Translations under genes and position numbers: made by a program
Source of the DNA: Chitinophagaceae bacterium
Lineage (GTDB): Bacteria > Bacteroidota > Bacteroidia > Chitinophagales > Chitinophagaceae
Length of the DNA stretch: 58,732 bases
NCBI GenBank assembly: GCA_020847395.1
Contig: JADLCD010000001.1
Coordinates: 1-58,732, forward strand
Direction: 5' to 3'
Notes under the pieces: generated by a model
The model's database searches: none
Seen by the model: the letters and a program-made list of their open reading frames with translations, nothing else
What the model was told of the DNA's origin: nothing
Shown here: one piece after another, positions 1-58,732 of the stretch
How the letters are laid out: the number at the start of each line of letters is the position of its first letter
Numbering within the stretch: position 1 is the first letter of the stretch

Positions 1-1
1 G

Positions 2-322
2 GTATTGTTGTCAATTATTATTCATAATTTACTGGATAACTCTCAAAAAGCATGCGCCAACGGGAATGTTATTATTACATCTGAAGCAGTGGGGGAGGAA
101 ATACTCCTGACCGTGGCAGATAGCGGTACCGGGTTTCCTGCTCATATATTGGAATGGCTTAATGAGGAACAACTGGAAAAAGCCCACGATGATGTTTCCC
201 ACGGGTTAGGTTTATATATTGTAAAAGACCTGATGCGGATGCTGAAGATCAGAGCAAGACCTGTGAACAGCAACAATGGCGCTACCATTACGCTTTTTCT
301 CAAAAGGGCACATATAAGTTGA
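2..322 (+). CDS. Sensor histidine kinase, C-terminal ATPase domain (5' end missing)
   Basis: Only the last ~107 residues lie in the window and the reading frame is open to the left edge, so this is the 3' end of a longer gene. The visible part is a HATPase_c domain: N-box HNLLDNSQKA, G1 box DSGTGF and G2 box GLGLYIV, in the usual order. It would bind ATP and phosphorylate a conserved histidine upstream of the window. The sensor part cannot be seen. The LuxR-type response regulator at 6.6-7.2 kb is a possible partner but is separated by two unrelated genes, so pairing is only a guess. Confidence 0.85.
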   Translation, partial: VLLSIIIHNLLDNSQKACANGNVIITSEAVGEEILLTVADSGTGFPAHILEWLNEEQLEKAHDDVSHGLGLYIVKDLMRMLKIRARPVNSNNGATITLFLKRAHIS

Positions 323-373
323 TTTGCCGGGCGTTCATTATGAACGGGAGATGAAACCGGTCCGATCTCATCT

Positions 374-2278
374 TTAAAACTGTTTGATCATTTTTATTGT
401 TTTGCTGTTCCCATTGACAGATATGATACGCATGGTGTAAATGCCGGAAGGCAATGATTGAATATTGATTGTTTTGCTGCTACCCGAAATATTTGTTGCT
501 GAAATCAAAACGTTGCCGGTGTTATTGTATACGATGATCCTGTCCCCGGCATTTAATCCAGTTAGCATAACCATATTGCCCGCAGGCACGGGAAATAAGC
601 GGATAGCGTTTTGTACGCCACATTTGTTGTTTACATATATTGTTTTGCTGTAGGTTATAGTACCGTCAATGTCTGTCATGCGCAATCTGAAATAAGTTTC
701 ATTTAATGCATTTTGTATATATGTATATGTATTTTTAGCTTCACCTTTGCCCTGCACATTGCCAATAGCAGTAAATAATTTTCCATCACTGCTTTTTTCA
801 ATGGTATATCCGCTAAAATTAATTTCGTTTTCAGATGCCCACTTAAATTCAAGCTGGCATTGATTATTGTAATAAGCAGAAAAATTTACAAGATGTAATG
901 GCAATGCCTGCGCCCATGTAATGGTATAGCTGGCAGGTGTTTGATCCTCCTGGTCCGCTGCATCTACCGTACTGTATTGAAAAGTGGTGGAATTTATGCC
1001 TTCAGGCGTTAAAGGACCGGGTTGAATGGAAAGCAGATTTGCAACATACGGAGAAATTACCTGGTTTTGTGTTACTGTGCTGCCGTTATAAATTAAATCA
1101 AATCCATTGGTAGGGAGTGCAGTGATAATTAACTTTTTGGCGGCCCAGCTATCCTGTACCGGCTGGTCTGCTTCATCACTGCCCTGCAGTGGATTGGAGC
1201 CGAGGTTTAACACAGCCGGCATACCGGGCTGGTTGATTGATACTGCATATGTTTCCGGGAAAGCGCAGGCGCTCTGTACATCGAATAAAGCAGCATTGGC
1301 GGAGGTGCCAACTGTTTGTGGAACGCCGGCAATTACAGGAACACCACTGGCATCTACCGGAACATTGAGCCTGCCATTCACATCAAGTCCGGGATATTTG
1401 AATGTGCCGTTGCCTTCCAGTGCGTCAGGACATCCATCGCCATCGCTGTCTGTATCAAAATGATTATAAATGCCATCAGCATCTGTATCAGCGGAACATT
1501 TACCCGCGAGGAAGAACCATACACCATCGCTTGCTGTGCTTACACCCGGATTTCTTGTCAGCCGGATAATAATTTTTGAGGCCTGCAATAAGGTAACAAA
1601 CCCCAAACGCAGTCTGAAAACATCGTAATCATTACTCAGGCTGGGTGCTGTAAAAGAAAACATTTTTGGTGCCATAGTAAGCGTATTGGCGGGATACGCA
1701 CTTGCCGGGGTTGTACCCGTTGTTTCATATGTAGCAACGCTCCAGTCTATAGTTGGTAACGAATCGTTTGATGCATTGTAAACAGTGATATAGAAAGAAG
1801 TAACTTCCGGATCACTGAAATATAGATTTAATTCATAGAGCTGACCAGGAGAAAATGTGAGTGTAAAAGTGCCTATATCCCCACTATTGGGTGCGTATGT
1901 TCCAAAGGAAATTGACCTGGGCTGAGTTGTCGCTGTGCCAAGATCGCTTGTCAAAACAGTATTGAAATTAGGGCTTGTACTTCCTGCAAAAGCACGAACC
2001 TGGTTATTGATGGATGTACATTGGAATGTAACAGGCGTTCCGCAAGCCAGCGAAGCTGTAAAAGGTGTTGTCTGGAAGGAACTGATCTGAGTGTTGGTCC
2101 ACTGCATAGTACCTGATCCTGACAGCTCCTGAAGATCCGGTATGCCATCATTATCATTGTCCATATCAGCTCCGTTTAATATCCCATCTCCATCGCAATC
2201 ATCCGCAGAACCAACGCATTGTGCTTTAAGATCTGAAAAACATACAATTGATAATAAAAGCGTAAATATAATTTTCAT
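374..2278 (-). CDS. Secreted protein with thrombospondin type 3-like calcium repeats and T9SS sorting domain
   Basis: The 634-residue protein has a Sec signal peptide (residues 1-19, cleavage near LKA-Q). Two Asp-rich stretches resemble thrombospondin type 3 calcium-binding repeats: DDCDGDGILNGADMDNDNDG near residues 27-46, and a second near 265-290 (DTDADGIYNHFDTDSDGDG). The last ~75 residues (from LFPVPAGN, with LPSGIYTMRI and an ISVNGNSKTIKMIKQF end) fit a T9SS type A sorting domain, so export by the type IX system and anchoring or release at the cell surface is expected. The function of the middle part is not recognised. It is convergent with the kinase gene and divergent from the next large surface protein. 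Confidence 0.8.
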   Translation of the reverse strand: MKIIFTLLLSIVCFSDLKAQCVGSADDCDGDGILNGADMDNDNDGIPDLQELSGSGTMQWTNTQISSFQTTPFTASLACGTPVTFQCTSINNQVRAFAGSTSPNFNTVLTSDLGTATTQPRSISFGTYAPNSGDIGTFTLTFSPGQLYELNLYFSDPEVTSFYITVYNASNDSLPTIDWSVATYETTGTTPASAYPANTLTMAPKMFSFTAPSLSNDYDVFRLRLGFVTLLQASKIIIRLTRNPGVSTASDGVWFFLAGKCSADTDADGIYNHFDTDSDGDGCPDALEGNGTFKYPGLDVNGRLNVPVDASGVPVIAGVPQTVGTSANAALFDVQSACAFPETYAVSINQPGMPAVLNLGSNPLQGSDEADQPVQDSWAAKKLIITALPTNGFDLIYNGSTVTQNQVISPYVANLLSIQPGPLTPEGINSTTFQYSTVDAADQEDQTPASYTITWAQALPLHLVNFSAYYNNQCQLEFKWASENEINFSGYTIEKSSDGKLFTAIGNVQGKGEAKNTYTYIQNALNETYFRLRMTDIDGTITYSKTIYVNNKCGVQNAIRLFPVPAGNMVMLTGLNAGDRIIVYNNTGNVLISATNISGSSKTINIQSLPSGIYTMRIISVNGNSKTIKMIKQF

Positions 2279-2692
2279 ATGACTGGTTTAAAGTGAACTG
2301 CAACTATACGGTACCATTGGTGTATTTACCGCCCGGAGCATGATAATGTAATATTTGATTTGACTATTGGCTTGAATGCAATTTAAATCTGACCGGGAGG
2401 ATGCATCGTAGAATTAATTTTTTGTGATTGTAGAATTAATTCTTCAGCAAAAACACCTAAATATATAATAGTAATTATATATTGGTATGCCGTTGTGTAA
2501 TGGCTTTTATTTTAGGTGAATGCTGGCATATCATTGGGGGTATACGAACCTGACCGGATCAATTTTTAATAAGTGTTATTTCTGATTTTGTAAGTGTTTT
2601 CAATTACAAATTAATTCTATAATAACTCTGAAATATTTCTAAACATTGGTTGTAGCTGTGCCGGTAATTTTACCGCTCAATTTATCCTTTGA
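2279..2692. promoter_or_regulatory. Divergent intergenic region with a 12-bp direct repeat and a short palindrome
   Basis: This 414-bp AT-rich stretch separates two divergent T9SS-protein genes and must hold both promoters. GTAGAATTAATT occurs at 2408-2419 and again at 2430-2441, a 22-bp period (about two helical turns). A partial third copy (AATTAATTCT) starts near 2609. A 14-bp palindrome, CGGTAATTTTACCG, lies at 2662-2675 just before the plus-strand gene. I saw no clear TAnnTTTG box and no ORF. Confidence 0.4.
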
Positions 2693-5600
2693 ATGGAACA
2701 ACTACTGCTTGTCCGGCGAATGCTGCGCCGTAAGACCTTCCTTGTACCGGTTTTCATTGTAATGAAGTTTGCGGTTGTATATGCGCAGGCGCCCACTTCA
2801 CTGAATTATCCGACACCGAATGTTTTCATTGCGAATGTGACCAATGTATACCTGTCTCCCACAGTGGCAGGCAATGTAACTTCCTATAGCATATCACCGG
2901 CTTTGCCGGCGGGTTTATCATTTAATACAAATACAGGCGTTATATCCGGTCTTCCTACCGCTGCAAGCCCGGTCACAAATTATACTATTACGGCAACGGG
3001 CGGTTCACCACCAGGCAGCGCCATTAAAACAATAAGTATTCTGGTCACCAATAATTTTTTTGATAATGTTTATAATAATATCAACTTTGGTGGCGGCAGT
3101 GGCACTACGTTAGTAACCATTACCCCTAAAGTTGGCACCGGTACTTCGGTTGGCAATATTGTACTCTATGAAAACGTTGCTCAGTTGAGCGGTATACAGA
3201 TAGATTGTATCGTAAAAACGCGTTCGCTGACCGGCGGATCATTTACTAACTTTGATCAACCGCTCATAACAGATGGTTCTACCTTTAATAATAATGATCC
3301 GCGTTTTTTTTCGCCGCAACTCACATTTAACGCAGGTGGTGGTTCTGCCATATTTGACTTCCAGTTTATACTCGGCAACAGCTATAATAATACCACCAAT
3401 ACCGGCACGCCTGTGGTATTGCAGAATGTAAAGGTGAACACGTATGATATTGATGGTAATGGAACAACTAACTCCAACCAGGCGAATGAGTTTGATGGCT
3501 TCAGCACAAGTGAATTGTCTAACTCCACCACCATTCAGGCTCCAACTTTTAACACTACAACTAATCTTACCCGTTACCGTTCCAATGTATCTACAAATAA
3601 TACAACGGTAACGGCGGATGCCACACGGGTGCGGCTCACTTACAATAATATCAGCGATTTCAGCATACTGGTGAGCGCCGGCGCCACGGGCGCCGCATAT
3701 TATTTTATTGATTTTGGCGCCGGTCCGGCTTTTTCTGCAGCTACTACAATAACGCAGGCCCCAACGGCAGATCTTAATACAGACGTCATTGGTGTAAACA
3801 ATGGTACATCAGGTTGCGGTTCCGCATTGTCTTTTACCGCCAGCAGCCAGACCAATATTACGTCAACTACTAATCTTACACAGTTGACCATCAGTTTTCC
3901 TGCCGCATCCATTGCTGACGGAGCAAATGAAACCTTTACCGTAAACGGCGCCACTTCAGGAGGAACCATTCCGCTGGACAGTGATGGTAGTACCTCGGTT
4001 ATTCTTGGAGGCAATACATACACCGCAGTGAGGAGCAGCAGCAGCGGTGTTCGTACGGTTACATTTACTACAGCAACTTTTACTGTTGCCAAAGCAGAGG
4101 CATTGCTTGATGCCATCAGATATCTTAACAGCGCCGGGGCTCCAACGAGCGGTGACAGGAACTTTACTGTAAATGTGCGCACAAGCGCTTTTGAAAGCCC
4201 TGATGCTATTTTTACAGCAACACTTAACTGTGTTTCGATCAGTGGCAATATATATCATGATGTTAACGGAATGACAGACGGTTTGGTCAATGCGAGCGGC
4301 ACACAGTTTGGCGTAAACGCCGTATATGCAGTAAGGGTTGATCCGGCCACCAATCTTGTGATTGACACAAGAGGTGTGGCTGCCGGGGGCAGCTATAATT
4401 TTGGAACTGCAACCCCCGGCAGCTATATTTTGTATGTAAGCAACACCTCACCCGCAGCAGGAACGCTTTTTACTGCTGCCACTTATCCCGCAGGAGGCTA
4501 TGTAAGTACCGGTGAAAATCTTGGCGCGGATGCAGGTACTGATCTGCTGGCAGATGGCAAATTACTGATCACGGTGGGTTCAATCAGTGTGTCAGATGCG
4601 AATTTCGGAATAGAAATCCCTCCCGTAACTACTAACAACACCTTGGCAAACCAGCCCAATCCCGGCGGTTATAATTTCTATACGGTACCGAATGCAGCCA
4701 TTACGGCTTCAGATGCGGATGGTGAAGTCAGCAGCATCACTATAACGGAATTTCCGTCAGGTGCCAATTACCTGAAGGTAGGAAGCGTAGTATATCCCAA
4801 CCCCTCAGGTGGTATTTGCCCGCCGCTCACCACCTGCACAGCCTGGCCGGGAACACTCGTTGTTCCATACAGCGGAGGTGTTCCCGTACAGTCCATAGCA
4901 ATAGATCCTTCGGCCGATGTGAGCACATCCGTCACGATAAAATTCTCTGCTACGGATAATGGCGGGCTTTCAAGCAGCGCCGTAAGTACATTGAGCATAC
5001 CTTTTGTAGTGACCAGCTATTATACCGTTAGCGGAAATGTATGGAATGATTATGACGGAAATGGTATCAAGGCTGCGGGTGAGCCCCTGACCAATGTTGC
5101 AGGCAGCGGTGAAACGTTGTATGCGCTCCTGCTGCAAAATAATAATACCTATGCAGGAGTGCCTACCGTTTTTCAATCCGCAACGGTGAGCAGCACCACA
5201 GGCTATAGCTTCACGGGTGTACCGGGCGGTAATAATTATGAGGTCAGGATTGTTTCACAGGCTGCCGCGCCTGCCGCGGGTTCTGCGGGCAGTGCAGTTA
5301 TACCTAACCTCGCGCCGGGATGGAAAGGTGTCAGCCTTAACAAAAACGGTACAGTTTCCACTGTGCTCAATACCACCAATCCTGTGCTTACGTTGAATGG
5401 CCTTGCTGCCAGCATAGCCAATCAGAATTTCGGTATTGAACGCACGGCTGTAGCGGAAGCAAAATCTTTTACCAACGTGAATACAGGCACCGGAGGACCG
5501 GTAAGCGGCGCTAATACTAACAGCACAAGAGATAATGCCGTGCTTTACCATCAACAGATAACCATGAGCGGGAGCGCTTCCTCGGGCAGTGTACCGGGCA

Positions 5601-6517
5601 TATTGACCGGAACTGATCCTGATGGTAATGCGGGCGGCACAAGCCTGCCCATCGGCAGTGGAACAAGCGGCATAAGCTTATTGATAGATCCTGCTTCGTA
5701 TACCAATACAGGATCTTCTTCGCTTTATCCAACCATGCTATATTACAACGGTGTACAATTGCAGCCGGGAGGCTGCCTTGGCTCAGATATAGGGAAGGGT
5801 TTCTGCAGTAATTATAATGCTGTTTCCGGTTATTGGGAAATCCCCGGTTATGACGGCTCCCAGCTTACATTGCTGGGCACGAACGGAACCACTCAAATGG
5901 GCTTTTCTTACGGATGGAAGGATGCAGCAGGCGCCACCGGTGCAATGGCGTCTTATCAAATCACTTTTAACCAGGCGCTTCCCCTGGATCTGTTATCTTT
6001 TACTGCTACAGATGCCGGCAATGAACTGATCATCCTTCAATGGCATACTGCCAATGAATTCAATACGGCAAGGTTTGATGTGGAGTTCAGCGCATCAAAC
6101 ACTACTTATTCCGTGATAGGAACGGTTACTGCTTCAGGTGAGTCTGCGGAGCATCACTATACGTATGGCCCCGTTGCCAGGCAGGCAGGTTGGTACAGGC
6201 TTGCCATGTATGATAAAGATGGTTCACGCAAATATTCCGGTGTGATCGTAATAAAAAATACATCTGCGGCAAATGAACCGGTTATTTATCCCAACCCGGC
6301 TGCACGCTATGAAATGATACGTCTTAAATATCCGGTACAACGGGGGCGGCAGGGGTCGTTCGTGGTATACAACAGCCTGGGCGTACCGGTATATGCCAAT
6401 ACATTATCTGTAACAGGATTGAATGTTCTCCCGTCGAAGCAATGGCCTGCCGGGCTTTATCATGTAAAGATCGTTGTGGATGGTTCAGTCAATGCTTCAC
6501 AGTTTATACTGCGGTAA
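2693..6517 (+). CDS. Large secreted multidomain surface protein with Ig-like domains and T9SS sorting domain
   Basis: The 1274-residue protein begins with a signal peptide ending near VVYAQ (residue 32). The ATG at 2720 (MLRRKTFLVP) would give a more normal signal peptide, so the start is uncertain. Residues ~45-120 look like a putative-Ig (He_PIG) repeat: SYSISPALPAGLSFN followed by TGVISGLPT. Two later blocks (from VSISGNIYHDVNG and YTVSGNVWNDYDGNG) resemble SdrD B-like or Cna-B-like folds. The last ~80 residues (VIYPNPAARYEMIRL to the end) are a T9SS type A domain, preceded by a segment typical of these proteins (LPLDLLSFTATDAGNELIIL). It is very rich in Ser, Thr, Gly and Asn, as expected for an adhesin-like surface protein. 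The ligand is unknown. Confidence 0.8.
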   Translation: MEQLLLVRRMLRRKTFLVPVFIVMKFAVVYAQAPTSLNYPTPNVFIANVTNVYLSPTVAGNVTSYSISPALPAGLSFNTNTGVISGLPTAASPVTNYTITATGGSPPGSAIKTISILVTNNFFDNVYNNINFGGGSGTTLVTITPKVGTGTSVGNIVLYENVAQLSGIQIDCIVKTRSLTGGSFTNFDQPLITDGSTFNNNDPRFFSPQLTFNAGGGSAIFDFQFILGNSYNNTTNTGTPVVLQNVKVNTYDIDGNGTTNSNQANEFDGFSTSELSNSTTIQAPTFNTTTNLTRYRSNVSTNNTTVTADATRVRLTYNNISDFSILVSAGATGAAYYFIDFGAGPAFSAATTITQAPTADLNTDVIGVNNGTSGCGSALSFTASSQTNITSTTNLTQLTISFPAASIADGANETFTVNGATSGGTIPLDSDGSTSVILGGNTYTAVRSSSSGVRTVTFTTATFTVAKAEALLDAIRYLNSAGAPTSGDRNFTVNVRTSAFESPDAIFTATLNCVSISGNIYHDVNGMTDGLVNASGTQFGVNAVYAVRVDPATNLVIDTRGVAAGGSYNFGTATPGSYILYVSNTSPAAGTLFTAATYPAGGYVSTGENLGADAGTDLLADGKLLITVGSISVSDANFGIEIPPVTTNNTLANQPNPGGYNFYTVPNAAITASDADGEVSSITITEFPSGANYLKVGSVVYPNPSGGICPPLTTCTAWPGTLVVPYSGGVPVQSIAIDPSADVSTSVTIKFSATDNGGLSSSAVSTLSIPFVVTSYYTVSGNVWNDYDGNGIKAAGEPLTNVAGSGETLYALLLQNNNTYAGVPTVFQSATVSSTTGYSFTGVPGGNNYEVRIVSQAAAPAAGSAGSAVIPNLAPGWKGVSLNKNGTVSTVLNTTNPVLTLNGLAASIANQNFGIERTAVAEAKSFTNVNTGTGGPVSGANTNSTRDNAVLYHQQITMSGSASSGSVPGILTGTDPDGNAGGTSLPIGSGTSGISLLIDPASYTNTGSSSLYPTMLYYNGVQLQPGGCLGSDIGKGFCSNYNAVSGYWEIPGYDGSQLTLLGTNGTTQMGFSYGWKDAAGATGAMASYQITFNQALPLDLLSFTATDAGNELIILQWHTANEFNTARFDVEFSASNTTYSVIGTVTASGESAEHHYTYGPVARQAGWYRLAMYDKDGSRKYSGVIVIKNTSAANEPVIYPNPAARYEMIRLKYPVQRGRQGSFVVYNSLGVPVYANTLSVTGLNVLPSKQWPAGLYHVKIVVDGSVNASQFILR

Positions 6518-6568
6518 GAAACAGATTCAGGGCTGGCTACGGCAATATGCAGGAGGGGGGAGGCATTT

Positions 6569-7225
6569 TTAGAACAGTTTAATGCCTTCTTCCTGCTCCA
6601 GCACGCGGATTTTTTCAACCAGCTTCACTACATTGCTCACACCAAGCTTTTCGAAAATGCGTGCTTTATAAGTGCTGATGGTGGAGAGCTGGATATTCAG
6701 CAGGATTTTTATATCGGAAGGATTAAAACCACGGGCCAGCAATTTCACAATTTCAATTTCCCTGTCTGAAAGTGATTTCAGCAGGTGTGACTGCACAGGG
6801 GCGGAATACAGGTTTTTCAGAAGAGATTGATGAAGATTGTCACTGGCGTAGGATTCACCGTTCATTACCATTCTTATTGCATGTTTTATTTCTTCAGGTT
6901 TGCTATCTTTTTGTACATAACCATTAGTGCCGGCTTTTAAATAGCGGATGGCATGCGTTCTTTCATCATAACTTGATAATACCAAAATCGGAACATGCGC
7001 AGTACGGTAACGGATCGTCTCAACCATATGAATATTATCACCGCCCGGGATGTTGATATCCAGTATCAGCAGGTCATACGTTTCTTTATCGAGTTGATTA
7101 AGCAATTCCTTGAAAGTAGTTGCCTCATGAAGCTGCACATCACCAAAAAGGTCTTTCAATAAAAAATGTATACCTACCCTTACGATATCATGATCTTCCG
7201 CTATCAGGATTTTTTTCATCGTCAT
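6569..7225 (-). CDS. NarL/FixJ-family response regulator (REC + LuxR HTH)
   Basis: The 218-residue protein has an N-terminal receiver domain (acidic patch AEDHD at residues 9-13, phosphoacceptor Asp56 in LLILDINIPGG, and LSSYD with a later YVQKDS conserved Lys). The C-terminal LuxR-type helix-turn-helix spans ~148-205 (LSDREIEIVKLLARGFNPSD, then QLSTISTYKARIFEKLGV). It would be a DNA-binding regulator activated by phosphorylation. The start may be the second ATG (MKKILIAEDHD, two codons in). Its 3' end faces the T9SS protein gene. No partner kinase gene adjoins it; the kinase fragment at the left edge is a candidate. Confidence 0.88.
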   Translation of the reverse strand: MTMKKILIAEDHDIVRVGIHFLLKDLFGDVQLHEATTFKELLNQLDKETYDLLILDINIPGGDNIHMVETIRYRTAHVPILVLSSYDERTHAIRYLKAGTNGYVQKDSKPEEIKHAIRMVMNGESYASDNLHQSLLKNLYSAPVQSHLLKSLSDREIEIVKLLARGFNPSDIKILLNIQLSTISTYKARIFEKLGVSNVVKLVEKIRVLEQEEGIKLF

Positions 7226-7280
7226 TATTTTTTCCGCGCTATAAAATTACGCAAAAAGACAGAGACGTATCTTGTTCATA

Positions 7281-7325
7281 ACGCACAAGAAACGCTGCGT
7301 TCTGCCGTTGTTGGGTGTTGTGCGT
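7281..7325. repeat. Left copy of the 20-bp direct repeat inside an inverted repeat
   Basis: Bases 7303-7322 read TGCCGTTGTTGGGTGTTGTG and recur in the same orientation at 9656-9675. The copy sits inside an inverted repeat: ACGCACAA at 7281-7288 pairs exactly with TTGTGCGT at 7318-7325, and a smaller AACGC-T-GCGTT hairpin lies between them (7291-7301). The repeat contains GTTGGGT, which fits the integron core pattern GTTRRRY, but no full attC site was found here. It marks the left edge of the decayed island. Confidence 0.7.
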
Positions 7326-7476
7326 GGCCTATTGTGCTCCGGCATCACCAACAACAAACCGCGGCTGTTGGAACAAAGTTGCGGGAGAACATAAGTAATA
7401 CGAAGTCGGAGACATCGTATAACAGGGGGTAACCAAAACGCCTGTAAGCAGTCATATAATTGTCTTTCACTGCCAA

Positions 7477-7962
7477 TTAGTATTCTTTTAGTTTTAGTTC
7501 ACTATCCTTAAATTGGTTCAAAAATAGCTTTAAAATAAATGGTGAAGACATTAGCCTGAAAAGGCTATTTCTCAACCAAATACCAAAATTACTTTTTGGG
7601 ATAAATGATTTTGCAAAAGACCGGGCAGCCTTCTGCTTTTTCTCCATAAATGGTTTGAACATGATCTCGTATTGTTCAAAAGCTATTTTATAATTTCCAT
7701 TTGCCTGTTTCAACTCTCCGGCAAGTATGTATGCGCCAACCATTGCAAGCGTAGATCCTTTACCAGATAATAGTGACGGGCAATAGCCGGCATCGCCAAC
7801 TAAAACCACTCTTCCTTTATACCAACTATCCATTTTAATTTGACTAACAGAATCAAAATAGAAGTCGGTTGTTGAGTCAATTTGAGAAAGTAATTGTGAA
7901 CACTTCCATCCACTATTTCCAAAGGAGAGACGTGAGAGATTGCAGCCAGCCATTCCTACCAA
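7477..7962 (-). pseudogene. FAD-dependent monooxygenase, C-terminal fragment
   Basis: The 161-residue reading frame contains the C-terminal FAD-binding part of a TetX/PhzS-like flavoprotein monooxygenase. GRVVLVGDAGYCPSLLSGKG is the GD motif that binds FAD ribityl and pyrophosphate, followed by STLAMVGAYILAGEL. The usual family length is ~380 residues. The N-terminal Rossmann half with GxGxxG is absent, and homology-like sequence begins only around residue 18 (GWKCSQLLSQID). The upstream DNA belongs to a different gene fragment (SRPBCC). This is a truncated, probably non-functional remnant joined by a rearrangement. Confidence 0.7.
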
Positions 7963-7967
7963 AGAGG

Positions 7968-8207
7968 CTATTTAAAAGTATAAATGCAATGCCTGGTACA
8001 TTGATGTTGTTGGGGGTGCCTGCGCACACTTTCCAAGCTACGAACACCAGAGGCAGTAACGTTCTGTCCTTCTACCAATTTGTCGCTACCCTTTGTAAAC
8101 CAAAAGTGCTTGGTGATTTCTGGGTCAATGAATGCGTGGAATACTTCACTTGTCGGTTTTCTGATTAGCATTACTACTTCTGCTATACTTTGATTTATGC
8201 CTGCCAT
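7968..8207 (-). pseudogene. SRPBCC/AHSA1-family protein, N-terminal fragment
   Basis: The first ~47 residues (AEVVMLIRKPTSEVFHAFID, then PEITKHFWFTKGSDKLVEGQ) match the start of the AHSA1/SRPBCC ligand-binding fold, normally ~140-160 residues. After about position 8066 the frame continues into unrelated sequence and stops at 7968. The break lies near GTTGTTGGGGGTG (8006-8018), which resembles the 20-bp repeat bordering this island. I read it as a gene cut off by recombination next to another fragment. Confidence 0.6.
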
Positions 8208-8264
8208 AGGAATTTATTTTTAATTGTCGTTTGATGTCGCTTTACAATAATCGCTAATGGGCAG

Positions 8265-8355
8265 GGCTTGGCGTTGTTTGGAGATTTGAAAATCGTGCGC
8301 CTGGAACCGAAACCCAATTGCACGCTGTTTTAGTCTTGCTCTAAATCGTCAAGCC
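8265..8355. repeat. 91-bp imperfect palindrome, attC-like in shape
   Basis: GGCTTG at 8265-8270 pairs with CAAGCC at 8350-8355. Complementarity continues inward with bulges (CG, TTT, GAG, AAAA) to GTGC at 8295-8298 and GCAC at 8320-8323, leaving a ~21-nt loop. Arms of ~34-36 nt with bulges recall integron attC sites or repeat-derived hairpins. No clear RYYYAAC/GTTRRRY pair was seen at its ends, so an attC identity is not shown. It lies just downstream of the PIN gene and upstream of the SRPBCC fragment. Confidence 0.5.
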
Positions 8356-8373
8356 ACAAATAAAGCTCCGATG

Positions 8374-8694
8374 TTAAAATAATGTCTTTGAAGCGTTTTG
8401 CTTTAAGCCCGCTTTTAATTGAGTTTCTGTTTTGATTAAAAGCTCTTGTGGGATAAGGCGTTCATCAATAAAAGTAACATGCTGCATTACAAGTTCTTCA
8501 AGTTCCGAAAGTTGGCCTTCAGTAAGCTTTGTTATTTTCAAAAGCCTGTTTCTGTGTCGTTGAATTTCAATTCTCAAGTAATTACAGGTAAAGAATTGAA
8601 AATGTTCTTTTGAATTTAAAAGAATCTTCCCGATGCGACTGTTGGAATTAAGGATGGCACTAAAAATAATGTTCGTGTCAACAATGATTTTCAT
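8374..8694 (-). CDS. PIN-domain toxin-like protein, C-terminus altered
   Basis: The protein starts MKIIVDTNIIFSAIL, the first acidic active-site strand of PIN-domain RNases (type II toxin families). At 106 residues it is shorter than the usual ~135-150. The later PIN motif with conserved Asp residues (D..FVALA, then LWTGD) is missing: after IPQELLIKTETQL the sequence becomes LKAGLKQNASKTLF and stops. In another frame just beyond, a short open stretch (KDIILTSELYLWLDDLEQD) ends inside the palindrome, which suggests a frameshift or joined fragment. It overlaps the upstream antitoxin gene by 4 bp. It is likely an inactive or weakened nuclease. Confidence 0.65.
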   Translation of the reverse strand: MKIIVDTNIIFSAILNSNSRIGKILLNSKEHFQFFTCNYLRIEIQRHRNRLLKITKLTEGQLSELEELVMQHVTFIDERLIPQELLIKTETQLKAGLKQNASKTLF

Positions 8695-8894
8695 TTAATG
8701 AGTTTGCTTCGGTTTTTAGTCCACCATTTTGAATTTATATCATTTGCTATTTTATCTACCTCTTTCTGGCTCGTTTTAAAATTAGCGGTCAACTCTTTGT
8801 AACGAGCATAATTCAAAAAATCTTGCAAATCCTCTGTGTCCACCGATGCAGGCAGCCTGATAATTACTTCTTTGGTTGTTCTCTCTACTAACAT
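8691..8894 (-). CDS. Antitoxin-like small protein paired with PIN toxin
   Basis: The 67-residue protein contains IIRLPASVDTEDLQDFLNYARYKEL, a pattern seen in small antitoxin-like proteins that precede PIN toxins in Bacteroidota. It is followed by a charged C-terminus (NDINSKWWTKNRSKLIK). Its stop overlaps the PIN gene start by 4 bp, the usual translationally coupled antitoxin-toxin order. The DNA-binding fold is not clear. The pairing is inferred mainly from size and position. Confidence 0.6.
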   Translation of the reverse strand: MLVERTTKEVIIRLPASVDTEDLQDFLNYARYKELTANFKTSQKEVDKIANDINSKWWTKNRSKLIK

Positions 8895-9318
8895 TGTTAA
8901 CTAATTTGTCCGAAGTTACGCTTTTTATGGTTTTGTGCCCGCTGTGAAAGCTGTCAAAAATAATTGCGCCCAACACATAGAAAAGTATACCGCAAAGCCC
9001 CAGATAAAGCCCCGTCGTTAAAGAAAGTTACGGGGCTTTGTGGTATACTTTTGAGTTGGCCGACATCGCCGTAATGTTGCCATTAGGGAGAAAGTATTGG
9101 TCTTTAGCTTTTCTTGTGGTGGTTGTCTGGTTTTGGTTTTCGTTGTTGCCGCCCGGTATTGCTTTAAGGAAGAAAACTGCTACTGGCTTGGCATCCCTAA
9201 AATACATTTTTATTACTGTTTTTCTGAACATTTTTTGATGCCGGGGCAATGCAGTGCTGTTACATCGCAGGGCAACGTTTTTTTTGATCCATATTTAATT
9301 TTCCTGTTCATTATTATC
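8895..9318. other. Gene-free stretch between antitoxin gene and transposase remnant
   Basis: No convincing gene was found here. The short open frames on both strands have no recognisable motif. The stretch holds a long hairpin (8981-9052) and GCCCAAC at 8967-8973, a match to the integron RYYYAAC core pattern. The rest looks like decayed sequence of the island. Confidence 0.4.
8981..9052. repeat. 72-bp near-perfect inverted repeat
   Basis: The 21-nt arm at 8981-9001 (begins AAAAGTATACCGC, ends AAAGCCCC) pairs with the arm at 9032-9052 with a single mismatch (G-U compatible) around a 30-nt loop. A competing perfect 10-bp stem, AAAGCCCCGT at 9006-9015 with ACGGGGCTTT at 9030-9039, uses part of the loop and right arm, so two exclusive folds are possible. 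It is not placed directly after a stop codon, so a terminator role is doubtful. A MITE-like or recombination-related repeat is more likely. Confidence 0.65.
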
Positions 9319-9647
9319 TTACCCGTCATCTGCCTGTTTCCACGGAACATACACAACCAGTAGTTGCAGCATCGCTTTTTTGCAACAGGGACATTCCTGT
9401 ATATCTATACCATACATTTCTTTCATACGTACTTCCAGGGTATTCTTACCAGCCTCTTGTGCTGTGGAAGCTTCATTGTTTTTAGTATGGCAATGATACA
9501 CCGGTGCCGGTTTCTGTTGCTTAAGTACCCGTAGGATCTGATCTTAGTAAACCTTTCAGGCAGGATATGCTGCTGAAAACGCCGGATAAACTCCCGTGCA
9601 TCAAGGGGAAAGTGAGGTTCCAATTTAAAAAACCTATTGGCGAGCAC
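9319..9647 (-). pseudogene. IS91-like transposase, C-terminal frameshifted remnant
   Basis: The first part reads LDAREFIRRFQQHILPERFT then KIRSYGYLSNRNRH, the C-terminal region of IS91-family Y2 transposases (EFIRRF..HVLP.GF.RIR.YG.L.N). A change of frame follows, and the other frame gives a CPCC-containing tail (DIQECPCCKKAMLQLL) typical of the same family's end. All N-terminal catalytic parts (HUH motif, paired tyrosines) are absent. The fragment begins right at the right-hand 20-bp repeat (9656-9675), so that repeat marks the break. This is a dead transposon piece. Confidence 0.7.
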
Positions 9648-12433
9648 TATTTTGTTGCCGTTGTTGGGTGTTGTGAATTAATAAGTGCTGTTTCAAAAGT
9701 ATAGCTGCCCGAATTGATCTCAATAATGGCAAAACCATTTTTGTATCCCGTCAATTTTATTTCTCTTTTTTTATTCAGGCTTATATTACTTTCTGTAACC
9801 GCTGCATTTTCTTTTGCCGGAATGTAAACAGTGGCGCTTGTGTTAGGAGGTATAGAAGTATGCAATATAAACCTGCCGTTTTCTTTTTTCCAATCCACCG
9901 AAATTATACCTCTTACAGATGCATAGCTTCCTTTTGCCCATTGCAACGCTGTTACAGGCTGCGGGTTAATAATGATCTTTTCAAATCCCGGGCTCGCAGG
10001 GTTGATCCCTAACAGGGACCGGTAAAACCATTCGTCTACAGAACCAAACATAGGATGATTGCGTGAAGGATCGTTCTCGGGAAACGCCCAGGTTTCCCAC
10101 AAGGTAGTCGCGCCTTTTTCAATCATGTAGCCCCAGCCCGGAAAATCCCGCTGATCGGCAATGCGGTAGGCAACTTCATTCATATTGTTCATCCTCATTA
10201 CGTCAAAAAGCATTTTGGTAGAAAAAATTCCGGTGGATAAATGCCAGCTATGCCTGGCAAATTCATCAAGTAACACTTTGATCGTTTTGTCTTTATCGGG
10301 TGACAATCCATACCACAATGCAAATAACTGGGCGCTCTGTGTCGCATTGTCAAACCTCCCGGTATTTTTAATACTGAACCGTTGCAGTATCTCCGACCTG
10401 ATCTCACCCGCAAGCCTGTTATACTTTTCGGCATCTTCCCTGATGCCAAGGATTGTGGCAAACGCTGCGCCTAATTGAACATGGTGGTAATAGAATGCCA
10501 CCGCAGAAAAAGATTCAGGTTTTGCATCCAACGCCTCATGATCGCTGATATCCCAATAAAAAACATTGTTCAATGCTTTTGAAGCAAGAAAATCCAATTG
10601 CCTTTTAAAGGCAGGATAATATCGTTCTATAATACGCCTGTCACCATAATACTCATACAACTGTTGCTGCATAAACGGGAATGCCAATTGCCAGCCAAGA
10701 GGACCAGACAGATCACCATAGCCCCTGTCGTCGATACCGGTGAAAGGAGCAATTTCGGTTATCCCTCCCTGTGGTCTTTGCTCATTGGCAAAATCGCGTA
10801 TGGCTTTGTTATAAAAATGATACATGTCATAGTTGTATATGAATGCATTTGCAGTAGCAACGATATCGCCTCCGTACCCCATTTTTTCACGACCGGGGCA
10901 ATCTGATTGTACACTGAATACATTGCTCAGGAAAGTCCATTGTATAACTTCATGCAGTTTATTGAACATGTCATTTGAACAAGCAAAAGTTCCCTTGGTT
11001 TCAAGATCACTGTTCATTCGTAAACCTTCAATATCACCAACGGCAGGCGTTCCGGGCCAACCTGTTATCTCCACGTATTGAAATCCGTGAAACGTAAACC
11101 TGGGCGACCACACTTCCAGTCCTTCCCCTTTTAAGATGTAGCTGTCTTCCTGCCACGCGGTTTCGGGAGCACCCGGGCCACCTTTGATGGCGCCTTTTTT
11201 TATTTGGGTAGCAGTAGTAGTCATCACATTTAAAGATCCATCTGCATATATATCTTCTCCATACCGTAAGGTTATTTTGGTGCCAGCAACACCTCTTACT
11301 TTAATGCGGGCAACACCTGCAAAGTTCTGTCCCATATCTGCTATAAAAACACCGGGCTTGAAAGCTTTGATGCTAACAGGTTGTATTACTTTCGTGACTT
11401 TTATTGCCGGCTGCATCTGTGCAGTTAATTCACCTGAGGGGCCTTCTTCCACAACAGCATTTTTCCATACTTTATCATCTGTTTCTTTGCTATTCCACGC
11501 TTTTTGTTCGAGCCTCGCATCGTATTTTTCACCGAGGTATACATTATTGAAGATAACGGGTCCGGGTGCGGTCTTCCAATTGCTATCGGTGTTGATCTGC
11601 TCGGTTGAGCCATCGAGATAAGTAATATGTATTTCGGCTTTTACACAGGGACGCGCGGTCTGCTGGTAATCACGCAAATTCCACCGTCCAAAAAATTTAA
11701 AGGGCAGTGGATTCCACCAACCACTTCCCAGCATGATGCCCGCAACATTCTCTCCCCTGTTGGTAAGTGCTGTAATATCGTGTACAACATAAAGCACCTG
11801 TTTACGGTAGGTTGTAAAACCTGGGTCCAGCACGTGATCGCCTATTGTTTTGCCATTGAGATAAGCTTCGTAATAACCGAGACCGGAAATATATAACCTG
11901 GCTGTTTTTATTTTTTTCGATATGGAAAAACTCCTCCGGAACAGGGGCATCCTGTCGTCCCTGTAATAATCCTCGTCGTGCACGGGGTTTCTGCTTCCAT
12001 CACCTATCCATTTTGCTTTCCAGTCTTTTGCGTCAAGAAAGGCAGTCTCGAACCAGGCAATTTTACTCCACCCTGAATTTTCACCATTTTCTCCATATAT
12101 TTTCACACGCCAGTAATATCGTTTACGGGAATACAACGGTATTCCATTATACACTATGTATAAATTTTGAGCAGAGAGTACCTTGCCGGTTGACCAGGCA
12201 TTGCCTTTGCCGTTGGTTATGTCTTTTATATTATCACTTACAATGAGTTCATATGCCGTTTGCCATTGATTCCGCCCTGAAATGCCAAACGTCCAGCTGA
12301 AAGCGGGCGCTTTTGTATCAATGCCAAGAGGATTACTGATCTGCTCACAAGTAAGCTGTTCGGTGACGGGCACACTGTTTCCATACGAGAAGGTGGAGGC
12401 AGCTAGTATATAAATAACTATGATCTTTTTCAA
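9647..12433 (-). CDS. GH78 alpha-L-rhamnosidase, secreted
   Basis: The 928-residue protein has a signal peptide (residues 1-18) and the standard multidomain GH78 layout: an N-terminal fibronectin-like domain (LTCEQISNPLGIDTKAPAFSW), a rhamnose-binding beta-sandwich (~165-300), a linker domain, the (alpha/alpha)6 catalytic barrel (~480-820) and a C-terminal beta domain. The catalytic motif is DCPGREKMGYGGD at residues 511-523, with Glu516 as expected general acid. It releases terminal alpha-L-rhamnose by inversion, probably in the periplasm or at the surface. It is the last gene of the SusCD locus. Its extreme C-terminus (NSQHPTTATK) is encoded by the 20-bp repeat, so the original end may have been replaced. 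Confidence 0.92.
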   Translation of the reverse strand: MKKIIVIYILAASTFSYGNSVPVTEQLTCEQISNPLGIDTKAPAFSWTFGISGRNQWQTAYELIVSDNIKDITNGKGNAWSTGKVLSAQNLYIVYNGIPLYSRKRYYWRVKIYGENGENSGWSKIAWFETAFLDAKDWKAKWIGDGSRNPVHDEDYYRDDRMPLFRRSFSISKKIKTARLYISGLGYYEAYLNGKTIGDHVLDPGFTTYRKQVLYVVHDITALTNRGENVAGIMLGSGWWNPLPFKFFGRWNLRDYQQTARPCVKAEIHITYLDGSTEQINTDSNWKTAPGPVIFNNVYLGEKYDARLEQKAWNSKETDDKVWKNAVVEEGPSGELTAQMQPAIKVTKVIQPVSIKAFKPGVFIADMGQNFAGVARIKVRGVAGTKITLRYGEDIYADGSLNVMTTTATQIKKGAIKGGPGAPETAWQEDSYILKGEGLEVWSPRFTFHGFQYVEITGWPGTPAVGDIEGLRMNSDLETKGTFACSNDMFNKLHEVIQWTFLSNVFSVQSDCPGREKMGYGGDIVATANAFIYNYDMYHFYNKAIRDFANEQRPQGGITEIAPFTGIDDRGYGDLSGPLGWQLAFPFMQQQLYEYYGDRRIIERYYPAFKRQLDFLASKALNNVFYWDISDHEALDAKPESFSAVAFYYHHVQLGAAFATILGIREDAEKYNRLAGEIRSEILQRFSIKNTGRFDNATQSAQLFALWYGLSPDKDKTIKVLLDEFARHSWHLSTGIFSTKMLFDVMRMNNMNEVAYRIADQRDFPGWGYMIEKGATTLWETWAFPENDPSRNHPMFGSVDEWFYRSLLGINPASPGFEKIIINPQPVTALQWAKGSYASVRGIISVDWKKENGRFILHTSIPPNTSATVYIPAKENAAVTESNISLNKKREIKLTGYKNGFAIIEINSGSYTFETALINSQHPTTATK
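9656..9675. repeat. Right copy of the 20-bp direct repeat
   Basis: It is identical to 7303-7322 (TGCCGTTGTTGGGTGTTGTG) and lies in the same orientation. Here it overlaps the 3' end of the rhamnosidase gene and encodes its residues Q-H-P-T-T-A just before the stop at 9647-9649. Together with the left copy it brackets the decayed island. Confidence 0.75.
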
Positions 12434-12503
12434 ACAAAAATTTTATGGACTGGTAAATAATAAATACCACCTGTAAAAAGGTACATTAACGTAACCCGGA
12501 ATG

Positions 12504-13727
12504 CTATTTTATTAGCACCAACTGTTTGCCTTCAATCTTAAAATTGATTTTTTCATATTTGAATAAATTCAACACGCCGGACAATGGTAACCGTTTTTCG
12601 ATTTTTCCCGAAAATAACATATCGGTCACTTCGCCTTCATACCTCACATCGAGGTCGTACCACCTGGCTACCTGCCTCATAATAGATTGTACATTGTCTT
12701 TATCAAAATAAAAATAGCCGCTCTTCCATGCCACTGCCATGTTTACATTGGCAACCGCGTTGCTCAATTTACCACTTTGCCTGCTGAGTTGAACCTGTTT
12801 ACCCGGCTGGAGCAATTCACTGGCATTACCATGTTTTACTTTTACCGATCCTTCCAGCAGGGTTGTATTCACCGTACTCTCGTCTTCGTAAGCCATTACA
12901 TTAAAATGAGTGCCCAATACTTCTACCTCCATATTACCTCCCTGTATATCGCTTCGTTTTACCAGAACAGTAAAAGGCGCTTGCTTATTTTTTGATACTT
13001 CAAAATATGCTTCTCCTGTAAGCTCCACATGCCTGGCGGTATCGCTAAAAACGGTAGGGAAGCGGATAGAAGAAGCTGCGTTCAACCATACCCTGGTTCC
13101 ATCGGAGAGTGTTACCTGGTAATTTGCAGCCCGTGGAGTGGAAACAGTATTATAGACTATTGTGCGGCTTTCGCCCGCTCTGTACGCAAGTTGACCCCCC
13201 TTTAGCTTAACTACTTCTGTTCCACCCTGTTCCGCCAGCCGTCCGTCTGCTGCACTATCCAGCACAACTTTCTCACCACCCGACAATGTGAGTACAGCAT
13301 TGTTATTGCCTGGCATAACGTTTTCGGGTAAGCGATTTTTTTCAACCGGCTGCTGCGCTATCTCTTTTCGGGTAGCTCCGGGGCCAAAAAAATAAACAAC
13401 AACAAATAATCCAATACCAATAACTGCAGCTGCAACGGTCACCCAGCGCCTTTTCCACCTGTTGCCCTGCACTGGTATTTCTACGGCACCGCTGTCTGAC
13501 TGCATTACAGTACGATATACGTTCTCCCAGTTTACCCGGGAAGCAGTTGATGGAAGTTTACCATCTTTTGCCTGCTGCCAGAGATCGTGGAGGGGCAACG
13601 ATAAGGCAGTTATTTCCTCTTCCTTTGCGTCATAAAGCCACACCAGCAGCTCATCGAGCTCTTCGTGAGAAAGTGTTCCTTTCGTATATCCTGTGAAAAG
13701 AAAATGTATCCTTTGTGTTTTATCCAT
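12504..13727 (-). CDS. FecR-family anti-sigma factor
   Basis: The 407-residue protein has an N-terminal cytoplasmic anti-sigma region (1-90), one transmembrane helix (~95-114, VTVAAAVIGIGLFVVVYFF), a periplasmic FecR domain (~190-290, TLSDGTRVWLNAASSIRFP and the LTGEAYFEV motif) and a C-terminal DUF4974 domain (~335-405). Such proteins pass the signal from a SusC STN domain to an ECF sigma factor. Here the gene lies downstream of SusC, SusD and PIG-L rather than next to the sigma gene, an uncommon order. The partner sigma is most likely the one at 19.7-20.3 kb. Confidence 0.92.
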   Translation of the reverse strand: MDKTQRIHFLFTGYTKGTLSHEELDELLVWLYDAKEEEITALSLPLHDLWQQAKDGKLPSTASRVNWENVYRTVMQSDSGAVEIPVQGNRWKRRWVTVAAAVIGIGLFVVVYFFGPGATRKEIAQQPVEKNRLPENVMPGNNNAVLTLSGGEKVVLDSAADGRLAEQGGTEVVKLKGGQLAYRAGESRTIVYNTVSTPRAANYQVTLSDGTRVWLNAASSIRFPTVFSDTARHVELTGEAYFEVSKNKQAPFTVLVKRSDIQGGNMEVEVLGTHFNVMAYEDESTVNTTLLEGSVKVKHGNASELLQPGKQVQLSRQSGKLSNAVANVNMAVAWKSGYFYFDKDNVQSIMRQVARWYDLDVRYEGEVTDMLFSGKIEKRLPLSGVLNLFKYEKINFKIEGKQLVLIK

Positions 13728-13796
13728 CCAAAAAAGTTTTGTTACAACCTGTTAGCATATAGCATGCCTGTGACAATATCTTCGTTACATTATTTT

Positions 13797-14570
13797 TTAT
13801 CCGGCAACCGGCGTAAAAATTTCACCTGCTTTTTTTCCGTTCATCCGTACAAAGGCTTCTCCCGCCTTCACCCCGGATTCTTTACCCCTGAAATCTTCCA
13901 TCGCAGTATGCACATCGGCATATATCCGGTCGGGCTGCTGGCTTATGTGGCAATACAATGCTTTTCTTTTTTGCTCCTGCGTATCTGTAATATCAACATA
14001 ATCGGTAGGATGAAAGAGCATTGTTTGTATGCCTGCAGATACTTCAAAAAAGTATAGTGCGAACGGCCGGCCGGTACGCATCCATACTTGTATCGTCAAC
14101 ATACTTGCTACCTGGTGATCTTTATGAGAATCAATGGGCCAGTGTGTAAAAACGATGTCGGGCTTTTCGCCGGCTAATAACTGTTGCATTTTTTTCAGCC
14201 AGTCGTTGTTAAAAACGGTGTCGCCATCAATTTGCCCGGCAAACACAGGTTTTGCTTTTAATATTTTGCAGGCGTTGATGGCTTCCTGTTTCCTGATAAC
14301 GGCTGCTTCAGTCAAAGATTTCCCTTCAATTCCGGCATCTCCTGTGGTGAGATACACAATGGTCACGTCATTTCCCGCATTCGCCAGTTTAGCCAGCGTA
14401 CCGCCGCAACCGCTTTCAGGATCATCGGGATGCCCTCCAATGCACACAATCTTTTTCTTTGTAATGTTATTGTATGCTTTTGCGTGCAACAAGGCCGGCA
14501 GAGACAGACCTCCAACCCCGGCTACTGCGTTTTTTACAAATGTTCTTCGGGTTTTCATTTTTGATTTCAT
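13797..14570 (-). CDS. PIG-L family (LmbE-like) deacetylase with Tat signal
   Basis: The 257-residue protein starts with a twin-arginine signal (KTRRTFVKNAVAGVG). The zinc-site motifs of the LmbE/PIG-L family are present: HPDDPE at residues 47-52 and H149-K-D-H152. These enzymes remove N-acetyl groups from sugar substrates. Its place directly after SusD (2-bp gap) suggests a role in handling the imported glycan, for example deacetylating an amino sugar next to rhamnose, but the substrate is inferred only. Export of a metal enzyme in folded form through Tat fits the signal. Confidence 0.9.
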   Translation of the reverse strand: MKSKMKTRRTFVKNAVAGVGGLSLPALLHAKAYNNITKKKIVCIGGHPDDPESGCGGTLAKLANAGNDVTIVYLTTGDAGIEGKSLTEAAVIRKQEAINACKILKAKPVFAGQIDGDTVFNNDWLKKMQQLLAGEKPDIVFTHWPIDSHKDHQVASMLTIQVWMRTGRPFALYFFEVSAGIQTMLFHPTDYVDITDTQEQKRKALYCHISQQPDRIYADVHTAMEDFRGKESGVKAGEAFVRMNGKKAGEIFTPVAG

Positions 14571-14572
14571 AA

Positions 14573-16027
14573 TTAATAACCATCATTCTGATGGAGCCCT
14601 TTTACCAAATCCAGTTCTTTTGATGGCTTTGGCAGCAGCATATTGTGGCTGTCTATATAAGGATATTGCGGCTTTTTAATCTCCAGCAATTTTTCTTTTC
14701 TTATCAGATCAAACCAGCGGCTGCCGAACTCAAACGTAAATTCCCAACCTCTTTCATCGAATACGGCTTTATCAAAAGCTTCTTTAGACATGCCAGGTGG
14801 CAATGGGTCAAGTCCGGCACGAAGCCTTACTTTATTAATGGCATCTCTTGCCTGTTCCGAAGGCGAGCCTTCCGCCATATTCGCAGCCTCTGCGTAAATC
14901 AGCAACACATCAGCGTACCGGATCATCACGCTGGCGCCATCTCCGTCAAAGGAAAAAACATCGGTGTTTTGACCAGCAGCAGCACCGGCATCTCTGAACT
15001 TGGCAAAATAAGGCACTTTGTTCACGTCATCCATCCAGCTTGAGCCATCATTGAATACGGTATGAAAGGTAGCGTTCTTCCGGGGACCTTCCGGGAATTT
15101 GTTAAAGAAGTCGAGTTCGGTATATTCGCTTGACCAGCCACCTTCAACCGCAGGCCGGATACTTACATGCAGGTGGCTCCCTTCGGCCCAGCTATACTTT
15201 GAAGAACCAAAAAATGTAAAAATAGATTCCTTGCTGGTCAGCTTATTTTCTACCAGCCATTGGTTCGCAAAATCCGGCATCAGTTCGTACATATTCATAT
15301 CCATTACTTCTTTTGCTTTATCGCGGGCAAGCGAGTAATAAGATGCATCTTTCAAAGGCCAGCCTGACATAGTAAGATACACTTTTGCCAGCAGTGCTTT
15401 TGCCGCGCCTTTTGTAGCCTTTCCTTTTTCCGGATAACCTGAGGCGAGTTTTTCTTCTGCAATCTTCAGGTCGTCAATAATGAGCTGGTAAATATCTGTT
15501 TCAGGCGACTCACCAATTTCTTCGGGTTTGCTGTTATTAAGCTCCGTAATCAACGGAACTTTACCCCAATACCGTGTTACATAAAAATAAGATAAGGCCC
15601 TCAGGAATCTTGCCTGACCTTCAAATTCATCCAGCTTCACCTGGCTTATGCCCTGCGCATTGGGAATGTTTCGTATTAATGTATTGGCATTGTTGATGGA
15701 AGAGTAGAACTGGTTCCATACGGCAAATAAAGTAGTAAAACCGGGAAGCACTTTCAGTGTCTCATATCCTGCATACTCAGGATCCCACAATACAAAGCCC
15801 GCATCGTCGGCCCCTCCGCCCAATAACATGGTCGGATCACTATCGAACAACTGGTAACCTGTATATAAAGGAGCATAAACTCCCGTTACCGCCGCCTCAA
15901 AATCAGCTTGGTTTTTATAAAAATTCTCAGGGGCCAAGCTTCCCTCTGGCACTTCTTTCAATTTTACGCAACTGCCTGTTAAAACCGCAACAATAAGGAG
16001 GTATATAATAGATCTGATACTTTTCAT
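14573..16027 (-). CDS. RagB/SusD-family outer-membrane glycan-binding lipoprotein
   Basis: The 484-residue protein has a lipoprotein signal with lipobox LTGSC (Cys20) and the usual start CVKLKEVPEGSLAPENFY. TPR-like helical regions form most of the protein, and the C-terminus carries ADVLLIYAEAANM and WEFTFEFGSRWFDLIR, both characteristic of the family. It would form the lid of the SusC transporter on the cell surface. It lies 4 bp after SusC. At the other end PIG-L follows within 2 bp, so these genes form one operon. Confidence 0.95.
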   Translation of the reverse strand: MKSIRSIIYLLIVAVLTGSCVKLKEVPEGSLAPENFYKNQADFEAAVTGVYAPLYTGYQLFDSDPTMLLGGGADDAGFVLWDPEYAGYETLKVLPGFTTLFAVWNQFYSSINNANTLIRNIPNAQGISQVKLDEFEGQARFLRALSYFYVTRYWGKVPLITELNNSKPEEIGESPETDIYQLIIDDLKIAEEKLASGYPEKGKATKGAAKALLAKVYLTMSGWPLKDASYYSLARDKAKEVMDMNMYELMPDFANQWLVENKLTSKESIFTFFGSSKYSWAEGSHLHVSIRPAVEGGWSSEYTELDFFNKFPEGPRKNATFHTVFNDGSSWMDDVNKVPYFAKFRDAGAAAGQNTDVFSFDGDGASVMIRYADVLLIYAEAANMAEGSPSEQARDAINKVRLRAGLDPLPPGMSKEAFDKAVFDERGWEFTFEFGSRWFDLIRKEKLLEIKKPQYPYIDSHNMLLPKPSKELDLVKGLHQNDGY

Positions 16028-16031
16028 GACT

Positions 16032-19000
16032 TTAAAATTTTACGTTCAAACCAATAGTGAATGATTTTTGCGATGGATAGGTGGCGATATCCACACCACT
16101 ACGGCTATCCACTCCCGTTCTGGCTTCAGGCTCAAATCCCGAATATTTTGTTTTTGTAAACAGATTAATACTGCCTGCGTAGATTCTGGCAGATGACAGG
16201 ATATTTGTTTTAAAGTTTGAAAAAGTATATCCCAGCGTCAGCGTCTTTAACCGCACGTATGAACCGTCTTCGAGCCATCTTGTGGATTGATTTTGTTCAT
16301 ATACAACGGTGCCTTTAAAAGAAGGTACATCCGTATCTTCATGAGTGGGGGTCCACCTGTCGAGAATCTTTACGCTGGTAGCGTCAGCGTCTGTAGTGGT
16401 CCTTTCAAATCGTACACGGGATACGTTGTATATCTTATTTCCCTGAACACCCTGGAAGAAAAAATTAAGGTCGAAATTTTTGAATCCAAATGTATTGGTC
16501 CAACCAAAAACAAATCTGGGCTGTGAGTTACCAATGTCTACAATATCTGCTCCGTTAATTTTATTGTCTTTATTCTGATCAACATATTTAGGATACCCAG
16601 GTACAGCACCGTATACGGCTGCACTGGCAGCTTCTGCTGTTTTCCACACGCCATTCATAACATATCCCCTGAATACCCCTACGGGTTTGCCTACTTCCAG
16701 CCAGATAGTGTTGCCGAACCCTGGCACGCCGGGATCGCCTAGTGGTAATTCGTTCAAACCATTATATAACTCAAGCAGCTTATTTTTGTTGAGGCTCAGG
16801 GTGAGTCCTGTTTCCCATTTAAAATTATCTACAAAAGGTTTGCCTCCGAGGTAAAATTCAAATCCTGAGTTTTGCATTGAGCCTACATTTCGAAGTATGG
16901 AACCAGCACCGCCTCCAATAGCAGGCAGCTTAACTGAAAAGAGAAGGTCGGTAGTTTTCTTGTCGTAATAGTCGGCTACCAGATTAATCCGTCCATCCAG
17001 GAAATCTGCATCTATGCCGATATTAAATTGCGCAGTCTTTTCCCACTTCAGGTCAGGATTTCCTGTTCTTCCTAATCCCACTCCAACCGAGGCACTTGAT
17101 CCATTTAAAATGTAAAGCAGGTTATTATTCAATGAGGCCAATGATTGGTAAGGACTGATGGCCTGATTACCCACCACACCATAGCTTGCCCTGAGTTTCA
17201 ACCCTGAAACTGCCCCCCTCACACTGCTCATAAAATGTTCGTTCGTAATATTCCAGGCAGCACCAACCGAAGGGAAGAAGCCCCACTTATTGCTTGCTCC
17301 GAAAACAGATGAACCATCGTACCGGCCTGTAACAGTGAGAGAATAGCGATCGCTATAATTATAATTTAGCCTGCCCATATAAGAAAGCAACGAGGAAGCA
17401 TTTCCGTATGATTGCGGTATTTGTGGATTGTTGCCCAGCGACAGGTTATAATACGTTACCGCATTCGTAAGGAAACCTATAGAACCGGCGCTGCTGCCAT
17501 TATTTTTTACATATTGTTGTTCTACCACACCTGTTAGTTTCAACGTATGATCTCCAAACCTGTTTTCATAAGTAACCATATTTGTATTTTGTAGTAGCAT
17601 TAACCTGTAATTGCTGATGCTTGCGGCTTCTGTTCCGGGGCTACCTGAAGGTTTTGAATTAAAATAAGCATTGTTTTCCCCATTGGTACCCTTGTATCCT
17701 CCCAGTATATCCACCTTAAGCTGTTCGGTAATTTTATATTCTACATCTGCAACTGCATTTACATCATTGGTAATATTATCTACAACGGGTTCAATGGCAA
17801 GTGCCAATGGATTAAAAGAGGTGGGAGGACCATAACCACCACCAGGTTTTGAATAACTGCCATCTGCTTCATAAACAGGTTTGACAGGAGCAAACTGCAG
17901 GGCACTGTATACAGGACTCGCTGCATTTGCACCTGCATATGTATTGATTACAGTTGGATGACTTACATTCCTGTTAGCGAAGAGGTTAAGGCCTACACTG
18001 ATCTGTTTACTTACCTGTGTTCTTATATTCGACCTGATTGCATATCCTGAAAATGACGAACCTATGATAATGCCGTTTTGGCCCGTTGCCGTAGCTGATA
18101 TAGCATACGATGTATTATCACTGGATCCGCTTACGCTTACCTGATGATCATGCGCAAATCCCTTGCGAAAAATAACATCCTGCCAGTTCGTACTTTGTGT
18201 TTTGAAGGTTTCAAGATCATCCGCGCTGAAAATTTCGCCTGCCCCAAATTCTTTCCTGTTTTCATTTACGGCTATGGCATATTGTTCTGCATTTAACTGA
18301 TCAAGTTTCTTCAGCACACGACTGAATGAAAAATAAGCGTTATAAGTAACCACTGGTTTTCCCTTTTTCCCTTTTTTGGTGGTAACAATAATGACACCAT
18401 TGGCACCCCTGGCTCCGTAAATAGCGGTAGCGGATGCATCTTTTAATACTTCTACTGACTCAACATCATTGGGATTCAAAGAACTTAATGTACCCAACTG
18501 CAATCCGTCAATTACCACCAGTGGATCATTGCCTCCATTTACGGAATTTACTCCTCTTATACGTATTGTAACGGGTGCATTGGGTGATGCATTATCATTC
18601 TGCACCATCAATCCTGAGACCCTTCCCTGCAGCGCCTGGTCAACTCTCCGGGCCGGCAACTGCGTTAATTCTTTTAATTTTACAGATGCTACCGAGCCGG
18701 TTATATCTGATTTTTTTTGCGAACCATAGCCTACAATTATCACTTCCTGTTGTTGCGAATCGGCATTTCGGAGCTGAATGGTTAATTCCATTTTATTGTT
18801 AACAGGCACTTCCTGTGTTTGCATACCTACAAAGGAAATGACCAGAACTTTTGATGCATTATCGGGGATCTCAATCCTGAACCACCCCTTTTCATCTGTA
18901 GTGGTGCCCTTATCGGTGCCTTTTATTTTTATGCTAACACCGGCTAATGCTTCCCCCTTCATATTCGTTACCCTTCCGCTTACAATAATAGTATTGTTAA

Positions 19001-19409
19001 CAGTAAGCGGCCCTACGCCGGGAGTAGAACCCTCCTTACGGGTAACCAGGATCGTTTTGCCTTCAATAACATAGGTAAGGTGTTGGTCGTGAAAACAGGC
19101 GTTCAGGAATTCTTCCAGGGAAACTGATTTTACATTGACGGAGACCGGCTTCCCGGTTTTAATGAGACCATAGTTGTAGAAAACGACATAACCTGTCTGC
19201 TCCTCGATCACGGTAAAAATTTTTTCCAGCGACACATTCCTGCCGGAAAAAGTTACCTGCTGGGAAAAGGTTTTTGCACTTACCTGCAAAAACAAGGTCA
19301 TCATGATGAAAACAGTCAGTTTGATAGAAAGCGCGTTTTGTTTGGTGATGGAGACCAGGCCTTTTATGAACCGGTTACCCCAATAAAGCATTAATTGCAT
19401 AAATTGCAA
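16032..19409 (-). CDS. SusC/RagA-family TonB-dependent transporter with STN signalling domain
   Basis: The 1125-residue protein has a long N-terminal signal region, then an STN domain (~50-126, FSGRNVSLEKIFTVIEEQTG), a carboxypeptidase-like regulatory domain (~142-225, VSGRVTNMKGEALAGVSIKI), a TonB plug with the SusC signature (EVIIVGYGSQKKSDITGSV, ~233-345) and a beta barrel ending in FTIGLNVKF. It imports oligosaccharides using TonB/ExbBD energy. The STN domain predicts signalling through FecR and the ECF sigma factor encoded in the same locus. The first ATG is used; a second ATG four codons later is also possible. Confidence 0.95.
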   Translation of the reverse strand: MQFMQLMLYWGNRFIKGLVSITKQNALSIKLTVFIMMTLFLQVSAKTFSQQVTFSGRNVSLEKIFTVIEEQTGYVVFYNYGLIKTGKPVSVNVKSVSLEEFLNACFHDQHLTYVIEGKTILVTRKEGSTPGVGPLTVNNTIIVSGRVTNMKGEALAGVSIKIKGTDKGTTTDEKGWFRIEIPDNASKVLVISFVGMQTQEVPVNNKMELTIQLRNADSQQQEVIIVGYGSQKKSDITGSVASVKLKELTQLPARRVDQALQGRVSGLMVQNDNASPNAPVTIRIRGVNSVNGGNDPLVVIDGLQLGTLSSLNPNDVESVEVLKDASATAIYGARGANGVIIVTTKKGKKGKPVVTYNAYFSFSRVLKKLDQLNAEQYAIAVNENRKEFGAGEIFSADDLETFKTQSTNWQDVIFRKGFAHDHQVSVSGSSDNTSYAISATATGQNGIIIGSSFSGYAIRSNIRTQVSKQISVGLNLFANRNVSHPTVINTYAGANAASPVYSALQFAPVKPVYEADGSYSKPGGGYGPPTSFNPLALAIEPVVDNITNDVNAVADVEYKITEQLKVDILGGYKGTNGENNAYFNSKPSGSPGTEAASISNYRLMLLQNTNMVTYENRFGDHTLKLTGVVEQQYVKNNGSSAGSIGFLTNAVTYYNLSLGNNPQIPQSYGNASSLLSYMGRLNYNYSDRYSLTVTGRYDGSSVFGASNKWGFFPSVGAAWNITNEHFMSSVRGAVSGLKLRASYGVVGNQAISPYQSLASLNNNLLYILNGSSASVGVGLGRTGNPDLKWEKTAQFNIGIDADFLDGRINLVADYYDKKTTDLLFSVKLPAIGGGAGSILRNVGSMQNSGFEFYLGGKPFVDNFKWETGLTLSLNKNKLLELYNGLNELPLGDPGVPGFGNTIWLEVGKPVGVFRGYVMNGVWKTAEAASAAVYGAVPGYPKYVDQNKDNKINGADIVDIGNSQPRFVFGWTNTFGFKNFDLNFFFQGVQGNKIYNVSRVRFERTTTDADATSVKILDRWTPTHEDTDVPSFKGTVVYEQNQSTRWLEDGSYVRLKTLTLGYTFSNFKTNILSSARIYAGSINLFTKTKYSGFEPEARTGVDSRSGVDIATYPSQKSFTIGLNVKF

Positions 19410-19662
19410 CAGTTTTGGGTTTACAAAAAGTATTCTTTAATCGTTTACTGGAATGGACCTCAAACATCTGCCAGGAGCACCACGAATGTTCCTGGCTTTG
19501 TTTTTTTATAAGGTACCATCGGTATCATGGAAGACCGCCGGAAAATGTTTTAGGACTAACCGGCGATTAATTATTTATTACTTTTTTTAACGCCGTTTCA
19601 AACAGTGCCTTCACTTGGGTATTTATCACATCATACAACGCTGAAAATATCCTTACCCACAT

Positions 19663-20256
19663 TCAATTGCAGATAGCTGCGTTGAGGATTGAGTTAAGAG
19701 AAAGTATAAACAGAATGACAAATCCATTACCATCGCTAAATTGAAGTAAGTATTCGCGCAGCTGCTGAAGAGCTGCTATAAGGTGATTTTTAACTGTATT
19801 AACAGAAAGGTTGAGTTGCCGGGCTATTTCTTCCAGCTTTAGTCCCTGGTTACGGCTAAGCTGGTAAACCAGTTTACGTTGGGGCGACAATGTGGAAAGT
19901 CCTTTCTGCACCAGGCGCGACATTTCTTTGCTATCCATTTGCGTACTTACATTGTTAAAGCTTGAGGACATTCTTTTTTTAAGTTCACTGGATAACCTGG
20001 CGTCTAACGCAACTTTATTGAAAAAATCCATGCTTTCATTTCGCGCCATCCGGTAGATGTAATAATCTATATTTTCTATCTGGGTTAGTTCATTTCTTTT
20101 TTTCCAGAGCCGGATAAATATCTCCTGCGTAATATCTTCTGCTACTTCATGAGATTTTGTAATGCTCTGAATATAATCGTGAAGAGGGGTTTTATAGGTT
20201 TCGAATAACCATTTAAATATTTCATGCTCATTTTCAAAATGGTGAGGATCAGTCAT
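19663..20256 (-). CDS. ECF RNA polymerase sigma factor (FecI-like) with hydrophobic tail
   Basis: The 197-residue protein has sigma-70 region 2 (~20-85, SHEVAEDITQEIFIRLWKKR) and region 4 (~125-175, LSPQRKLVYQLSRNQGLKLE then EIARQLNLSVNTVKNHL). The tail after residue 175 (GFVILFILSLNSILNAAI) is strongly hydrophobic and may contact the membrane. It probably directs transcription of the downstream SusC operon when released by the FecR protein. 253 bp separate it from SusC. Confidence 0.93.
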   Translation of the reverse strand: MTDPHHFENEHEIFKWLFETYKTPLHDYIQSITKSHEVAEDITQEIFIRLWKKRNELTQIENIDYYIYRMARNESMDFFNKVALDARLSSELKKRMSSSFNNVSTQMDSKEMSRLVQKGLSTLSPQRKLVYQLSRNQGLKLEEIARQLNLSVNTVKNHLIAALQQLREYLLQFSDGNGFVILFILSLNSILNAAICN

Positions 20257-20345
20257 ACTTTTTTATTGTGTAATCCGTAGTCTAAAACAATTTTCCTCCA
20301 TTTTTTTGTTTTTGCCAAATAAAACCAGGGCAGACGTACTAAAAT

Positions 20346-20353
20346 TACTTTTG
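20346..20353 (+). promoter_or_regulatory. Candidate Bacteroidota -7 box (TACTTTTG)
   Basis: It is an exact match to TAnnTTTG, 27 bp before the small plus-strand frame at 20381. No TTTG sits at the usual -33 spacing, so the promoter is tentative. Confidence 0.3.
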
Positions 20354-20380
20354 TGCCGGATTGATTTGAAGCATGAAGCT

Positions 20381-20461
20381 ATGAAGAACTATAAGAATGA
20401 AATTTATATTGAGGAGATTGCACCTGAAGAATATAAAGGACGTTTTTTTCAGGGAGAATAA
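20381..20461 (+). CDS. Candidate small ORF (26 aa) or gene remnant
   Basis: The frame encodes MKNYKNEIYIEEIAPEEYKG then RFFQGE and a TAA stop. The stretch YIEEIAPEEYKGRF resembles the conserved loop of MFS sugar porters (Y-I-x-E-I-A-P-x-x-x-R-G-R), so it could be the last trace of a transporter gene. Alternatively it is a real small peptide, since a TACTTTTG box lies just upstream. The frame is also open upstream of the ATG. Evidence for either reading is thin. Confidence 0.25.
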   Translation: MKNYKNEIYIEEIAPEEYKGRFFQGE

Positions 20462-20563
20462 GATACTAATCATAAAGATAGAGCAGGGCAAGTCATGGAA
20501 ACGGAAAAAAGCGAGACGTGAGACCTGAAAAATTAGAGCCTTGCCCTACCTTTCTCTTCTCAC

Positions 20564-20596
20564 TAACCTGAAACCAGTAACCTGAAACCTGCAACC
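20564..20596. repeat. 14-bp tandem repeat (2.4 copies)
   Basis: TAACCTGAAACCAG at 20564-20577 is followed by TAACCTGAAACCTG at 20578-20591 and a partial CAACC. It sits directly 3' of the SDR stop codon (20600). Confidence 0.75.
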
Positions 20597-20599
20597 GTT

Positions 20600-21343
20600 C
20601 TAATATCTCGCCCTTCCGCCCGTAAGATCAAAAGTAAACCCCGTAGTAAAACTGTTTTCCGGTGATACGATATATAATGCCAGGTTGGCTGCTTCATCCA
20701 GTGTGCCACAACGTTTCATCGGGATTTTATCTGTCATATATTTCACCTGTTCGTCGGGCATATTATCTACTAACGGTGTGCGTATAACCGCAGGCGCCAT
20801 CGCGTTTACGGTAATGCCGGTTTCCGCGTATTCGGAGCCCTGTACTTTGGTCATGCCGATGACAGCCGCTTTGGAGGCGGAGTAAGCCAACATACCGGCA
20901 TTGCCTTCTTTACCTGCAATGGAAGCAAGGTGTAAAATTCTGCCGTAATGATGCTCCAGCATATTGGGTATTACTGACTGCGATGTATACACGCAGCTCA
21001 TAAAATTAACATCAAATACCAGTTTAAGATTTTCTATATCTGCCAGGTGGCTTTTTATATTGGTGATGCCGGTAATGCCCACGCAGTTTACGAGTATATC
21101 AATTTTTTTTTCTTTGCTAATGATCTTGTTCACTTCATCATTTACCTGTTGCCGGTTGGTAACATCTATGGCAACGGGTATGGATTGGCTGTTATTGCTA
21201 AAGTATTGCAGCAATAAATTTTCGTTCAGGTCAAAAGCATATACCCTGGCGCCGTGTTCCATTAATTTGAAAGCTATCGCATTACCAATGCCAGAAGCTG
21301 CGCCGGTAACAATAGCAATTTGATTGAGTAGTTTTGCTGACAT
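20600..21343 (-). CDS. SDR-family NAD(P)-dependent oxidoreductase
   Basis: The 247-residue classical short-chain dehydrogenase has TGAASGIG at residues 13-20 for the cofactor, NCVG near 86-89, catalytic Asn113, Ser141, Tyr154 and Lys158 (YSASK), and the C-terminal TGFTFDLTGGRARY. D38 after strand 2 (AFDLN) suggests NAD preference. In an operon with an enolase-superfamily dehydratase and a DapA-like lyase, a role as 2-keto-3-deoxy acid or hydroxy acid dehydrogenase is plausible but not shown. It is the last gene of the seven-gene operon, 39 bp after the DapA-like gene. Confidence 0.88.
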   Translation of the reverse strand: MSAKLLNQIAIVTGAASGIGNAIAFKLMEHGARVYAFDLNENLLLQYFSNNSQSIPVAIDVTNRQQVNDEVNKIISKEKKIDILVNCVGITGITNIKSHLADIENLKLVFDVNFMSCVYTSQSVIPNMLEHHYGRILHLASIAGKEGNAGMLAYSASKAAVIGMTKVQGSEYAETGITVNAMAPAVIRTPLVDNMPDEQVKYMTDKIPMKRCGTLDEAANLALYIVSPENSFTTGFTFDLTGGRARY

Positions 21344-21382
21344 AATAATTGGGGTTCTGTTATTCAGATGATAAGGTGATGG

Positions 21383-22300
21383 TTAAAACGTTTTTACTAA
21401 TGCCACTACACGTTCATTCAACTCGCTGATGTATTTAATAGAAGAAGCATCAGGTATATACGCCGCTTTCCTTGCTATACTGTTGCTTAAAATACCACGC
21501 GCTTTCAGCAATTCTTTTTCCGCATAATGAAACAACTCCATATTCTGCAATGAGAAAAATATTTGCGGCATTACTTTTTCAAAAAGACTAAACGCTTTAC
21601 CTGTTTCACCATTCCTTCTCAATACAAATACTTTTTGCAGAATATCTGCTACCGCTAAACCCGGCATTACACCAGCAATGCCTATCGGCACTAATTCCAG
21701 CATATATAATCCGCCCCAGCCTTCAAACAAACCAACCTTTCCTTCTGTAACATGAATGATGTTTTCAAACTTTGGCGCACACAGCGGCTCTTCTAATTTC
21801 AGGTATTTAAAATTGGGATGCGCTTCATTTAGTTTCTTAATAAATGGCGCGCTGATAGATGCACCACCGGGATTGAAATCCTGTATAAGCACAGGTGTAT
21901 TGGGTATAGCGGAAAGAAAACCTGATAAATATTCCATCAATGAATCTTCCGGCAGGCTGAATATTCTTGGCACTGCCAGCGAAATAATATCTGCGCCATT
22001 TGCCACATTCGCCTGTGCCAGCCGTATCGCCGATTTTAATGAGGGGTGATTAGACTGCGCAACAATTTTAATTCTACCCTTTGCCTGGTCTACCGCTATT
22101 TTTACTACCTGCAATTTTTCATCATCCGTTAGTTTATAAAATTCGCTTGCATAAGCCGGAAGGCAGGCAGCCTCTATACCACAAGAACATGCAAAATCTA
22201 CCAGCCTTCTTAACGCCGCTTCATCTATCTCTTCATTTTCAGTAAAGGGCGTGGGTATAATCGGTACTATTCCTTCCAATAATTTATCTGCAGATTTCAT
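21383..22300 (-). CDS. DapA (DHDPS/NAL) family lyase, divergent active site
   Basis: The 305-residue protein has the TIM-barrel pattern of the dihydrodipicolinate synthase/N-acetylneuraminate lyase family. The Schiff-base lysine is present (Lys168 in KYLKLEEP). Two other hallmarks are altered: the GTTGE loop reads AYASE (residues 50-53 and Glu), and the Tyr of the usual (I/L)YN(V/I)P motif is replaced in VLIQDFNPGG (137-146). This suggests a substrate other than the common pyruvate-type 2-keto acids, or a changed chemistry. Its start lies 1 bp after the stop of the EamA transporter gene, so it is co-transcribed. Confidence 0.85.
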   Translation of the reverse strand: MKSADKLLEGIVPIIPTPFTENEEIDEAALRRLVDFACSCGIEAACLPAYASEFYKLTDDEKLQVVKIAVDQAKGRIKIVAQSNHPSLKSAIRLAQANVANGADIISLAVPRIFSLPEDSLMEYLSGFLSAIPNTPVLIQDFNPGGASISAPFIKKLNEAHPNFKYLKLEEPLCAPKFENIIHVTEGKVGLFEGWGGLYMLELVPIGIAGVMPGLAVADILQKVFVLRRNGETGKAFSLFEKVMPQIFFSLQNMELFHYAEKELLKARGILSNSIARKAAYIPDASSIKYISELNERVVALVKTF

Positions 22301-22301
22301 A

Positions 22302-23231
22302 TTATAATGTTTGTGTTGTTTTTAATTTCCTGTTTCCAAAACTTTCAACTATAGTAAGAATGATTAAAGCAATAAGTACTAAAGCGCCGCCGGTTATCGC
22401 CTGTCCGCTGAGTTTTTCTCCCAACCATATTGCCGCTACAGGTAATCCAAAAAATGTAATGAGGTAATTGGAAATGGCAACGTCTGTTGCTTCCAGGTGT
22501 TTGAGCGCTATAAAAAAAAGTACCATGGAAAGAAAATTATGGAACAGCGTAAGGGTTCCTAAAAACCCTATCCAGGTATTGGTGGTGAATGATGGTATTC
22601 TTGCGAATATATCAGCCTCGTAATACAATACAAAGGGTGTAAGCAATATTACCATTATTACATAGGTGTAAAATACCATTTCCATACCGGTGAATTTATT
22701 AGCAATTTTTTTACAGCCCACATTATAATACGCATTGCCTACCAGCGCCAGGAAAATAAGCAGGTTGCCGATAGCATATGCAGAACCGAAGTCCATATTG
22801 CTGATATCGTTGGTGGAGCAAAGCGCAACGCCGGCAATAGCTATCGCGAAGCAAATCCATTTGATGCGGCTCATTTTTTCTTTGAGTATGAGATATGCCA
22901 GCACTGTGGTTAATATCGGCAATATTAAGACCAATATAGCAGCGTTGCTTGCCTGCGAATAGCGTGTGCCGAAGGTCATTAATACCTGCGATGGGAATGC
23001 GCCTAATATTACGAGCGGAACGAAAACTAAAAAATCTTTCAGTTTACGATTATGCTGTTTATAATCTTTAATAACAAATGGCAGCAATAAAAAAACAGAC
23101 AGCAACATTGGTCCCCACACGGTAAAATATGGGCCGATCTGATCCTGTATTAATTTGATGCCGGTAAATTGCAGCGACCACATGAGGTTGCAGCAAAAGA
23201 GTAATATCCAGGCAAATAATTTTTTGTTCAT
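22302..23231 (-). CDS. EamA/DMT-superfamily membrane transporter
   Basis: The 309-residue protein has about ten hydrophobic segments arranged as two EamA repeats (first ~8-140, second ~155-300). Typical features include AWILLFCCNLMWSLQFTGIK at the N-terminus and LEATDVAISNYLITFFGLPV plus WLGEKLSGQAITGGALVLI in the second half. It probably moves the substrate or product of the surrounding catabolic operon across the inner membrane. The start overlaps the enolase-superfamily gene by 4 bp. Confidence 0.9.
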   Translation of the reverse strand: MNKKLFAWILLFCCNLMWSLQFTGIKLIQDQIGPYFTVWGPMLLSVFLLLPFVIKDYKQHNRKLKDFLVFVPLVILGAFPSQVLMTFGTRYSQASNAAILVLILPILTTVLAYLILKEKMSRIKWICFAIAIAGVALCSTNDISNMDFGSAYAIGNLLIFLALVGNAYYNVGCKKIANKFTGMEMVFYTYVIMVILLTPFVLYYEADIFARIPSFTTNTWIGFLGTLTLFHNFLSMVLFFIALKHLEATDVAISNYLITFFGLPVAAIWLGEKLSGQAITGGALVLIALIILTIVESFGNRKLKTTQTL

Positions 23232-24376
23232 AAGCTGTTGGCTGTTGTTTCAATTGTATTTCCTGTGGCGTATTTTTTCAAAGCCTGCGTATCAAGCGCT
23301 ATACCAAGCCCTGCGCTTTTGGGCACAAGCGCAGCGCCATTTTCAAAACGTATGGGTTCAGCAATAAGATCATCTGCACGCACCAGTTCTCCAAAAATGT
23401 CGGAAGGTATGGTGCAGTTAATGCTTGCCGCGGCAATATGTAATCCCATTGTTTCGGAAATACCGAGATCAACTTCGGAACCACGCCAGCATTGTTTGTT
23501 TTCTAAGTGAGCAATCTCTGCAAGCAGCACAGAATTATAAGCAGCGCCATTGAAATTATACCCGTCAACAGCTTCATGCTTTATGAATTTGATAATGTCT
23601 TTGATGTCTTGTGTATAGGGCAATGATATATGCCTGAACAACGGCATGCCAAGATGTTTGCGCAGGTATACAAATCCTTCCACGTCTTCATGCAATATCG
23701 GGTCTTCCAGTCCATACATAATTTCTTTATCTACACCGTCCATCAACTGCATTGTAGTCGCCACATCTCTCCAGCGTTGGTTAGGATCTAAAATAATTCT
23801 AATACCTGTGCCGCATTTTTTTCGGATAGCTGCTGTCCATAATCTCACAGGGTCTTCATCCGAACATTTAAACTTAAACATCTTATGTCCTTTCTGCATA
23901 GCTTCATAGGCCTTCTGCGCGGCGTCTTCAGGATTGCGGCGACCTGTCCAGCCCATGCAATCTACATGATCCCTGTATGCGCCTCCAAGCAATTGACTTA
24001 CCGGCGCGTTCAGCAATTTTCCGGCAAGGTCAAGCACGGCACTTTCAAAAGCTTCATAAATGCGTTGATCCGTTACCGGTAGTCTGCGCCAATTGAGCGA
24101 TAAAAGATCTTTGCCTGTAAACTCATCCACGGCTTCTTTAATTAAAGCAGGCAATGCGGAACGATAGGTTTCACCAATACCGGTTAAACCATTTTGCAAA
24201 GTGATTTGTATGATCCACTTGGGCTGGTTGGCAAATTCCGTCCAGCTTTCACCAGTTAAAAATTTTTTGGCAAAGCCTTTATCTGTATCATGTACATCAC
24301 TCGAATTTAAACTGCCGGGCTTTGCAGGTACAATTACTTCCGTTGCTATAATCTTTGCTATGCTTGTTGCTGTCAT
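23228..24376 (-). CDS. Mandelate racemase/muconate lactonizing enzyme family protein
   Basis: The 382-residue enolase-superfamily protein has the capping domain (1-125) and barrel. It shows the KxK pair K168/K170 (MFKFKCSDED), the first metal ligand Asp197 (DPNQRW) and the second Glu224 (LEDP). The third acidic ligand is not obvious: the expected place reads MPLFRHIS (244-251). A Glu near 301 (GSEVDLGISETMG) matches the eighth-strand position. Activity is probably acid-sugar dehydration or epimerisation, but the changed third ligand makes this uncertain. It overlaps both neighbours by 4 bp (ATGA), showing tight translational coupling. Confidence 0.87.
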   Translation of the reverse strand: MTATSIAKIIATEVIVPAKPGSLNSSDVHDTDKGFAKKFLTGESWTEFANQPKWIIQITLQNGLTGIGETYRSALPALIKEAVDEFTGKDLLSLNWRRLPVTDQRIYEAFESAVLDLAGKLLNAPVSQLLGGAYRDHVDCMGWTGRRNPEDAAQKAYEAMQKGHKMFKFKCSDEDPVRLWTAAIRKKCGTGIRIILDPNQRWRDVATTMQLMDGVDKEIMYGLEDPILHEDVEGFVYLRKHLGMPLFRHISLPYTQDIKDIIKFIKHEAVDGYNFNGAAYNSVLLAEIAHLENKQCWRGSEVDLGISETMGLHIAAASINCTIPSDIFGELVRADDLIAEPIRFENGAALVPKSAGLGIALDTQALKKYATGNTIETTANSL

Positions 24377-25329
24377 TGGTCTCCTATGTTTTGCGGATAT
24401 TTTCCTGCCAGTTTCCTGATGTCAAAGCTGAAGTCAACAAACAATTTTTCCCATTGCTGCGCTGTAGCTTCAGTGTATGAATAAAATCCTTTTGCGTTGG
24501 CAACGCCTTTGGCGCCATCTTCGACTAATTTTTCAATGGTAGATGGAATAGTGGTGCTGTTACTTAAATCAGGGAACAGGTCTTTCATCACAGCCAGATA
24601 TGCCGGTATGCCTGTGAAATCCATAAAACGGAATGGCCCTGCGAAAGTGATCCAGTAACCGAGGTCGTTGCGTAAAGAGCGGTCAACATCTTCAATAGTG
24701 GCATAGCCATTTTCAACTAAGTAAAATGCTTCACGCAGCATCGCATACATAATGCGGTTAGTGATAAAACCACGAATATCTTTTCTTAATAAAGAAGGTT
24801 CTTTACCCCAGCTTTCCGCGATGCTGATTACTTTTTCCGCGAGCGCTATATCAGATGCATCGCCACATATCACTTCCATAAACCGGGTAATGTGCGCGGG
24901 TTCAGCCCAGTGAATGCCAAACATACGCTCCGGGTGTTGTAATCCCTGCTGCAATAAAGTAACAGGTATAGCGGAAGTGTTGCTGCCGATAATGGCATCA
25001 GGCGCCAGCACGGTTTCCAGTTGTTGGTATACTTTCTTTTTTTCTTCTATGCTTTCTATAATAGATTCAATAACGATGGTATGATTGCTAAAATCCGCAT
25101 AACTATCGGTGATGGATAAACGCTGTAATACCGTTGCCGGCTCTTCTTTTAAAATCTCTTCTTCTTTTAGTTGTAAAAGATATGCTTCAATGCGTTGGGT
25201 AGCTTCTTTTTTCTGCGCGATATTATTGGTAAGCGCAGTTACCGGGTGCCCGGCAGCGAGTATGCAGGTGGCAATGCTGCTACCCATCAATCCCAAACCA
25301 ACTGTTCCTATTTGTATTTTTTCACTCAC
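24373..25329 (-). CDS. 3-hydroxyacyl-CoA dehydrogenase (3HCDH) family NAD-binding protein
   Basis: The 318-residue protein has a Rossmann start (VGLGLMGSSIA, residues 10-20), the NTSAI motif (117-121), catalytic His140 with Glu152 (GIHWAEPAHITRFMEVI) and Asn191 (GFITNRIMYAMLREA). The usual HFFNP motif reads HWAEP, which suggests a substrate other than acyl-CoA. Soluble relatives include L-gulonate 3-dehydrogenase and carnitine dehydrogenase. It likely oxidises a beta-hydroxy acid in this operon. It starts 19 bp after the RidA gene. Confidence 0.88.
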   Translation of the reverse strand: MSEKIQIGTVGLGLMGSSIATCILAAGHPVTALTNNIAQKKEATQRIEAYLLQLKEEEILKEEPATVLQRLSITDSYADFSNHTIVIESIIESIEEKKKVYQQLETVLAPDAIIGSNTSAIPVTLLQQGLQHPERMFGIHWAEPAHITRFMEVICGDASDIALAEKVISIAESWGKEPSLLRKDIRGFITNRIMYAMLREAFYLVENGYATIEDVDRSLRNDLGYWITFAGPFRFMDFTGIPAYLAVMKDLFPDLSNSTTIPSTIEKLVEDGAKGVANAKGFYSYTEATAQQWEKLFVDFSFDIRKLAGKYPQNIGDQ

Positions 25330-25348
25330 GCTTTGCTTGTTTGTTGTT

Positions 25349-25729
25349 TTATTTCAACGCTACTATAGCATCAATTTCAATTTTAATACCATCTGCCAAA
25401 ACAGATTGCACGGTAGTGCGTGCAGGTAAAATGCTTTTAAAAAAAGAAGCATAAGCTTTATCGTAACGATCAAAGTCTTCTATTTTGCTGAGGTGCACCG
25501 TGCACTTCACCACATTATCAATAGAACCTCCGGCGGCTTCCGTAATTTTTTGTATATGCGAAAGGGTAAGCAATGTTTCTTCTTCTATAGTGCCTGAAAT
25601 TACTTCGCCGGTTGCAAGGTTCAGCGGACCCTGGCCACTGATGAATAAAAAACCGTTTGCGATTACACCGGCAGAATATGAACCGGTATGTGATTTTTTA
25701 TCAGGATGTTTTACTGCTGTTTTTATCAT
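25349..25729 (-). CDS. RidA family enamine/imine deaminase
   Basis: The start at 25729 (MIKTAVKHPDKKSHTGSYSA) was chosen because it gives the normal 126-residue RidA length and leaves a 1-bp gap to the upstream gene. The longer open frame would run into that gene. Family features are GVIANGFLFISGQGPLNLAT and the active Arg in LPARTTVQSV near residue 105. RidA proteins hydrolyse reactive enamine or imine intermediates. Its presence suggests that the pathway makes such an intermediate, so a nitrogen-containing substrate is possible. Confidence 0.9.
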   Translation of the reverse strand: MIKTAVKHPDKKSHTGSYSAGVIANGFLFISGQGPLNLATGEVISGTIEEETLLTLSHIQKITEAAGGSIDNVVKCTVHLSKIEDFDRYDKAYASFFKSILPARTTVQSVLADGIKIEIDAIVALK

Positions 25730-25730
25730 G

Positions 25731-26525
25731 TTATTGGTTTGATAGTTTTTGCATGAGCGGCCAGGTTTTAAACGCGTCAATAAACTGAATGAGCGCCGTG
25801 GTTGCTTTGTTGAATAAGTGAGCGCCTTTTCCGGTTGTGCCCGACTGTGGCTCACCACTGCTGCCGTTAGAGGAAATAAAAGCGGTTTGCTTGAACAGCG
25901 TTACGCCTTTATATGGTACATCATCTTCCCAGGGTATATAGCCGTTTTGTGCAGGACGTGCCGCACGCTGCACTTTATCCATAAAAACTTTTTCAGGAAA
26001 CAAATGCAGCATAAGACTTGTTTCGTACTCACAGGCATGGCTCAACGCCGGACTTTCCATCGGGCTGTCGCCGGCAAAGGCTGTCCCCGCCAGTTCCCAA
26101 TAAGTAGCCAATGCAATATTGGGTTGAACCGTCGTGTCAAAATCCTTACTAAGCAAAGCAAGCGCCTGTTTGGCCGGAGTAATATTACCTCCATGACCAT
26201 TCAATAAAATAATTTTTCTAAAGTCGGTTTGTATAAGTGAAGAAACTATTTCTCTTAGTACCTGTGTATATAAATCGGCTGATATGCTGATAGTGCCGCC
26301 AAAAGACAGATGATGATGGCTGGAACCAAAGGGTAGTGTGGGCGCAAGAATAATATCGTTTGTGCGTTGCCGTTCTGCCGCTTCCGCAATTCGGGTAACA
26401 ATATGCGTATCTGTTCCTGTTGCCAGGTGCGGGCCATGTTGCTCAACCGCGCCAAGCGGCAGCAATACTACTTTATCAGCGGCAGCATTTAATGTGTTAT
26501 ATGTTTCGTTAATGAATAACATCAA
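25731..26525 (-). CDS. Creatininase-family amidohydrolase
   Basis: The 264-residue protein carries the family metal-site signature PLGAVEQHGPHLATGTD (Glu28, His30, Asp39), LNGHGGN (109-115) and a downstream ACEYETSLML Glu. Members hydrolyse cyclic amides such as creatinine, or related formamide or lactam substrates. It is the first gene of the seven-gene operon, so it may act on the incoming compound. Its exact substrate is unknown. A second ATG directly follows the first. Confidence 0.87.
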   Translation of the reverse strand: MMLFINETYNTLNAAADKVVLLPLGAVEQHGPHLATGTDTHIVTRIAEAAERQRTNDIILAPTLPFGSSHHHLSFGGTISISADLYTQVLREIVSSLIQTDFRKIILLNGHGGNITPAKQALALLSKDFDTTVQPNIALATYWELAGTAFAGDSPMESPALSHACEYETSLMLHLFPEKVFMDKVQRAARPAQNGYIPWEDDVPYKGVTLFKQTAFISSNGSSGEPQSGTTGKGAHLFNKATTALIQFIDAFKTWPLMQKLSNQ

Positions 26526-26608
26526 AATAATTTATAGCCACGAATAAGTATATTGTTGACTGTAAAACAAAATAGCCGTTAAAAATTCCATTGATCGCCT
26601 CACCCCGG

Positions 26609-26648
26609 CCCTCTCCCTGCCTACCGGCAGGCAGGCCCGCGGAGAGGG
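26609..26648. repeat. GC-rich hairpin with dispersed 15-bp repeat
   Basis: CCCTCTCC (26609-26616) pairs with GGAGAGGG (26641-26648) in an otherwise AT-rich 254-bp gap. The loop contains CTACCGGCAGGCAGG (26621-26635), which recurs in reverse complement at 51347-51361. Its base composition is unlike its surroundings, which points to a dispersed palindromic repeat rather than a terminator. No T-run follows on either strand. Confidence 0.6.
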
Positions 26649-26779
26649 AGCAGAACCTGTTATGGCAGATAGTTTCACAGATTTTAAATACTTTATTCCG
26701 AACAATAATGATTTATATAAGAATAAATATTTTTTATTCAATCACATTTATTTAAATCTCATTCATGCATTAGTGGCAT

Positions 26780-27871
26780 CTATTCAAAAATACATTCATC
26801 CAAAAACGCCGGCTCATATCCATGCTCTTTTGCCCACTGCACGGCTGTTGCTATTTTTTCAAAATAATCAGGTTGATACGCCGCATAATCGGGATAAAAA
26901 TATTGTTCATGAATAAGATAATCTACATACGGCGGTAATCCTGAAGGCGCGCTGGCGTATGCATTCATCGTAGAAACAATATTTTCTTTTTTTGTGCGAT
27001 CCAGCACCATGCTGCTCCTGATGAAAATAATATCTTCCGCTTCATCTTTCCAGATAAATCTTTTCTTAATGTGGCGCCTTTGCTCCACATCAAGGTAATA
27101 AGAAACTGTTGGTTGATCATCATCTACATTAAAATACCCGAGCTGGCCTTTATAACCTGCAGCCCGCATTGCTCTTGATCCTTCCACAGTCACCTCACCC
27201 CAATGCACCGTAGTAACGGGGCCAAGCAACGCATCTCCGGCAAAACGTTTGATTTCTCCGATAATCAGATCACAATCTTTTTTAACCGTATCGAAAGACG
27301 CGTTTTTATATGGCGCGTCCGGGAACTCTTTGTAGGCATGAAAACTCAGCCGAAGCCAGTCTGCATTTTCCTGCCATTCTTTTTTAAAGCTGTCCGGAAA
27401 ATCGGATATGGTAAAATCTTCGCCAACAGATTGATAAAATAAATTGATGTGTACTTTGGTTTGATATTGATCGTGCAGTTTTTTTAATCCCTTTAAAAAT
27501 GGGTTATCCAAAACAGACGTATACGCATGGGTATTCTCAGCTATATCCTGCAAAAAACGGATATTATCATCTATAGAAAGCCTGTACTTTTTGGCGAATT
27601 GCTTTGCAAAGTATACTGTAATTGTTGTGGATTCTCCGGAACTTTGATTTTGTATTTCTACTGTATTTTGATATTGACCCAATACAACCGGCGCGGAAAA
27701 AATACCTGCTTCAATTTCTTTTGCCGGGATGTTATTTATGGTAATGCTGCTGCCGGAAGGCGCTGATACTTTTGCCATACATGCCAAACCTTCGCCTGTA
27801 AGCATTCCGTCTAATACATGCAGTACATCTCCGTTAATAGGAAAAACAGGCCTGATCGTTGCAGTTGTCAT
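26780..27871 (-). CDS. Uncharacterised cytosolic protein, polysaccharide-deacetylase-like
   Basis: The 363-residue protein has no signal peptide. Residues ~1-85 look like a small beta domain (TIRPVFPINGDVLHVLDGML and a TTITVYF strand). The rest has strands resembling a polysaccharide deacetylase fold (RLSIDDNIRFLQDI, WLRLSFHAYKEFPDAPYK), with an Asp-Asp pair near 98-99 and a His in SFHAY that could match the family's metal site. No enzyme activity can be assigned. It shares the 27985-28000 upstream element with two other transcription units, so it likely works with the GH109-like operon. I found no firm family name. Confidence 0.7.
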   Translation of the reverse strand: MTTATIRPVFPINGDVLHVLDGMLTGEGLACMAKVSAPSGSSITINNIPAKEIEAGIFSAPVVLGQYQNTVEIQNQSSGESTTITVYFAKQFAKKYRLSIDDNIRFLQDIAENTHAYTSVLDNPFLKGLKKLHDQYQTKVHINLFYQSVGEDFTISDFPDSFKKEWQENADWLRLSFHAYKEFPDAPYKNASFDTVKKDCDLIIGEIKRFAGDALLGPVTTVHWGEVTVEGSRAMRAAGYKGQLGYFNVDDDQPTVSYYLDVEQRRHIKKRFIWKDEAEDIIFIRSSMVLDRTKKENIVSTMNAYASAPSGLPPYVDYLIHEQYFYPDYAAYQPDYFEKIATAVQWAKEHGYEPAFLDECIFE

Positions 27872-27935
27872 TGTGATAATTAAATACTTAATGGTGATAA
27901 TATAATTTGCCTTTGCAATATATTAATCAGTTCAA

Positions 27936-28000
27936 TAAAAATATTGAATGATGTATGTTGAACTGTATAATATTCACCTGAATATCTATACTTTTTTGAC
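27936..28000 (-). promoter_or_regulatory. Composite regulatory element plus -7 box for the 26.8-27.9 kb gene
   Basis: Read in gene direction, GTCAAAAAAGTATAGA (28000 to 27985) is followed nine bases later by GAATATT. After exactly 41 bp from the first block comes TATTTTTA (27943 to 27936), one base from TAnnTTTG. The same arrangement occurs before the genes starting at 28327 and 36002. A perfect 16-bp palindrome, ATATTCACCTGAATAT (27970-27985), overlaps the element here only. Confidence 0.6.
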
Positions 28001-28245
28001 ATGAACGGATTCTCCCGCCGCAATTTGCATTGAATTAAAATCTTCATGCTGACGGTCTCCCGGTTGTGGCGGGTGTATTGTTTTTTACAACCAGCACTAA
28101 AGCAAAGCATACATTAACTCAACCTTTTGTCATCATGACGAGGAGATCGCCACGACCGCGTATCATTCATTCCATTTATTGCCTTATGCTGCGGTCTCGC
28201 GATGACGGCGGGAGTGTTGGTTTTTCAGCGTCATATCTTTACAAT

Positions 28246-28310
28246 GTTAAAAAAGTATACAACTTTAGTGGAATTATGAAGGTAAACGCAGTGATTGATT
28301 TTTACATTTG
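28246..28310 (+). promoter_or_regulatory. Composite regulatory element plus -7 box for the GH109-like operon
   Basis: GTTAAAAAAGTATACA (28246-28261) is followed nine bases later by GAATTAT (28271-28277). Exactly 41 bp after the first block comes TACATTTG (28303-28310), a perfect TAnnTTTG -7 box, 16 bp before the ATG. No TTTG is seen at -33. The first block is identical over 16 bp to the site before the gene starting at 36002. This placement also supports the start at 28327. The remainder of the 455-bp gap (27872-28326) shows no gene. Confidence 0.7.
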
Positions 28311-28326
28311 GTTATTGCATTCTATT

Positions 28327-29742
28327 ATGAGTAATTCGAGAAGAGACTTTCTCCGAAAATCAGGATTAGCAGGTATGAGCTTTGCAGGCTCCTGGATGGG
28401 CAGCTATGCATCAACTGACCAGGAACTTGAACACATTAAAGCGGGAGCGGAATATACAGCGCCGCAAATATTTAATATGAGCGGTTACGCCGCGCCTGCA
28501 TTAGATGTGGTACGTATTGGTATTGTGGGTATCGGCAATCGCGGCTTTGACGCAGTAACAAGAATGAATAAAATTGAAGGTGTTGAAATAAAAGGCTTGT
28601 GCGATTTAAGACCCGAGCGTGTTAAGCTGGCTAATGATCTTGTTACAGCTTCAGGACATAAACCAGAACTGTATCATACCAATCCGGAAGCATGGAAAAC
28701 CATGTGTGCCCGTAAAGATATTGATCTTATTTATATTTTAACGCCATGGGCATTGCATACGCCTATGGCGCTTTTCAGTATGCATCATGATAAACACGTG
28801 TGCGTGGAAGTGCCTGCGGGAAAAACATTGCAGGAATTATGGAGCCTGGTAGAAACGTCAGAAAAAACACGTAAGCATTGTATGATGGTGGAAAATTGCT
28901 GCTACGATTTTTTTGAGCTGACTACATTGAATATGGTGCGCCAGGGTTTCTTCGGTGAGATTGTTCACTGTGAAGGCGCATACATACACGGGCTTACAGA
29001 CATTCTTTTTTCGAAAGAACATTTTTATCAAATGTGGGAGCTGGATGAAAATACATTGCGAAAAGGAAACCTGTATCCTACACACGGGCTTGGGCCGATA
29101 TGCCAGGTAATGAATATTAACCGGGGCGATAAAATGGATTACCTGGTTTCAGTATCAACCAACGATTTTACATTGAGCAATGAGGCAAAACAGCTTGCCA
29201 CCAAAGATGATTTTTATAAACCGTATGTGGGTCGTTCTTTTAATGGCAATATGAATACGTCTGCCATCAGAACAAACAAAGGAAAAACAATAATGGTGCA
29301 ATTTGATGTTTCGTCTCCACGCCCTTATTCACGCATTCAACTGGTAAGCGGAACAAAGGCCGTAGCGTTGAAATACCCTGAACCTGCCCGTTATGCTACG
29401 GGTCATGAATGGCTAGACGAAGAAGCAATAAAAATATTACAGGAAAAATATAAACCAGAGATTGTAAAAAAAATCGGCGAAGCAGCTAAAGAAGTTGGAG
29501 GACATGGCGGCATGGATTTTATAATGGACTGGCGTACGATTGACTGCTTAAGAAATGGATTACCACTCGATCAGGATGTATATGATGCTGCATTGTGGTC
29601 ATCTGTTTCCCCGCTTTCCGTTTGGTCTGTCGCCAATAAATCCAACTCCATTACTGTTCCTGATTTTACAAGAGGCGCATGGAAAACTAATGCACCTGTA
29701 GATATCAGCATGAGCAAAGGCGGTACAACCGGGATAAAATGA
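28327..29742 (+). CDS. Tat-exported Gfo/Idh/MocA-family protein, GH109-like (alpha-N-acetylgalactosaminidase-like)
   Basis: The start at 28327 gives a Tat signal (SRRDFLRKSGLAG) and fits the -7 box 16 bp upstream; the upstream in-frame extension is intergenic. The 471-residue protein has the NAD-binding motif RIGIVGIGNRGF. In place of the usual EKP it has EVPAGKTLQELW, and a later YPTHGLGPICQVMNINRGD, both features of GH109 glycosidases, which use bound NAD for oxidation-assisted cleavage. Cofactor must be bound before Tat export. It heads a four-gene plus-strand operon. Confidence 0.88.
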   Translation: MSNSRRDFLRKSGLAGMSFAGSWMGSYASTDQELEHIKAGAEYTAPQIFNMSGYAAPALDVVRIGIVGIGNRGFDAVTRMNKIEGVEIKGLCDLRPERVKLANDLVTASGHKPELYHTNPEAWKTMCARKDIDLIYILTPWALHTPMALFSMHHDKHVCVEVPAGKTLQELWSLVETSEKTRKHCMMVENCCYDFFELTTLNMVRQGFFGEIVHCEGAYIHGLTDILFSKEHFYQMWELDENTLRKGNLYPTHGLGPICQVMNINRGDKMDYLVSVSTNDFTLSNEAKQLATKDDFYKPYVGRSFNGNMNTSAIRTNKGKTIMVQFDVSSPRPYSRIQLVSGTKAVALKYPEPARYATGHEWLDEEAIKILQEKYKPEIVKKIGEAAKEVGGHGGMDFIMDWRTIDCLRNGLPLDQDVYDAALWSSVSPLSVWSVANKSNSITVPDFTRGAWKTNAPVDISMSKGGTTGIK

Positions 29743-29788
29743 GTATATTGAAATGGGTTGATATTATCCCTTTAATTTAAAATAATGT

Positions 29789-30847
29789 ATGGGCAACGCA
29801 TATAACAGGAGAAAATTTTTACAAACCGCCACACTTGGCGCGGCAGGCATAGGCGTATTGGTGAATGCAAAAGCAGGTACTCAAAATCATTTACCTGTGC
29901 CTGATGGTGGAAGAATCGGTATTATAGGATTAGATACTTCACACAGCATTGCATTTACAGAGGCATTGAATGCTGCCACTCCCAATGCGATATTTGAAGG
30001 ATATAAAATTGTTGCCGCCTATCCCTGGGGTAGCCGGGATATTAAAAGCAGTACAGAGCGTATACCTTCTTATACAGAGCAGGTAAAAAAAATGGGTGTT
30101 GAAATTGTGGATTCGATTGCTGCCCTTTTGCAGAAAGTAGATGTGGTGATGCTGGAAACAAATGATGGAAGACCGCATTTACAACAGGCTTTGGAGGTAA
30201 TGAAATCGGGTAAGCGGTTGTTTATTGATAAACCTGTTGCCGCATCGCTTAAAGAAGTGCTTACTGTTTACGAAGCAGCGCAACATTTTAAGGTGCCTGT
30301 TTTTTCATCATCTTCCCTTCGCTATAATGAATTTATGCAGGATACAGCGGCAGGAAAAACTGTGGGCAAAATTTTAGGCGCTGATACCTTCAGCCCGGCA
30401 ACGCTTGAAAAAACACAGGCAGATTTTTTCTGGTACGGTATACATGGTATAGAAATGCTGTGTACACTGATGGGAAAAGGATGCGCCTCCGTAATGCGTA
30501 TAAACACTCCGGATACTGATATTGTTGTAGGAAAATGGAGTGATGGCAGGCTTGGTACTTTCCGCGGAACGCGCAGTGGCAAGAGCGGCTATGGCGGCAC
30601 CGCATTCGGAGAAAATGGAGTGCAGCGCATCGGGCCATATTCCGGATATAATGCATTGCTGGCAGAAATTATTCAATTTTTTAAAACCGGTATATCGCCG
30701 GTTAGCAGTGATGAAACAATAGAAATATATGCTTTTATGGAAGCCGCGCATGAAAGCGGAAGAAGAGGGGGTAAACCGGTTGCGCCTCAGGAAGTATTGA
30801 CGAAAGCCAAAAAGCTGGTAAAAAGAAACTGGCAGCAATACAAGTGA
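29789..30847 (+). CDS. Tat-exported Gfo/Idh/MocA-family oxidoreductase
   Basis: The 352-residue protein has a twin-arginine signal (NRRKFLQTATLGAAGIG), a nucleotide-binding start (RIGIIGLDTSHS) and the family Lys in the DKPVAAS motif. The GxGxxG is changed to GLDTSH, a variant seen in some family members. It probably oxidises or reduces a sugar hydroxyl or keto group outside the cytoplasm with tightly bound NAD(P), as Zymomonas glucose-fructose oxidoreductase does. 46 bp follow the GH109-like gene, and the aminotransferase gene lies 82 bp downstream. Confidence 0.87.
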   Translation: MGNAYNRRKFLQTATLGAAGIGVLVNAKAGTQNHLPVPDGGRIGIIGLDTSHSIAFTEALNAATPNAIFEGYKIVAAYPWGSRDIKSSTERIPSYTEQVKKMGVEIVDSIAALLQKVDVVMLETNDGRPHLQQALEVMKSGKRLFIDKPVAASLKEVLTVYEAAQHFKVPVFSSSSLRYNEFMQDTAAGKTVGKILGADTFSPATLEKTQADFFWYGIHGIEMLCTLMGKGCASVMRINTPDTDIVVGKWSDGRLGTFRGTRSGKSGYGGTAFGENGVQRIGPYSGYNALLAEIIQFFKTGISPVSSDETIEIYAFMEAAHESGRRGGKPVAPQEVLTKAKKLVKRNWQQYK

Positions 30848-30929
30848 TGCTGACCCGGGTAAGTAAACCAATTGAGCACAGCAATATAAATTTTACGAGC
30901 CCTTGTATTAAAAAAGACATAACATATTT

Positions 30930-32312
30930 ATGAAGAAAAATGCAGTACATAAAAGTCGCAGGGCTTTTATAAAAACAACGGGCATGGCTACCGCTGGAAT
31001 AATGTTAACTCCCGGCATATCTCATGCAATGCATTTGGGCAATGATAATATTTTACAACCTGCATTACTTGGCGGAGCTCCAGTGCGTACAAAATCATGG
31101 CCAACGTGGCCGCAATGGAATTCTGAAACAGATGAAAAGCTTGTGGTAGATGATTTGCGGAGCGGCATCTGGTCGAGGGCAGCATTGGTAGACCAGTTTG
31201 AAGCGGAATGGGCAAAAGCTACCGGAACCAAAAGATGTCTTTCTGTGGTAAATGGCACCAATGCGCTGATAGCATCTTTGCTGCAAATGAATATTGGCGG
31301 TGGCGATGAAGTGATTATTCCTGTATATACATTTATTGCTACTGCGGCAGCAGTATTGGCTACCGGTGCCATACCGGTATTTGTAGATACGGATATTAAT
31401 ACTTTTCAGATTGATGTTGCAAAGATTGAACAGAAAATTACAGCACGAACAAAAGCCATCATTCCTGTGCATATACTGGGCATGCCTGCGGATATGGAGA
31501 ATATTATGAAGATTGCAAAAAAGTATAATCTCAAAGTAATTGAAGATGCCTGCCAGGCGCATTATGCGGAAATTAATCATAAACGGGTAGGAAGTTTTGG
31601 CGATGCAGGTTGTTTTAGTTTTCAGAATTCAAAAAACCTGGCAATAGGTGAGGGCGGCGCTATAACCAGTAATGATGATTCGTTTATGGATCACTGTTAT
31701 TCCTATCATAATTATGGTAATCCTTATGGTGCATTGGTGGGTAATGTGAATGCGGGTACAATCATGGCCGGTAACAAACTTCGCTGGACGGAATACCAGG
31801 CTGCCATAGGCCTTGTGCAAATGAAAAGACTGGAAGCACAAACCGAAAAACGTAATGTAAATGCGGCATATCTCCGCTCAAAAATCAAAGATATTCCGGG
31901 TATCACGCCATATACATTATACGACAATGTAACCCGCGCTACCTTTCACCTGTTTTCATTTCGATATAACAAAGCTGCTTTTAAAGATTTGCCCCGCAGC
32001 CAGTTTATTAAAGCAATGAATGCAGAAGGTGTTCCGTGTATGGAGGGTTATGCGCCGCTGAATAAAATGCCTTATCTCGCCAATGCTTTTCAGTCTAAGA
32101 ATTATAAACGCATGTATTCTGCAAAAGAACTTGATATCAAATCTTACCAGTTGCGTAATGAATGCCCGGTAAATGATAAGCTTTGCAATGAAGAAATGGT
32201 ATGGATATTTCATGCTTTATTGCTGGCAGAAAAAGAAGATATGAATGATATCAGCAACGCGATTGAAAAAGTACATAGCAATGCAGAAGCATTGAAAAAA
32301 GCAATGAAATAA
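30930..32312 (+). CDS. Tat-exported DegT/DnrJ/EryC1/StrS-family aminotransferase
   Basis: The 460-residue PLP-dependent sugar aminotransferase-like protein has a clear Tat signal (KSRRAFIKTTGMATAGI, residues 8-24). The family core follows: WSRAALVDQFEAEWAKATGT, NGTNAL for phosphate binding, Asp206 and Gln209 (IEDACQAH) stacking on PLP, and Lys235 (FQNSKNLAIGEGGA) for the Schiff base. These enzymes normally act in the cytosol on nucleotide-keto-sugars. Export in folded, PLP-loaded form is unusual and suggests a free or polymer-bound keto-sugar substrate supplied by the adjacent oxidoreductases. Confidence 0.9.
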   Translation: MKKNAVHKSRRAFIKTTGMATAGIMLTPGISHAMHLGNDNILQPALLGGAPVRTKSWPTWPQWNSETDEKLVVDDLRSGIWSRAALVDQFEAEWAKATGTKRCLSVVNGTNALIASLLQMNIGGGDEVIIPVYTFIATAAAVLATGAIPVFVDTDINTFQIDVAKIEQKITARTKAIIPVHILGMPADMENIMKIAKKYNLKVIEDACQAHYAEINHKRVGSFGDAGCFSFQNSKNLAIGEGGAITSNDDSFMDHCYSYHNYGNPYGALVGNVNAGTIMAGNKLRWTEYQAAIGLVQMKRLEAQTEKRNVNAAYLRSKIKDIPGITPYTLYDNVTRATFHLFSFRYNKAAFKDLPRSQFIKAMNAEGVPCMEGYAPLNKMPYLANAFQSKNYKRMYSAKELDIKSYQLRNECPVNDKLCNEEMVWIFHALLLAEKEDMNDISNAIEKVHSNAEALKKAMK

Positions 32313-32336
32313 TCCTGAACCGGCATTCCAGATATT

Positions 32337-33686
32337 ATGAAACAGATACCAATATTTTTTGCACTAAGTCTTTTATTTTTATTCAATATTTTCCAAAAAG
32401 TTTCAGCACAAATGAAGCAACTGAAAGCACAACCGTTTCATTCGGGTTTTCCCCTGGCACATGATACTTACAATGCCTTGTCTGCCGCAAGCGATGGCAA
32501 AATTTATTATGTGCTCAGTTCGCAATCAATAGATACGGGCGGACAGATGTATAGTTATGATCCCCGTACCAATAAAATACATTTTTGTGGCGATCTGACA
32601 GAAGCCTGCGGAGAAAAAGGAGCAAAATCTATTTCGCAGGGAAAAAGCCATGTACGTTTTGCAGAGTCAAAAGGTAAACTCTATTTTGCTACACATGCAG
32701 GCTACTATAGTATGGTTGATGGCATGGAGAAGATGGGTATTGCTCCTGAAGGTTACAAGCCTTATCCGGGAGGGCATTTTCTTTCTTACGATTTAAAAAC
32801 AGGAAAGTTTGAAGACCTTGGCATTGCCCCGCACGGAGAAGGTGTTCTCACGATGAATATGGATACAGCCCGTGGCTTAATATATGCTATTACCTGGCCC
32901 GTTGGATATTTTGTTGTGTGTGACGTAAAAACAAAAACCATCAAAGAAATAACACCGGTTTCCGGCGAAGGAGAAAATGGTGTTGGCGCTGCTTTCAGAA
33001 CCTTGTGCAGGTCTATTGCCATTTACCCTAAAAATGGTGCAGTATATTTAACAAATTCCGAAGGCGCTATTTTAAAGTATATGCCCGGTGCAGATAGACT
33101 GGTAAAGATTGATGAGGACATGAAGAAAGATTATTTCGGATTGTATGATCCTTCTTCTCCGGGGCATATGGGGTATAACTGGCGGCAGGTAATATGGAGC
33201 CCGAATGATAAATGCTTTTATGGCGTACACGGCAATTCAGGGTATTTGTTTAAGTTTAATCCTGCTACTGAAACCATTACTGTAATGGAGCGTATTACTT
33301 CAGAGCCATCAAAGGCGAGCGGTATGTTCGATCAGTTTAGCTATGGTTACCTCGGTTTTATTTTAGGTCCGGATAATCGTACGCTATATTATCTTACCGG
33401 TGGCCCTATTTATGAAAACGGTAAGCGCGTAAAGGGTAAAGATCATACGGCAATGGGAGAGGCGAAGGGAGTGGAAGATCTTCACCTGGTGACTTATGAT
33501 ATAGTATCGAAACAATATACAGATCATGGTGCGGCTTTTTATCCTAACGGACAAAGACCTTTGTACGTTAATTCCATTGCGGTAGATAAAAACGGAAATA
33601 TATACACACTGGCACGCATAACCGAAGATGGACATATGACTGCGGATTTGGTGAAGATAGAGAGAGTGGTAAGTGGTAAGAAGTAA
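32337..33686 (+). CDS. Secreted uncharacterised protein, beta-propeller-like
   Basis: The 449-residue protein has a Sec signal peptide (residues 1-25, cleavage after VSA). Repeating strand patterns (KIYYVLSSQSIDTGG, LYFATHAGYY, FLSYDLKTGKFEDLG, IYAITWPVGYFVVCD, VYLTNSEGAILKY) suggest a beta-propeller. I recognise no catalytic motif. It is the last gene of the operon, 24 bp after the aminotransferase, and may bind or process the same glycan. A degenerate short-repeat stretch rich in GTAAG follows its stop (~33670-33725), and the 192 bp up to the next gene hold nothing else recognisable. Confidence 0.75.
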   Translation: MKQIPIFFALSLLFLFNIFQKVSAQMKQLKAQPFHSGFPLAHDTYNALSAASDGKIYYVLSSQSIDTGGQMYSYDPRTNKIHFCGDLTEACGEKGAKSISQGKSHVRFAESKGKLYFATHAGYYSMVDGMEKMGIAPEGYKPYPGGHFLSYDLKTGKFEDLGIAPHGEGVLTMNMDTARGLIYAITWPVGYFVVCDVKTKTIKEITPVSGEGENGVGAAFRTLCRSIAIYPKNGAVYLTNSEGAILKYMPGADRLVKIDEDMKKDYFGLYDPSSPGHMGYNWRQVIWSPNDKCFYGVHGNSGYLFKFNPATETITVMERITSEPSKASGMFDQFSYGYLGFILGPDNRTLYYLTGGPIYENGKRVKGKDHTAMGEAKGVEDLHLVTYDIVSKQYTDHGAAFYPNGQRPLYVNSIAVDKNGNIYTLARITEDGHMTADLVKIERVVSGKK

Positions 33687-33878
33687 GGAGTAAGTGAGAG
33701 AGGCAGGAGTAGATAGTAAGCAGGCAGTGTCAAAACCGGTAATCAATAACCTAAAATTTTGTAATATAGCTGAAAGCTAAAACAGTGTATCGTGTAATGC
33801 GTAATGTTGGCGCTGTGCCGGCTGTGTTTCAACATAATAAAGCTAAACCATAGCTGCTGTTAATGCTTTAACCTGTTT

Positions 33879-36002
33879 TTATATTTGCCCCGGTTGTGCT
33901 ACTGCATAAATTGCTGCTCCGTTTAAATCAACTGTAAGGGTTACGGTATTTTTGTTAAGTGATTTTATAATTGCTTTTCTTTGCGCATCATTCCATTCCG
34001 GGCTCATTACCATTAACTCACCCACAGGTATAACCGAAGTATTGATTTCGTAAGTAATAATATTATCGCTTATGCCCGATTGCATATCCTTCATAATCGG
34101 AATGCCCGATAAATCGTTTACTTCATCTGGCACCGCAATTAATCTGGTATTCATAAAATGCAGCACGAATTTGCCTTTATAATTTCTTGCTCTCACCGTC
34201 CAGCCATCGTCGCCTTTAACCTGTTTGATATAGGGCTTTATTTTTTTTGCAGCAATGAGTTGCTCCAAAGGCTGTGCATATAAAGCGGAATCAATAACCG
34301 TTATATTTTTCTTGTGCTGTTGCAACAGCGTTTGTGAAAGTGGAACAGAACGTACAAATCCTTTTTCATCATGCGTGCCGAATGGAAGCGACAACCATAG
34401 CCTTCCACCTTTGGAAAGAAACTGCTGCAAAGCTTTATATTGCCTGTCGGCTATGCAGGCAACGCCATCCATAATCAATGGTGTTTTTTCTTTTAATAAT
34501 GCTATTGCGTCTGCCAGTTCTTCTGTGCGCACAAAGCGATAACCTATATTGTTTTTGATAAAAGATTTAGTCCAGGCCATAGATCTGTCCCAGTGTTCAT
34601 GCCCTTTTTCATCGCGCCAGCCGTTATCTTTGCAATAGGTATTATTCACCAGGCGAACTTCAGGTATGTCCTCTCCATCCCTGTAAAACACATCGCTGAA
34701 TTGTTTTTCCCAGTTGTTGGATTTGGTGATAGCTGCATCATCGTCCAGCGCGTTTTTAGGATCTTCTTCTATACGCGTATTCAACGTGCTGCTCCAGTTG
34801 GCAACGCCCCAGAATCTTGCCAATGCCCAACCGAAATACGCACCCTTTTCAAATATAGAATAGCTGAGCGCCATTGCAGGCGCATTGCCTGCCTTTTGAG
34901 CAATGTCTTTTTGATGAAGCGCTTCGGCTTCCATATCCATCCACGCGGTGTTCCTGATATTGGTACCTACATTTTCAAGCATAAATAAATCAAGATAAGG
35001 CGCCATTTTTTCAAGGTTCAGTGCAACAGCATTCAATACTATGGGCCCGGTATTTGAACAACAGGTCATCAGTGGCTTATCACCCAATGTTGTCTTAATC
35101 ATTTTTACATGATCATATACAATCTCAGCTTTCATCCTTAACCAATCCCTGTAGGCAGGGTTATCATAATTTCCCCATTCGAGCATGTCTTTTGAAGTGT
35201 CTCCAAAAAAAGATTTATCAGAGAAATCAGGTATCTCATGTCCGTAATCTTTTTTAAATCTATCCCTGCAATATTTACAACCACATGTTTTATTGCCGGG
35301 ATAGCTGCACATATCGTCTACCTCAACTGCGTCGAAGGGTACATCATGCATCAGGCGTTTAAGATATTTTTTATGCATGTCAAGAAAGTCGGGGTTATTA
35401 TGGCAAAATGCCTCAAACTGGTATTGTGATGCATAACCGTGACTGCCATCGCGCAGATCAACTTCAAAAAGATCATTAAAGAAATGACCTTCGTATTGCG
35501 CATATTTTGCTGACACCGCGTCGTTAAAAAGCAGTATGCCATGACGTTGGTATTTGTGCATATACCTAAAATCGGCTTCTGTTCTTGGCCTGCCTACATG
35601 ATTGCAGGAATAATGATCCATAAAACGAATACCGTATTTATGCAACTCTTCACACACATTGGCATAATACCCATGCAACTGCGTAAAATAATTGGAAAAA
35701 TCGAACCTGTTATGAAACCCAAAATTTATAGCGGTATCAATCTGGGCTTTGGCAAATCCTTCGGCTCTTCTTTTTATTTTATCGGTAATTTGTTTCTGCG
35801 GCCATAATAAATCATCTATCGTGCACCACCAGCTTGCCAGGCGGTTGGGAACAAATTGCTGTGCATGTGCTGATGGCATTATTAAATCCGGGCTACCTGT
35901 TTCCTGCGCTTGCAGTTGCTGCATAAAAGATGGTAAGCTTAGTGCCGCACCCGAAAAAGTGGTCATTTTTATAAATTGCCGGCGATTGGTAAAAGGTTTC
36001 AT
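33879..36002 (-). CDS. Tat-exported TIM-barrel-like protein, putative glycoside hydrolase
   Basis: The 707-residue protein starts with a Tat signal (NRRQFIKMTTFSGAALSLP). Residues ~55-420 look like a TIM barrel of the kind in GH42-like or alpha-amylase-type putative hydrolases, with WWCTIDDLLWP, INFGFHNRFD and VDDMCSYPGNKTCGCKYC, then F..DYGHEIPDF; C240, C242 and C245 form a possible metal or disulphide cluster. A Rossmann-like trimerisation-type region (~480-600) and a C-terminal beta domain follow. Substrate and catalytic acids cannot be assigned. It carries the same upstream element as the facing operon. Confidence 0.7.
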   Translation of the reverse strand: MKPFTNRRQFIKMTTFSGAALSLPSFMQQLQAQETGSPDLIMPSAHAQQFVPNRLASWWCTIDDLLWPQKQITDKIKRRAEGFAKAQIDTAINFGFHNRFDFSNYFTQLHGYYANVCEELHKYGIRFMDHYSCNHVGRPRTEADFRYMHKYQRHGILLFNDAVSAKYAQYEGHFFNDLFEVDLRDGSHGYASQYQFEAFCHNNPDFLDMHKKYLKRLMHDVPFDAVEVDDMCSYPGNKTCGCKYCRDRFKKDYGHEIPDFSDKSFFGDTSKDMLEWGNYDNPAYRDWLRMKAEIVYDHVKMIKTTLGDKPLMTCCSNTGPIVLNAVALNLEKMAPYLDLFMLENVGTNIRNTAWMDMEAEALHQKDIAQKAGNAPAMALSYSIFEKGAYFGWALARFWGVANWSSTLNTRIEEDPKNALDDDAAITKSNNWEKQFSDVFYRDGEDIPEVRLVNNTYCKDNGWRDEKGHEHWDRSMAWTKSFIKNNIGYRFVRTEELADAIALLKEKTPLIMDGVACIADRQYKALQQFLSKGGRLWLSLPFGTHDEKGFVRSVPLSQTLLQQHKKNITVIDSALYAQPLEQLIAAKKIKPYIKQVKGDDGWTVRARNYKGKFVLHFMNTRLIAVPDEVNDLSGIPIMKDMQSGISDNIITYEINTSVIPVGELMVMSPEWNDAQRKAIIKSLNKNTVTLTVDLNGAAIYAVAQPGQI

Positions 36003-36024
36003 ATAGGAGAAATTATGTTCTTCT

Positions 36025-36089
36025 CAAATCTATTCTCCATAAAGGCATATCTGTTCCATTATTCGGTATAAAATGTATACTTTTTTAAC
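36025..36089 (-). promoter_or_regulatory. Composite regulatory element plus -7 box for the TIM-barrel gene
   Basis: In gene direction GTTAAAAAAGTATACA (36089 to 36074) is followed nine bases later by GAATAAT. After exactly 41 bp from the first block comes TAGATTTG (36032 to 36025), a perfect TAnnTTTG box 22 bp before the ATG. Spacing and orientation are the same as before the genes starting at 27871 and 28327. Confidence 0.7.
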
Positions 36090-36152
36090 CAAAATTATCT
36101 GGCAAATGAGCGCATTTAATCATTCATTATTAAGAGAAGAAAAAAATGTATT

Positions 36153-37241
36153 TTAATTGGCTAATATAAATGTCTCCATCGTTAACCCCGGGCCAAAAGC
36201 TGCGCCAAATATTTTTTTATTTGTTTTTGAACGATTGTTTTTCATCATTTCTTTCAAAACAAATAAAATAGTGGGGGAAGACATATTGCCGAAGTTTTCC
36301 AGCACATTGTAACTATTGCTTAAGCTGTTGCTATCAATTTGCAGACTGTTGCTAACAGCTTCGAGTATGCGCTTTCCGCCGGGATGAATGCACCAGTCGC
36401 TAATATCATTTTTATGCGCTGCACAGGATTGTAGCGCTTTACGCACAAGCAGATCAAAATCTTCTTCAATCAAATCAGCAATATAACCGCTCAGCGTCAT
36501 CTGGAAGCCGGATGAAGAAAGTTCCCATGCCATATCTCTTTTGCCGCGGGGGATTATTTCAGCATAAAAATTTTCAATTTCAAAACCTGCCAGCGCATTA
36601 TCACTGTGTGTAATAAGCGCCGCTGCTGATCCATCTGCAAACAACATGCTCGAAGTAATATTATCAATCGTGGCTTCTTTTTGAAAATGCAGCGTGCATA
36701 ATTCCGTGCAAACAATAAGCACTTTAGCATTAGGGTCGTTTTTGCAGAAAGCGTTAGCAATTTTTAATGCATGTATGGCGGCATAGCAGCCCATAAAATT
36801 TACAGAAGTTCTGAAAGTGGTTGCAGGAAGGTCGAGCAAATCAACAATCTGCAGATCAAGCCCAGGCGCACTCATGCCGGTGCAGCTTACGGTAATAAGA
36901 TGGGTAATTTGGTCGGTGGATATTTTGCCCGCAATGCAATTGCGTATAGCATCAACTGATAGTGGTGCGGCATATTTATTATATAATGCCATCCTATGTT
37001 CCAAAGAAGGAAATGGCTCAAGGTTCTCACTTTGAGGATAAAATTTCCAATCTTCCACAGGCTTGCTGTAATCCGCTATAACTGAATATCTTTTTTGTAT
37101 ACCACTCTGGTGATATAAAAATTTTATTTTACGCTGATCCACTGTATTGGTAGCATATACGCGTTGCATAAAATGCAGGATATCGCTCTGCTGGTGTTTA
37201 TATGCCGGTACTGCTGTACCTATATTGATGATTTTACTCAA
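36153..37241 (-). CDS. Type III polyketide synthase (chalcone/stilbene synthase family)
   Basis: The 362-residue protein has the Cys-His-Asn triad of type III PKS: Cys152 (NFMGCYAA), His286 (WCIHPGGKRIL) and Asn319 (NFGNMSSPT). The C-terminal GAAFGPGLTMETF loop is typical. It would extend an acyl-CoA starter with malonyl-CoA to an alkylpyrone or alkylresorcinol. Its start overlaps the end of a UbiA-like prenyltransferase gene by 8 bp, suggesting co-expression. No methyltransferase or oxidoreductase, often found with such genes, is adjacent. Confidence 0.93.
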   Translation of the reverse strand: MSKIINIGTAVPAYKHQQSDILHFMQRVYATNTVDQRKIKFLYHQSGIQKRYSVIADYSKPVEDWKFYPQSENLEPFPSLEHRMALYNKYAAPLSVDAIRNCIAGKISTDQITHLITVSCTGMSAPGLDLQIVDLLDLPATTFRTSVNFMGCYAAIHALKIANAFCKNDPNAKVLIVCTELCTLHFQKEATIDNITSSMLFADGSAAALITHSDNALAGFEIENFYAEIIPRGKRDMAWELSSSGFQMTLSGYIADLIEEDFDLLVRKALQSCAAHKNDISDWCIHPGGKRILEAVSNSLQIDSNSLSNSYNVLENFGNMSSPTILFVLKEMMKNNRSKTNKKIFGAAFGPGLTMETFILAN

Positions 37242-38118
37242 AGTAATGGTTTAAAAAAATGATGATAAAAGCTATATTGGTACAAACTGATGCAATGATA
37301 TTCATACGCATGGTATTTCTATAATTAGCATTCGAATTATTGTGCCAAACTCTTATTGCCCACATTAAAAAATAAATAATTACCGGCGACATGCAAATGG
37401 TGAAAATGTAAAAAGCAGTGTTTTGCAAACTGTAAAAAAAATACCAGGCTAATAGCAAAAACGCTAAAGTATATACGAAGCCGCAATACAAAAATGTGCC
37501 TTTATAGCCGAGTGTATAGCTGATGGTTCTTACATTGTCTTTTACATCTGCCTCGTGCTGGTAAATTTGTGTTAACGGGTAAAAACCTCCAATCAGCAGG
37601 CTTGCAACAATCATCGGTATAACAGGAACAAACAGGGTTTTGTTTGCACTGCATCCATGATACACCAGCCAGAACGTAACAGCGCCCTGAAAAAAGATAA
37701 CGGTAAGATACCCGGCGAAAGGATATTTTTTTAACCTTATACCGCGGTAACTATATGCTTTTGATGCGAGTATATAGGCGATGATGCCAATAGCAAAATA
37801 TACGCTGATGAAAAATGAAGCAATAACCGCAACGGCATCGAGTAGCATAGTGGTATAAAACAATTGGCTGGTTGGTTGCAGCGGATTTTCAACACCACCG
37901 ATGCTTTCGGTATCCCTGTCCATATAACTGTTGTAGCCGTTACTTGCCGGATAAACCAGCAGGTGCAGTATAATGAAAATGGCGATGCTGTGCATTATAT
38001 TTATCTCAACCAACTGGCTTAGCGCAAACCAATACACCGGCATGAGGAACAGCGAAAAATGAAATCTCAGCAACTGCATGGTTGATGGCTGAATAAATGT
38101 ATTTGATGAAGCCTGCAT
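37234..38118 (-). CDS. UbiA-family prenyltransferase-like membrane protein
   Basis: About eight to nine transmembrane helices are seen. The first Asp-rich motif reads NSYMDRDTE within YPASNGYNSYMDRDTESIGG, and the second reads YQHEADVKDNVRTISYTLGY, matching the prenyl-diphosphate binding sites of UbiA enzymes. The ATG at 38118 (MQASSNTFIQPSTMQLLRF) is preferred; a TTG at 38193 would add 25 residues that do not look like the family start. It may prenylate the aromatic product of the adjoining type III PKS, which is an inference from context. Confidence 0.83.
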   Translation of the reverse strand: MQASSNTFIQPSTMQLLRFHFSLFLMPVYWFALSQLVEINIMHSIAIFIILHLLVYPASNGYNSYMDRDTESIGGVENPLQPTSQLFYTTMLLDAVAVIASFFISVYFAIGIIAYILASKAYSYRGIRLKKYPFAGYLTVIFFQGAVTFWLVYHGCSANKTLFVPVIPMIVASLLIGGFYPLTQIYQHEADVKDNVRTISYTLGYKGTFLYCGFVYTLAFLLLAWYFFYSLQNTAFYIFTICMSPVIIYFLMWAIRVWHNNSNANYRNTMRMNIIASVCTNIAFIIIFLNHYFE

Positions 38119-38239
38119 AGCGTTGATAATATAAGGAATGTATTGCCTGAGAGAAACGGCTATTGTAAGGTAAGATTTTAGATGATAATTCAATCAGCGT
38201 TTAATAATAAATACGAAGACTGAATTTTGTGGTTGCGTT

Positions 38240-38758
38240 TTAATTGTGCGTATTTGCTGCTTTTAAGATTTTTACTGTCACCATTAATTGTCCTGTATGC
38301 CTTTGGGTATGTTCTGCGGCATGAAAAATCAATCCTGATACAGTAGATGGAATTTGTTGCCTGCCTACGCCGCGGATTTCTGTTAGTATATTTTCGGCTG
38401 TTGCGGAAAGTTGGGCAATGGCTTTATCAACCTGCCTGTTAAAATATTCAAGCAGTTCTTTTGTTGTGATGGCAGATGCTGTTTCTTCCTGTTTCAAATA
38501 TTGTAACTGCGCTTCACTTAGCGTTTCTGCCTTTGCATAAGTAAGTAACCTGTCGAGCACGCCTGCCAGGTGCCGCAAGTGAAACCCGGGCGCAGCAACT
38601 CCCGCCGGTTTTTCCCAAAGTAATGCATCCGGAAAATCATTCATAAACTGATTGATTTCTTCTCTTGCCTGTAATAACGCATGCGCTGCGGGTTGCAACA
38701 AAGCCGGAATGCCTGTGATGGGTCCGCGAAGCCAGACTTCTGAGCTGGTTATCGACAT
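38240..38758 (-). CDS. DinB-family protein
   Basis: The 172-residue four-helix protein has the DinB/YfiT-like pattern: a His in HLRHLAGVLDRLLTYAKAE and a second pair in IFHAAEHTQRHTGQLMVTVK, which form the usual three-His metal site. Such proteins include bacillithiol or mycothiol S-transferases and uncharacterised hydrolases. The function here is unknown. It lies upstream of the UbiA-like gene with a ~120-bp gap. Confidence 0.85.
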   Translation of the reverse strand: MSITSSEVWLRGPITGIPALLQPAAHALLQAREEINQFMNDFPDALLWEKPAGVAAPGFHLRHLAGVLDRLLTYAKAETLSEAQLQYLKQEETASAITTKELLEYFNRQVDKAIAQLSATAENILTEIRGVGRQQIPSTVSGLIFHAAEHTQRHTGQLMVTVKILKAANTHN

Positions 38759-38848
38759 GATTATTTTTTGAATTTTAGGGAAGTTAAGATTAAGCAGTTT
38801 TCTTACGGGTAGTTCTGTTTCCTTTAGACGAATTGTGCTTTTTACACA

Positions 38849-38992
38849 TTAAACCAGCATTCTCAATCTCACTTTTCCCTCCTTTACCGAATTTCTTTGA
38901 AACTCGGGATTGAGATTTAAACGACCGTTTTGATAAAGGTTTACTAAATCAAGAATGGTTTTGGTTTTGGGTTTATAAGTGAGTTCTTTCAT
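38849..38992 (-). pseudogene. DUF262 (GmrSD-like) N-terminal remnant, 47 codons
   Basis: The reading frame gives MKELTYKPKTKTILDLVNLY then QNGRLNLNPEFQRNSV, the start of DUF262/ParB-like proteins related to GmrS restriction subunits (DLxxLYxxGxLxLxPxFQRxxVW). After the Val the conserved Trp and all that follows are lost, and it ends in KEGKVRLRMLV. Full members exceed 300 residues. This is a leftover of a defence-type gene in the 319-bp gap between the DinB and NhaA genes; the rest of that gap shows nothing else. Confidence 0.55.
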
Positions 38993-39077
38993 TTCATAAT
39001 GCTTTCCATATTGCAATAAGGGTCAATAACCAAGAATAAATTTACATATTCGGTATTCAAGTTAAGAAAAATTTATT

Positions 39078-40238
39078 CTAAGTATTCTTCGAAAAAAGAG
39101 CTAACCACAAATACCCAATCCCCATCGATAAAACCGAACCAGCCAATACGCCCACCTTCGCTATATCCTGCACTGCCGGTTCACTAAATGCCAGCATTGC
39201 AATAAATATTGACATGGTAAATCCAATACCTGCTAATATGCCAATGCCTGTAAGTTGTGTTAAGCTTACGCCTGCAGGCAGTTTAGCCCATTTTAAGCGT
39301 ATTACTATCCAACATGCCATAACTATACCTAATGGCTTACCGATTAGCAGCCCCGATATAATTCCGAAACTTAGGGTGCTTGTAAAAGCATAAGTAATAT
39401 TTTCCGGGATAATAATAGCTGTATTTGCAACTGCAAAAACGGGAAGTATAATAAAATTTACCGGCACGTGTAAGGCATGTTGAATTTTTTCTAACGCATG
39501 TTGTGGAATGGTGAATGCAAACAACACACCCGCAATGGTTGCGTGAATGCCTGAGTTAAATATACAATACCATATTAGTACGCCCAATACGTAATTCCAC
39601 CATCCGAATTTTATTTTTAACCGTGGCATTATGGCTAAAAAAAACGTTATTATTATTCCGGCTACCAGGTATAACCATTGTATTGCACCACCATAAAAAA
39701 ACGCGATAATGAGTATTGCACCAAGGTCATCAATAATAGCTAATGCCATCAAAAATATTTTTAACGATACCGGCACTCTTTTGCCCAGCATAGATGCGAT
39801 GCCTAATGAAAACGCGATATCAGTAGCCATCGGTATGCCCCAGCCGTTTTGGTATGTTGTATGCCTGTTAAAAAGGGCAAAGATTATTGCAGGCGCTATC
39901 ATTCCGCCAATGGCGGCAACAACCGGCAATAAAGATTTTTTTAGTGAAGAGAGTTCGCCGGATAGTAATTCTTTTTTTATTTCCATCCCCACTAAAAAAA
40001 AGAATACTGCCATCAATCCGTCATTAATCCAATGCAGCAGGGAATGTGGAAGATGAATGGCTGAGGGAAAATGAATGTCAAGATTCCAGAATGCAAGGTA
40101 TGCCTGCGCTACGCTGCTGTTTGCAAGCAGTATCGATACAATACTTACAATAAATAATATTATACCTATAGACCGGCTGTCATTGATAATACGCTGCAGG
40201 GGCTTAAGTAATCTTTTGTTTAAAAGTTTAGTCGCCAT
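39078..40238 (-). CDS. nhaA: Na+/H+ antiporter NhaA
   Basis: The 386-residue protein with about twelve transmembrane segments has the ion-binding motif IIDDLGAILIIAFFYGG carrying the two adjacent Asp residues essential for NhaA. It also has HWINDGLMAVFFFLVGMEIK and the GIGFTMSIFIAMLAF segment. It exchanges cytoplasmic Na+ for external protons in pH and salt homeostasis. Length is normal for the family. It is probably monocistronic. Confidence 0.95.
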   Translation of the reverse strand: MATKLLNKRLLKPLQRIINDSRSIGIILFIVSIVSILLANSSVAQAYLAFWNLDIHFPSAIHLPHSLLHWINDGLMAVFFFLVGMEIKKELLSGELSSLKKSLLPVVAAIGGMIAPAIIFALFNRHTTYQNGWGIPMATDIAFSLGIASMLGKRVPVSLKIFLMALAIIDDLGAILIIAFFYGGAIQWLYLVAGIIITFFLAIMPRLKIKFGWWNYVLGVLIWYCIFNSGIHATIAGVLFAFTIPQHALEKIQHALHVPVNFIILPVFAVANTAIIIPENITYAFTSTLSFGIISGLLIGKPLGIVMACWIVIRLKWAKLPAGVSLTQLTGIGILAGIGFTMSIFIAMLAFSEPAVQDIAKVGVLAGSVLSMGIGYLWLALFSKNT

Positions 40239-40320
40239 ATTTTATTAACCGGGGCAATATTTTACTTACTACTGTTGCCGGTGATTGCCATTTGAGTACC
40301 AAACCATAAACAACAAATCA

Positions 40321-41428
40321 TCAAACCCCTTTCGAGCCTGCTTCTGCTTCTTTCTCCATCATCAGGTAGGCTTTAATAAAACCATCAAGCTCACCATCCA
40401 TAACGGGTTGCACATTACCCACTTCATAATCTGTGCGGTGGTCTTTTATCATTTTATAAGGATGGAATACATAAGATCGTATCTGGCTTCCCCACTCAAT
40501 TTTTTTCTTGCTGGCGTTATTGGCATTCTTCAGTGCTTCTCTCTTGCGCAATTCTTCTTCATACAAACGGCTCTTCAGCATTTTCAGCGCCTTTTCCCTG
40601 TTCTCGCCTTGTGTGCGTGATTGCTGGCATTCCACAATTATACCTGATGGAATATGTTTTAAGCGCACAGCAGTTTCTACTTTGTTTACGTTTTGTCCGC
40701 CTTTACCGCCACTCCTGTAAAACTCCCATTCCAAATCCGCAGAACTCACTTCTATTTCAATAGAATCATCCACCAACGGATAAACATATATAGAGGCAAA
40801 AGAAGTATGTCTTCTTGCATTACTGTCAAAAGGAGATATGCGCACCAGGCGATGCACACCGCTTTCTGCTTTTAAAAAACCATAGGCAAATGCTCCTTCA
40901 AACTGAAGGGTGGCAGATTTTATTCCTGCACCATCACCTTCCTGCCAATCCAGTTCTGTTACGTTCCAGCCTTGCTTATCGCCATACATGCGATACATGC
41001 GTGCAAGCATCTCAGCCCAGTCCTGGCTTTCAGTGCCGCCAGCGCCGCTGTTGATTTGCAATACAGCAGGTAATTCATCTTCCGGTTGATTGAGCGTACT
41101 TTTAAATTCCGCTTCTTCAATTTTAGCTAAAGCATTTTCGTAAGCGATTTTTACTTCTTCTTCAGAACCTTCCCCTTCTTTCCAAAATTCAAATAATACT
41201 GCAAAATCCTCTATGGAGGTTTGCACCTTCTCATAAAGATTTACCCAATATTCATTGAGCTTAATATCTTTCAGTATTTGTGTTGCTCTTTTATTCTCGT
41301 CCCAAAAACCGGGAGAAAGTGTAAGTTGTTTATCGCTGGCAATTTTATCACGTCTGTTAGCTACGTCAAAGAAACCTCCCCAACACGCCAAGGGCAAGTC
41401 TCATATCTTTAAGTTGTTCCTGTGTCAT
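40321..41428 (-). CDS. prfB: Peptide chain release factor 2 with programmed +1 frameshift
   Basis: Frame 0 starts at the ATG 41428 and runs 20 codons ([20 protein letters not shown]) to an in-frame TGA at 41368-41366. The site reads GGGGAGGTTTCTTTGAC: a Shine-Dalgarno-like AGG, then CTT TGA C, the classic RF2 slip site. After a +1 shift translation continues [11 protein letters not shown] to 40321, about 368 residues in all. Domain 2 has the SPF anticodon tripeptide ([15 protein letters not shown]) and the GGQ catalytic loop is [18 protein letters not shown]. The protein releases peptides at UGA/UAA and regulates itself through the frameshift. Confidence 0.96.
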
Positions 41429-41434
41429 AAGTTG

Positions 41435-41442
41435 CAAAAGTA
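41435..41442 (-). promoter_or_regulatory. Candidate -7 box (TACTTTTG) directly before prfB
   Basis: Read on the minus strand it is a perfect TAnnTTTG, followed by only six bases (CAACTT) before the prfB ATG. If real, transcription would begin at or next to the start codon, giving a leaderless or nearly leaderless mRNA. No -33 TTTG was found. Confidence 0.35.
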
Positions 41443-41544
41443 GGGGAAATATGGTAGGAATATACATGGGTATTTTAAATTTATCTTCAAATATAATTTC
41501 CCTGTATTCTTTGTTTCCTCTACAAATAGTTGGGTATAGTTTTA

Positions 41545-41940
41545 TCAGTTAGCATTAACTGAGGCTACAGCAGATGCACCCAGTTTTTTTGCAGTTTGGA
41601 GTACTTTATATACATCTCCCCAATGGCCGGCAGTATCGGCATTTACAACAACGGAAGGTTTATCAGTTTCCCGCGAAAGAATTACTTTCAATTCCTTTTC
41701 AAGATCATTAAGTGATATTTTTTTCTGACCAATATAAGCCTGGTTGTTTTTATCAATAGAAATTACTACCGTTTGTTTTGCCTTGGTATCACTTTTTCCT
41801 TTAGGCGCAGATACCTTTATTACATTGGGATTTGCCAGGGTGGAAACAATTAAAAAAAACAGTAATAATATAAACAAGATATCATTCAAAGCACCTGTAT
41901 GTACCTCCGCATGATCTCTTAATTTTTTTCTTAAATTCAT
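41545..41940 (-). CDS. ExbD/TolR-family biopolymer transport protein
   Basis: The 131-residue protein has a single N-terminal transmembrane helix (DILFILLLFFLIVSTLANP), with the Asp typical of the proton path in LNDILF, and a periplasmic domain ending in TAKKLGASAVASVNAN. It pairs with the ExbB-like protein encoded just upstream (47 bp away) to energise TonB or act as a Tol-type complex. The SusC-type importer in this window depends on such a system. Confidence 0.92.
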   Translation of the reverse strand: MNLRKKLRDHAEVHTGALNDILFILLLFFLIVSTLANPNVIKVSAPKGKSDTKAKQTVVISIDKNNQAYIGQKKISLNDLEKELKVILSRETDKPSVVVNADTAGHWGDVYKVLQTAKKLGASAVASVNAN

Positions 41941-41987
41941 TTGTTAAACCGTTTCTGTTTAAAAGAAAGTATACATTATTACTATTC

Positions 41988-42689
41988 TTACCTCGTTGGT
42001 TCCTGCAGCACATCAATAAATTCAGCGCTGGCAGCCTCCATCTTATTTACATTTTTATCAATTTGCGCATTAAGATAATTATACCCTACATATGCCAGCA
42101 AACCAATAATCAAACCACTTGCTGAAGTTACCATCTTTGTGTAAATACCACCTGCAATTGTACTAAGTGTATACTCGCCTGTTGATGATATGCCGTAAAA
42201 CAATTGAACCATTCCCACAATTGTACCAAGGAAGCCAAACATAGGCGCAATACCGGCAATAAGCGACAGCACGGATATATTTCTTTCCATTTTATATATT
42301 TCAAGTTTGCCAACGTTTTCCATGCTTTTTTCTATAGCCTCAATAGGTTTTCCAATGCGTTGCAAACCCTTATCAATCATTCTTGCAACAGGGTTAAAGG
42401 TATTTTTTGCAAGCGATCTTGCTGCTGTAACATTCCCGTTTACCACATGATCTCTTATAATGCTCATAAAATTTGCGTCAATCTTCCCTGCATTGCGTAT
42501 GGCAATCAGCCTTTCAAAAAAGAAAAATATAGCAATGACCAGTAGTAGTGCAAGCGGTATCATTATCCATCCCCCGGATAGCAATAAATCCCAGAGACTT
42601 ATTTTAGTTCCTGGCTCTGGAATACCGTGTTGTGCGGCAACTGCCTTATTAATCGAATCAGTGGCAACCTGCAAAAAAAACAATTTCAT
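41988..42689 (-). CDS. ExbB/TolQ/MotA-family proton channel protein
   Basis: The 233-residue protein has three transmembrane segments (~35-55, ~140-160, ~185-205). The MotA/TolQ/ExbB core is present: LSLIAGIAPMFGFLGTIVGM and GGIYTKMVTSASGLIIGLLA. It forms the inner-membrane channel with the ExbD-like protein encoded next. A TACTTTTG box lies 27 bp upstream of its ATG. Confidence 0.94.
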   Translation of the reverse strand: MKLFFLQVATDSINKAVAAQHGIPEPGTKISLWDLLLSGGWIMIPLALLLVIAIFFFFERLIAIRNAGKIDANFMSIIRDHVVNGNVTAARSLAKNTFNPVARMIDKGLQRIGKPIEAIEKSMENVGKLEIYKMERNISVLSLIAGIAPMFGFLGTIVGMVQLFYGISSTGEYTLSTIAGGIYTKMVTSASGLIIGLLAYVGYNYLNAQIDKNVNKMEAASAEFIDVLQEPTR

Positions 42690-42715
42690 ATTTGCTGTTA
42701 TTTTTTGAAATGCGA

Positions 42716-42723
42716 CAAAAGTA
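42716..42723 (-). promoter_or_regulatory. Candidate -7 box (TACTTTTG) for exbB-exbD
   Basis: It is a perfect TAnnTTTG on the minus strand, 26-27 bp before the ExbB start, a normal leader length. The -33 element is weak (only TTG-like sequence, not at standard spacing). Confidence 0.45.
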
Positions 42724-42855
42724 ATGACTATTGAACAACTTTTAATATTTGCTTGGCGAACGTGAAAATAGTGTGATTATTTTTTTATACAGCTTAACTG
42801 TAATTCTATTAACATTTTATATAGAAAGCATTATGATTTATTATATAAGTATAAG

Positions 42856-43281
42856 CTATTTTCCTTCTTCCTGTATAACTTTCTCGGTTTTCTCCCGCAT
42901 TTTCTCCCTGAATTTTTTACTTGGCGCAAGTATGAGGTAGTAATAGAAGAGAATAACAAGCCCTGCACTAAATGGAATTAATGCAAGATGCCTAGCACCC
43001 AGGGCACCTTCATCCCATCCAAAAAATTCTCCTGTCATCCAAAGGCAATTGGCAATAATCCAGCACACAACCGCAAGATTATGTAACAATTCTGATTGTA
43101 TTTTTCTTGTTTGCCAGCTAATCATAACAGCCACACTTATGGTAGGAATAATCATTATCATTCCCAAAACTTTTAAGTTCAATGCCCAGCATACATCTTT
43201 AAGCAGCCATAAAAGTATATGAAGGTTTTCTATTCTCCTGAATTTAGCAGGTATGCTATAAACATTTTCGTTATCTATCAT
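42856..43281 (-). CDS. Small membrane protein of unknown function
   Basis: The 141-residue protein has four predicted hydrophobic segments (IHILLWLLKDVCWALNLKVL, MIMIIPTISVAVMISW, LAVVCWIIANCLWMTGEFFG, ALIPFSAGLVILFYYYLIL) and a charged C-terminal tail (KKFREKMREKTEKVI). I do not recognise a named function. Similar four-helix proteins are common in Bacteroidota. It is divergent from the S10 peptidase gene. Confidence 0.75.
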   Translation of the reverse strand: MIDNENVYSIPAKFRRIENLHILLWLLKDVCWALNLKVLGMIMIIPTISVAVMISWQTRKIQSELLHNLAVVCWIIANCLWMTGEFFGWDEGALGARHLALIPFSAGLVILFYYYLILAPSKKFREKMREKTEKVIQEEGK

Positions 43282-43374
43282 TACAGAAAGTTTTGAATGC
43301 TATCTTTCACCCGAAAATAATTGTTTATTTTACATTTTTTAAACTTATTGTCATACACATTCTAATACTAAGCA

Positions 43375-44925
43375 ATGTTTGATATGAAACATATTTTTTT
43401 TGCAGGCTATTTTCTCATTTTGTCCGGTATAAATAATGCCGTTGCACAAAAGAAAGATGCCAAAGCACCGGTAGAATCCCCGGTTTCAGCTAAAGAAACA
43501 ACAGAACAAAAACGTACACTCAATATTGATTTTTATACAACCGTATCAAGCGAAGTAGCTATTCGCGGGCAGAAAGTTCCATATAAGGTTACCACCGGCA
43601 GTATTCCGGTTTGGGATGAAGAAGGAAAACCAATAGCAGGGGTTTGTTACAACTATTATGAACGCTCTGATGTTAGCGACAGGTCCTCCCGCCCGTTGGT
43701 AATTTCCTTTAATGGCGGGCCCGGCACTCCTTCGGTTTGGATGCAAATTGGATATACCGGGCCGCGTGTATTAAAAATTGATGATGAGGGTTACCCTGTG
43801 CAGCCTTACGGTATGAGAGATAATCCACATTCCATACTTGATGTGGCTGATATTGTATATATTGATCCAGTGAATACAGGTTTTTCAAGAATGGTGAGTA
43901 AAGATATTCCCCGGGAAAAATTTTTTGGCGTGAATGCTGATATAAAATATCTCGCCGAATGGATTGCCACTTTTGTGAGCCGTAATAAACGCTGGGCTTC
44001 TCCCAAATATTTGATTGGAGAAAGTTATGGCACTACCCGTGTATCAGGACTTGCCCTGGAATTACAGAACAGCCAGTGGATGTACCTGAATGGTGTGATA
44101 CTTGTTTCACCAACCGATCTTGGTATACAAAGAGGTGAAGTGATGGATGCGGTATTATCGCTGCCTTATTTTGCCGCAACAGCATGGTATCATAAAAAAT
44201 TACCTGCCGATTTGCAGCAAAAAGATTTGACTGATATGCTGCCTGAAGTTGAAGCATATACCGTTAATGAATACCTGCCGGCTGTAACAAAAGGAGGTAT
44301 GCTGGATGAAGCCAGGCGAAAAGAAGTTGCGACTAAGGTTGCCCGTTATTCAGGGCTTTCTGAAAAAGTGGTGCTTGATAATAATTTGCAAATTTCAACC
44401 AGCCTTTTCTGGAAAGAATTACTGAGAGATAAAGGCTTTACTATTGGCCGCCTCGATTCAAGATATCTTGGTATTGATAAAAAAAATGCAGGCGAAAGTC
44501 CGGATTATAATGCTGAATTAACTTCCTGGCTCAATGCTTTTACGCCTGCCATTAATATGTATATCCGCGATGAGCTGGGATATAAAACGGATTTGAAGTA
44601 TAATATGTTTGGCAATGTTTATCCCTGGGATAATAAGGATAATCATACCGCGGAAAATCTTCGCCAGGCGATGACGCAAAACCCTAACCTGTATTTGCTT
44701 GTGCAAAGCGGGTACTTTGATGGTGCCTGCGATTATTTTAACGCGAGGTATAATATGTGGCAGATAGATCCTGCAGGTAAATTAAAGGAGCGTATGAGCT
44801 GGGAAGGATATCGTAGCGGGCATATGATGTACCTGCGAAAAGAAGACCTTGCTTCCAGCAATCAGCACCTGCGTGATTTTATTTTACGAACAATTCCAAA
44901 ACCCGGGCAGGCAGCGAAGTATTGA
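43375..44925 (+). CDS. Secreted serine carboxypeptidase-like protein (peptidase S10)
   Basis: The 516-residue protein has a signal peptide ending near NAVAQ (residue 25); an ATG three codons in is also possible. S10 features are NGGPGTPS (oxyanion loop, 113-120), the nucleophile Ser217 in LIGESYGTTR, Asp in GYFDGACDYF and His in YRSGHMMYL near the C-terminus. It would remove C-terminal amino acids in the periplasm or outside the cell. It is convergent with hemN. Confidence 0.92.
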   Translation: MFDMKHIFFAGYFLILSGINNAVAQKKDAKAPVESPVSAKETTEQKRTLNIDFYTTVSSEVAIRGQKVPYKVTTGSIPVWDEEGKPIAGVCYNYYERSDVSDRSSRPLVISFNGGPGTPSVWMQIGYTGPRVLKIDDEGYPVQPYGMRDNPHSILDVADIVYIDPVNTGFSRMVSKDIPREKFFGVNADIKYLAEWIATFVSRNKRWASPKYLIGESYGTTRVSGLALELQNSQWMYLNGVILVSPTDLGIQRGEVMDAVLSLPYFAATAWYHKKLPADLQQKDLTDMLPEVEAYTVNEYLPAVTKGGMLDEARRKEVATKVARYSGLSEKVVLDNNLQISTSLFWKELLRDKGFTIGRLDSRYLGIDKKNAGESPDYNAELTSWLNAFTPAINMYIRDELGYKTDLKYNMFGNVYPWDNKDNHTAENLRQAMTQNPNLYLLVQSGYFDGACDYFNARYNMWQIDPAGKLKERMSWEGYRSGHMMYLRKEDLASSNQHLRDFILRTIPKPGQAAKY

Positions 44926-44987
44926 TTTTCCCTCCGCCTCATCATGCATTACACGACGATTGAATTTTGTAATTGATAAGCTTGTTT

Positions 44988-46373
44988 CTATATTGCTTTG
45001 CTGAATGTTTTTACACCTGCAACAGTATTATTTCTTTGCAGGTAAAGATCAAATGCGCTGCAAATATTCCTGATGAAATAATTTCCTTTTTCTGTCAGTT
45101 TCAATGCTTCATCATTGTATATAACCAAACCATCTTTAGCCGGTTGTTCAAGTTGAGGAAAACAAATTTCCCGGAGAACCGGAATATCTGCTGCGCGGAA
45201 CCTGGTATAACCATTGCAGGCGATATCCTTGATATAATTACGGAATACCAAATCCTCTTCATCCAGGAAGTAACCACGGTTTACAGCAAGCCTGCCATTG
45301 TTGATATTGTCATAATAATCATGCAAAGTTTTTTCGTTCTGTGCAAAAGCATTTCCTGTATCGCTTATAGAAGATACGCCAAGCCCCAGCAAAATACCGG
45401 TATCCTGCACGGTATATCCCATAAAATTACGGTGCAATCTGCCCTGTTGTTTAGCGATATATAATTCATCTTCTGGCAAAGAAAAATGATCCATGCCTAC
45501 ATCATAATATCCTGCCTGCAACAGTAATTTTTTGCCGTGCAGGTATAGCTGAATTTTTTCTTCAGCAGATGGCAGGTCAGACTCGTCGAACAAACGCTGA
45601 GCCTTGCTTGTCCATGGCACATGCGCATAACTATAAAAAGCAATACGCTCAGGTTTAAGTGTTATTACCTCGCGGATGGTATTATCAATACTTTCCTTTG
45701 TTTGTAATGGTAGCCCATAAATCAAATCGAAGTTTACTGAAGTAAAACCTGCTGCTCTTGCCTGCTCTGTAGCGTATTTTACCTGTTCAGCAGGCTGTAT
45801 GCGATTGATAACCTGCTGTACCTTCGGATCAAGATCCTGCACGCCATAGCTTATGCGCCTAAAGCCAAGTGCATATAATGTATCGAGGTGTTGCCGGGTT
45901 GTGTTGTTGGGATGTCCTTCAATACTAAAAGCATAATCTGGGTGCAATATGCTATTACTTAAAAATATTTTCAGCAGCTTGTCAAGGTTTTGTGCTGAAA
46001 AGAAAGTTGGAGTACCTCCACCAAGATGTATTTCCCGTACCACCGGTTTTTCATTCATTAATTGCCGGTAAAGCTGCCATTCTTTTTCGATAGCAGTTAT
46101 ATAGGTTTCTTCAACAGAATGGTTAGTGGTGATTTTTTTGTTGCACCCGCAATAAGTGCAAAGCGATTCACAAAATGGCAAATGGATATACAGGCTGATG
46201 CCATTACCACTATTTTGCAAAGCAAATTGTTTGCTGAAGGTTTCTGCCCAGGCTTTTTTATCAATATTATTTTTCCAAAATGGTACGGTAGGGTAACTGG
46301 TATACCGGGGAACCGGTTGGTTATACCTCGCTATCAATTGATGATCAAATACTTCACTTTCCATAACGGACAA
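44988..46373 (-). CDS. hemN: Oxygen-independent coproporphyrinogen III oxidase (radical SAM)
   Basis: The 461-residue protein has the HemN start YNQPVPRYTSYP, the radical-SAM cluster Cys68-x3-Cys72-x2-Cys75 with Cys77 (CESLCTYCGC), and GGGTPTFFSAQNLDKLL. The length is close to E. coli HemN. It converts coproporphyrinogen III to protoporphyrinogen IX in heme synthesis without oxygen. Two palindromes lie within 65 bp upstream, one matching the FNR/CRP pattern, so regulation by oxygen is plausible. Confidence 0.94.
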   Translation of the reverse strand: MSVMESEVFDHQLIARYNQPVPRYTSYPTVPFWKNNIDKKAWAETFSKQFALQNSGNGISLYIHLPFCESLCTYCGCNKKITTNHSVEETYITAIEKEWQLYRQLMNEKPVVREIHLGGGTPTFFSAQNLDKLLKIFLSNSILHPDYAFSIEGHPNNTTRQHLDTLYALGFRRISYGVQDLDPKVQQVINRIQPAEQVKYATEQARAAGFTSVNFDLIYGLPLQTKESIDNTIREVITLKPERIAFYSYAHVPWTSKAQRLFDESDLPSAEEKIQLYLHGKKLLLQAGYYDVGMDHFSLPEDELYIAKQQGRLHRNFMGYTVQDTGILLGLGVSSISDTGNAFAQNEKTLHDYYDNINNGRLAVNRGYFLDEEDLVFRNYIKDIACNGYTRFRAADIPVLREICFPQLEQPAKDGLVIYNDEALKLTEKGNYFIRNICSAFDLYLQRNNTVAGVKTFSKAI

Positions 46374-46387
46374 AGTTCGCTGAGTGT

Positions 46388-46437
46388 AATCATATTTATT
46401 ATGATTTTGCGCGTATTGTGAAAATGATTTTAATCAT
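46388..46437 (-). promoter_or_regulatory. Two palindromes upstream of hemN, one FNR-like
   Basis: ATGATTTTAATCAT (46424-46437) matches the FNR/CRP-family core TGAT-N4-ATCA. A second palindrome, AATCATA-TTTAT-TATGATT (46388-46406), overlaps TAAATATG, one base off a -7 box. The FNR-like centre would fall about 40 bp before a start directed by that box, the usual class II activator position. Confidence 0.5.
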
Positions 46438-46470
46438 CTTATTGCCTTTAAAAATAAATAGCTGTTAAAT

Positions 46471-46500
46471 GAAAAAAGCAACCAATACAAGTTTGGTTGC
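46471..46500 (-). terminator. Intrinsic terminator of the 46.5-47.1 kb gene
   Basis: On the minus strand GCAACCAA pairs with TTGGTTGC around a 7-nt loop (46478-46500) and is followed by six Ts. It lies 25 bp beyond the stop codon of the upstream minus-strand gene. Confidence 0.8.
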
Positions 46501-46525
46501 TCTAAATTTATTATCAGGCTAAGCT

Positions 46526-47113
46526 CTATTTAAATAGATATTTAGCAGCGGCCCTGCCTGCAGTAGCATAGCATTCCGAAAGACGTTCTCCGGTATCGTA
46601 ATCATTACCCCAGAAAGATTTTCCGGGAGCTTTATCTAAACTGAGCCTCGCAAGTACTTTTCCCTTATTTGCTGTTTCAACTATGATGATCTCTCCGTTT
46701 ATAGTTGCATTTTTTCTTGAAATACCTATATTAAATCCAGGTTCAATAAAAGTGGTATTAAATATAATGGTATACTTTGCATTTTTATTCAGCGGGAGAT
46801 CGCTATATTTTGCGAAGAGTTCATCAAACTTTGGCTCGAATCTGTTCTTTCTGTCTGCCACCCAGCCCTTAGCCCAGTTATCGCCACGTCCCGGCTCTTT
46901 TTTATTATATTCTTCAGTTTTAGCTTTTATGTAATCTGCTTCCTTATCGTATTTACCCACGCCAATATTTTCATAGGTAAATTCTGTATTAACAGATTTT
47001 TGGCCTTTAAAATCTGCAGGAATATCTCCTTCTATAACTTTAATTCTTTGCGCAAAGCTGCTTATTGAAATGCCGAGTGCAAGAATAAGTACCGATAGTT
47101 TAAGATGTTTCAT
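46526..47113 (-). CDS. Secreted protein of unknown function
   Basis: The 195-residue protein has a Sec signal peptide (residues 1-21, SSFAQ). The mature part (VIEGDIPADFKGQKSVNTEF, KYTIIFNTTFIEPGFNIGIS) resembles small periplasmic Bacteroidota proteins of unknown role. It ends with AAAKYLFK. No catalytic residues are evident. A strong terminator follows, separating it from hemN. It may border, rather than belong to, the flexirubin-type cluster. Confidence 0.75.
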   Translation of the reverse strand: MKHLKLSVLILALGISISSFAQRIKVIEGDIPADFKGQKSVNTEFTYENIGVGKYDKEADYIKAKTEEYNKKEPGRGDNWAKGWVADRKNRFEPKFDELFAKYSDLPLNKNAKYTIIFNTTFIEPGFNIGISRKNATINGEIIIVETANKGKVLARLSLDKAPGKSFWGNDYDTGERLSECYATAGRAAAKYLFK

Positions 47114-47229
47114 TGTTGAGGGGTGTTTAAATATTTTTAATTAATTAGAGCATTATGCAATATTCATAAAGTTCTACTTTGTTACCAAAAATTCAAAAAA
47201 AACATTATAATTAACATTTGTATCCTTAC

Positions 47230-48252
47230 TTATTTGTTAATGAGTATAAATCCGTGTTGCATTCCTTTATAATTATTATAGATAAGAATGTTTTCAGGAG
47301 CAGCTTCATTATCTCCGGACTTGAACATATGCGCAGGTAGTTTATCTGCATTGCAAGCCAGCCAAACCGCAATTGCCGTGGATGTGGGAAATTCGCCTGT
47401 CATATGCTTATACCTTGCTGCCGGGGCATGTACAATATTTTCTATTGCCTTGTAATATTTTAAAAGCCGGTTGTCTCCATTTTCACCGCTGATTAATATG
47501 TCAATATCTTCTGTCTCAATATTATTTTTTTGCAGAAAATGCTGCAATGCGGATGAAAGTTGTGTTGTATCTGTTGTATGAATGCTATGAACAGCTTGTA
47601 TATATGCTACCGCATTACTGCTGTTGTTGCTTACTAAAAACATAGCTGCGCCTTCGCCGGCAAGGCTGCCTGTAGAATCGCCGGTATATAATGCTGTGTT
47701 GACTGTGGCTGTTTTTTTATACCAGCCTTCCAGGTAATCTATATTATAATTATAGGTAGATATTTCATCTACCCCTCCAACAAGGTATTTTGCTTCCTGA
47801 TTTTCTTTCAGCAACATCATTGCATCGAGCAAACTGTTTTCAAAAGCCAATCCCCTGTGTACATGTGTAATGTTATACGATTTATTAGCAGCCATTAATC
47901 CCGCTTGTGCAGCAATAGCATTGGGCGTGCTTTGCACAAAATTGCCCGGGGTAAGCATGCCTTCTTCATAGTCAATAATCTGGTTCAGAAATTTGATACA
48001 ATCTTCCATTCCTCCATTAGCAGTGCCGATGATGATGCCATCAATATTATTATTGTTTTTTATAACAGGCAAAGCTGCGCCAACACCTAACCTAACGGCC
48101 TTGCCCATACGACGTAAAATACCCGGAGGAATACCTTCATACTTTGGTTCAACAGCAAGCAGTTTATTATTGACGGATTCTTTTACCGTATTCAATTCAA
48201 TCTCGCCAAATGTTTGTTGCGCCGAAATGCAGGTATGTTGATGAATATACAT
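47230..48252 (-). CDS. Beta-ketoacyl synthase-like protein without active-site Cys (chain-length factor-like)
   Basis: The 340-residue thiolase-fold protein follows the ketosynthase pattern (PPGILRRMGKAVRLGVGAAL, IGTANGGMEDCIKFLNQI, STPNAIAAQAGLM). At the nucleophile position it reads THVHRGLAFENSLLDA, with no Cys. It also lacks the usual His-containing NAHGT motif, having ISGENGDNR instead. Such proteins partner with an active ketosynthase in aryl polyene and flexirubin clusters. The active partner is probably the gene at 48.5-49.7 kb. It starts 213 bp after that gene, with two hairpins in the gap. Confidence 0.85.
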   Translation of the reverse strand: MYIHQHTCISAQQTFGEIELNTVKESVNNKLLAVEPKYEGIPPGILRRMGKAVRLGVGAALPVIKNNNNIDGIIIGTANGGMEDCIKFLNQIIDYEEGMLTPGNFVQSTPNAIAAQAGLMAANKSYNITHVHRGLAFENSLLDAMMLLKENQEAKYLVGGVDEISTYNYNIDYLEGWYKKTATVNTALYTGDSTGSLAGEGAAMFLVSNNSSNAVAYIQAVHSIHTTDTTQLSSALQHFLQKNNIETEDIDILISGENGDNRLLKYYKAIENIVHAPAARYKHMTGEFPTSTAIAVWLACNADKLPAHMFKSGDNEAAPENILIYNNYKGMQHGFILINK

Positions 48253-48298
48253 TGAGGCAAATGTCTGTAAAAAAAATCACTTGCAAAAGCAGTTGCTT

Positions 48299-48405
48299 CG
48301 TGCCTCAGGCACGACAATCCGTGGTGCAAAGAGGTTGCGAAAAATTGTTGAAATATATGTGCATTTGTTCGGGCGCCTGCCGTGGGCAGTGTCTTCACTG
48401 CCCAC
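48299..48405. repeat. Two hairpins between ketosynthase genes
   Basis: CGTGCC-TCA-GGCACG lies at 48299-48313. GTGGGCAGTG-TCTT-CACTGCCCAC, a perfect 10-bp stem, lies at 48382-48405. Neither is followed by a T-run, so they look like inserted palindromic repeats or mRNA processing or stability elements rather than terminators. Confidence 0.55.
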
Positions 48406-48465
48406 ATGAAGCCCAATGCGACAATTTGGAATGCACCCATTTGTTCTATTGCTCAATATAATTCA

Positions 48466-49656
48466 TCAACTAATCTTGGAAAACAGCAATGAACTGCAAT
48501 TGCCACCAAAACCAAATGAGTTCGACATTACATGCCGGATAGGATGACTTTGGTATTTTAATACCGGTTGCAAACCTGTTGCCTCTATCGGATTATTAAA
48601 ATTGAGTGCCGGATATATTTCCTGGTAATATAGATTGAAGATACTGAATACCGATTCAATAGCACCGGCAGCGCCAAGGGTATGCCCGGTATTGCCTTTG
48701 GTAGAAGTAAAGGGTGGGGGAGAGGTAAATAACCTCAGCATAGCAGTGCTTTCTACCGCGTCATTATTTTCTGTGGCGGTGCCGTGTGCATTTATATAGC
48801 TGATATCACTTGCAGATAAACCCGCGGTTTGTAATGCGCTTTGCATAGACAGGTAAGGTCCGTCTCCCGCATCTGATAATGATGACGGATGATAGGCATC
48901 ATTACTGTTGCCATAGCCGGATAATACTGCATATACTTTTTTACCTATTGCATCTTCTTCTTTTTCCAATATCAAAAATGCAGCGCCTTCTCCAAGGTTT
49001 AAGCCTTTCCTGTCTTTATCAAAAGGAGCACATTTTTCGGGCGATAATATATGCAGCGCATTAAACCCATTAATCGTAAACTTAGCAAGACTATCCGTTC
49101 CCCCGGCAATTACTCTTTTTGCCAAACCGTTTTTCAGCAGTCTTGCACCATATATAATAGCATTGGCAGAGGAGGAGCAGGCGGTATTAATGGTGTTGAT
49201 GATTCCCGCCATTCCATAGCGCTGTTGCAAATAGAGGTTAACCGACGCGCAATCGTATGATGCCAGGTATTCAGAACCTTCTTCATCGGAGTTGGCATCA
49301 TGGTATAATTCATCCGTAACACACATACCGCCAACGGTGCTTCCGCCAATTAAAGCGGTATCCGTAGCTGCAATTTGTTTTGGGGTAAGATTTGAATCTG
49401 CACATGCTTCCATAAAAGCGTGTAGCCCTAACAGTGAGCTGCGGGTTACGCCGGCTTCATGCGCATTGAGTATATCCTTAAGTTGCTGTGTAGTTTTCTT
49501 TATTTCACCGCAAGGGCGAAGCCCTGCGTATTTCGTTTCACAAAATTCAAGGTTGGAAATACCGCTGATGCCATTTATCAAAGCACTTCTGTTTTCTTCA
49601 GCATTATTGCCGATTGCGCTGATGATACCAATACCTGTTACAACAATCCTGCTCAA
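48466..49656 (-). CDS. FabF-type beta-ketoacyl-ACP synthase of the flexirubin-type cluster
   Basis: The TTG at 49656 is chosen as start because it gives the family N-terminus (SRIVVTGIGIISAIGN) 10 bp after the ACP stop. A longer frame from an ATG at 49782 would overlap the ACP gene. The 396-residue protein has nucleophile Cys160 (NTACSSSANAI), His in YINAHGTATENND and His in KGNTGHTLGAAGA, so it is catalytically complete. It elongates the polyene chain on the ACP, probably as a heterodimer with the Cys-less homologue downstream. Confidence 0.9.
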   Translation of the reverse strand: MSRIVVTGIGIISAIGNNAEENRSALINGISGISNLEFCETKYAGLRPCGEIKKTTQQLKDILNAHEAGVTRSSLLGLHAFMEACADSNLTPKQIAATDTALIGGSTVGGMCVTDELYHDANSDEEGSEYLASYDCASVNLYLQQRYGMAGIINTINTACSSSANAIIYGARLLKNGLAKRVIAGGTDSLAKFTINGFNALHILSPEKCAPFDKDRKGLNLGEGAAFLILEKEEDAIGKKVYAVLSGYGNSNDAYHPSSLSDAGDGPYLSMQSALQTAGLSASDISYINAHGTATENNDAVESTAMLRLFTSPPPFTSTKGNTGHTLGAAGAIESVFSIFNLYYQEIYPALNFNNPIEATGLQPVLKYQSHPIRHVMSNSFGFGGNCSSLLFSKIS

Positions 49657-49666
49657 TACCGGAAAT

Positions 49667-49939
49667 TTATTTTGTGCGGTGTTGCTGAATATAATCTGCC
49701 ATAGTGTTGATGTCAACCAAAACTTTTCTGCCTTCTTTAGGGTCCTGGATATTAATGCCATATTCCCTGGAAAGCAAAACAATTAACTCAATAGAATCAA
49801 TGGAATCCAACCCTAAGCCCTCGCCGAAAAGCGGTTCATCATCTTTAATATCTTCCGGCTTTTTATCGGTAAGGTTAAGAAACTGAATGATCTGCTCCTT
49901 CAACTTTTGTTTCAACTGTTCTTTGTCCATTGTTTCCAT
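49667..49939 (-). CDS. Acyl carrier protein
   Basis: The 90-residue acidic protein has the phosphopantetheine attachment site GLDSIDSIELIVLL (Ser in the DSID motif), slightly different from the common DSL. It lies between the ABC permease gene (1-bp gap) and the ketosynthase, so it is the dedicated carrier of this cluster. The start METMDKEQL could also be three codons later (MDKEQL). Confidence 0.92.
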   Translation of the reverse strand: METMDKEQLKQKLKEQIIQFLNLTDKKPEDIKDDEPLFGEGLGLDSIDSIELIVLLSREYGINIQDPKEGRKVLVDINTMADYIQQHRTK

Positions 49940-49940
49940 A

Positions 49941-51221
49941 TCAAATTAAATTTTTTCTTTTCAAACCATACCACGCCAGAAACTGCAGCAATATAGTAAT
50001 GATGAGTAAAGGTATAATATTAGTAAAAATATCTTTCAAATTTCCTTCTTCCAGGAAAAGCCCGTAATAGGCTTCAAGGCACCAGTGCAATGGCGAAAGC
50101 CGCATGATAAACTGGAAAGAAGATGGCATAGCAAATGAGGGCACTAATAAGCCGCCAACAGCCGCCAGCAACACAATGGAAACCGCGCCAAACCCGTTTG
50201 CCTGCTCCTGTGTGTTGGCAAATACGCCGATGCAAATGGCAAAGCTGGCGGCACACCAACCACATATGAGCGTTACTAAAAATAACGCGCCAACATCATG
50301 CGGAATATTTAATGCCGGTAACCCCATTTTGGGGAATAACCATTTGCCAATAGAAAATATTACGATTGCCTGCAAAATGGTAACTGTTATATAAGTGATC
50401 TCTTTTGAAATTATAGATATCCCAAAATGTGTTGGTAACGTGCGCAGGCGGATAATGCTGCCGCTAAGTTTTTCTCTTACAACACTGCTGCCGAGTGATA
50501 TCACAATAAAAAACATGGCGAATATGGTCCATGCCGGAACGTTATGCTGCGTTGCGTTTGGTATACCATGCGTACCGCCTTTTGATACCGCTATCTGCTG
50601 CACAGGCGTTTGGTTACTGATGATTTGATTTTCCAGACTATCAGGAATATTTTCATCATTAATATACTTGTACAGACTTTGTACAATGTATTTGCTTTGC
50701 ACAACCTGTAAAGCGCTTTGCAATCCGCCATCTATGCTTTTGCGAAAAGATTGCTGCAAAACAGGATGATAATACAGTATAATGTTCATAGAAGTATCTG
50801 CAACGGATGCTACGGAATCCTTAGGTATATCCAGGTCTTTTAATGCTTTGCGGGAAACGTTTTTTGCTTTGCGCAATACTTCATCAGAATAATTTTCAGG
50901 AATAACAACAGCAACCAACGCATCTTTTGTATTGATATGGTTTTTTATATCATCGCCATCTTTTAACGTATTAATTTTGCTGATGTTGAACATGCCTACT
51001 TTATCCAGCGCTTTTTCCAGTTCAAGTGAAACAACTTTTTTGTCTTTGTTATAAATCAACAATGGAATTTTGTTTTCATTCACCAGCTCAAATGTGCTGT
51101 TTTGTACCGATGCAATTACAATTGCCAATACTACAGGCATGAGGAACATAAGGGTAAGCCCCACTTTGTCTCTCGTGAGTATGCGAAAATCTTTTTGTAT
51201 GGTAGACCAGAGCTTAAACAT
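49941..51221 (-). CDS. ABC-2 type transporter permease
   Basis: The 426-residue protein has an N-terminal helix (VGLTLMFLMPVVLAIVIAS), a large extracytoplasmic domain (~45-225) and five to six C-terminal helices (TIFAMFFIVISLGSSVV, TVTILQAIVIFSIGKWLF, ALFLVTLICGWCAASFAICI, IVLLAAVGGLLVPSFAM, IIPLLIITILLQFLAWYGL). It pairs with the ATP-binding protein encoded upstream. In flexirubin-type clusters this exporter is thought to help move the pigment or its precursor to the outer membrane. The 237 bp before it hold low-complexity repeats. Confidence 0.9.
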   Translation of the reverse strand: MFKLWSTIQKDFRILTRDKVGLTLMFLMPVVLAIVIASVQNSTFELVNENKIPLLIYNKDKKVVSLELEKALDKVGMFNISKINTLKDGDDIKNHINTKDALVAVVIPENYSDEVLRKAKNVSRKALKDLDIPKDSVASVADTSMNIILYYHPVLQQSFRKSIDGGLQSALQVVQSKYIVQSLYKYINDENIPDSLENQIISNQTPVQQIAVSKGGTHGIPNATQHNVPAWTIFAMFFIVISLGSSVVREKLSGSIIRLRTLPTHFGISIISKEITYITVTILQAIVIFSIGKWLFPKMGLPALNIPHDVGALFLVTLICGWCAASFAICIGVFANTQEQANGFGAVSIVLLAAVGGLLVPSFAMPSSFQFIMRLSPLHWCLEAYYGLFLEEGNLKDIFTNIIPLLIITILLQFLAWYGLKRKNLI

Positions 51222-51371
51222 GATCAGCGGTGAGCTATGAGCTATGAGCCATCAGCAGCTCCTGCTTTTTATAAATCCTTATTAATTTTCAATTTTTATT
51301 TATTGTAAAGTTACTTTGTGGAGTTTTGTGTTATCGTGCCTTTGTGCCTGCCTGCCGGTAGTCAGGGTTCC

Positions 51372-51456
51372 ACCATTTCCACATTCTCACATTTCCACAT
51401 TTCCACATTCTCACATTTCCACATTTTCAAATTTTCAAATTTTCAAATTTTCAAAT
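51372..51456. repeat. 8-bp degenerate tandem repeat array
   Basis: About eleven units of 8 bp occur in a row: ACATTTCC or ACATTCTC units, shifting to AAATTTTC units near the right end. The array abuts the stop codon of the ABC ATP-binding gene. A GAGCTAT-type short repeat lies at ~51231-51250. Confidence 0.85.
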
Positions 51457-51458
51457 TC

Positions 51459-52202
51459 CTAATCCCTATACGCCCTTCCCGTAAGATTTAAAAACAACCC
51501 CTCAAGTCCATCCTGCTTGTAATCTTTTAATAAATTTTTCAAACTATCGTGAACAATGATATTTCCTTCATCAATCATAGCAACGGTATTACACAAATCT
51601 TCGGCCTCCTTTAAATGATGCGAGGTATATACCAGTGTTGTACCTTTTTCATTCAGCGATTTCAGGTAGCCAATAATGGCGTAACGCGTTTGCACATCAA
51701 CACCAACAGTTGGTTCATCTAAAAATAAAATTTCCGGTTCATGCATTACTGCTATAGCAAGGTTTACTCTTCTTTTCATACCGCCTGAAAAATTTTTAAC
51801 AGGTGTATTACGTACATGGGTAAGCGATAATATGGTAAGCAGCTCATCAATTCTTTGCTGTATCTGCTGTTTGTTTAACCCTGCCCATGCACCAAAAAAT
51901 TCCATATTTTCTGCGGGACTTAATTCCTGGTAGAAAGAAAAATCCTGAGGCACAAAACCAAAAAATTTTTTTATTTTATTGCGGTTGCTTTTTATTTCAT
52001 TGCCCAGTAATTGTATAGAGCCGGAGGAATAGGGCAGGAGTCCTGTCACCAGGTTCATTAATGTGGTTTTGCCCGCGCCATTAGGTCCGAAAATTCCAAA
52101 GCGATCTCCTTTTTGTATGTGTAAGCTGAGGTTGTTGATGAGTTTTTGGCTGCTGCCTTTGTAGCTGAAATCAAGATTTTTTATGTGAACGGCATTTGTC
52201 AT
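51459..52202 (-). CDS. ABC transporter ATP-binding protein
   Basis: The 247-residue protein has Walker A GPNGAGKT (residues ~39-46), the signature NFSGGMKRRV, Walker B ILFLDEPTVGVD and the switch His in YTSHHLKEAEDLC. It powers the ABC-2 permease encoded next in the operon. It lies 17 bp after the BtrH-like gene. Confidence 0.94.
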   Translation of the reverse strand: MTNAVHIKNLDFSYKGSSQKLINNLSLHIQKGDRFGIFGPNGAGKTTLMNLVTGLLPYSSGSIQLLGNEIKSNRNKIKKFFGFVPQDFSFYQELSPAENMEFFGAWAGLNKQQIQQRIDELLTILSLTHVRNTPVKNFSGGMKRRVNLAIAVMHEPEILFLDEPTVGVDVQTRYAIIGYLKSLNEKGTTLVYTSHHLKEAEDLCNTVAMIDEGNIIVHDSLKNLLKDYKQDGLEGLFLNLTGRAYRD

Positions 52203-52219
52203 TAATGTACAAATTCTGT

Positions 52220-53239
52220 TTACTTCATCTTTTTAACCGCCGCCGATAAATCTTCGAAAGCCTTTTTTTCAAGGTCAGCAATATTGAGCAGGTAATCACC
52301 CATTAAATCATAATCAGCTTGCGCGGTGAGCCTGCCTTTATAAATACCCGAAGCCTGCACAGCGGCATTTCTCCACAAGTCTCCTGTGTTGGTAAATTGC
52401 TTTGAAATATCCATCAATTCATCAATGGGATGATATGCATGCGCCTGTTGCAGAAAAGCGCCGTAAATAAAACGAAAACCACCACCACCTGTTCCTATCT
52501 CCTCCTGCATTCTTACTAATTGTGCCAGGTAGCTTCTTGACTTTTCGGGACCGAGTTTATTCTTCCAGCCTTTTATTTTTTTTGCAGTGTAACGAATGCC
52601 TTTTATACCGGCTATACTACCAGGAATGCGCAGCATATCGCGTACATTTCTTTTAATACCTGTAACGATAGCTTTTTTTATCTGCTCATCTGTAACCATG
52701 CGATTTTCCCTGGGAAAATATAGTTGTCCGCGTGGCGCTAAAGGGCCTTTGGCAAAGCGTACCCGCTCCAGTTCATAGCTGCTCATCGTTACCAGGGTTT
52801 CCATTATTGGGTCGCTGATAATATAGTTATCGCCTTCTTTACCAACAACAATTAAGTTGTGTGCATTAAAATGAAAACGATACTCTTTAGGAAAATAAGT
52901 AAGATAATATACACCTACCTGGCATGCAGCGGGCTGGCCTGCTTTTAACCGCTCATCTAATTCCTGCTGTGCTTTTTGCGGAGAGGAAAATTTTTTTCTG
53001 AAAACAGGAATATCCAAAGAATTGCATGTTCTTTTAAATATCATGCCCGGCATGGTTCGGAATGATATAGCCGGTCCGTTGTTTACTTTTAAAAAAGGAA
53101 TATATATAAAGAACAATCCTGAGCCTATGCCAAAAGCCAAAGGCTCGGTTATTTGTTGAACGCCGGTATGACGCAGTAAACTTGTGGTAACACCATTTTC
53201 ACAATGGGCAGCCTGAATGTGGTTAAAATCCAATTGCAT
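52220..53239 (-). CDS. BtrH N-terminal domain-containing protein
   Basis: The 339-residue protein starts with the BtrH-like cysteine-peptidase or acyltransferase fold: HIQAAHCENGVTTSLLRHTG carries the likely catalytic Cys14 (AHCENG), and the later FHFNAHNLIVVGKEGDNYII carries His and Asp positions. The C-terminal half (~190-339) matches the DUF4872-like helical region. In butirosin biosynthesis BtrH transfers an acyl group from an ACP. Here it may move the polyene acyl chain, which would fit next to DarA/DarB, but this is inferred. Confidence 0.82.
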   Translation of the reverse strand: MQLDFNHIQAAHCENGVTTSLLRHTGVQQITEPLAFGIGSGLFFIYIPFLKVNNGPAISFRTMPGMIFKRTCNSLDIPVFRKKFSSPQKAQQELDERLKAGQPAACQVGVYYLTYFPKEYRFHFNAHNLIVVGKEGDNYIISDPIMETLVTMSSYELERVRFAKGPLAPRGQLYFPRENRMVTDEQIKKAIVTGIKRNVRDMLRIPGSIAGIKGIRYTAKKIKGWKNKLGPEKSRSYLAQLVRMQEEIGTGGGGFRFIYGAFLQQAHAYHPIDELMDISKQFTNTGDLWRNAAVQASGIYKGRLTAQADYDLMGDYLLNIADLEKKAFEDLSAAVKKMK

Positions 53240-53272
53240 TAATTTGTATATTTAATTTGAATCAGGCCTTTA

Positions 53273-53668
53273 TTAAGATATTTGCTGAAGCTCTGCTACA
53301 GTTATTTCAAAAACCCTTGCATATTTATTTAACTTACTGTCAGATAATTTTTTGAATACTTCCGGTTTCAAATGTTTTTTTACCTGCCATTTCCAGAAAC
53401 CTGTATACCCGGATACAATTTCAATATCCATCAGCTTCAATTCCATATAATACAATAACGGGCTTGCTTCCCCATTCAGCACTTTTTGTTTGGCTTCCGT
53501 TATTCTTTTCTCCACATCATTCCAGGCTACATCAAGCGCTTTCATTTTTATTTCCCAACCGGTACTTAAACCAGTTGTATAGTTACCATTTTCATCTACA
53601 ACATAAGACACTTCCTTAGCTATTCTGCCCAGCGCACCGGGGTCTTGCGGAATTTCATCTTTTTTCAT
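53273..53668 (-). CDS. Conserved small protein of the flexirubin-type cluster
   Basis: The 131-residue soluble protein has no signal peptide and is mostly helical (WEIKMKALDVAWNDVEKRIT, YYMELKLMDIEIVSGYTGFW). I recognise no named domain. The gene lies between the BtrH-like and DarB genes, the kind of position in which small conserved proteins recur in flexirubin clusters. Its function is unknown. Confidence 0.7.
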   Translation of the reverse strand: MKKDEIPQDPGALGRIAKEVSYVVDENGNYTTGLSTGWEIKMKALDVAWNDVEKRITEAKQKVLNGEASPLLYYMELKLMDIEIVSGYTGFWKWQVKKHLKPEVFKKLSDSKLNKYARVFEITVAELQQIS

Positions 53669-53727
53669 ATGTGTTGTATTTGGCTATCAGCTTTCGGCTT
53701 TCGGCTATGAGCTATCGAAGTTTTACT

Positions 53728-53775
53728 TCTTACCATCTTACGATCTTACCATCTTACGATCTTACCATCTTCCCT
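53728..53775. repeat. 8-bp tandem repeat array
   Basis: Alternating TCTTACCA and TCTTACGA units run from 53728, five clear copies followed by decayed TCTTCCCT and CTTACCCT. The array lies between DarB and the small conserved gene. Confidence 0.85.
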
Positions 53776-53786
53776 CTTACCCTTCC

Positions 53787-54935
53787 CTAGCATACCGTTA
53801 ATAAACCATACATATAAGAAAACCTGGAGCTTTCCGGAACAAGCATAAGCAGCTTATCGCCTTCTTTCAGCTTGCCGCTATGAAACAATTCATCAACCAT
53901 AAAATAAATGGAAGCCGCGCCAACATTACCAACACTGCTCAGGTTTACAAACCATTTTTCATAAGGTATTTCAATGCCATTTTTCACATGCTCCTGGTAT
54001 ATTTTATCTTTAAAAAAGTTGCTCGACATGTGGGGCATATAATACGTTATGTCATCCGGCGTAATGCCTTTGGTATCAAACAAACGCTTCAGCATTTTGC
54101 CGCCATAAGGAACAATATTTTCGCTCAGCAGTTTTACATCCTGCTTAATGCTTAGTACTGATTTATCATTCATTTCATGATGGTCGAATTCAAGATAACT
54201 TTTTAATGTACCATCTGCCTGTTTCTCCGCGCCCATATACATGCATGATTCCATATGGTCAGCATATGATATGCCTTCCAGCCATTCAACTTTCAGACTT
54301 AAACCTTCTTTATTTTTTTTATTGGTTAATAAAAAAGCAGCCGCGCCATCAGAAAGCATCCATCTTAAAAACTCCTTATCAAAACTGATATAGGGATTTT
54401 CTTCCAGCGCTTCCAGTTTGTGTATTTCATCTTCAAACTGGTGCGCAACCAGTGAAGCGGAAAAACGCTCGGAACCTGTTGCCACAGCATTTTCAGCATC
54501 CCCAATTTTTACCGCCATATACGCATATTTCAACGCATGCATACCCGCGCAACAAACACCACTTGGCGATACTACTTCAATTGAACCCATTTCAGGCAAC
54601 CAGCCATGCACCATACAGCCATGTGAAGGCATCATTTGATCGGGCGATGATGTGCCGCAAGACAATAAATCAATATGTTTTAATGCTTCCGGGTCGGTTT
54701 TAAATAATTCTTTTACGGCAAGCGCGGTAAGCTGTGCATTGGTATGCGTGGGCTTGCCACCTTTTTCCAGGGCATAATAGCGGTTAGTAATTGCATTATT
54801 GCGTAAAACTATTCTTCTCGATTTTGAAGGTTTTCCATTAATATACCCGAGATAGTCTTCCATTTCATCGTTAGAAACAGGGTTATTCGGAAAAAATGAA
54901 GCCGTTCTTGTGATATATACTTCGTTTAATGCCAT
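53787..54935 (-). CDS. darB: DarB-type beta-ketoacyl synthase III (dialkylresorcinol synthesis)
   Basis: The 382-residue FabH-like protein carries nucleophile Cys129 (SPSGVCCAGMHAL), His in YYMPHMSSNFF and Asn in SSVGNVGAAS. It matches the DarB enzymes that condense two acyl chains toward a cyclohexenone or dialkylresorcinol. The product becomes the resorcinol part of flexirubins. Together with DarA (110 bp upstream) it defines the cluster type. Confidence 0.9.
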   Translation of the reverse strand: MALNEVYITRTASFFPNNPVSNDEMEDYLGYINGKPSKSRRIVLRNNAITNRYYALEKGGKPTHTNAQLTALAVKELFKTDPEALKHIDLLSCGTSSPDQMMPSHGCMVHGWLPEMGSIEVVSPSGVCCAGMHALKYAYMAVKIGDAENAVATGSERFSASLVAHQFEDEIHKLEALEENPYISFDKEFLRWMLSDGAAAFLLTNKKNKEGLSLKVEWLEGISYADHMESCMYMGAEKQADGTLKSYLEFDHHEMNDKSVLSIKQDVKLLSENIVPYGGKMLKRLFDTKGITPDDITYYMPHMSSNFFKDKIYQEHVKNGIEIPYEKWFVNLSSVGNVGAASIYFMVDELFHSGKLKEGDKLLMLVPESSRFSYMYGLLTVC

Positions 54936-55045
54936 CTTAACATTTAAAGTAATTCAAAAATAAAATAATATCTTATTACCTACAGTGCCGCAAATTTAAT
55001 GGATTAGCCCTTTGATTTTGCTTTTAAAATATGGGTATCTCCTTA

Positions 55046-55954
55046 TCATTCCAGGGCTACTCCTTCATAATATGCTTTTTGTTTTTTTATGCGTTTGCCC
55101 AGGAAAGGTTTAAAGAATATAGCATCAACCGTTAATATAATTGGCGCGGCTACACAAAGAGCAATTAAAAGATAATATTTGAATCCAACAAGCCAGGCCG
55201 ACCGGTTTTTCTTACCATTTATAATTTTGGACCAGATTTTAAAAATTTTTCCGGCTTTACGTTCAATAAACATGAGCGAATATTTTACATCCACTCCTTT
55301 TTGCTGTACCAGCGCCGGTTGTAAACCATCCCAATCATTTGTAAGAAGATGTTTTTTTACCGTTTCTCCAAATACAGAAGTATCTGCTATGTCTTCATCC
55401 GAAACACCGGGTCTTGGAAAAATTCCCCACTTGCGATCTTTTTTACCGGTAAGCATCCAGTAAAAAATGGTAACAAGACTTGCATAGTTATTATGCTTAT
55501 CAACCAAAGCAATATTTCCTTTAAGTTGTGTGCCTGCATTTTTAAAATGCCGCTTTAATTTTTCCTGCGCATTTATCCACATATTGCGGCAGCCGCTAAT
55601 GGTTACCAATGGTGTATTCTTTGCAACAGCAATAAAACCGGGATGCTGAACCAGTGAGCTCATTGGTATGCTTGGAGAAAGAAACCAGGGCTGATAGCCG
55701 AAAATAATTAAATCATACACGGATTCTTTAAAAGAAAATTTTTCCAATGCTGTGGGAACACCATCAACACTTTCAGGCATGGCATCAAAAAAAGTTGGAG
55801 TAGTCCAGGGAAAAGGAAATTTTTCTACGGTATCAATGCGTACTTTTTCAACGGTAATATCTCCAGACTCGCTGAGTGGTTTGGTAAACTGATCTATGAT
55901 TTGCTCTAATTGTCCGGATTGGGTAAAATATACGGCTAAAACTTTTTTGCTCAT
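55046..55954 (-). CDS. darA: DarA-type dialkylresorcinol condensing/aromatising enzyme
   Basis: The 302-residue protein has an N-terminal flavodoxin-like fold (VLAVYFTQSGQLEQIIDQFT with the phosphate-loop TQSGQ), FGYQPWFLSPSIPMSSL and VTISGCRNMW, then a C-terminal membrane helix (YYLLIALCVAAPIILTVDAI). This is the DarA family, which aromatises the DarB product to a dialkylresorcinol. It follows an 11-bp gap after the upstream hypothetical gene. Confidence 0.88.
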   Translation of the reverse strand: MSKKVLAVYFTQSGQLEQIIDQFTKPLSESGDITVEKVRIDTVEKFPFPWTTPTFFDAMPESVDGVPTALEKFSFKESVYDLIIFGYQPWFLSPSIPMSSLVQHPGFIAVAKNTPLVTISGCRNMWINAQEKLKRHFKNAGTQLKGNIALVDKHNNYASLVTIFYWMLTGKKDRKWGIFPRPGVSDEDIADTSVFGETVKKHLLTNDWDGLQPALVQQKGVDVKYSLMFIERKAGKIFKIWSKIINGKKNRSAWLVGFKYYLLIALCVAAPIILTVDAIFFKPFLGKRIKKQKAYYEGVALE

Positions 55955-55965
55955 TCTTTCCTGGG

Positions 55966-56448
55966 TTAAAAATCTGATGGTGATAATGCTTTTGACGATT
56001 TACTATAATCCCTGATAGCTTGTTGTGTAGCTTCGGGTAGCGTTTTAAAATTCGCCACAATATATTTATGGTCTTCTTCTAACTCTTTATGGTAGCCCAA
56101 AATTTTGGGTGCATTTTCCTGGATGATGAGGCGGAGAAATCTTAACTCTGCATTGTCTTTATTTGTACTCAGCACATCTTCCAGCTTTTGTCTTCCAGCT
56201 TTAAATTCTTTTAATTTATTGGGAGGGCCTTTCAGCAATCCTGCTTTTTTCATCATTAGCGCGCCTTCAAAAGCGTCTTTATTTTTTTCGCCGCTATTGT
56301 TTACAAGTTCAATCTGCTTATTAATATTTTCGAGATTTTCTGATGCTATTGCCTTATAATAATTAGCCCGGTCAATTTTTGAGGAAGACTGAGCCTGGGA
56401 AAAAAAACAGGATATGCCTAAAAAAATTGTGGCTATAATACTTTTCAT
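55966..56448 (-). CDS. Periplasmic helical protein of unknown function, flexirubin-type cluster
   Basis: The 160-residue protein has a Sec signal peptide (residues 1-19, FSQAQ). The rest is helical and charged (NLENINKQIELVNNSGEKNK, ELRFLRLIIQENAPKILGYH). It is the first gene of the DarA-DarB operon, with a TATATTTG box 14 bp upstream of its ATG. No known domain is evident. Confidence 0.75.
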   Translation of the reverse strand: MKSIIATIFLGISCFFSQAQSSSKIDRANYYKAIASENLENINKQIELVNNSGEKNKDAFEGALMMKKAGLLKGPPNKLKEFKAGRQKLEDVLSTNKDNAELRFLRLIIQENAPKILGYHKELEEDHKYIVANFKTLPEATQQAIRDYSKSSKALSPSDF

Positions 56449-56462
56449 AAGAATATAATTTT

Positions 56463-56470
56463 CAAATATA
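56463..56470 (-). promoter_or_regulatory. Candidate -7 box (TATATTTG) of the darA/darB operon
   Basis: It is a perfect TAnnTTTG on the minus strand, 14 bp before the first operon gene. A TTG 16 bp upstream could serve as a weak -33 element. Confidence 0.45.
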
Positions 56471-56597
56471 AAAGAATAATCATTGCCAACAGTTGCTTCG
56501 GTTTGTAATGGAATGTAAGTTTGGTTGGCTGATTGTTAAACATGGGCAAAAATTGCCCCTGATATCACTTCTTTATATAAGTGCAGTTTTCATGCCG

Positions 56598-56605
56598 TAT
56601 CTTTG
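56598..56605 (+). promoter_or_regulatory. Candidate -7 box (TATCTTTG)
   Basis: It is a perfect TAnnTTTG, 20 bp before the ATG at 56626. It supports that start over the earlier in-frame ATG at 56581, which would precede the promoter. Confidence 0.5.
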
Positions 56606-56625
56606 ATGCACAAATTAAATTTCTT

Positions 56626-57144
56626 ATGCTCAAAAGAATTTTTGCACTAACCTTAATTGCTGCTTTTATTAGTATAGGCGGCATGGCACAGGTAACATAT
56701 AAAAATGCACTTGGCGCCAGAATAGCACCCGCCAGTTATTATGATTTTTTCTCTTTTTCTTATAAAACTTTTGTAACAAGCGCCGGTGCCATTGAGGTTG
56801 ATGCAGGCCTTGGCCGAAAAACTTATGGTGATCATAATCCATTTACTTTTGCCGCTTCTGCTGCTTATCAGCACCATTTTGCCATACCGGTTGAGGGTTT
56901 GAACTGGTATGTGGGTGGTGGCTTAACCATGTATAATTCTTTCAGCGATAAAAATGGTGGTTACAGGGGTCTTGGTTTTGGGTTTTTTCCTACCGGTGGT
57001 ATAGATTATAAATTTTCAGGCATTCCTCTTAACCTTTCAGCAGACTATCGCCCGGCTATTTTCTTTGCAAAACCTGATTTCCAGGATTCTTTTTTCGCAA
57101 CAAATTTTGGAATATCAGTGAGGTATGTGTTGGGGAGTAAATAA
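56626..57144 (+). CDS. Outer-membrane beta-barrel-like protein
   Basis: The 172-residue protein with the chosen start has a signal peptide (MLKRIFALTLIAAFISIGGM, cleavage near MAQ). The mature part alternates hydrophobic strands (SYYDFFSFSYKTFVTSAGAI, WYVGGGLTMYNSF, FGFFPTGGIDYKF) and ends GISVRYVLGSK, like small eight-stranded outer-membrane barrels. The start at 56626 is supported by the TATCTTTG box upstream. Its link to the pigment cluster is only positional. Confidence 0.78.
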   Translation: MLKRIFALTLIAAFISIGGMAQVTYKNALGARIAPASYYDFFSFSYKTFVTSAGAIEVDAGLGRKTYGDHNPFTFAASAAYQHHFAIPVEGLNWYVGGGLTMYNSFSDKNGGYRGLGFGFFPTGGIDYKFSGIPLNLSADYRPAIFFAKPDFQDSFFATNFGISVRYVLGSK

Positions 57145-57157
57145 AATAACAGCATCC

Positions 57158-57195
57158 CCTTACTTGCCACGCCCTTAAGGGCGTGGCAAGTAAGG
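57158..57195 (+). terminator. 38-bp perfect palindrome, intrinsic terminator
   Basis: A loopless perfect palindrome (19-bp arms, left arm starting CCTTACTTGCC, centre CCCTTAAGGG) begins 13 bp after the stop at 57144 and is followed by CTTTTGCTCTTTATTT. It is symmetric, so it could also act on the other strand. Confidence 0.75.
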
Positions 57196-57214
57196 CTTTT
57201 GCTCTTTATTTAAT

Positions 57215-57222
57215 TATCTTTG
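57215..57222 (+). promoter_or_regulatory. Candidate -7 box (TATCTTTG) of the GT2-DUF2062 gene
   Basis: It is a perfect TAnnTTTG, 16 bp before the ATG at 57239. A TTTG at 57198-57201 lies closer than the standard -33 spacing. Confidence 0.45.
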
Positions 57223-57238
57223 CCGGCACTAAAAACAG

Positions 57239-58435
57239 ATGAACGAGAACGATATTCTACGGGAAACATTCACTGAGCGGCGATGCTGTGTTATTATTCC
57301 AACCTATAATAATGCCGGTACATTGCCTGCGGTTATTACTGATGTAGCCGGGTACACAAAAAATATCATCGTTGTAAATGACGGTTCTACTGATAAAACG
57401 GAATCTCTCATCACATCTTTTCCCTTTATAACATATATTGGCTATTCAAAAAATGTAGGCAAAGGCTGGGCGTTGCGCAGAGGTTTTGAAAAAGCAATAA
57501 CGCTTGGATATGAGTACGCCATTACAATCGATTCAGACGGGCAGCATTTTGCTAAAGATATTCCTGCGTTTATTGAAAAACAGAAAGCATTTCCTGCTGC
57601 GATTATAATAGGCTCAAGAAATCTTAACCAGAAAAACATGCCCGGAAAAAACACTTTCGGTAACCGGTTTTCAAATTTTTGGTTTAAGGTAGAAACAGGA
57701 ATTAGCATGCCTGATACGCAATCCGGTTATCGTTTATACCCCATTCAATATTTTAAAAATACCCAATTTTTTACCCGCAAATATGAATTTGAAATTGAAG
57801 TGCTGGTAAGAGCAGTATGGAAAGGTTTAGATATTACTTCTGTGCCGGTATCTGTATATTATGCGCCTAAAGGAGAACGAATCACACACTTCAGGCCATT
57901 TAAAGATTTTTTCAGGATTGGTGTTTTGAACACTATACTTGTGTTGATTGCATTTTTATACATTAAGCCCAGGAATTTTATCAGCTCACTATTTCGTAAA
58001 GAAAGCCGGGAAGCATTTATCCGCGACCATCTTATTAATGTAAATGAGCCTGACTATATAAAAGCGCTATCTATTGCGTTGGGCATATTTATGGGCATTG
58101 TGCCGATATGGGGGTTTCAGTTGGTGACTGCCATTTTTCTTGCCATACTATTACGCTTAAATAAAGCACTGGTTATAATTGCAGCAAACATCAGTATACC
58201 TCCTATGATACCGCTGATAGTTTTTTTTAGTTATAAAACCGGCGCCATCTGGATGGAAAATGGTGGCGGTAGTTTATTATTTAGCCGCGATTTAAGTTTC
58301 GAATCTGTAAAAAATAATTTTCAGCAATATATATATGGAAGCATTACGCTGGCTTTTATAGCAGCTATTGTAAGTGGTATAATTACATGGATATTACTGG
58401 GGGTGTTTAAGAAAAAAGCGGGTACCGTAGTTTAA
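57239..58435 (+). CDS. GT2 glycosyltransferase fused to DUF2062 domain
   Basis: The 398-residue protein has a GT2 (GT-A) domain (CCVIIPTYNNAGTLP, IIVVNDGSTDKT, ITIDSDGQH with the DxD-type motif, DTQSGYRLYP). A C-terminal DUF2062 part with membrane helices follows (~275-395, IMGIVPIWGFQLVTAIFLAI). This fusion recurs next to MMPL exporters in flexirubin and aryl polyene clusters. It probably transfers a sugar or acts at the membrane on the lipid part; the acceptor is unknown. It overlaps the next gene by one base (TAATG). Confidence 0.88.
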   Translation: MNENDILRETFTERRCCVIIPTYNNAGTLPAVITDVAGYTKNIIVVNDGSTDKTESLITSFPFITYIGYSKNVGKGWALRRGFEKAITLGYEYAITIDSDGQHFAKDIPAFIEKQKAFPAAIIIGSRNLNQKNMPGKNTFGNRFSNFWFKVETGISMPDTQSGYRLYPIQYFKNTQFFTRKYEFEIEVLVRAVWKGLDITSVPVSVYYAPKGERITHFRPFKDFFRIGVLNTILVLIAFLYIKPRNFISSLFRKESREAFIRDHLINVNEPDYIKALSIALGIFMGIVPIWGFQLVTAIFLAILLRLNKALVIIAANISIPPMIPLIVFFSYKTGAIWMENGGGSLLFSRDLSFESVKNNFQQYIYGSITLAFIAAIVSGIITWILLGVFKKKAGTVV

Positions 58436-58732
58436 TGTCAATCCTGATGCAACAATTTTTTTCGAATATATATTCATTTTTCAGGCAAAGAAAGTGGTTG
58501 CTGTATAGCTGCTTTACTGCATTTATCTTACTCTCAGCTTTTTTTGCAAGTAAACTAAAATTTGAAGAAGACATTTCAAGAATACTTCCTAAAGATCCTA
58601 AGGTTGAAAAGCTGAATGAAGTTTTTCAGCATTCAAAATTTATGGATAAACTGGTGGTAATGGTATCGTTGAAAGATATCAATGCAGTTGCACCGGATAG
58701 CCTGGTATTATTTGCGGATTCTTTTGTACAAA
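58435..58732 (+). CDS. MMPL/RND-family exporter, N-terminal part (cut by window edge)
   Basis: The ATG at 58435 overlaps the TAA of the previous gene. The visible ~99 residues contain an N-terminal transmembrane helix (WLLYSCFTAFILLSAFFAS) and the periplasmic start FEEDISRILPKDPKVEKL, typical of MMPL exporters. The rest lies beyond the window. It probably exports or places the flexirubin-type product together with the ABC system. Confidence 0.85.
   Translation, partial: MSILMQQFFSNIYSFFRQRKWLLYSCFTAFILLSAFFASKLKFEEDISRILPKDPKVEKLNEVFQHSKFMDKLVVMVSLKDINAVAPDSLVLFADSFVQ

Follow-up and report, generated by a model that had tools for sequence, protein, structure and literature searches.

A composite promoter element with fixed spacing and its candidate AraC-family activator in Chitinophagaceae

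Within a 58,732-nucleotide stretch of a Chitinophagaceae genome (the window), three transcription units are preceded by the same composite sequence, which raises the question of whether this sequence acts as a promoter element and, if so, which protein acts through it. The initial annotation had proposed an activator, possibly of the AraC type or a hybrid two-component regulator, that switches on three units together. From the comparisons below, the element is probably (at roughly 0.83) the operator-promoter of a dispersed catabolic regulon under a 288-amino-acid (aa) AraC-family activator.

The element and the genes behind it

The composite element consists of a 16-bp block, the motif GAWTWWT, and a -7 box that starts exactly 41 bp past the block. 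All three copies in the window lie where the initial annotation had placed them, each with exactly this distance (Table 1). The 16-bp blocks at 28246 and 36089 are identical, and that at 28000 has two different bases, again as described, and the sequence flanking the sites differs from site to site. The near match that had been noted inside the PIG-L gene is also present, at 14043 to 14058 with two mismatches. A second SusCD locus in the window (9647 to 20256), with ECF-type sigma, FecR, PIG-L, and alpha-L-rhamnosidase-like genes, contains no composite element.

Table 1. Composite elements and the genes behind them (window positions unless a contig is named)
Feature	Position	Strand	Details
Element 1	28000-27936	-	Block 28000-27985; GAATATT 27975-27969; -7 box TATTTTTA 27943-27936; transcription start predicted near 27931
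Element 2	28246-28310	+	Block 28246-28261; GAATTAT 28271-28277; -7 box TACATTTG 28303-28310; transcription start predicted near 28315
Element 3	36089-36025	-	Block 36089-36074; GAATAAT 36064-36058; -7 box TAGATTTG 36032-36025; transcription start predicted near 36020
Fourth site	C72:58355-58419		Other contig, outside the window; before the susC-susD-GH20 operon
363-aa protein	26780-27871	-	First gene after element 1; no Pfam or NCBIfam family
Creatininase family	25731-26525	-	After the 363-aa gene; presumably cotranscribed
RidA-like	25349-25858	-	Start uncertain; presumably cotranscribed after the 363-aa gene
3HCDH family	24373-25329	-	Presumably cotranscribed after the 363-aa gene
MR_MLE	23228-24376	-	Presumably cotranscribed after the 363-aa gene
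EamA transporter	22302-23231	-	Presumably cotranscribed after the 363-aa gene
DHDPS family	21383-22300	-	Presumably cotranscribed after the 363-aa gene
SDR	20600-21343	-	Presumably cotranscribed after the 363-aa gene
GH109-like Gfo/Idh/MocA oxidoreductase	28327-29742	+	PF21252, PF01408; first gene after element 2
Second Gfo/Idh/MocA protein, DegT/DnrJ aminotransferase family, Kelch/SBBP-like (weak matches)	29789-33686	+	After the GH109-like gene
707-aa protein ("TIM-barrel" of the initial annotation)	33879-36002	-	After element 3; no Pfam or NCBIfam family

Across the whole assembly (5,170,366 bases in 190 contigs), the 16-bp block is matched exactly four times (backwards control, 1), and the 32-bp composite, with up to three mismatches, has five matches in 5.17 Mb, four of which are exact (control, 0). 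The remaining match, on contig C122, has three mismatches, lacks both a box and a downstream open reading frame, and is probably due to chance. When the -7 box is included, again with up to three mismatches, only the same four exact places are recovered (control, 0). The fourth unit encodes a SusC-like protein, a SusD protein (PF12741), and a GH20 enzyme, and its SusC-like protein shares 25 to 29% identity (over its relatives) with the window's own TonB-dependent SusC. The proposal of a three-unit regulon was therefore correct in that the three units share the element, but it counted too few, as the susC-susD-GH20 operon is a fourth.

Just ahead of this unit on C72 (L035:13364-19998), one gene product is related to the 363-aa window protein (56%). 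The same stretch encodes a 3-keto-disaccharide hydrolase family protein, a DUF7133/HEAT/cytochrome c protein, and, without a Pfam match, a protein that is ceramidase-like by eye. Elsewhere in the window, type III polyketide synthase-like, UbiA-family, and DinB-like genes lie just behind element 3 (36153 to 38758), and a 1,274-aa protein without a Pfam family is encoded beside a LuxR-type response regulator (2693 to 7225).

Structure prediction for the 363-aa and 707-aa proteins gave mean pLDDT values of 46.6 and 46.2, and comparison of both with solved structures (phmmer) returned nothing at E < 0.05. The other enzymes provide weak leads that may point toward the chemistry of sugar acids and cyclic keto sugars. 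Against 3-dehydro-scyllo-inosose hydrolase, the creatininase-family protein reaches 94.6 bits, below the cutoff of 245, and it scores higher against MftE (141.2) and creatininase (111.8), both also below cutoff. The solved structure nearest to the DHDPS-family protein is L-2-keto-3-deoxyarabonate dehydratase, those nearest to the MR_MLE protein are muconate-type enzymes, with DauB (5olc) at an E value of 2.8e-14, and the GH109-like protein matches sugar 3-dehydrogenases far below their cutoffs.

Conservation and spacing of the element

An exact scan of one genome per species (84,980 species, with records of the genome itself possibly left out) recovered 11 stretches in nine genomes, all of which are Chitinophagaceae or unclassified Bacteroidetes/Sphingobacteriales. 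The Chitinophagaceae comprise Flavihumibacter profundi, two Ferruginibacter genomes, Flavitalea sp. BT771, a Flavipsychrobacter MAG, and two Chitinophagaceae MAGs, and the other two are the MAGs Bacteroidetes bacterium SZAS-19 and Sphingobacteriales bacterium 44-15. Recurrence of the motif upstream of orthologues had been put forward as a check on the shared element, and 10 of the 11 stretches precede orthologues of the four leading genes, the exception being a site in G004 on the side of the 363-aa gene, where the gene behind it is missing.

Over all loci examined, identity to the proteins of this genome is 64 to 84% for the 363-aa protein, 82 to 85% for the GH109-like protein, 61 to 69% for the 707-aa protein, and 59 to 86% for SusC. 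A boxed element precedes the 363-aa orthologue in seven further genomes (G001, G008, G010, G019, G303, G361, and SZAS-19). Before the GH109-like orthologue, a counterpart of element 2 is present in G008, in G001 with its box displaced by one base, and in G004 with an A missing. Element 3 has counterparts before the 707-aa orthologues of two Ferruginibacter genomes, Flavitalea sp. BT771, and G034, and the fourth site before susC-susD-GH20 in G008, G019, G303, G361, and SZAS-19 as well as in this genome. In all, boxed sites occur in ten labelled genera, although the genomes in this and every other count are related by shared ancestry and are not independent samples.

The distance between block and box is largely fixed. 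A weight matrix built from 17 site sequences, with the -7 box left out, was applied to 770,024 bases, overlaps counted, from the window, the neighborhood stretches, and the 11 species-scan stretches, and nothing exceeded 10 bits in the reversed-sequence control. After identical contexts were dropped, and with five neighborhood stretches not in this count, 54 sites exceeded 15 bits. TANNTTT[GA] occurs at offset 57 (41 bp past the block) in 45 of these 54 sites, as opposed to 8 of 6588 positions at all other offsets, and the box is present at offset 57 in 27 of the 34 sites outside the training sequences. Conservation covers positions -1 to 13, 15, 18 to 19, 21, 25 to 29, 31 to 32, and 34, followed by the box.

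Some of the box-less sites retain part of the signal: the box is shifted by one base in G001 and in the second G207 site, and TTC replaces TTT in G375 and BT771 (L034). Others are the gene-less G004 site and a weak second site in G303. The matches in G342, G409, and G386:C3 (2 to 3 mismatches) have nothing else supporting a site and are probably due to chance, and they are kept in the denominators of the 54 sites and of the 13 motif genomes described below. Matches in G004:C40 and G007, with three mismatches and no -7 box at the right place, are likewise probable chance occurrences; these two and that on C122 are counted in neither total. A stretch from G005 (L006), which matches the 16-bp block only, was dropped.

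Housekeeping promoters of Bacteroidota carry a -33 TTTG/TTG element. In agreement with the initial annotation, no TTTG lies 15 to 26 bp before the three boxes of the window, and none is enriched in the 45 boxed sites, where it occurs in only 0 to 2 sites at each spacer of 15 to 26 bp; TTG peaks at 10 of 45 sites, at a spacer of 24. The -7 box itself fits the Bacteroidota housekeeping consensus TAnnTTTG. In the available text of PMC9723704, the -7 box mapped in Flavobacterium psychrophilum spans -12 to -5, which would place the conserved part of the element at about -70 to -35.

A candidate AraC-family regulator and the alternatives

The candidate for the protein acting on the element is a 288-aa AraC-family protein, the gene for which is flanked in G008 by the susC-susD-GH20 operon and the catabolic operon. 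The gene lies in the same kind of cluster in G010, G019, G303, and G361, and in these five genomes it is 5 to 8 kb from a boxed site. Its orthologue in this genome (93% identity; next best, 36%) is at C20:72805-73668, outside the window, surrounded by genes unrelated to the regulon and with no site beside it, such that regulator, transporter, and catabolic genes are distributed over three contigs with the element still in common. The protein has a C-terminal AraC-type double helix-turn-helix (HTH; PF12833, 80.6 bits, cutoff 33.6; PF00165, 42 bits, cutoff 26.6) and an N-terminal AraC-binding/cupin-like domain (PF02311, 24.2 bits, cutoff 21.1), and no kinase or receiver domain is detected in it by Pfam. 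Between the two regulator types first considered, the cupin-like and HTH domains of this 288-aa protein favor the AraC type and not the hybrid two-component regulator.

In nine genomes of otherwise differing gene content (G273, G308, G341, G207, G062, G061, G375, G381, and G152), the AraC gene is located 48 to 209 bp from a boxed site. Eight of the nine are divergent from the gene behind the site, which is a creatininase-family gene in four cases, an SDR gene in two, and a susC-like gene in two; in G308, the AraC gene lies upstream of the site's gene in the same direction. The commonest unit adjoining the regulator is creatininase family-RidA-3HCDH family-MR_MLE-EamA-DHDPS family-SDR, and the order of these genes in the window (20600 to 26525) is kept beside the AraC gene in other genera. 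Gene order at 29789 to 33686 is similarly kept in G019, G303, and G361. Two AraC orthologues lie in tandem beside a boxed site in each of G061:C2 (L130:16431-18202) and G375:C294 (L132:9813-11546).

Twenty-seven gene families are present in at least three site neighborhoods, and no other DNA-binding regulator was seen among them by labels and Pfam; the 363-aa, 707-aa, and F27 families have no Pfam match, and an esterase-like family has a weak FecR_C match. Many stretches were picked for holding the AraC gene, and its own recurrence in them is by design.

Co-occurrence was assessed in 394 family genomes from a larger group, with an orthologue cutoff of E 1e-75, at most six first-look candidates scored per genome, and up to two mismatches in the motif. 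The orthologue is present in 19 genomes and the motif in 13, with both in 10 (Fisher test, P = 1.1e-12), although the overlap in G386 involves a box-less match on another contig, leaving a sound overlap of 9. The motif genomes without the orthologue are G034, with a boxed site, and G342 and G409, with no box. The nearest AraC paralogue is found in 28 of the 394 genomes and in 3 of the 13 motif genomes (P = 0.057). The helix stretches FSRYFKHHTRKT and SNFYRHFK, which would be expected to contact DNA, were compared over 26 orthologue rows (23 distinct), in which overall identity falls as low as 49%. Per-position identity of the two stretches in these rows is 77 to 100%, and they differ in three paralogues; their conservation lends modest support, since such stretches are generally conserved across the AraC family.

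Several results stand against the link. At E 1e-70, no orthologue was found in site-bearing G004 (100% complete) or G001 (510 contigs), and none was found at E 1e-75 in G034, where a boxed site precedes the 707-aa orthologue. On G004:C3 (L030, L041), the 363-aa gene is gone from behind one site and that site has lost its -7 box, a second G004 site has one A fewer in the block, and one G004 site is still boxed; these features suggest possible natural operator decay after loss of the regulator, and a factor other than the AraC protein could conceivably act on the sites in this genome. Conversely, no site above 15 bits lies near the gene, in the stretch examined, in five orthologue carriers (G097, G237 [short contig], G255, G386, and G137), the orthologues of which have about 49 to 54% identity; G137 has an 8.4-bit site, with the box, 42 bp from the AraC gene. 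The orthologue is also present in a Flavitalea and in two Ferruginibacter genomes (66 to 69%), with no site within the 1.5 kb examined, nor is there a site near the gene in this genome, and autoregulation of the AraC gene is not general. A 21-bp direct repeat of half-sites is typical of many AraC-family sites, though not universal, and none stands out in the element. A self-correlation search for direct or inverted repeats of block 1 gave 0.17 at shift 21 and a best direct value (shifts 8 to 45) of only 0.34, and the highest value, 0.54, was inverted, at shift 8, and aligns the block with its own overlapping part.

The three site-bearing genomes without a detected orthologue (G004, G001, and G034) and the location of the AraC gene of this genome on a contig that contains none of the four sites fit an explanation in which the regulon is real but its element is bound by a different protein, whether a paralogue of the AraC protein, a hybrid two-component regulator, or some unlinked DNA-binding factor, with the AraC gene traveling along. 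We regard this as unlikely: no other DNA-binding family was seen recurring around the sites (three recurrent families being without a Pfam match), the AraC gene adjoins boxed sites within variable surroundings in nine genomes, and the nearest paralogue, the one scored for co-occurrence, does not track the motif.

The element might instead be an unusual promoter for an alternative (ECF) sigma factor, with the 16-bp block as its upstream part, given the ECF-type sigma gene at 19663 to 20256 in the window and the lack of a housekeeping-type -33 element. This explanation is very improbable, as the fixed box fits the housekeeping consensus, the conserved block extends about 70 bp upstream, and the sigma gene adjoins another SusCD pair and is absent from the recurrent families; moreover, in the available text of PMC9723704, the ECF-like Flavobacterium motif carries a CGT box in its place. 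An origin in chance A-rich matches, or in a dispersed repeat that regulates nothing, can be dismissed, because, despite 12 loose block matches in the window (up to three mismatches) versus 4.06 expected, the species scan, the spacing, the orthologous targets, and the assembly control (four sites versus 0) speak decisively against chance, and the spread of boxed sites over ten genera and the differing flanks also oppose it.

Conservation before orthologues, the 41-bp spacing in 45 of 54 sites, and co-occurrence with the AraC gene strongly support the original idea of a shared activator-type element, with the 288-aa AraC-family protein as its probable activator.

Proposed mechanism and comparison with known systems

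From the observed sites, spacing, conservation, linkage, and co-occurrence, we infer binding and activation as follows. The AraC-family activator most likely binds an asymmetric site from about -70 to -35 and would recruit RNA polymerase carrying the housekeeping sigma factor to promoters in which a good -7 box of the TAnnTTTG type is present and a -33 element is absent. Judged from position only, the element may work like class II activation, with the activator beside polymerase and no -33 element. An inducer, probably sugar derived, would trigger activation, and induction would turn on the outer-membrane SusC/SusD uptake pair and the GH20 enzyme along with the oxidoreductase, hydrolase, dehydratase, and transporter genes of the window.

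As to the substrate, we offer a tentative and rather doubtful suggestion, namely, that the regulon could serve an undescribed, largely nonphosphorylative breakdown of an oxidized, possibly amino-sugar-bearing glycan. Uptake through SusCD/GH20 would be followed by Gfo/Idh 3-keto-type oxidation, creatininase-family ring opening, and MR_MLE/RidA/DHDPS-family/SDR steps, the scattered loci being united by one AraC protein with an operator that replaces the -33 element.

Predicted together are the 32-bp operator and its exact spacing from the -7 box, the likely regulator gene, and the targets. This makes it possible to test directly, in Bacteroidota, transcription that depends on an activator and has no -33 element, and it provides a handle on a group of enzymes without known substrate. 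The arrangement also suggests that dispersal of the regulator, transporter, and catabolic genes need not make a regulon unrecognizable. To our knowledge, few operators of plain AraC-family regulators have been defined in Bacteroidota outside gut genera. In the literature searched, which leaves most subscription papers outside, we found no description of this operator and no AraC-family regulon with a binding motif in Chitinophagaceae, and the letters AAAAAAGTATAC occur only in an unrelated paper.

In Escherichia coli, AraC at araI1-I2 of pBAD likewise occupies an activator site at about -70 to -35, beside polymerase, but pBAD has a 21-bp direct repeat and DNA looping, which are not seen here, and the -10/-7 consensus differs. 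The AraC-like hybrid two-component (HTCS) regulons of Bacteroides, in the available text of PMC3878776, also combine an AraC-type DNA-binding domain with SusCD-linked polysaccharide genes, and their sites were likewise found by comparative genomics. Those motifs are described there as direct repeats, whereas the site here has no clear direct repeat, and, unlike the HTCS proteins, the candidate lacks kinase and receiver domains. The nearest parallel among the published arrangements that we read is the carrageenan regulon of Zobellia galactanivorans under CgrA, compared here by its described gene content and layout (PMC5698469, available text). It differs in its substrate enzymes, which are sulfatases, GH127, and GH129-like enzymes, and no operator sequence or spacing for CgrA was seen in that text. 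CgrA is likewise an AraC-family positive regulator, its regulon is likewise dispersed, with a SusCD pair distal to the catabolic cluster, and it likewise includes a cycloisomerase (DauB), a DMT-type sugar transporter, and keto-deoxy sugar acid steps.
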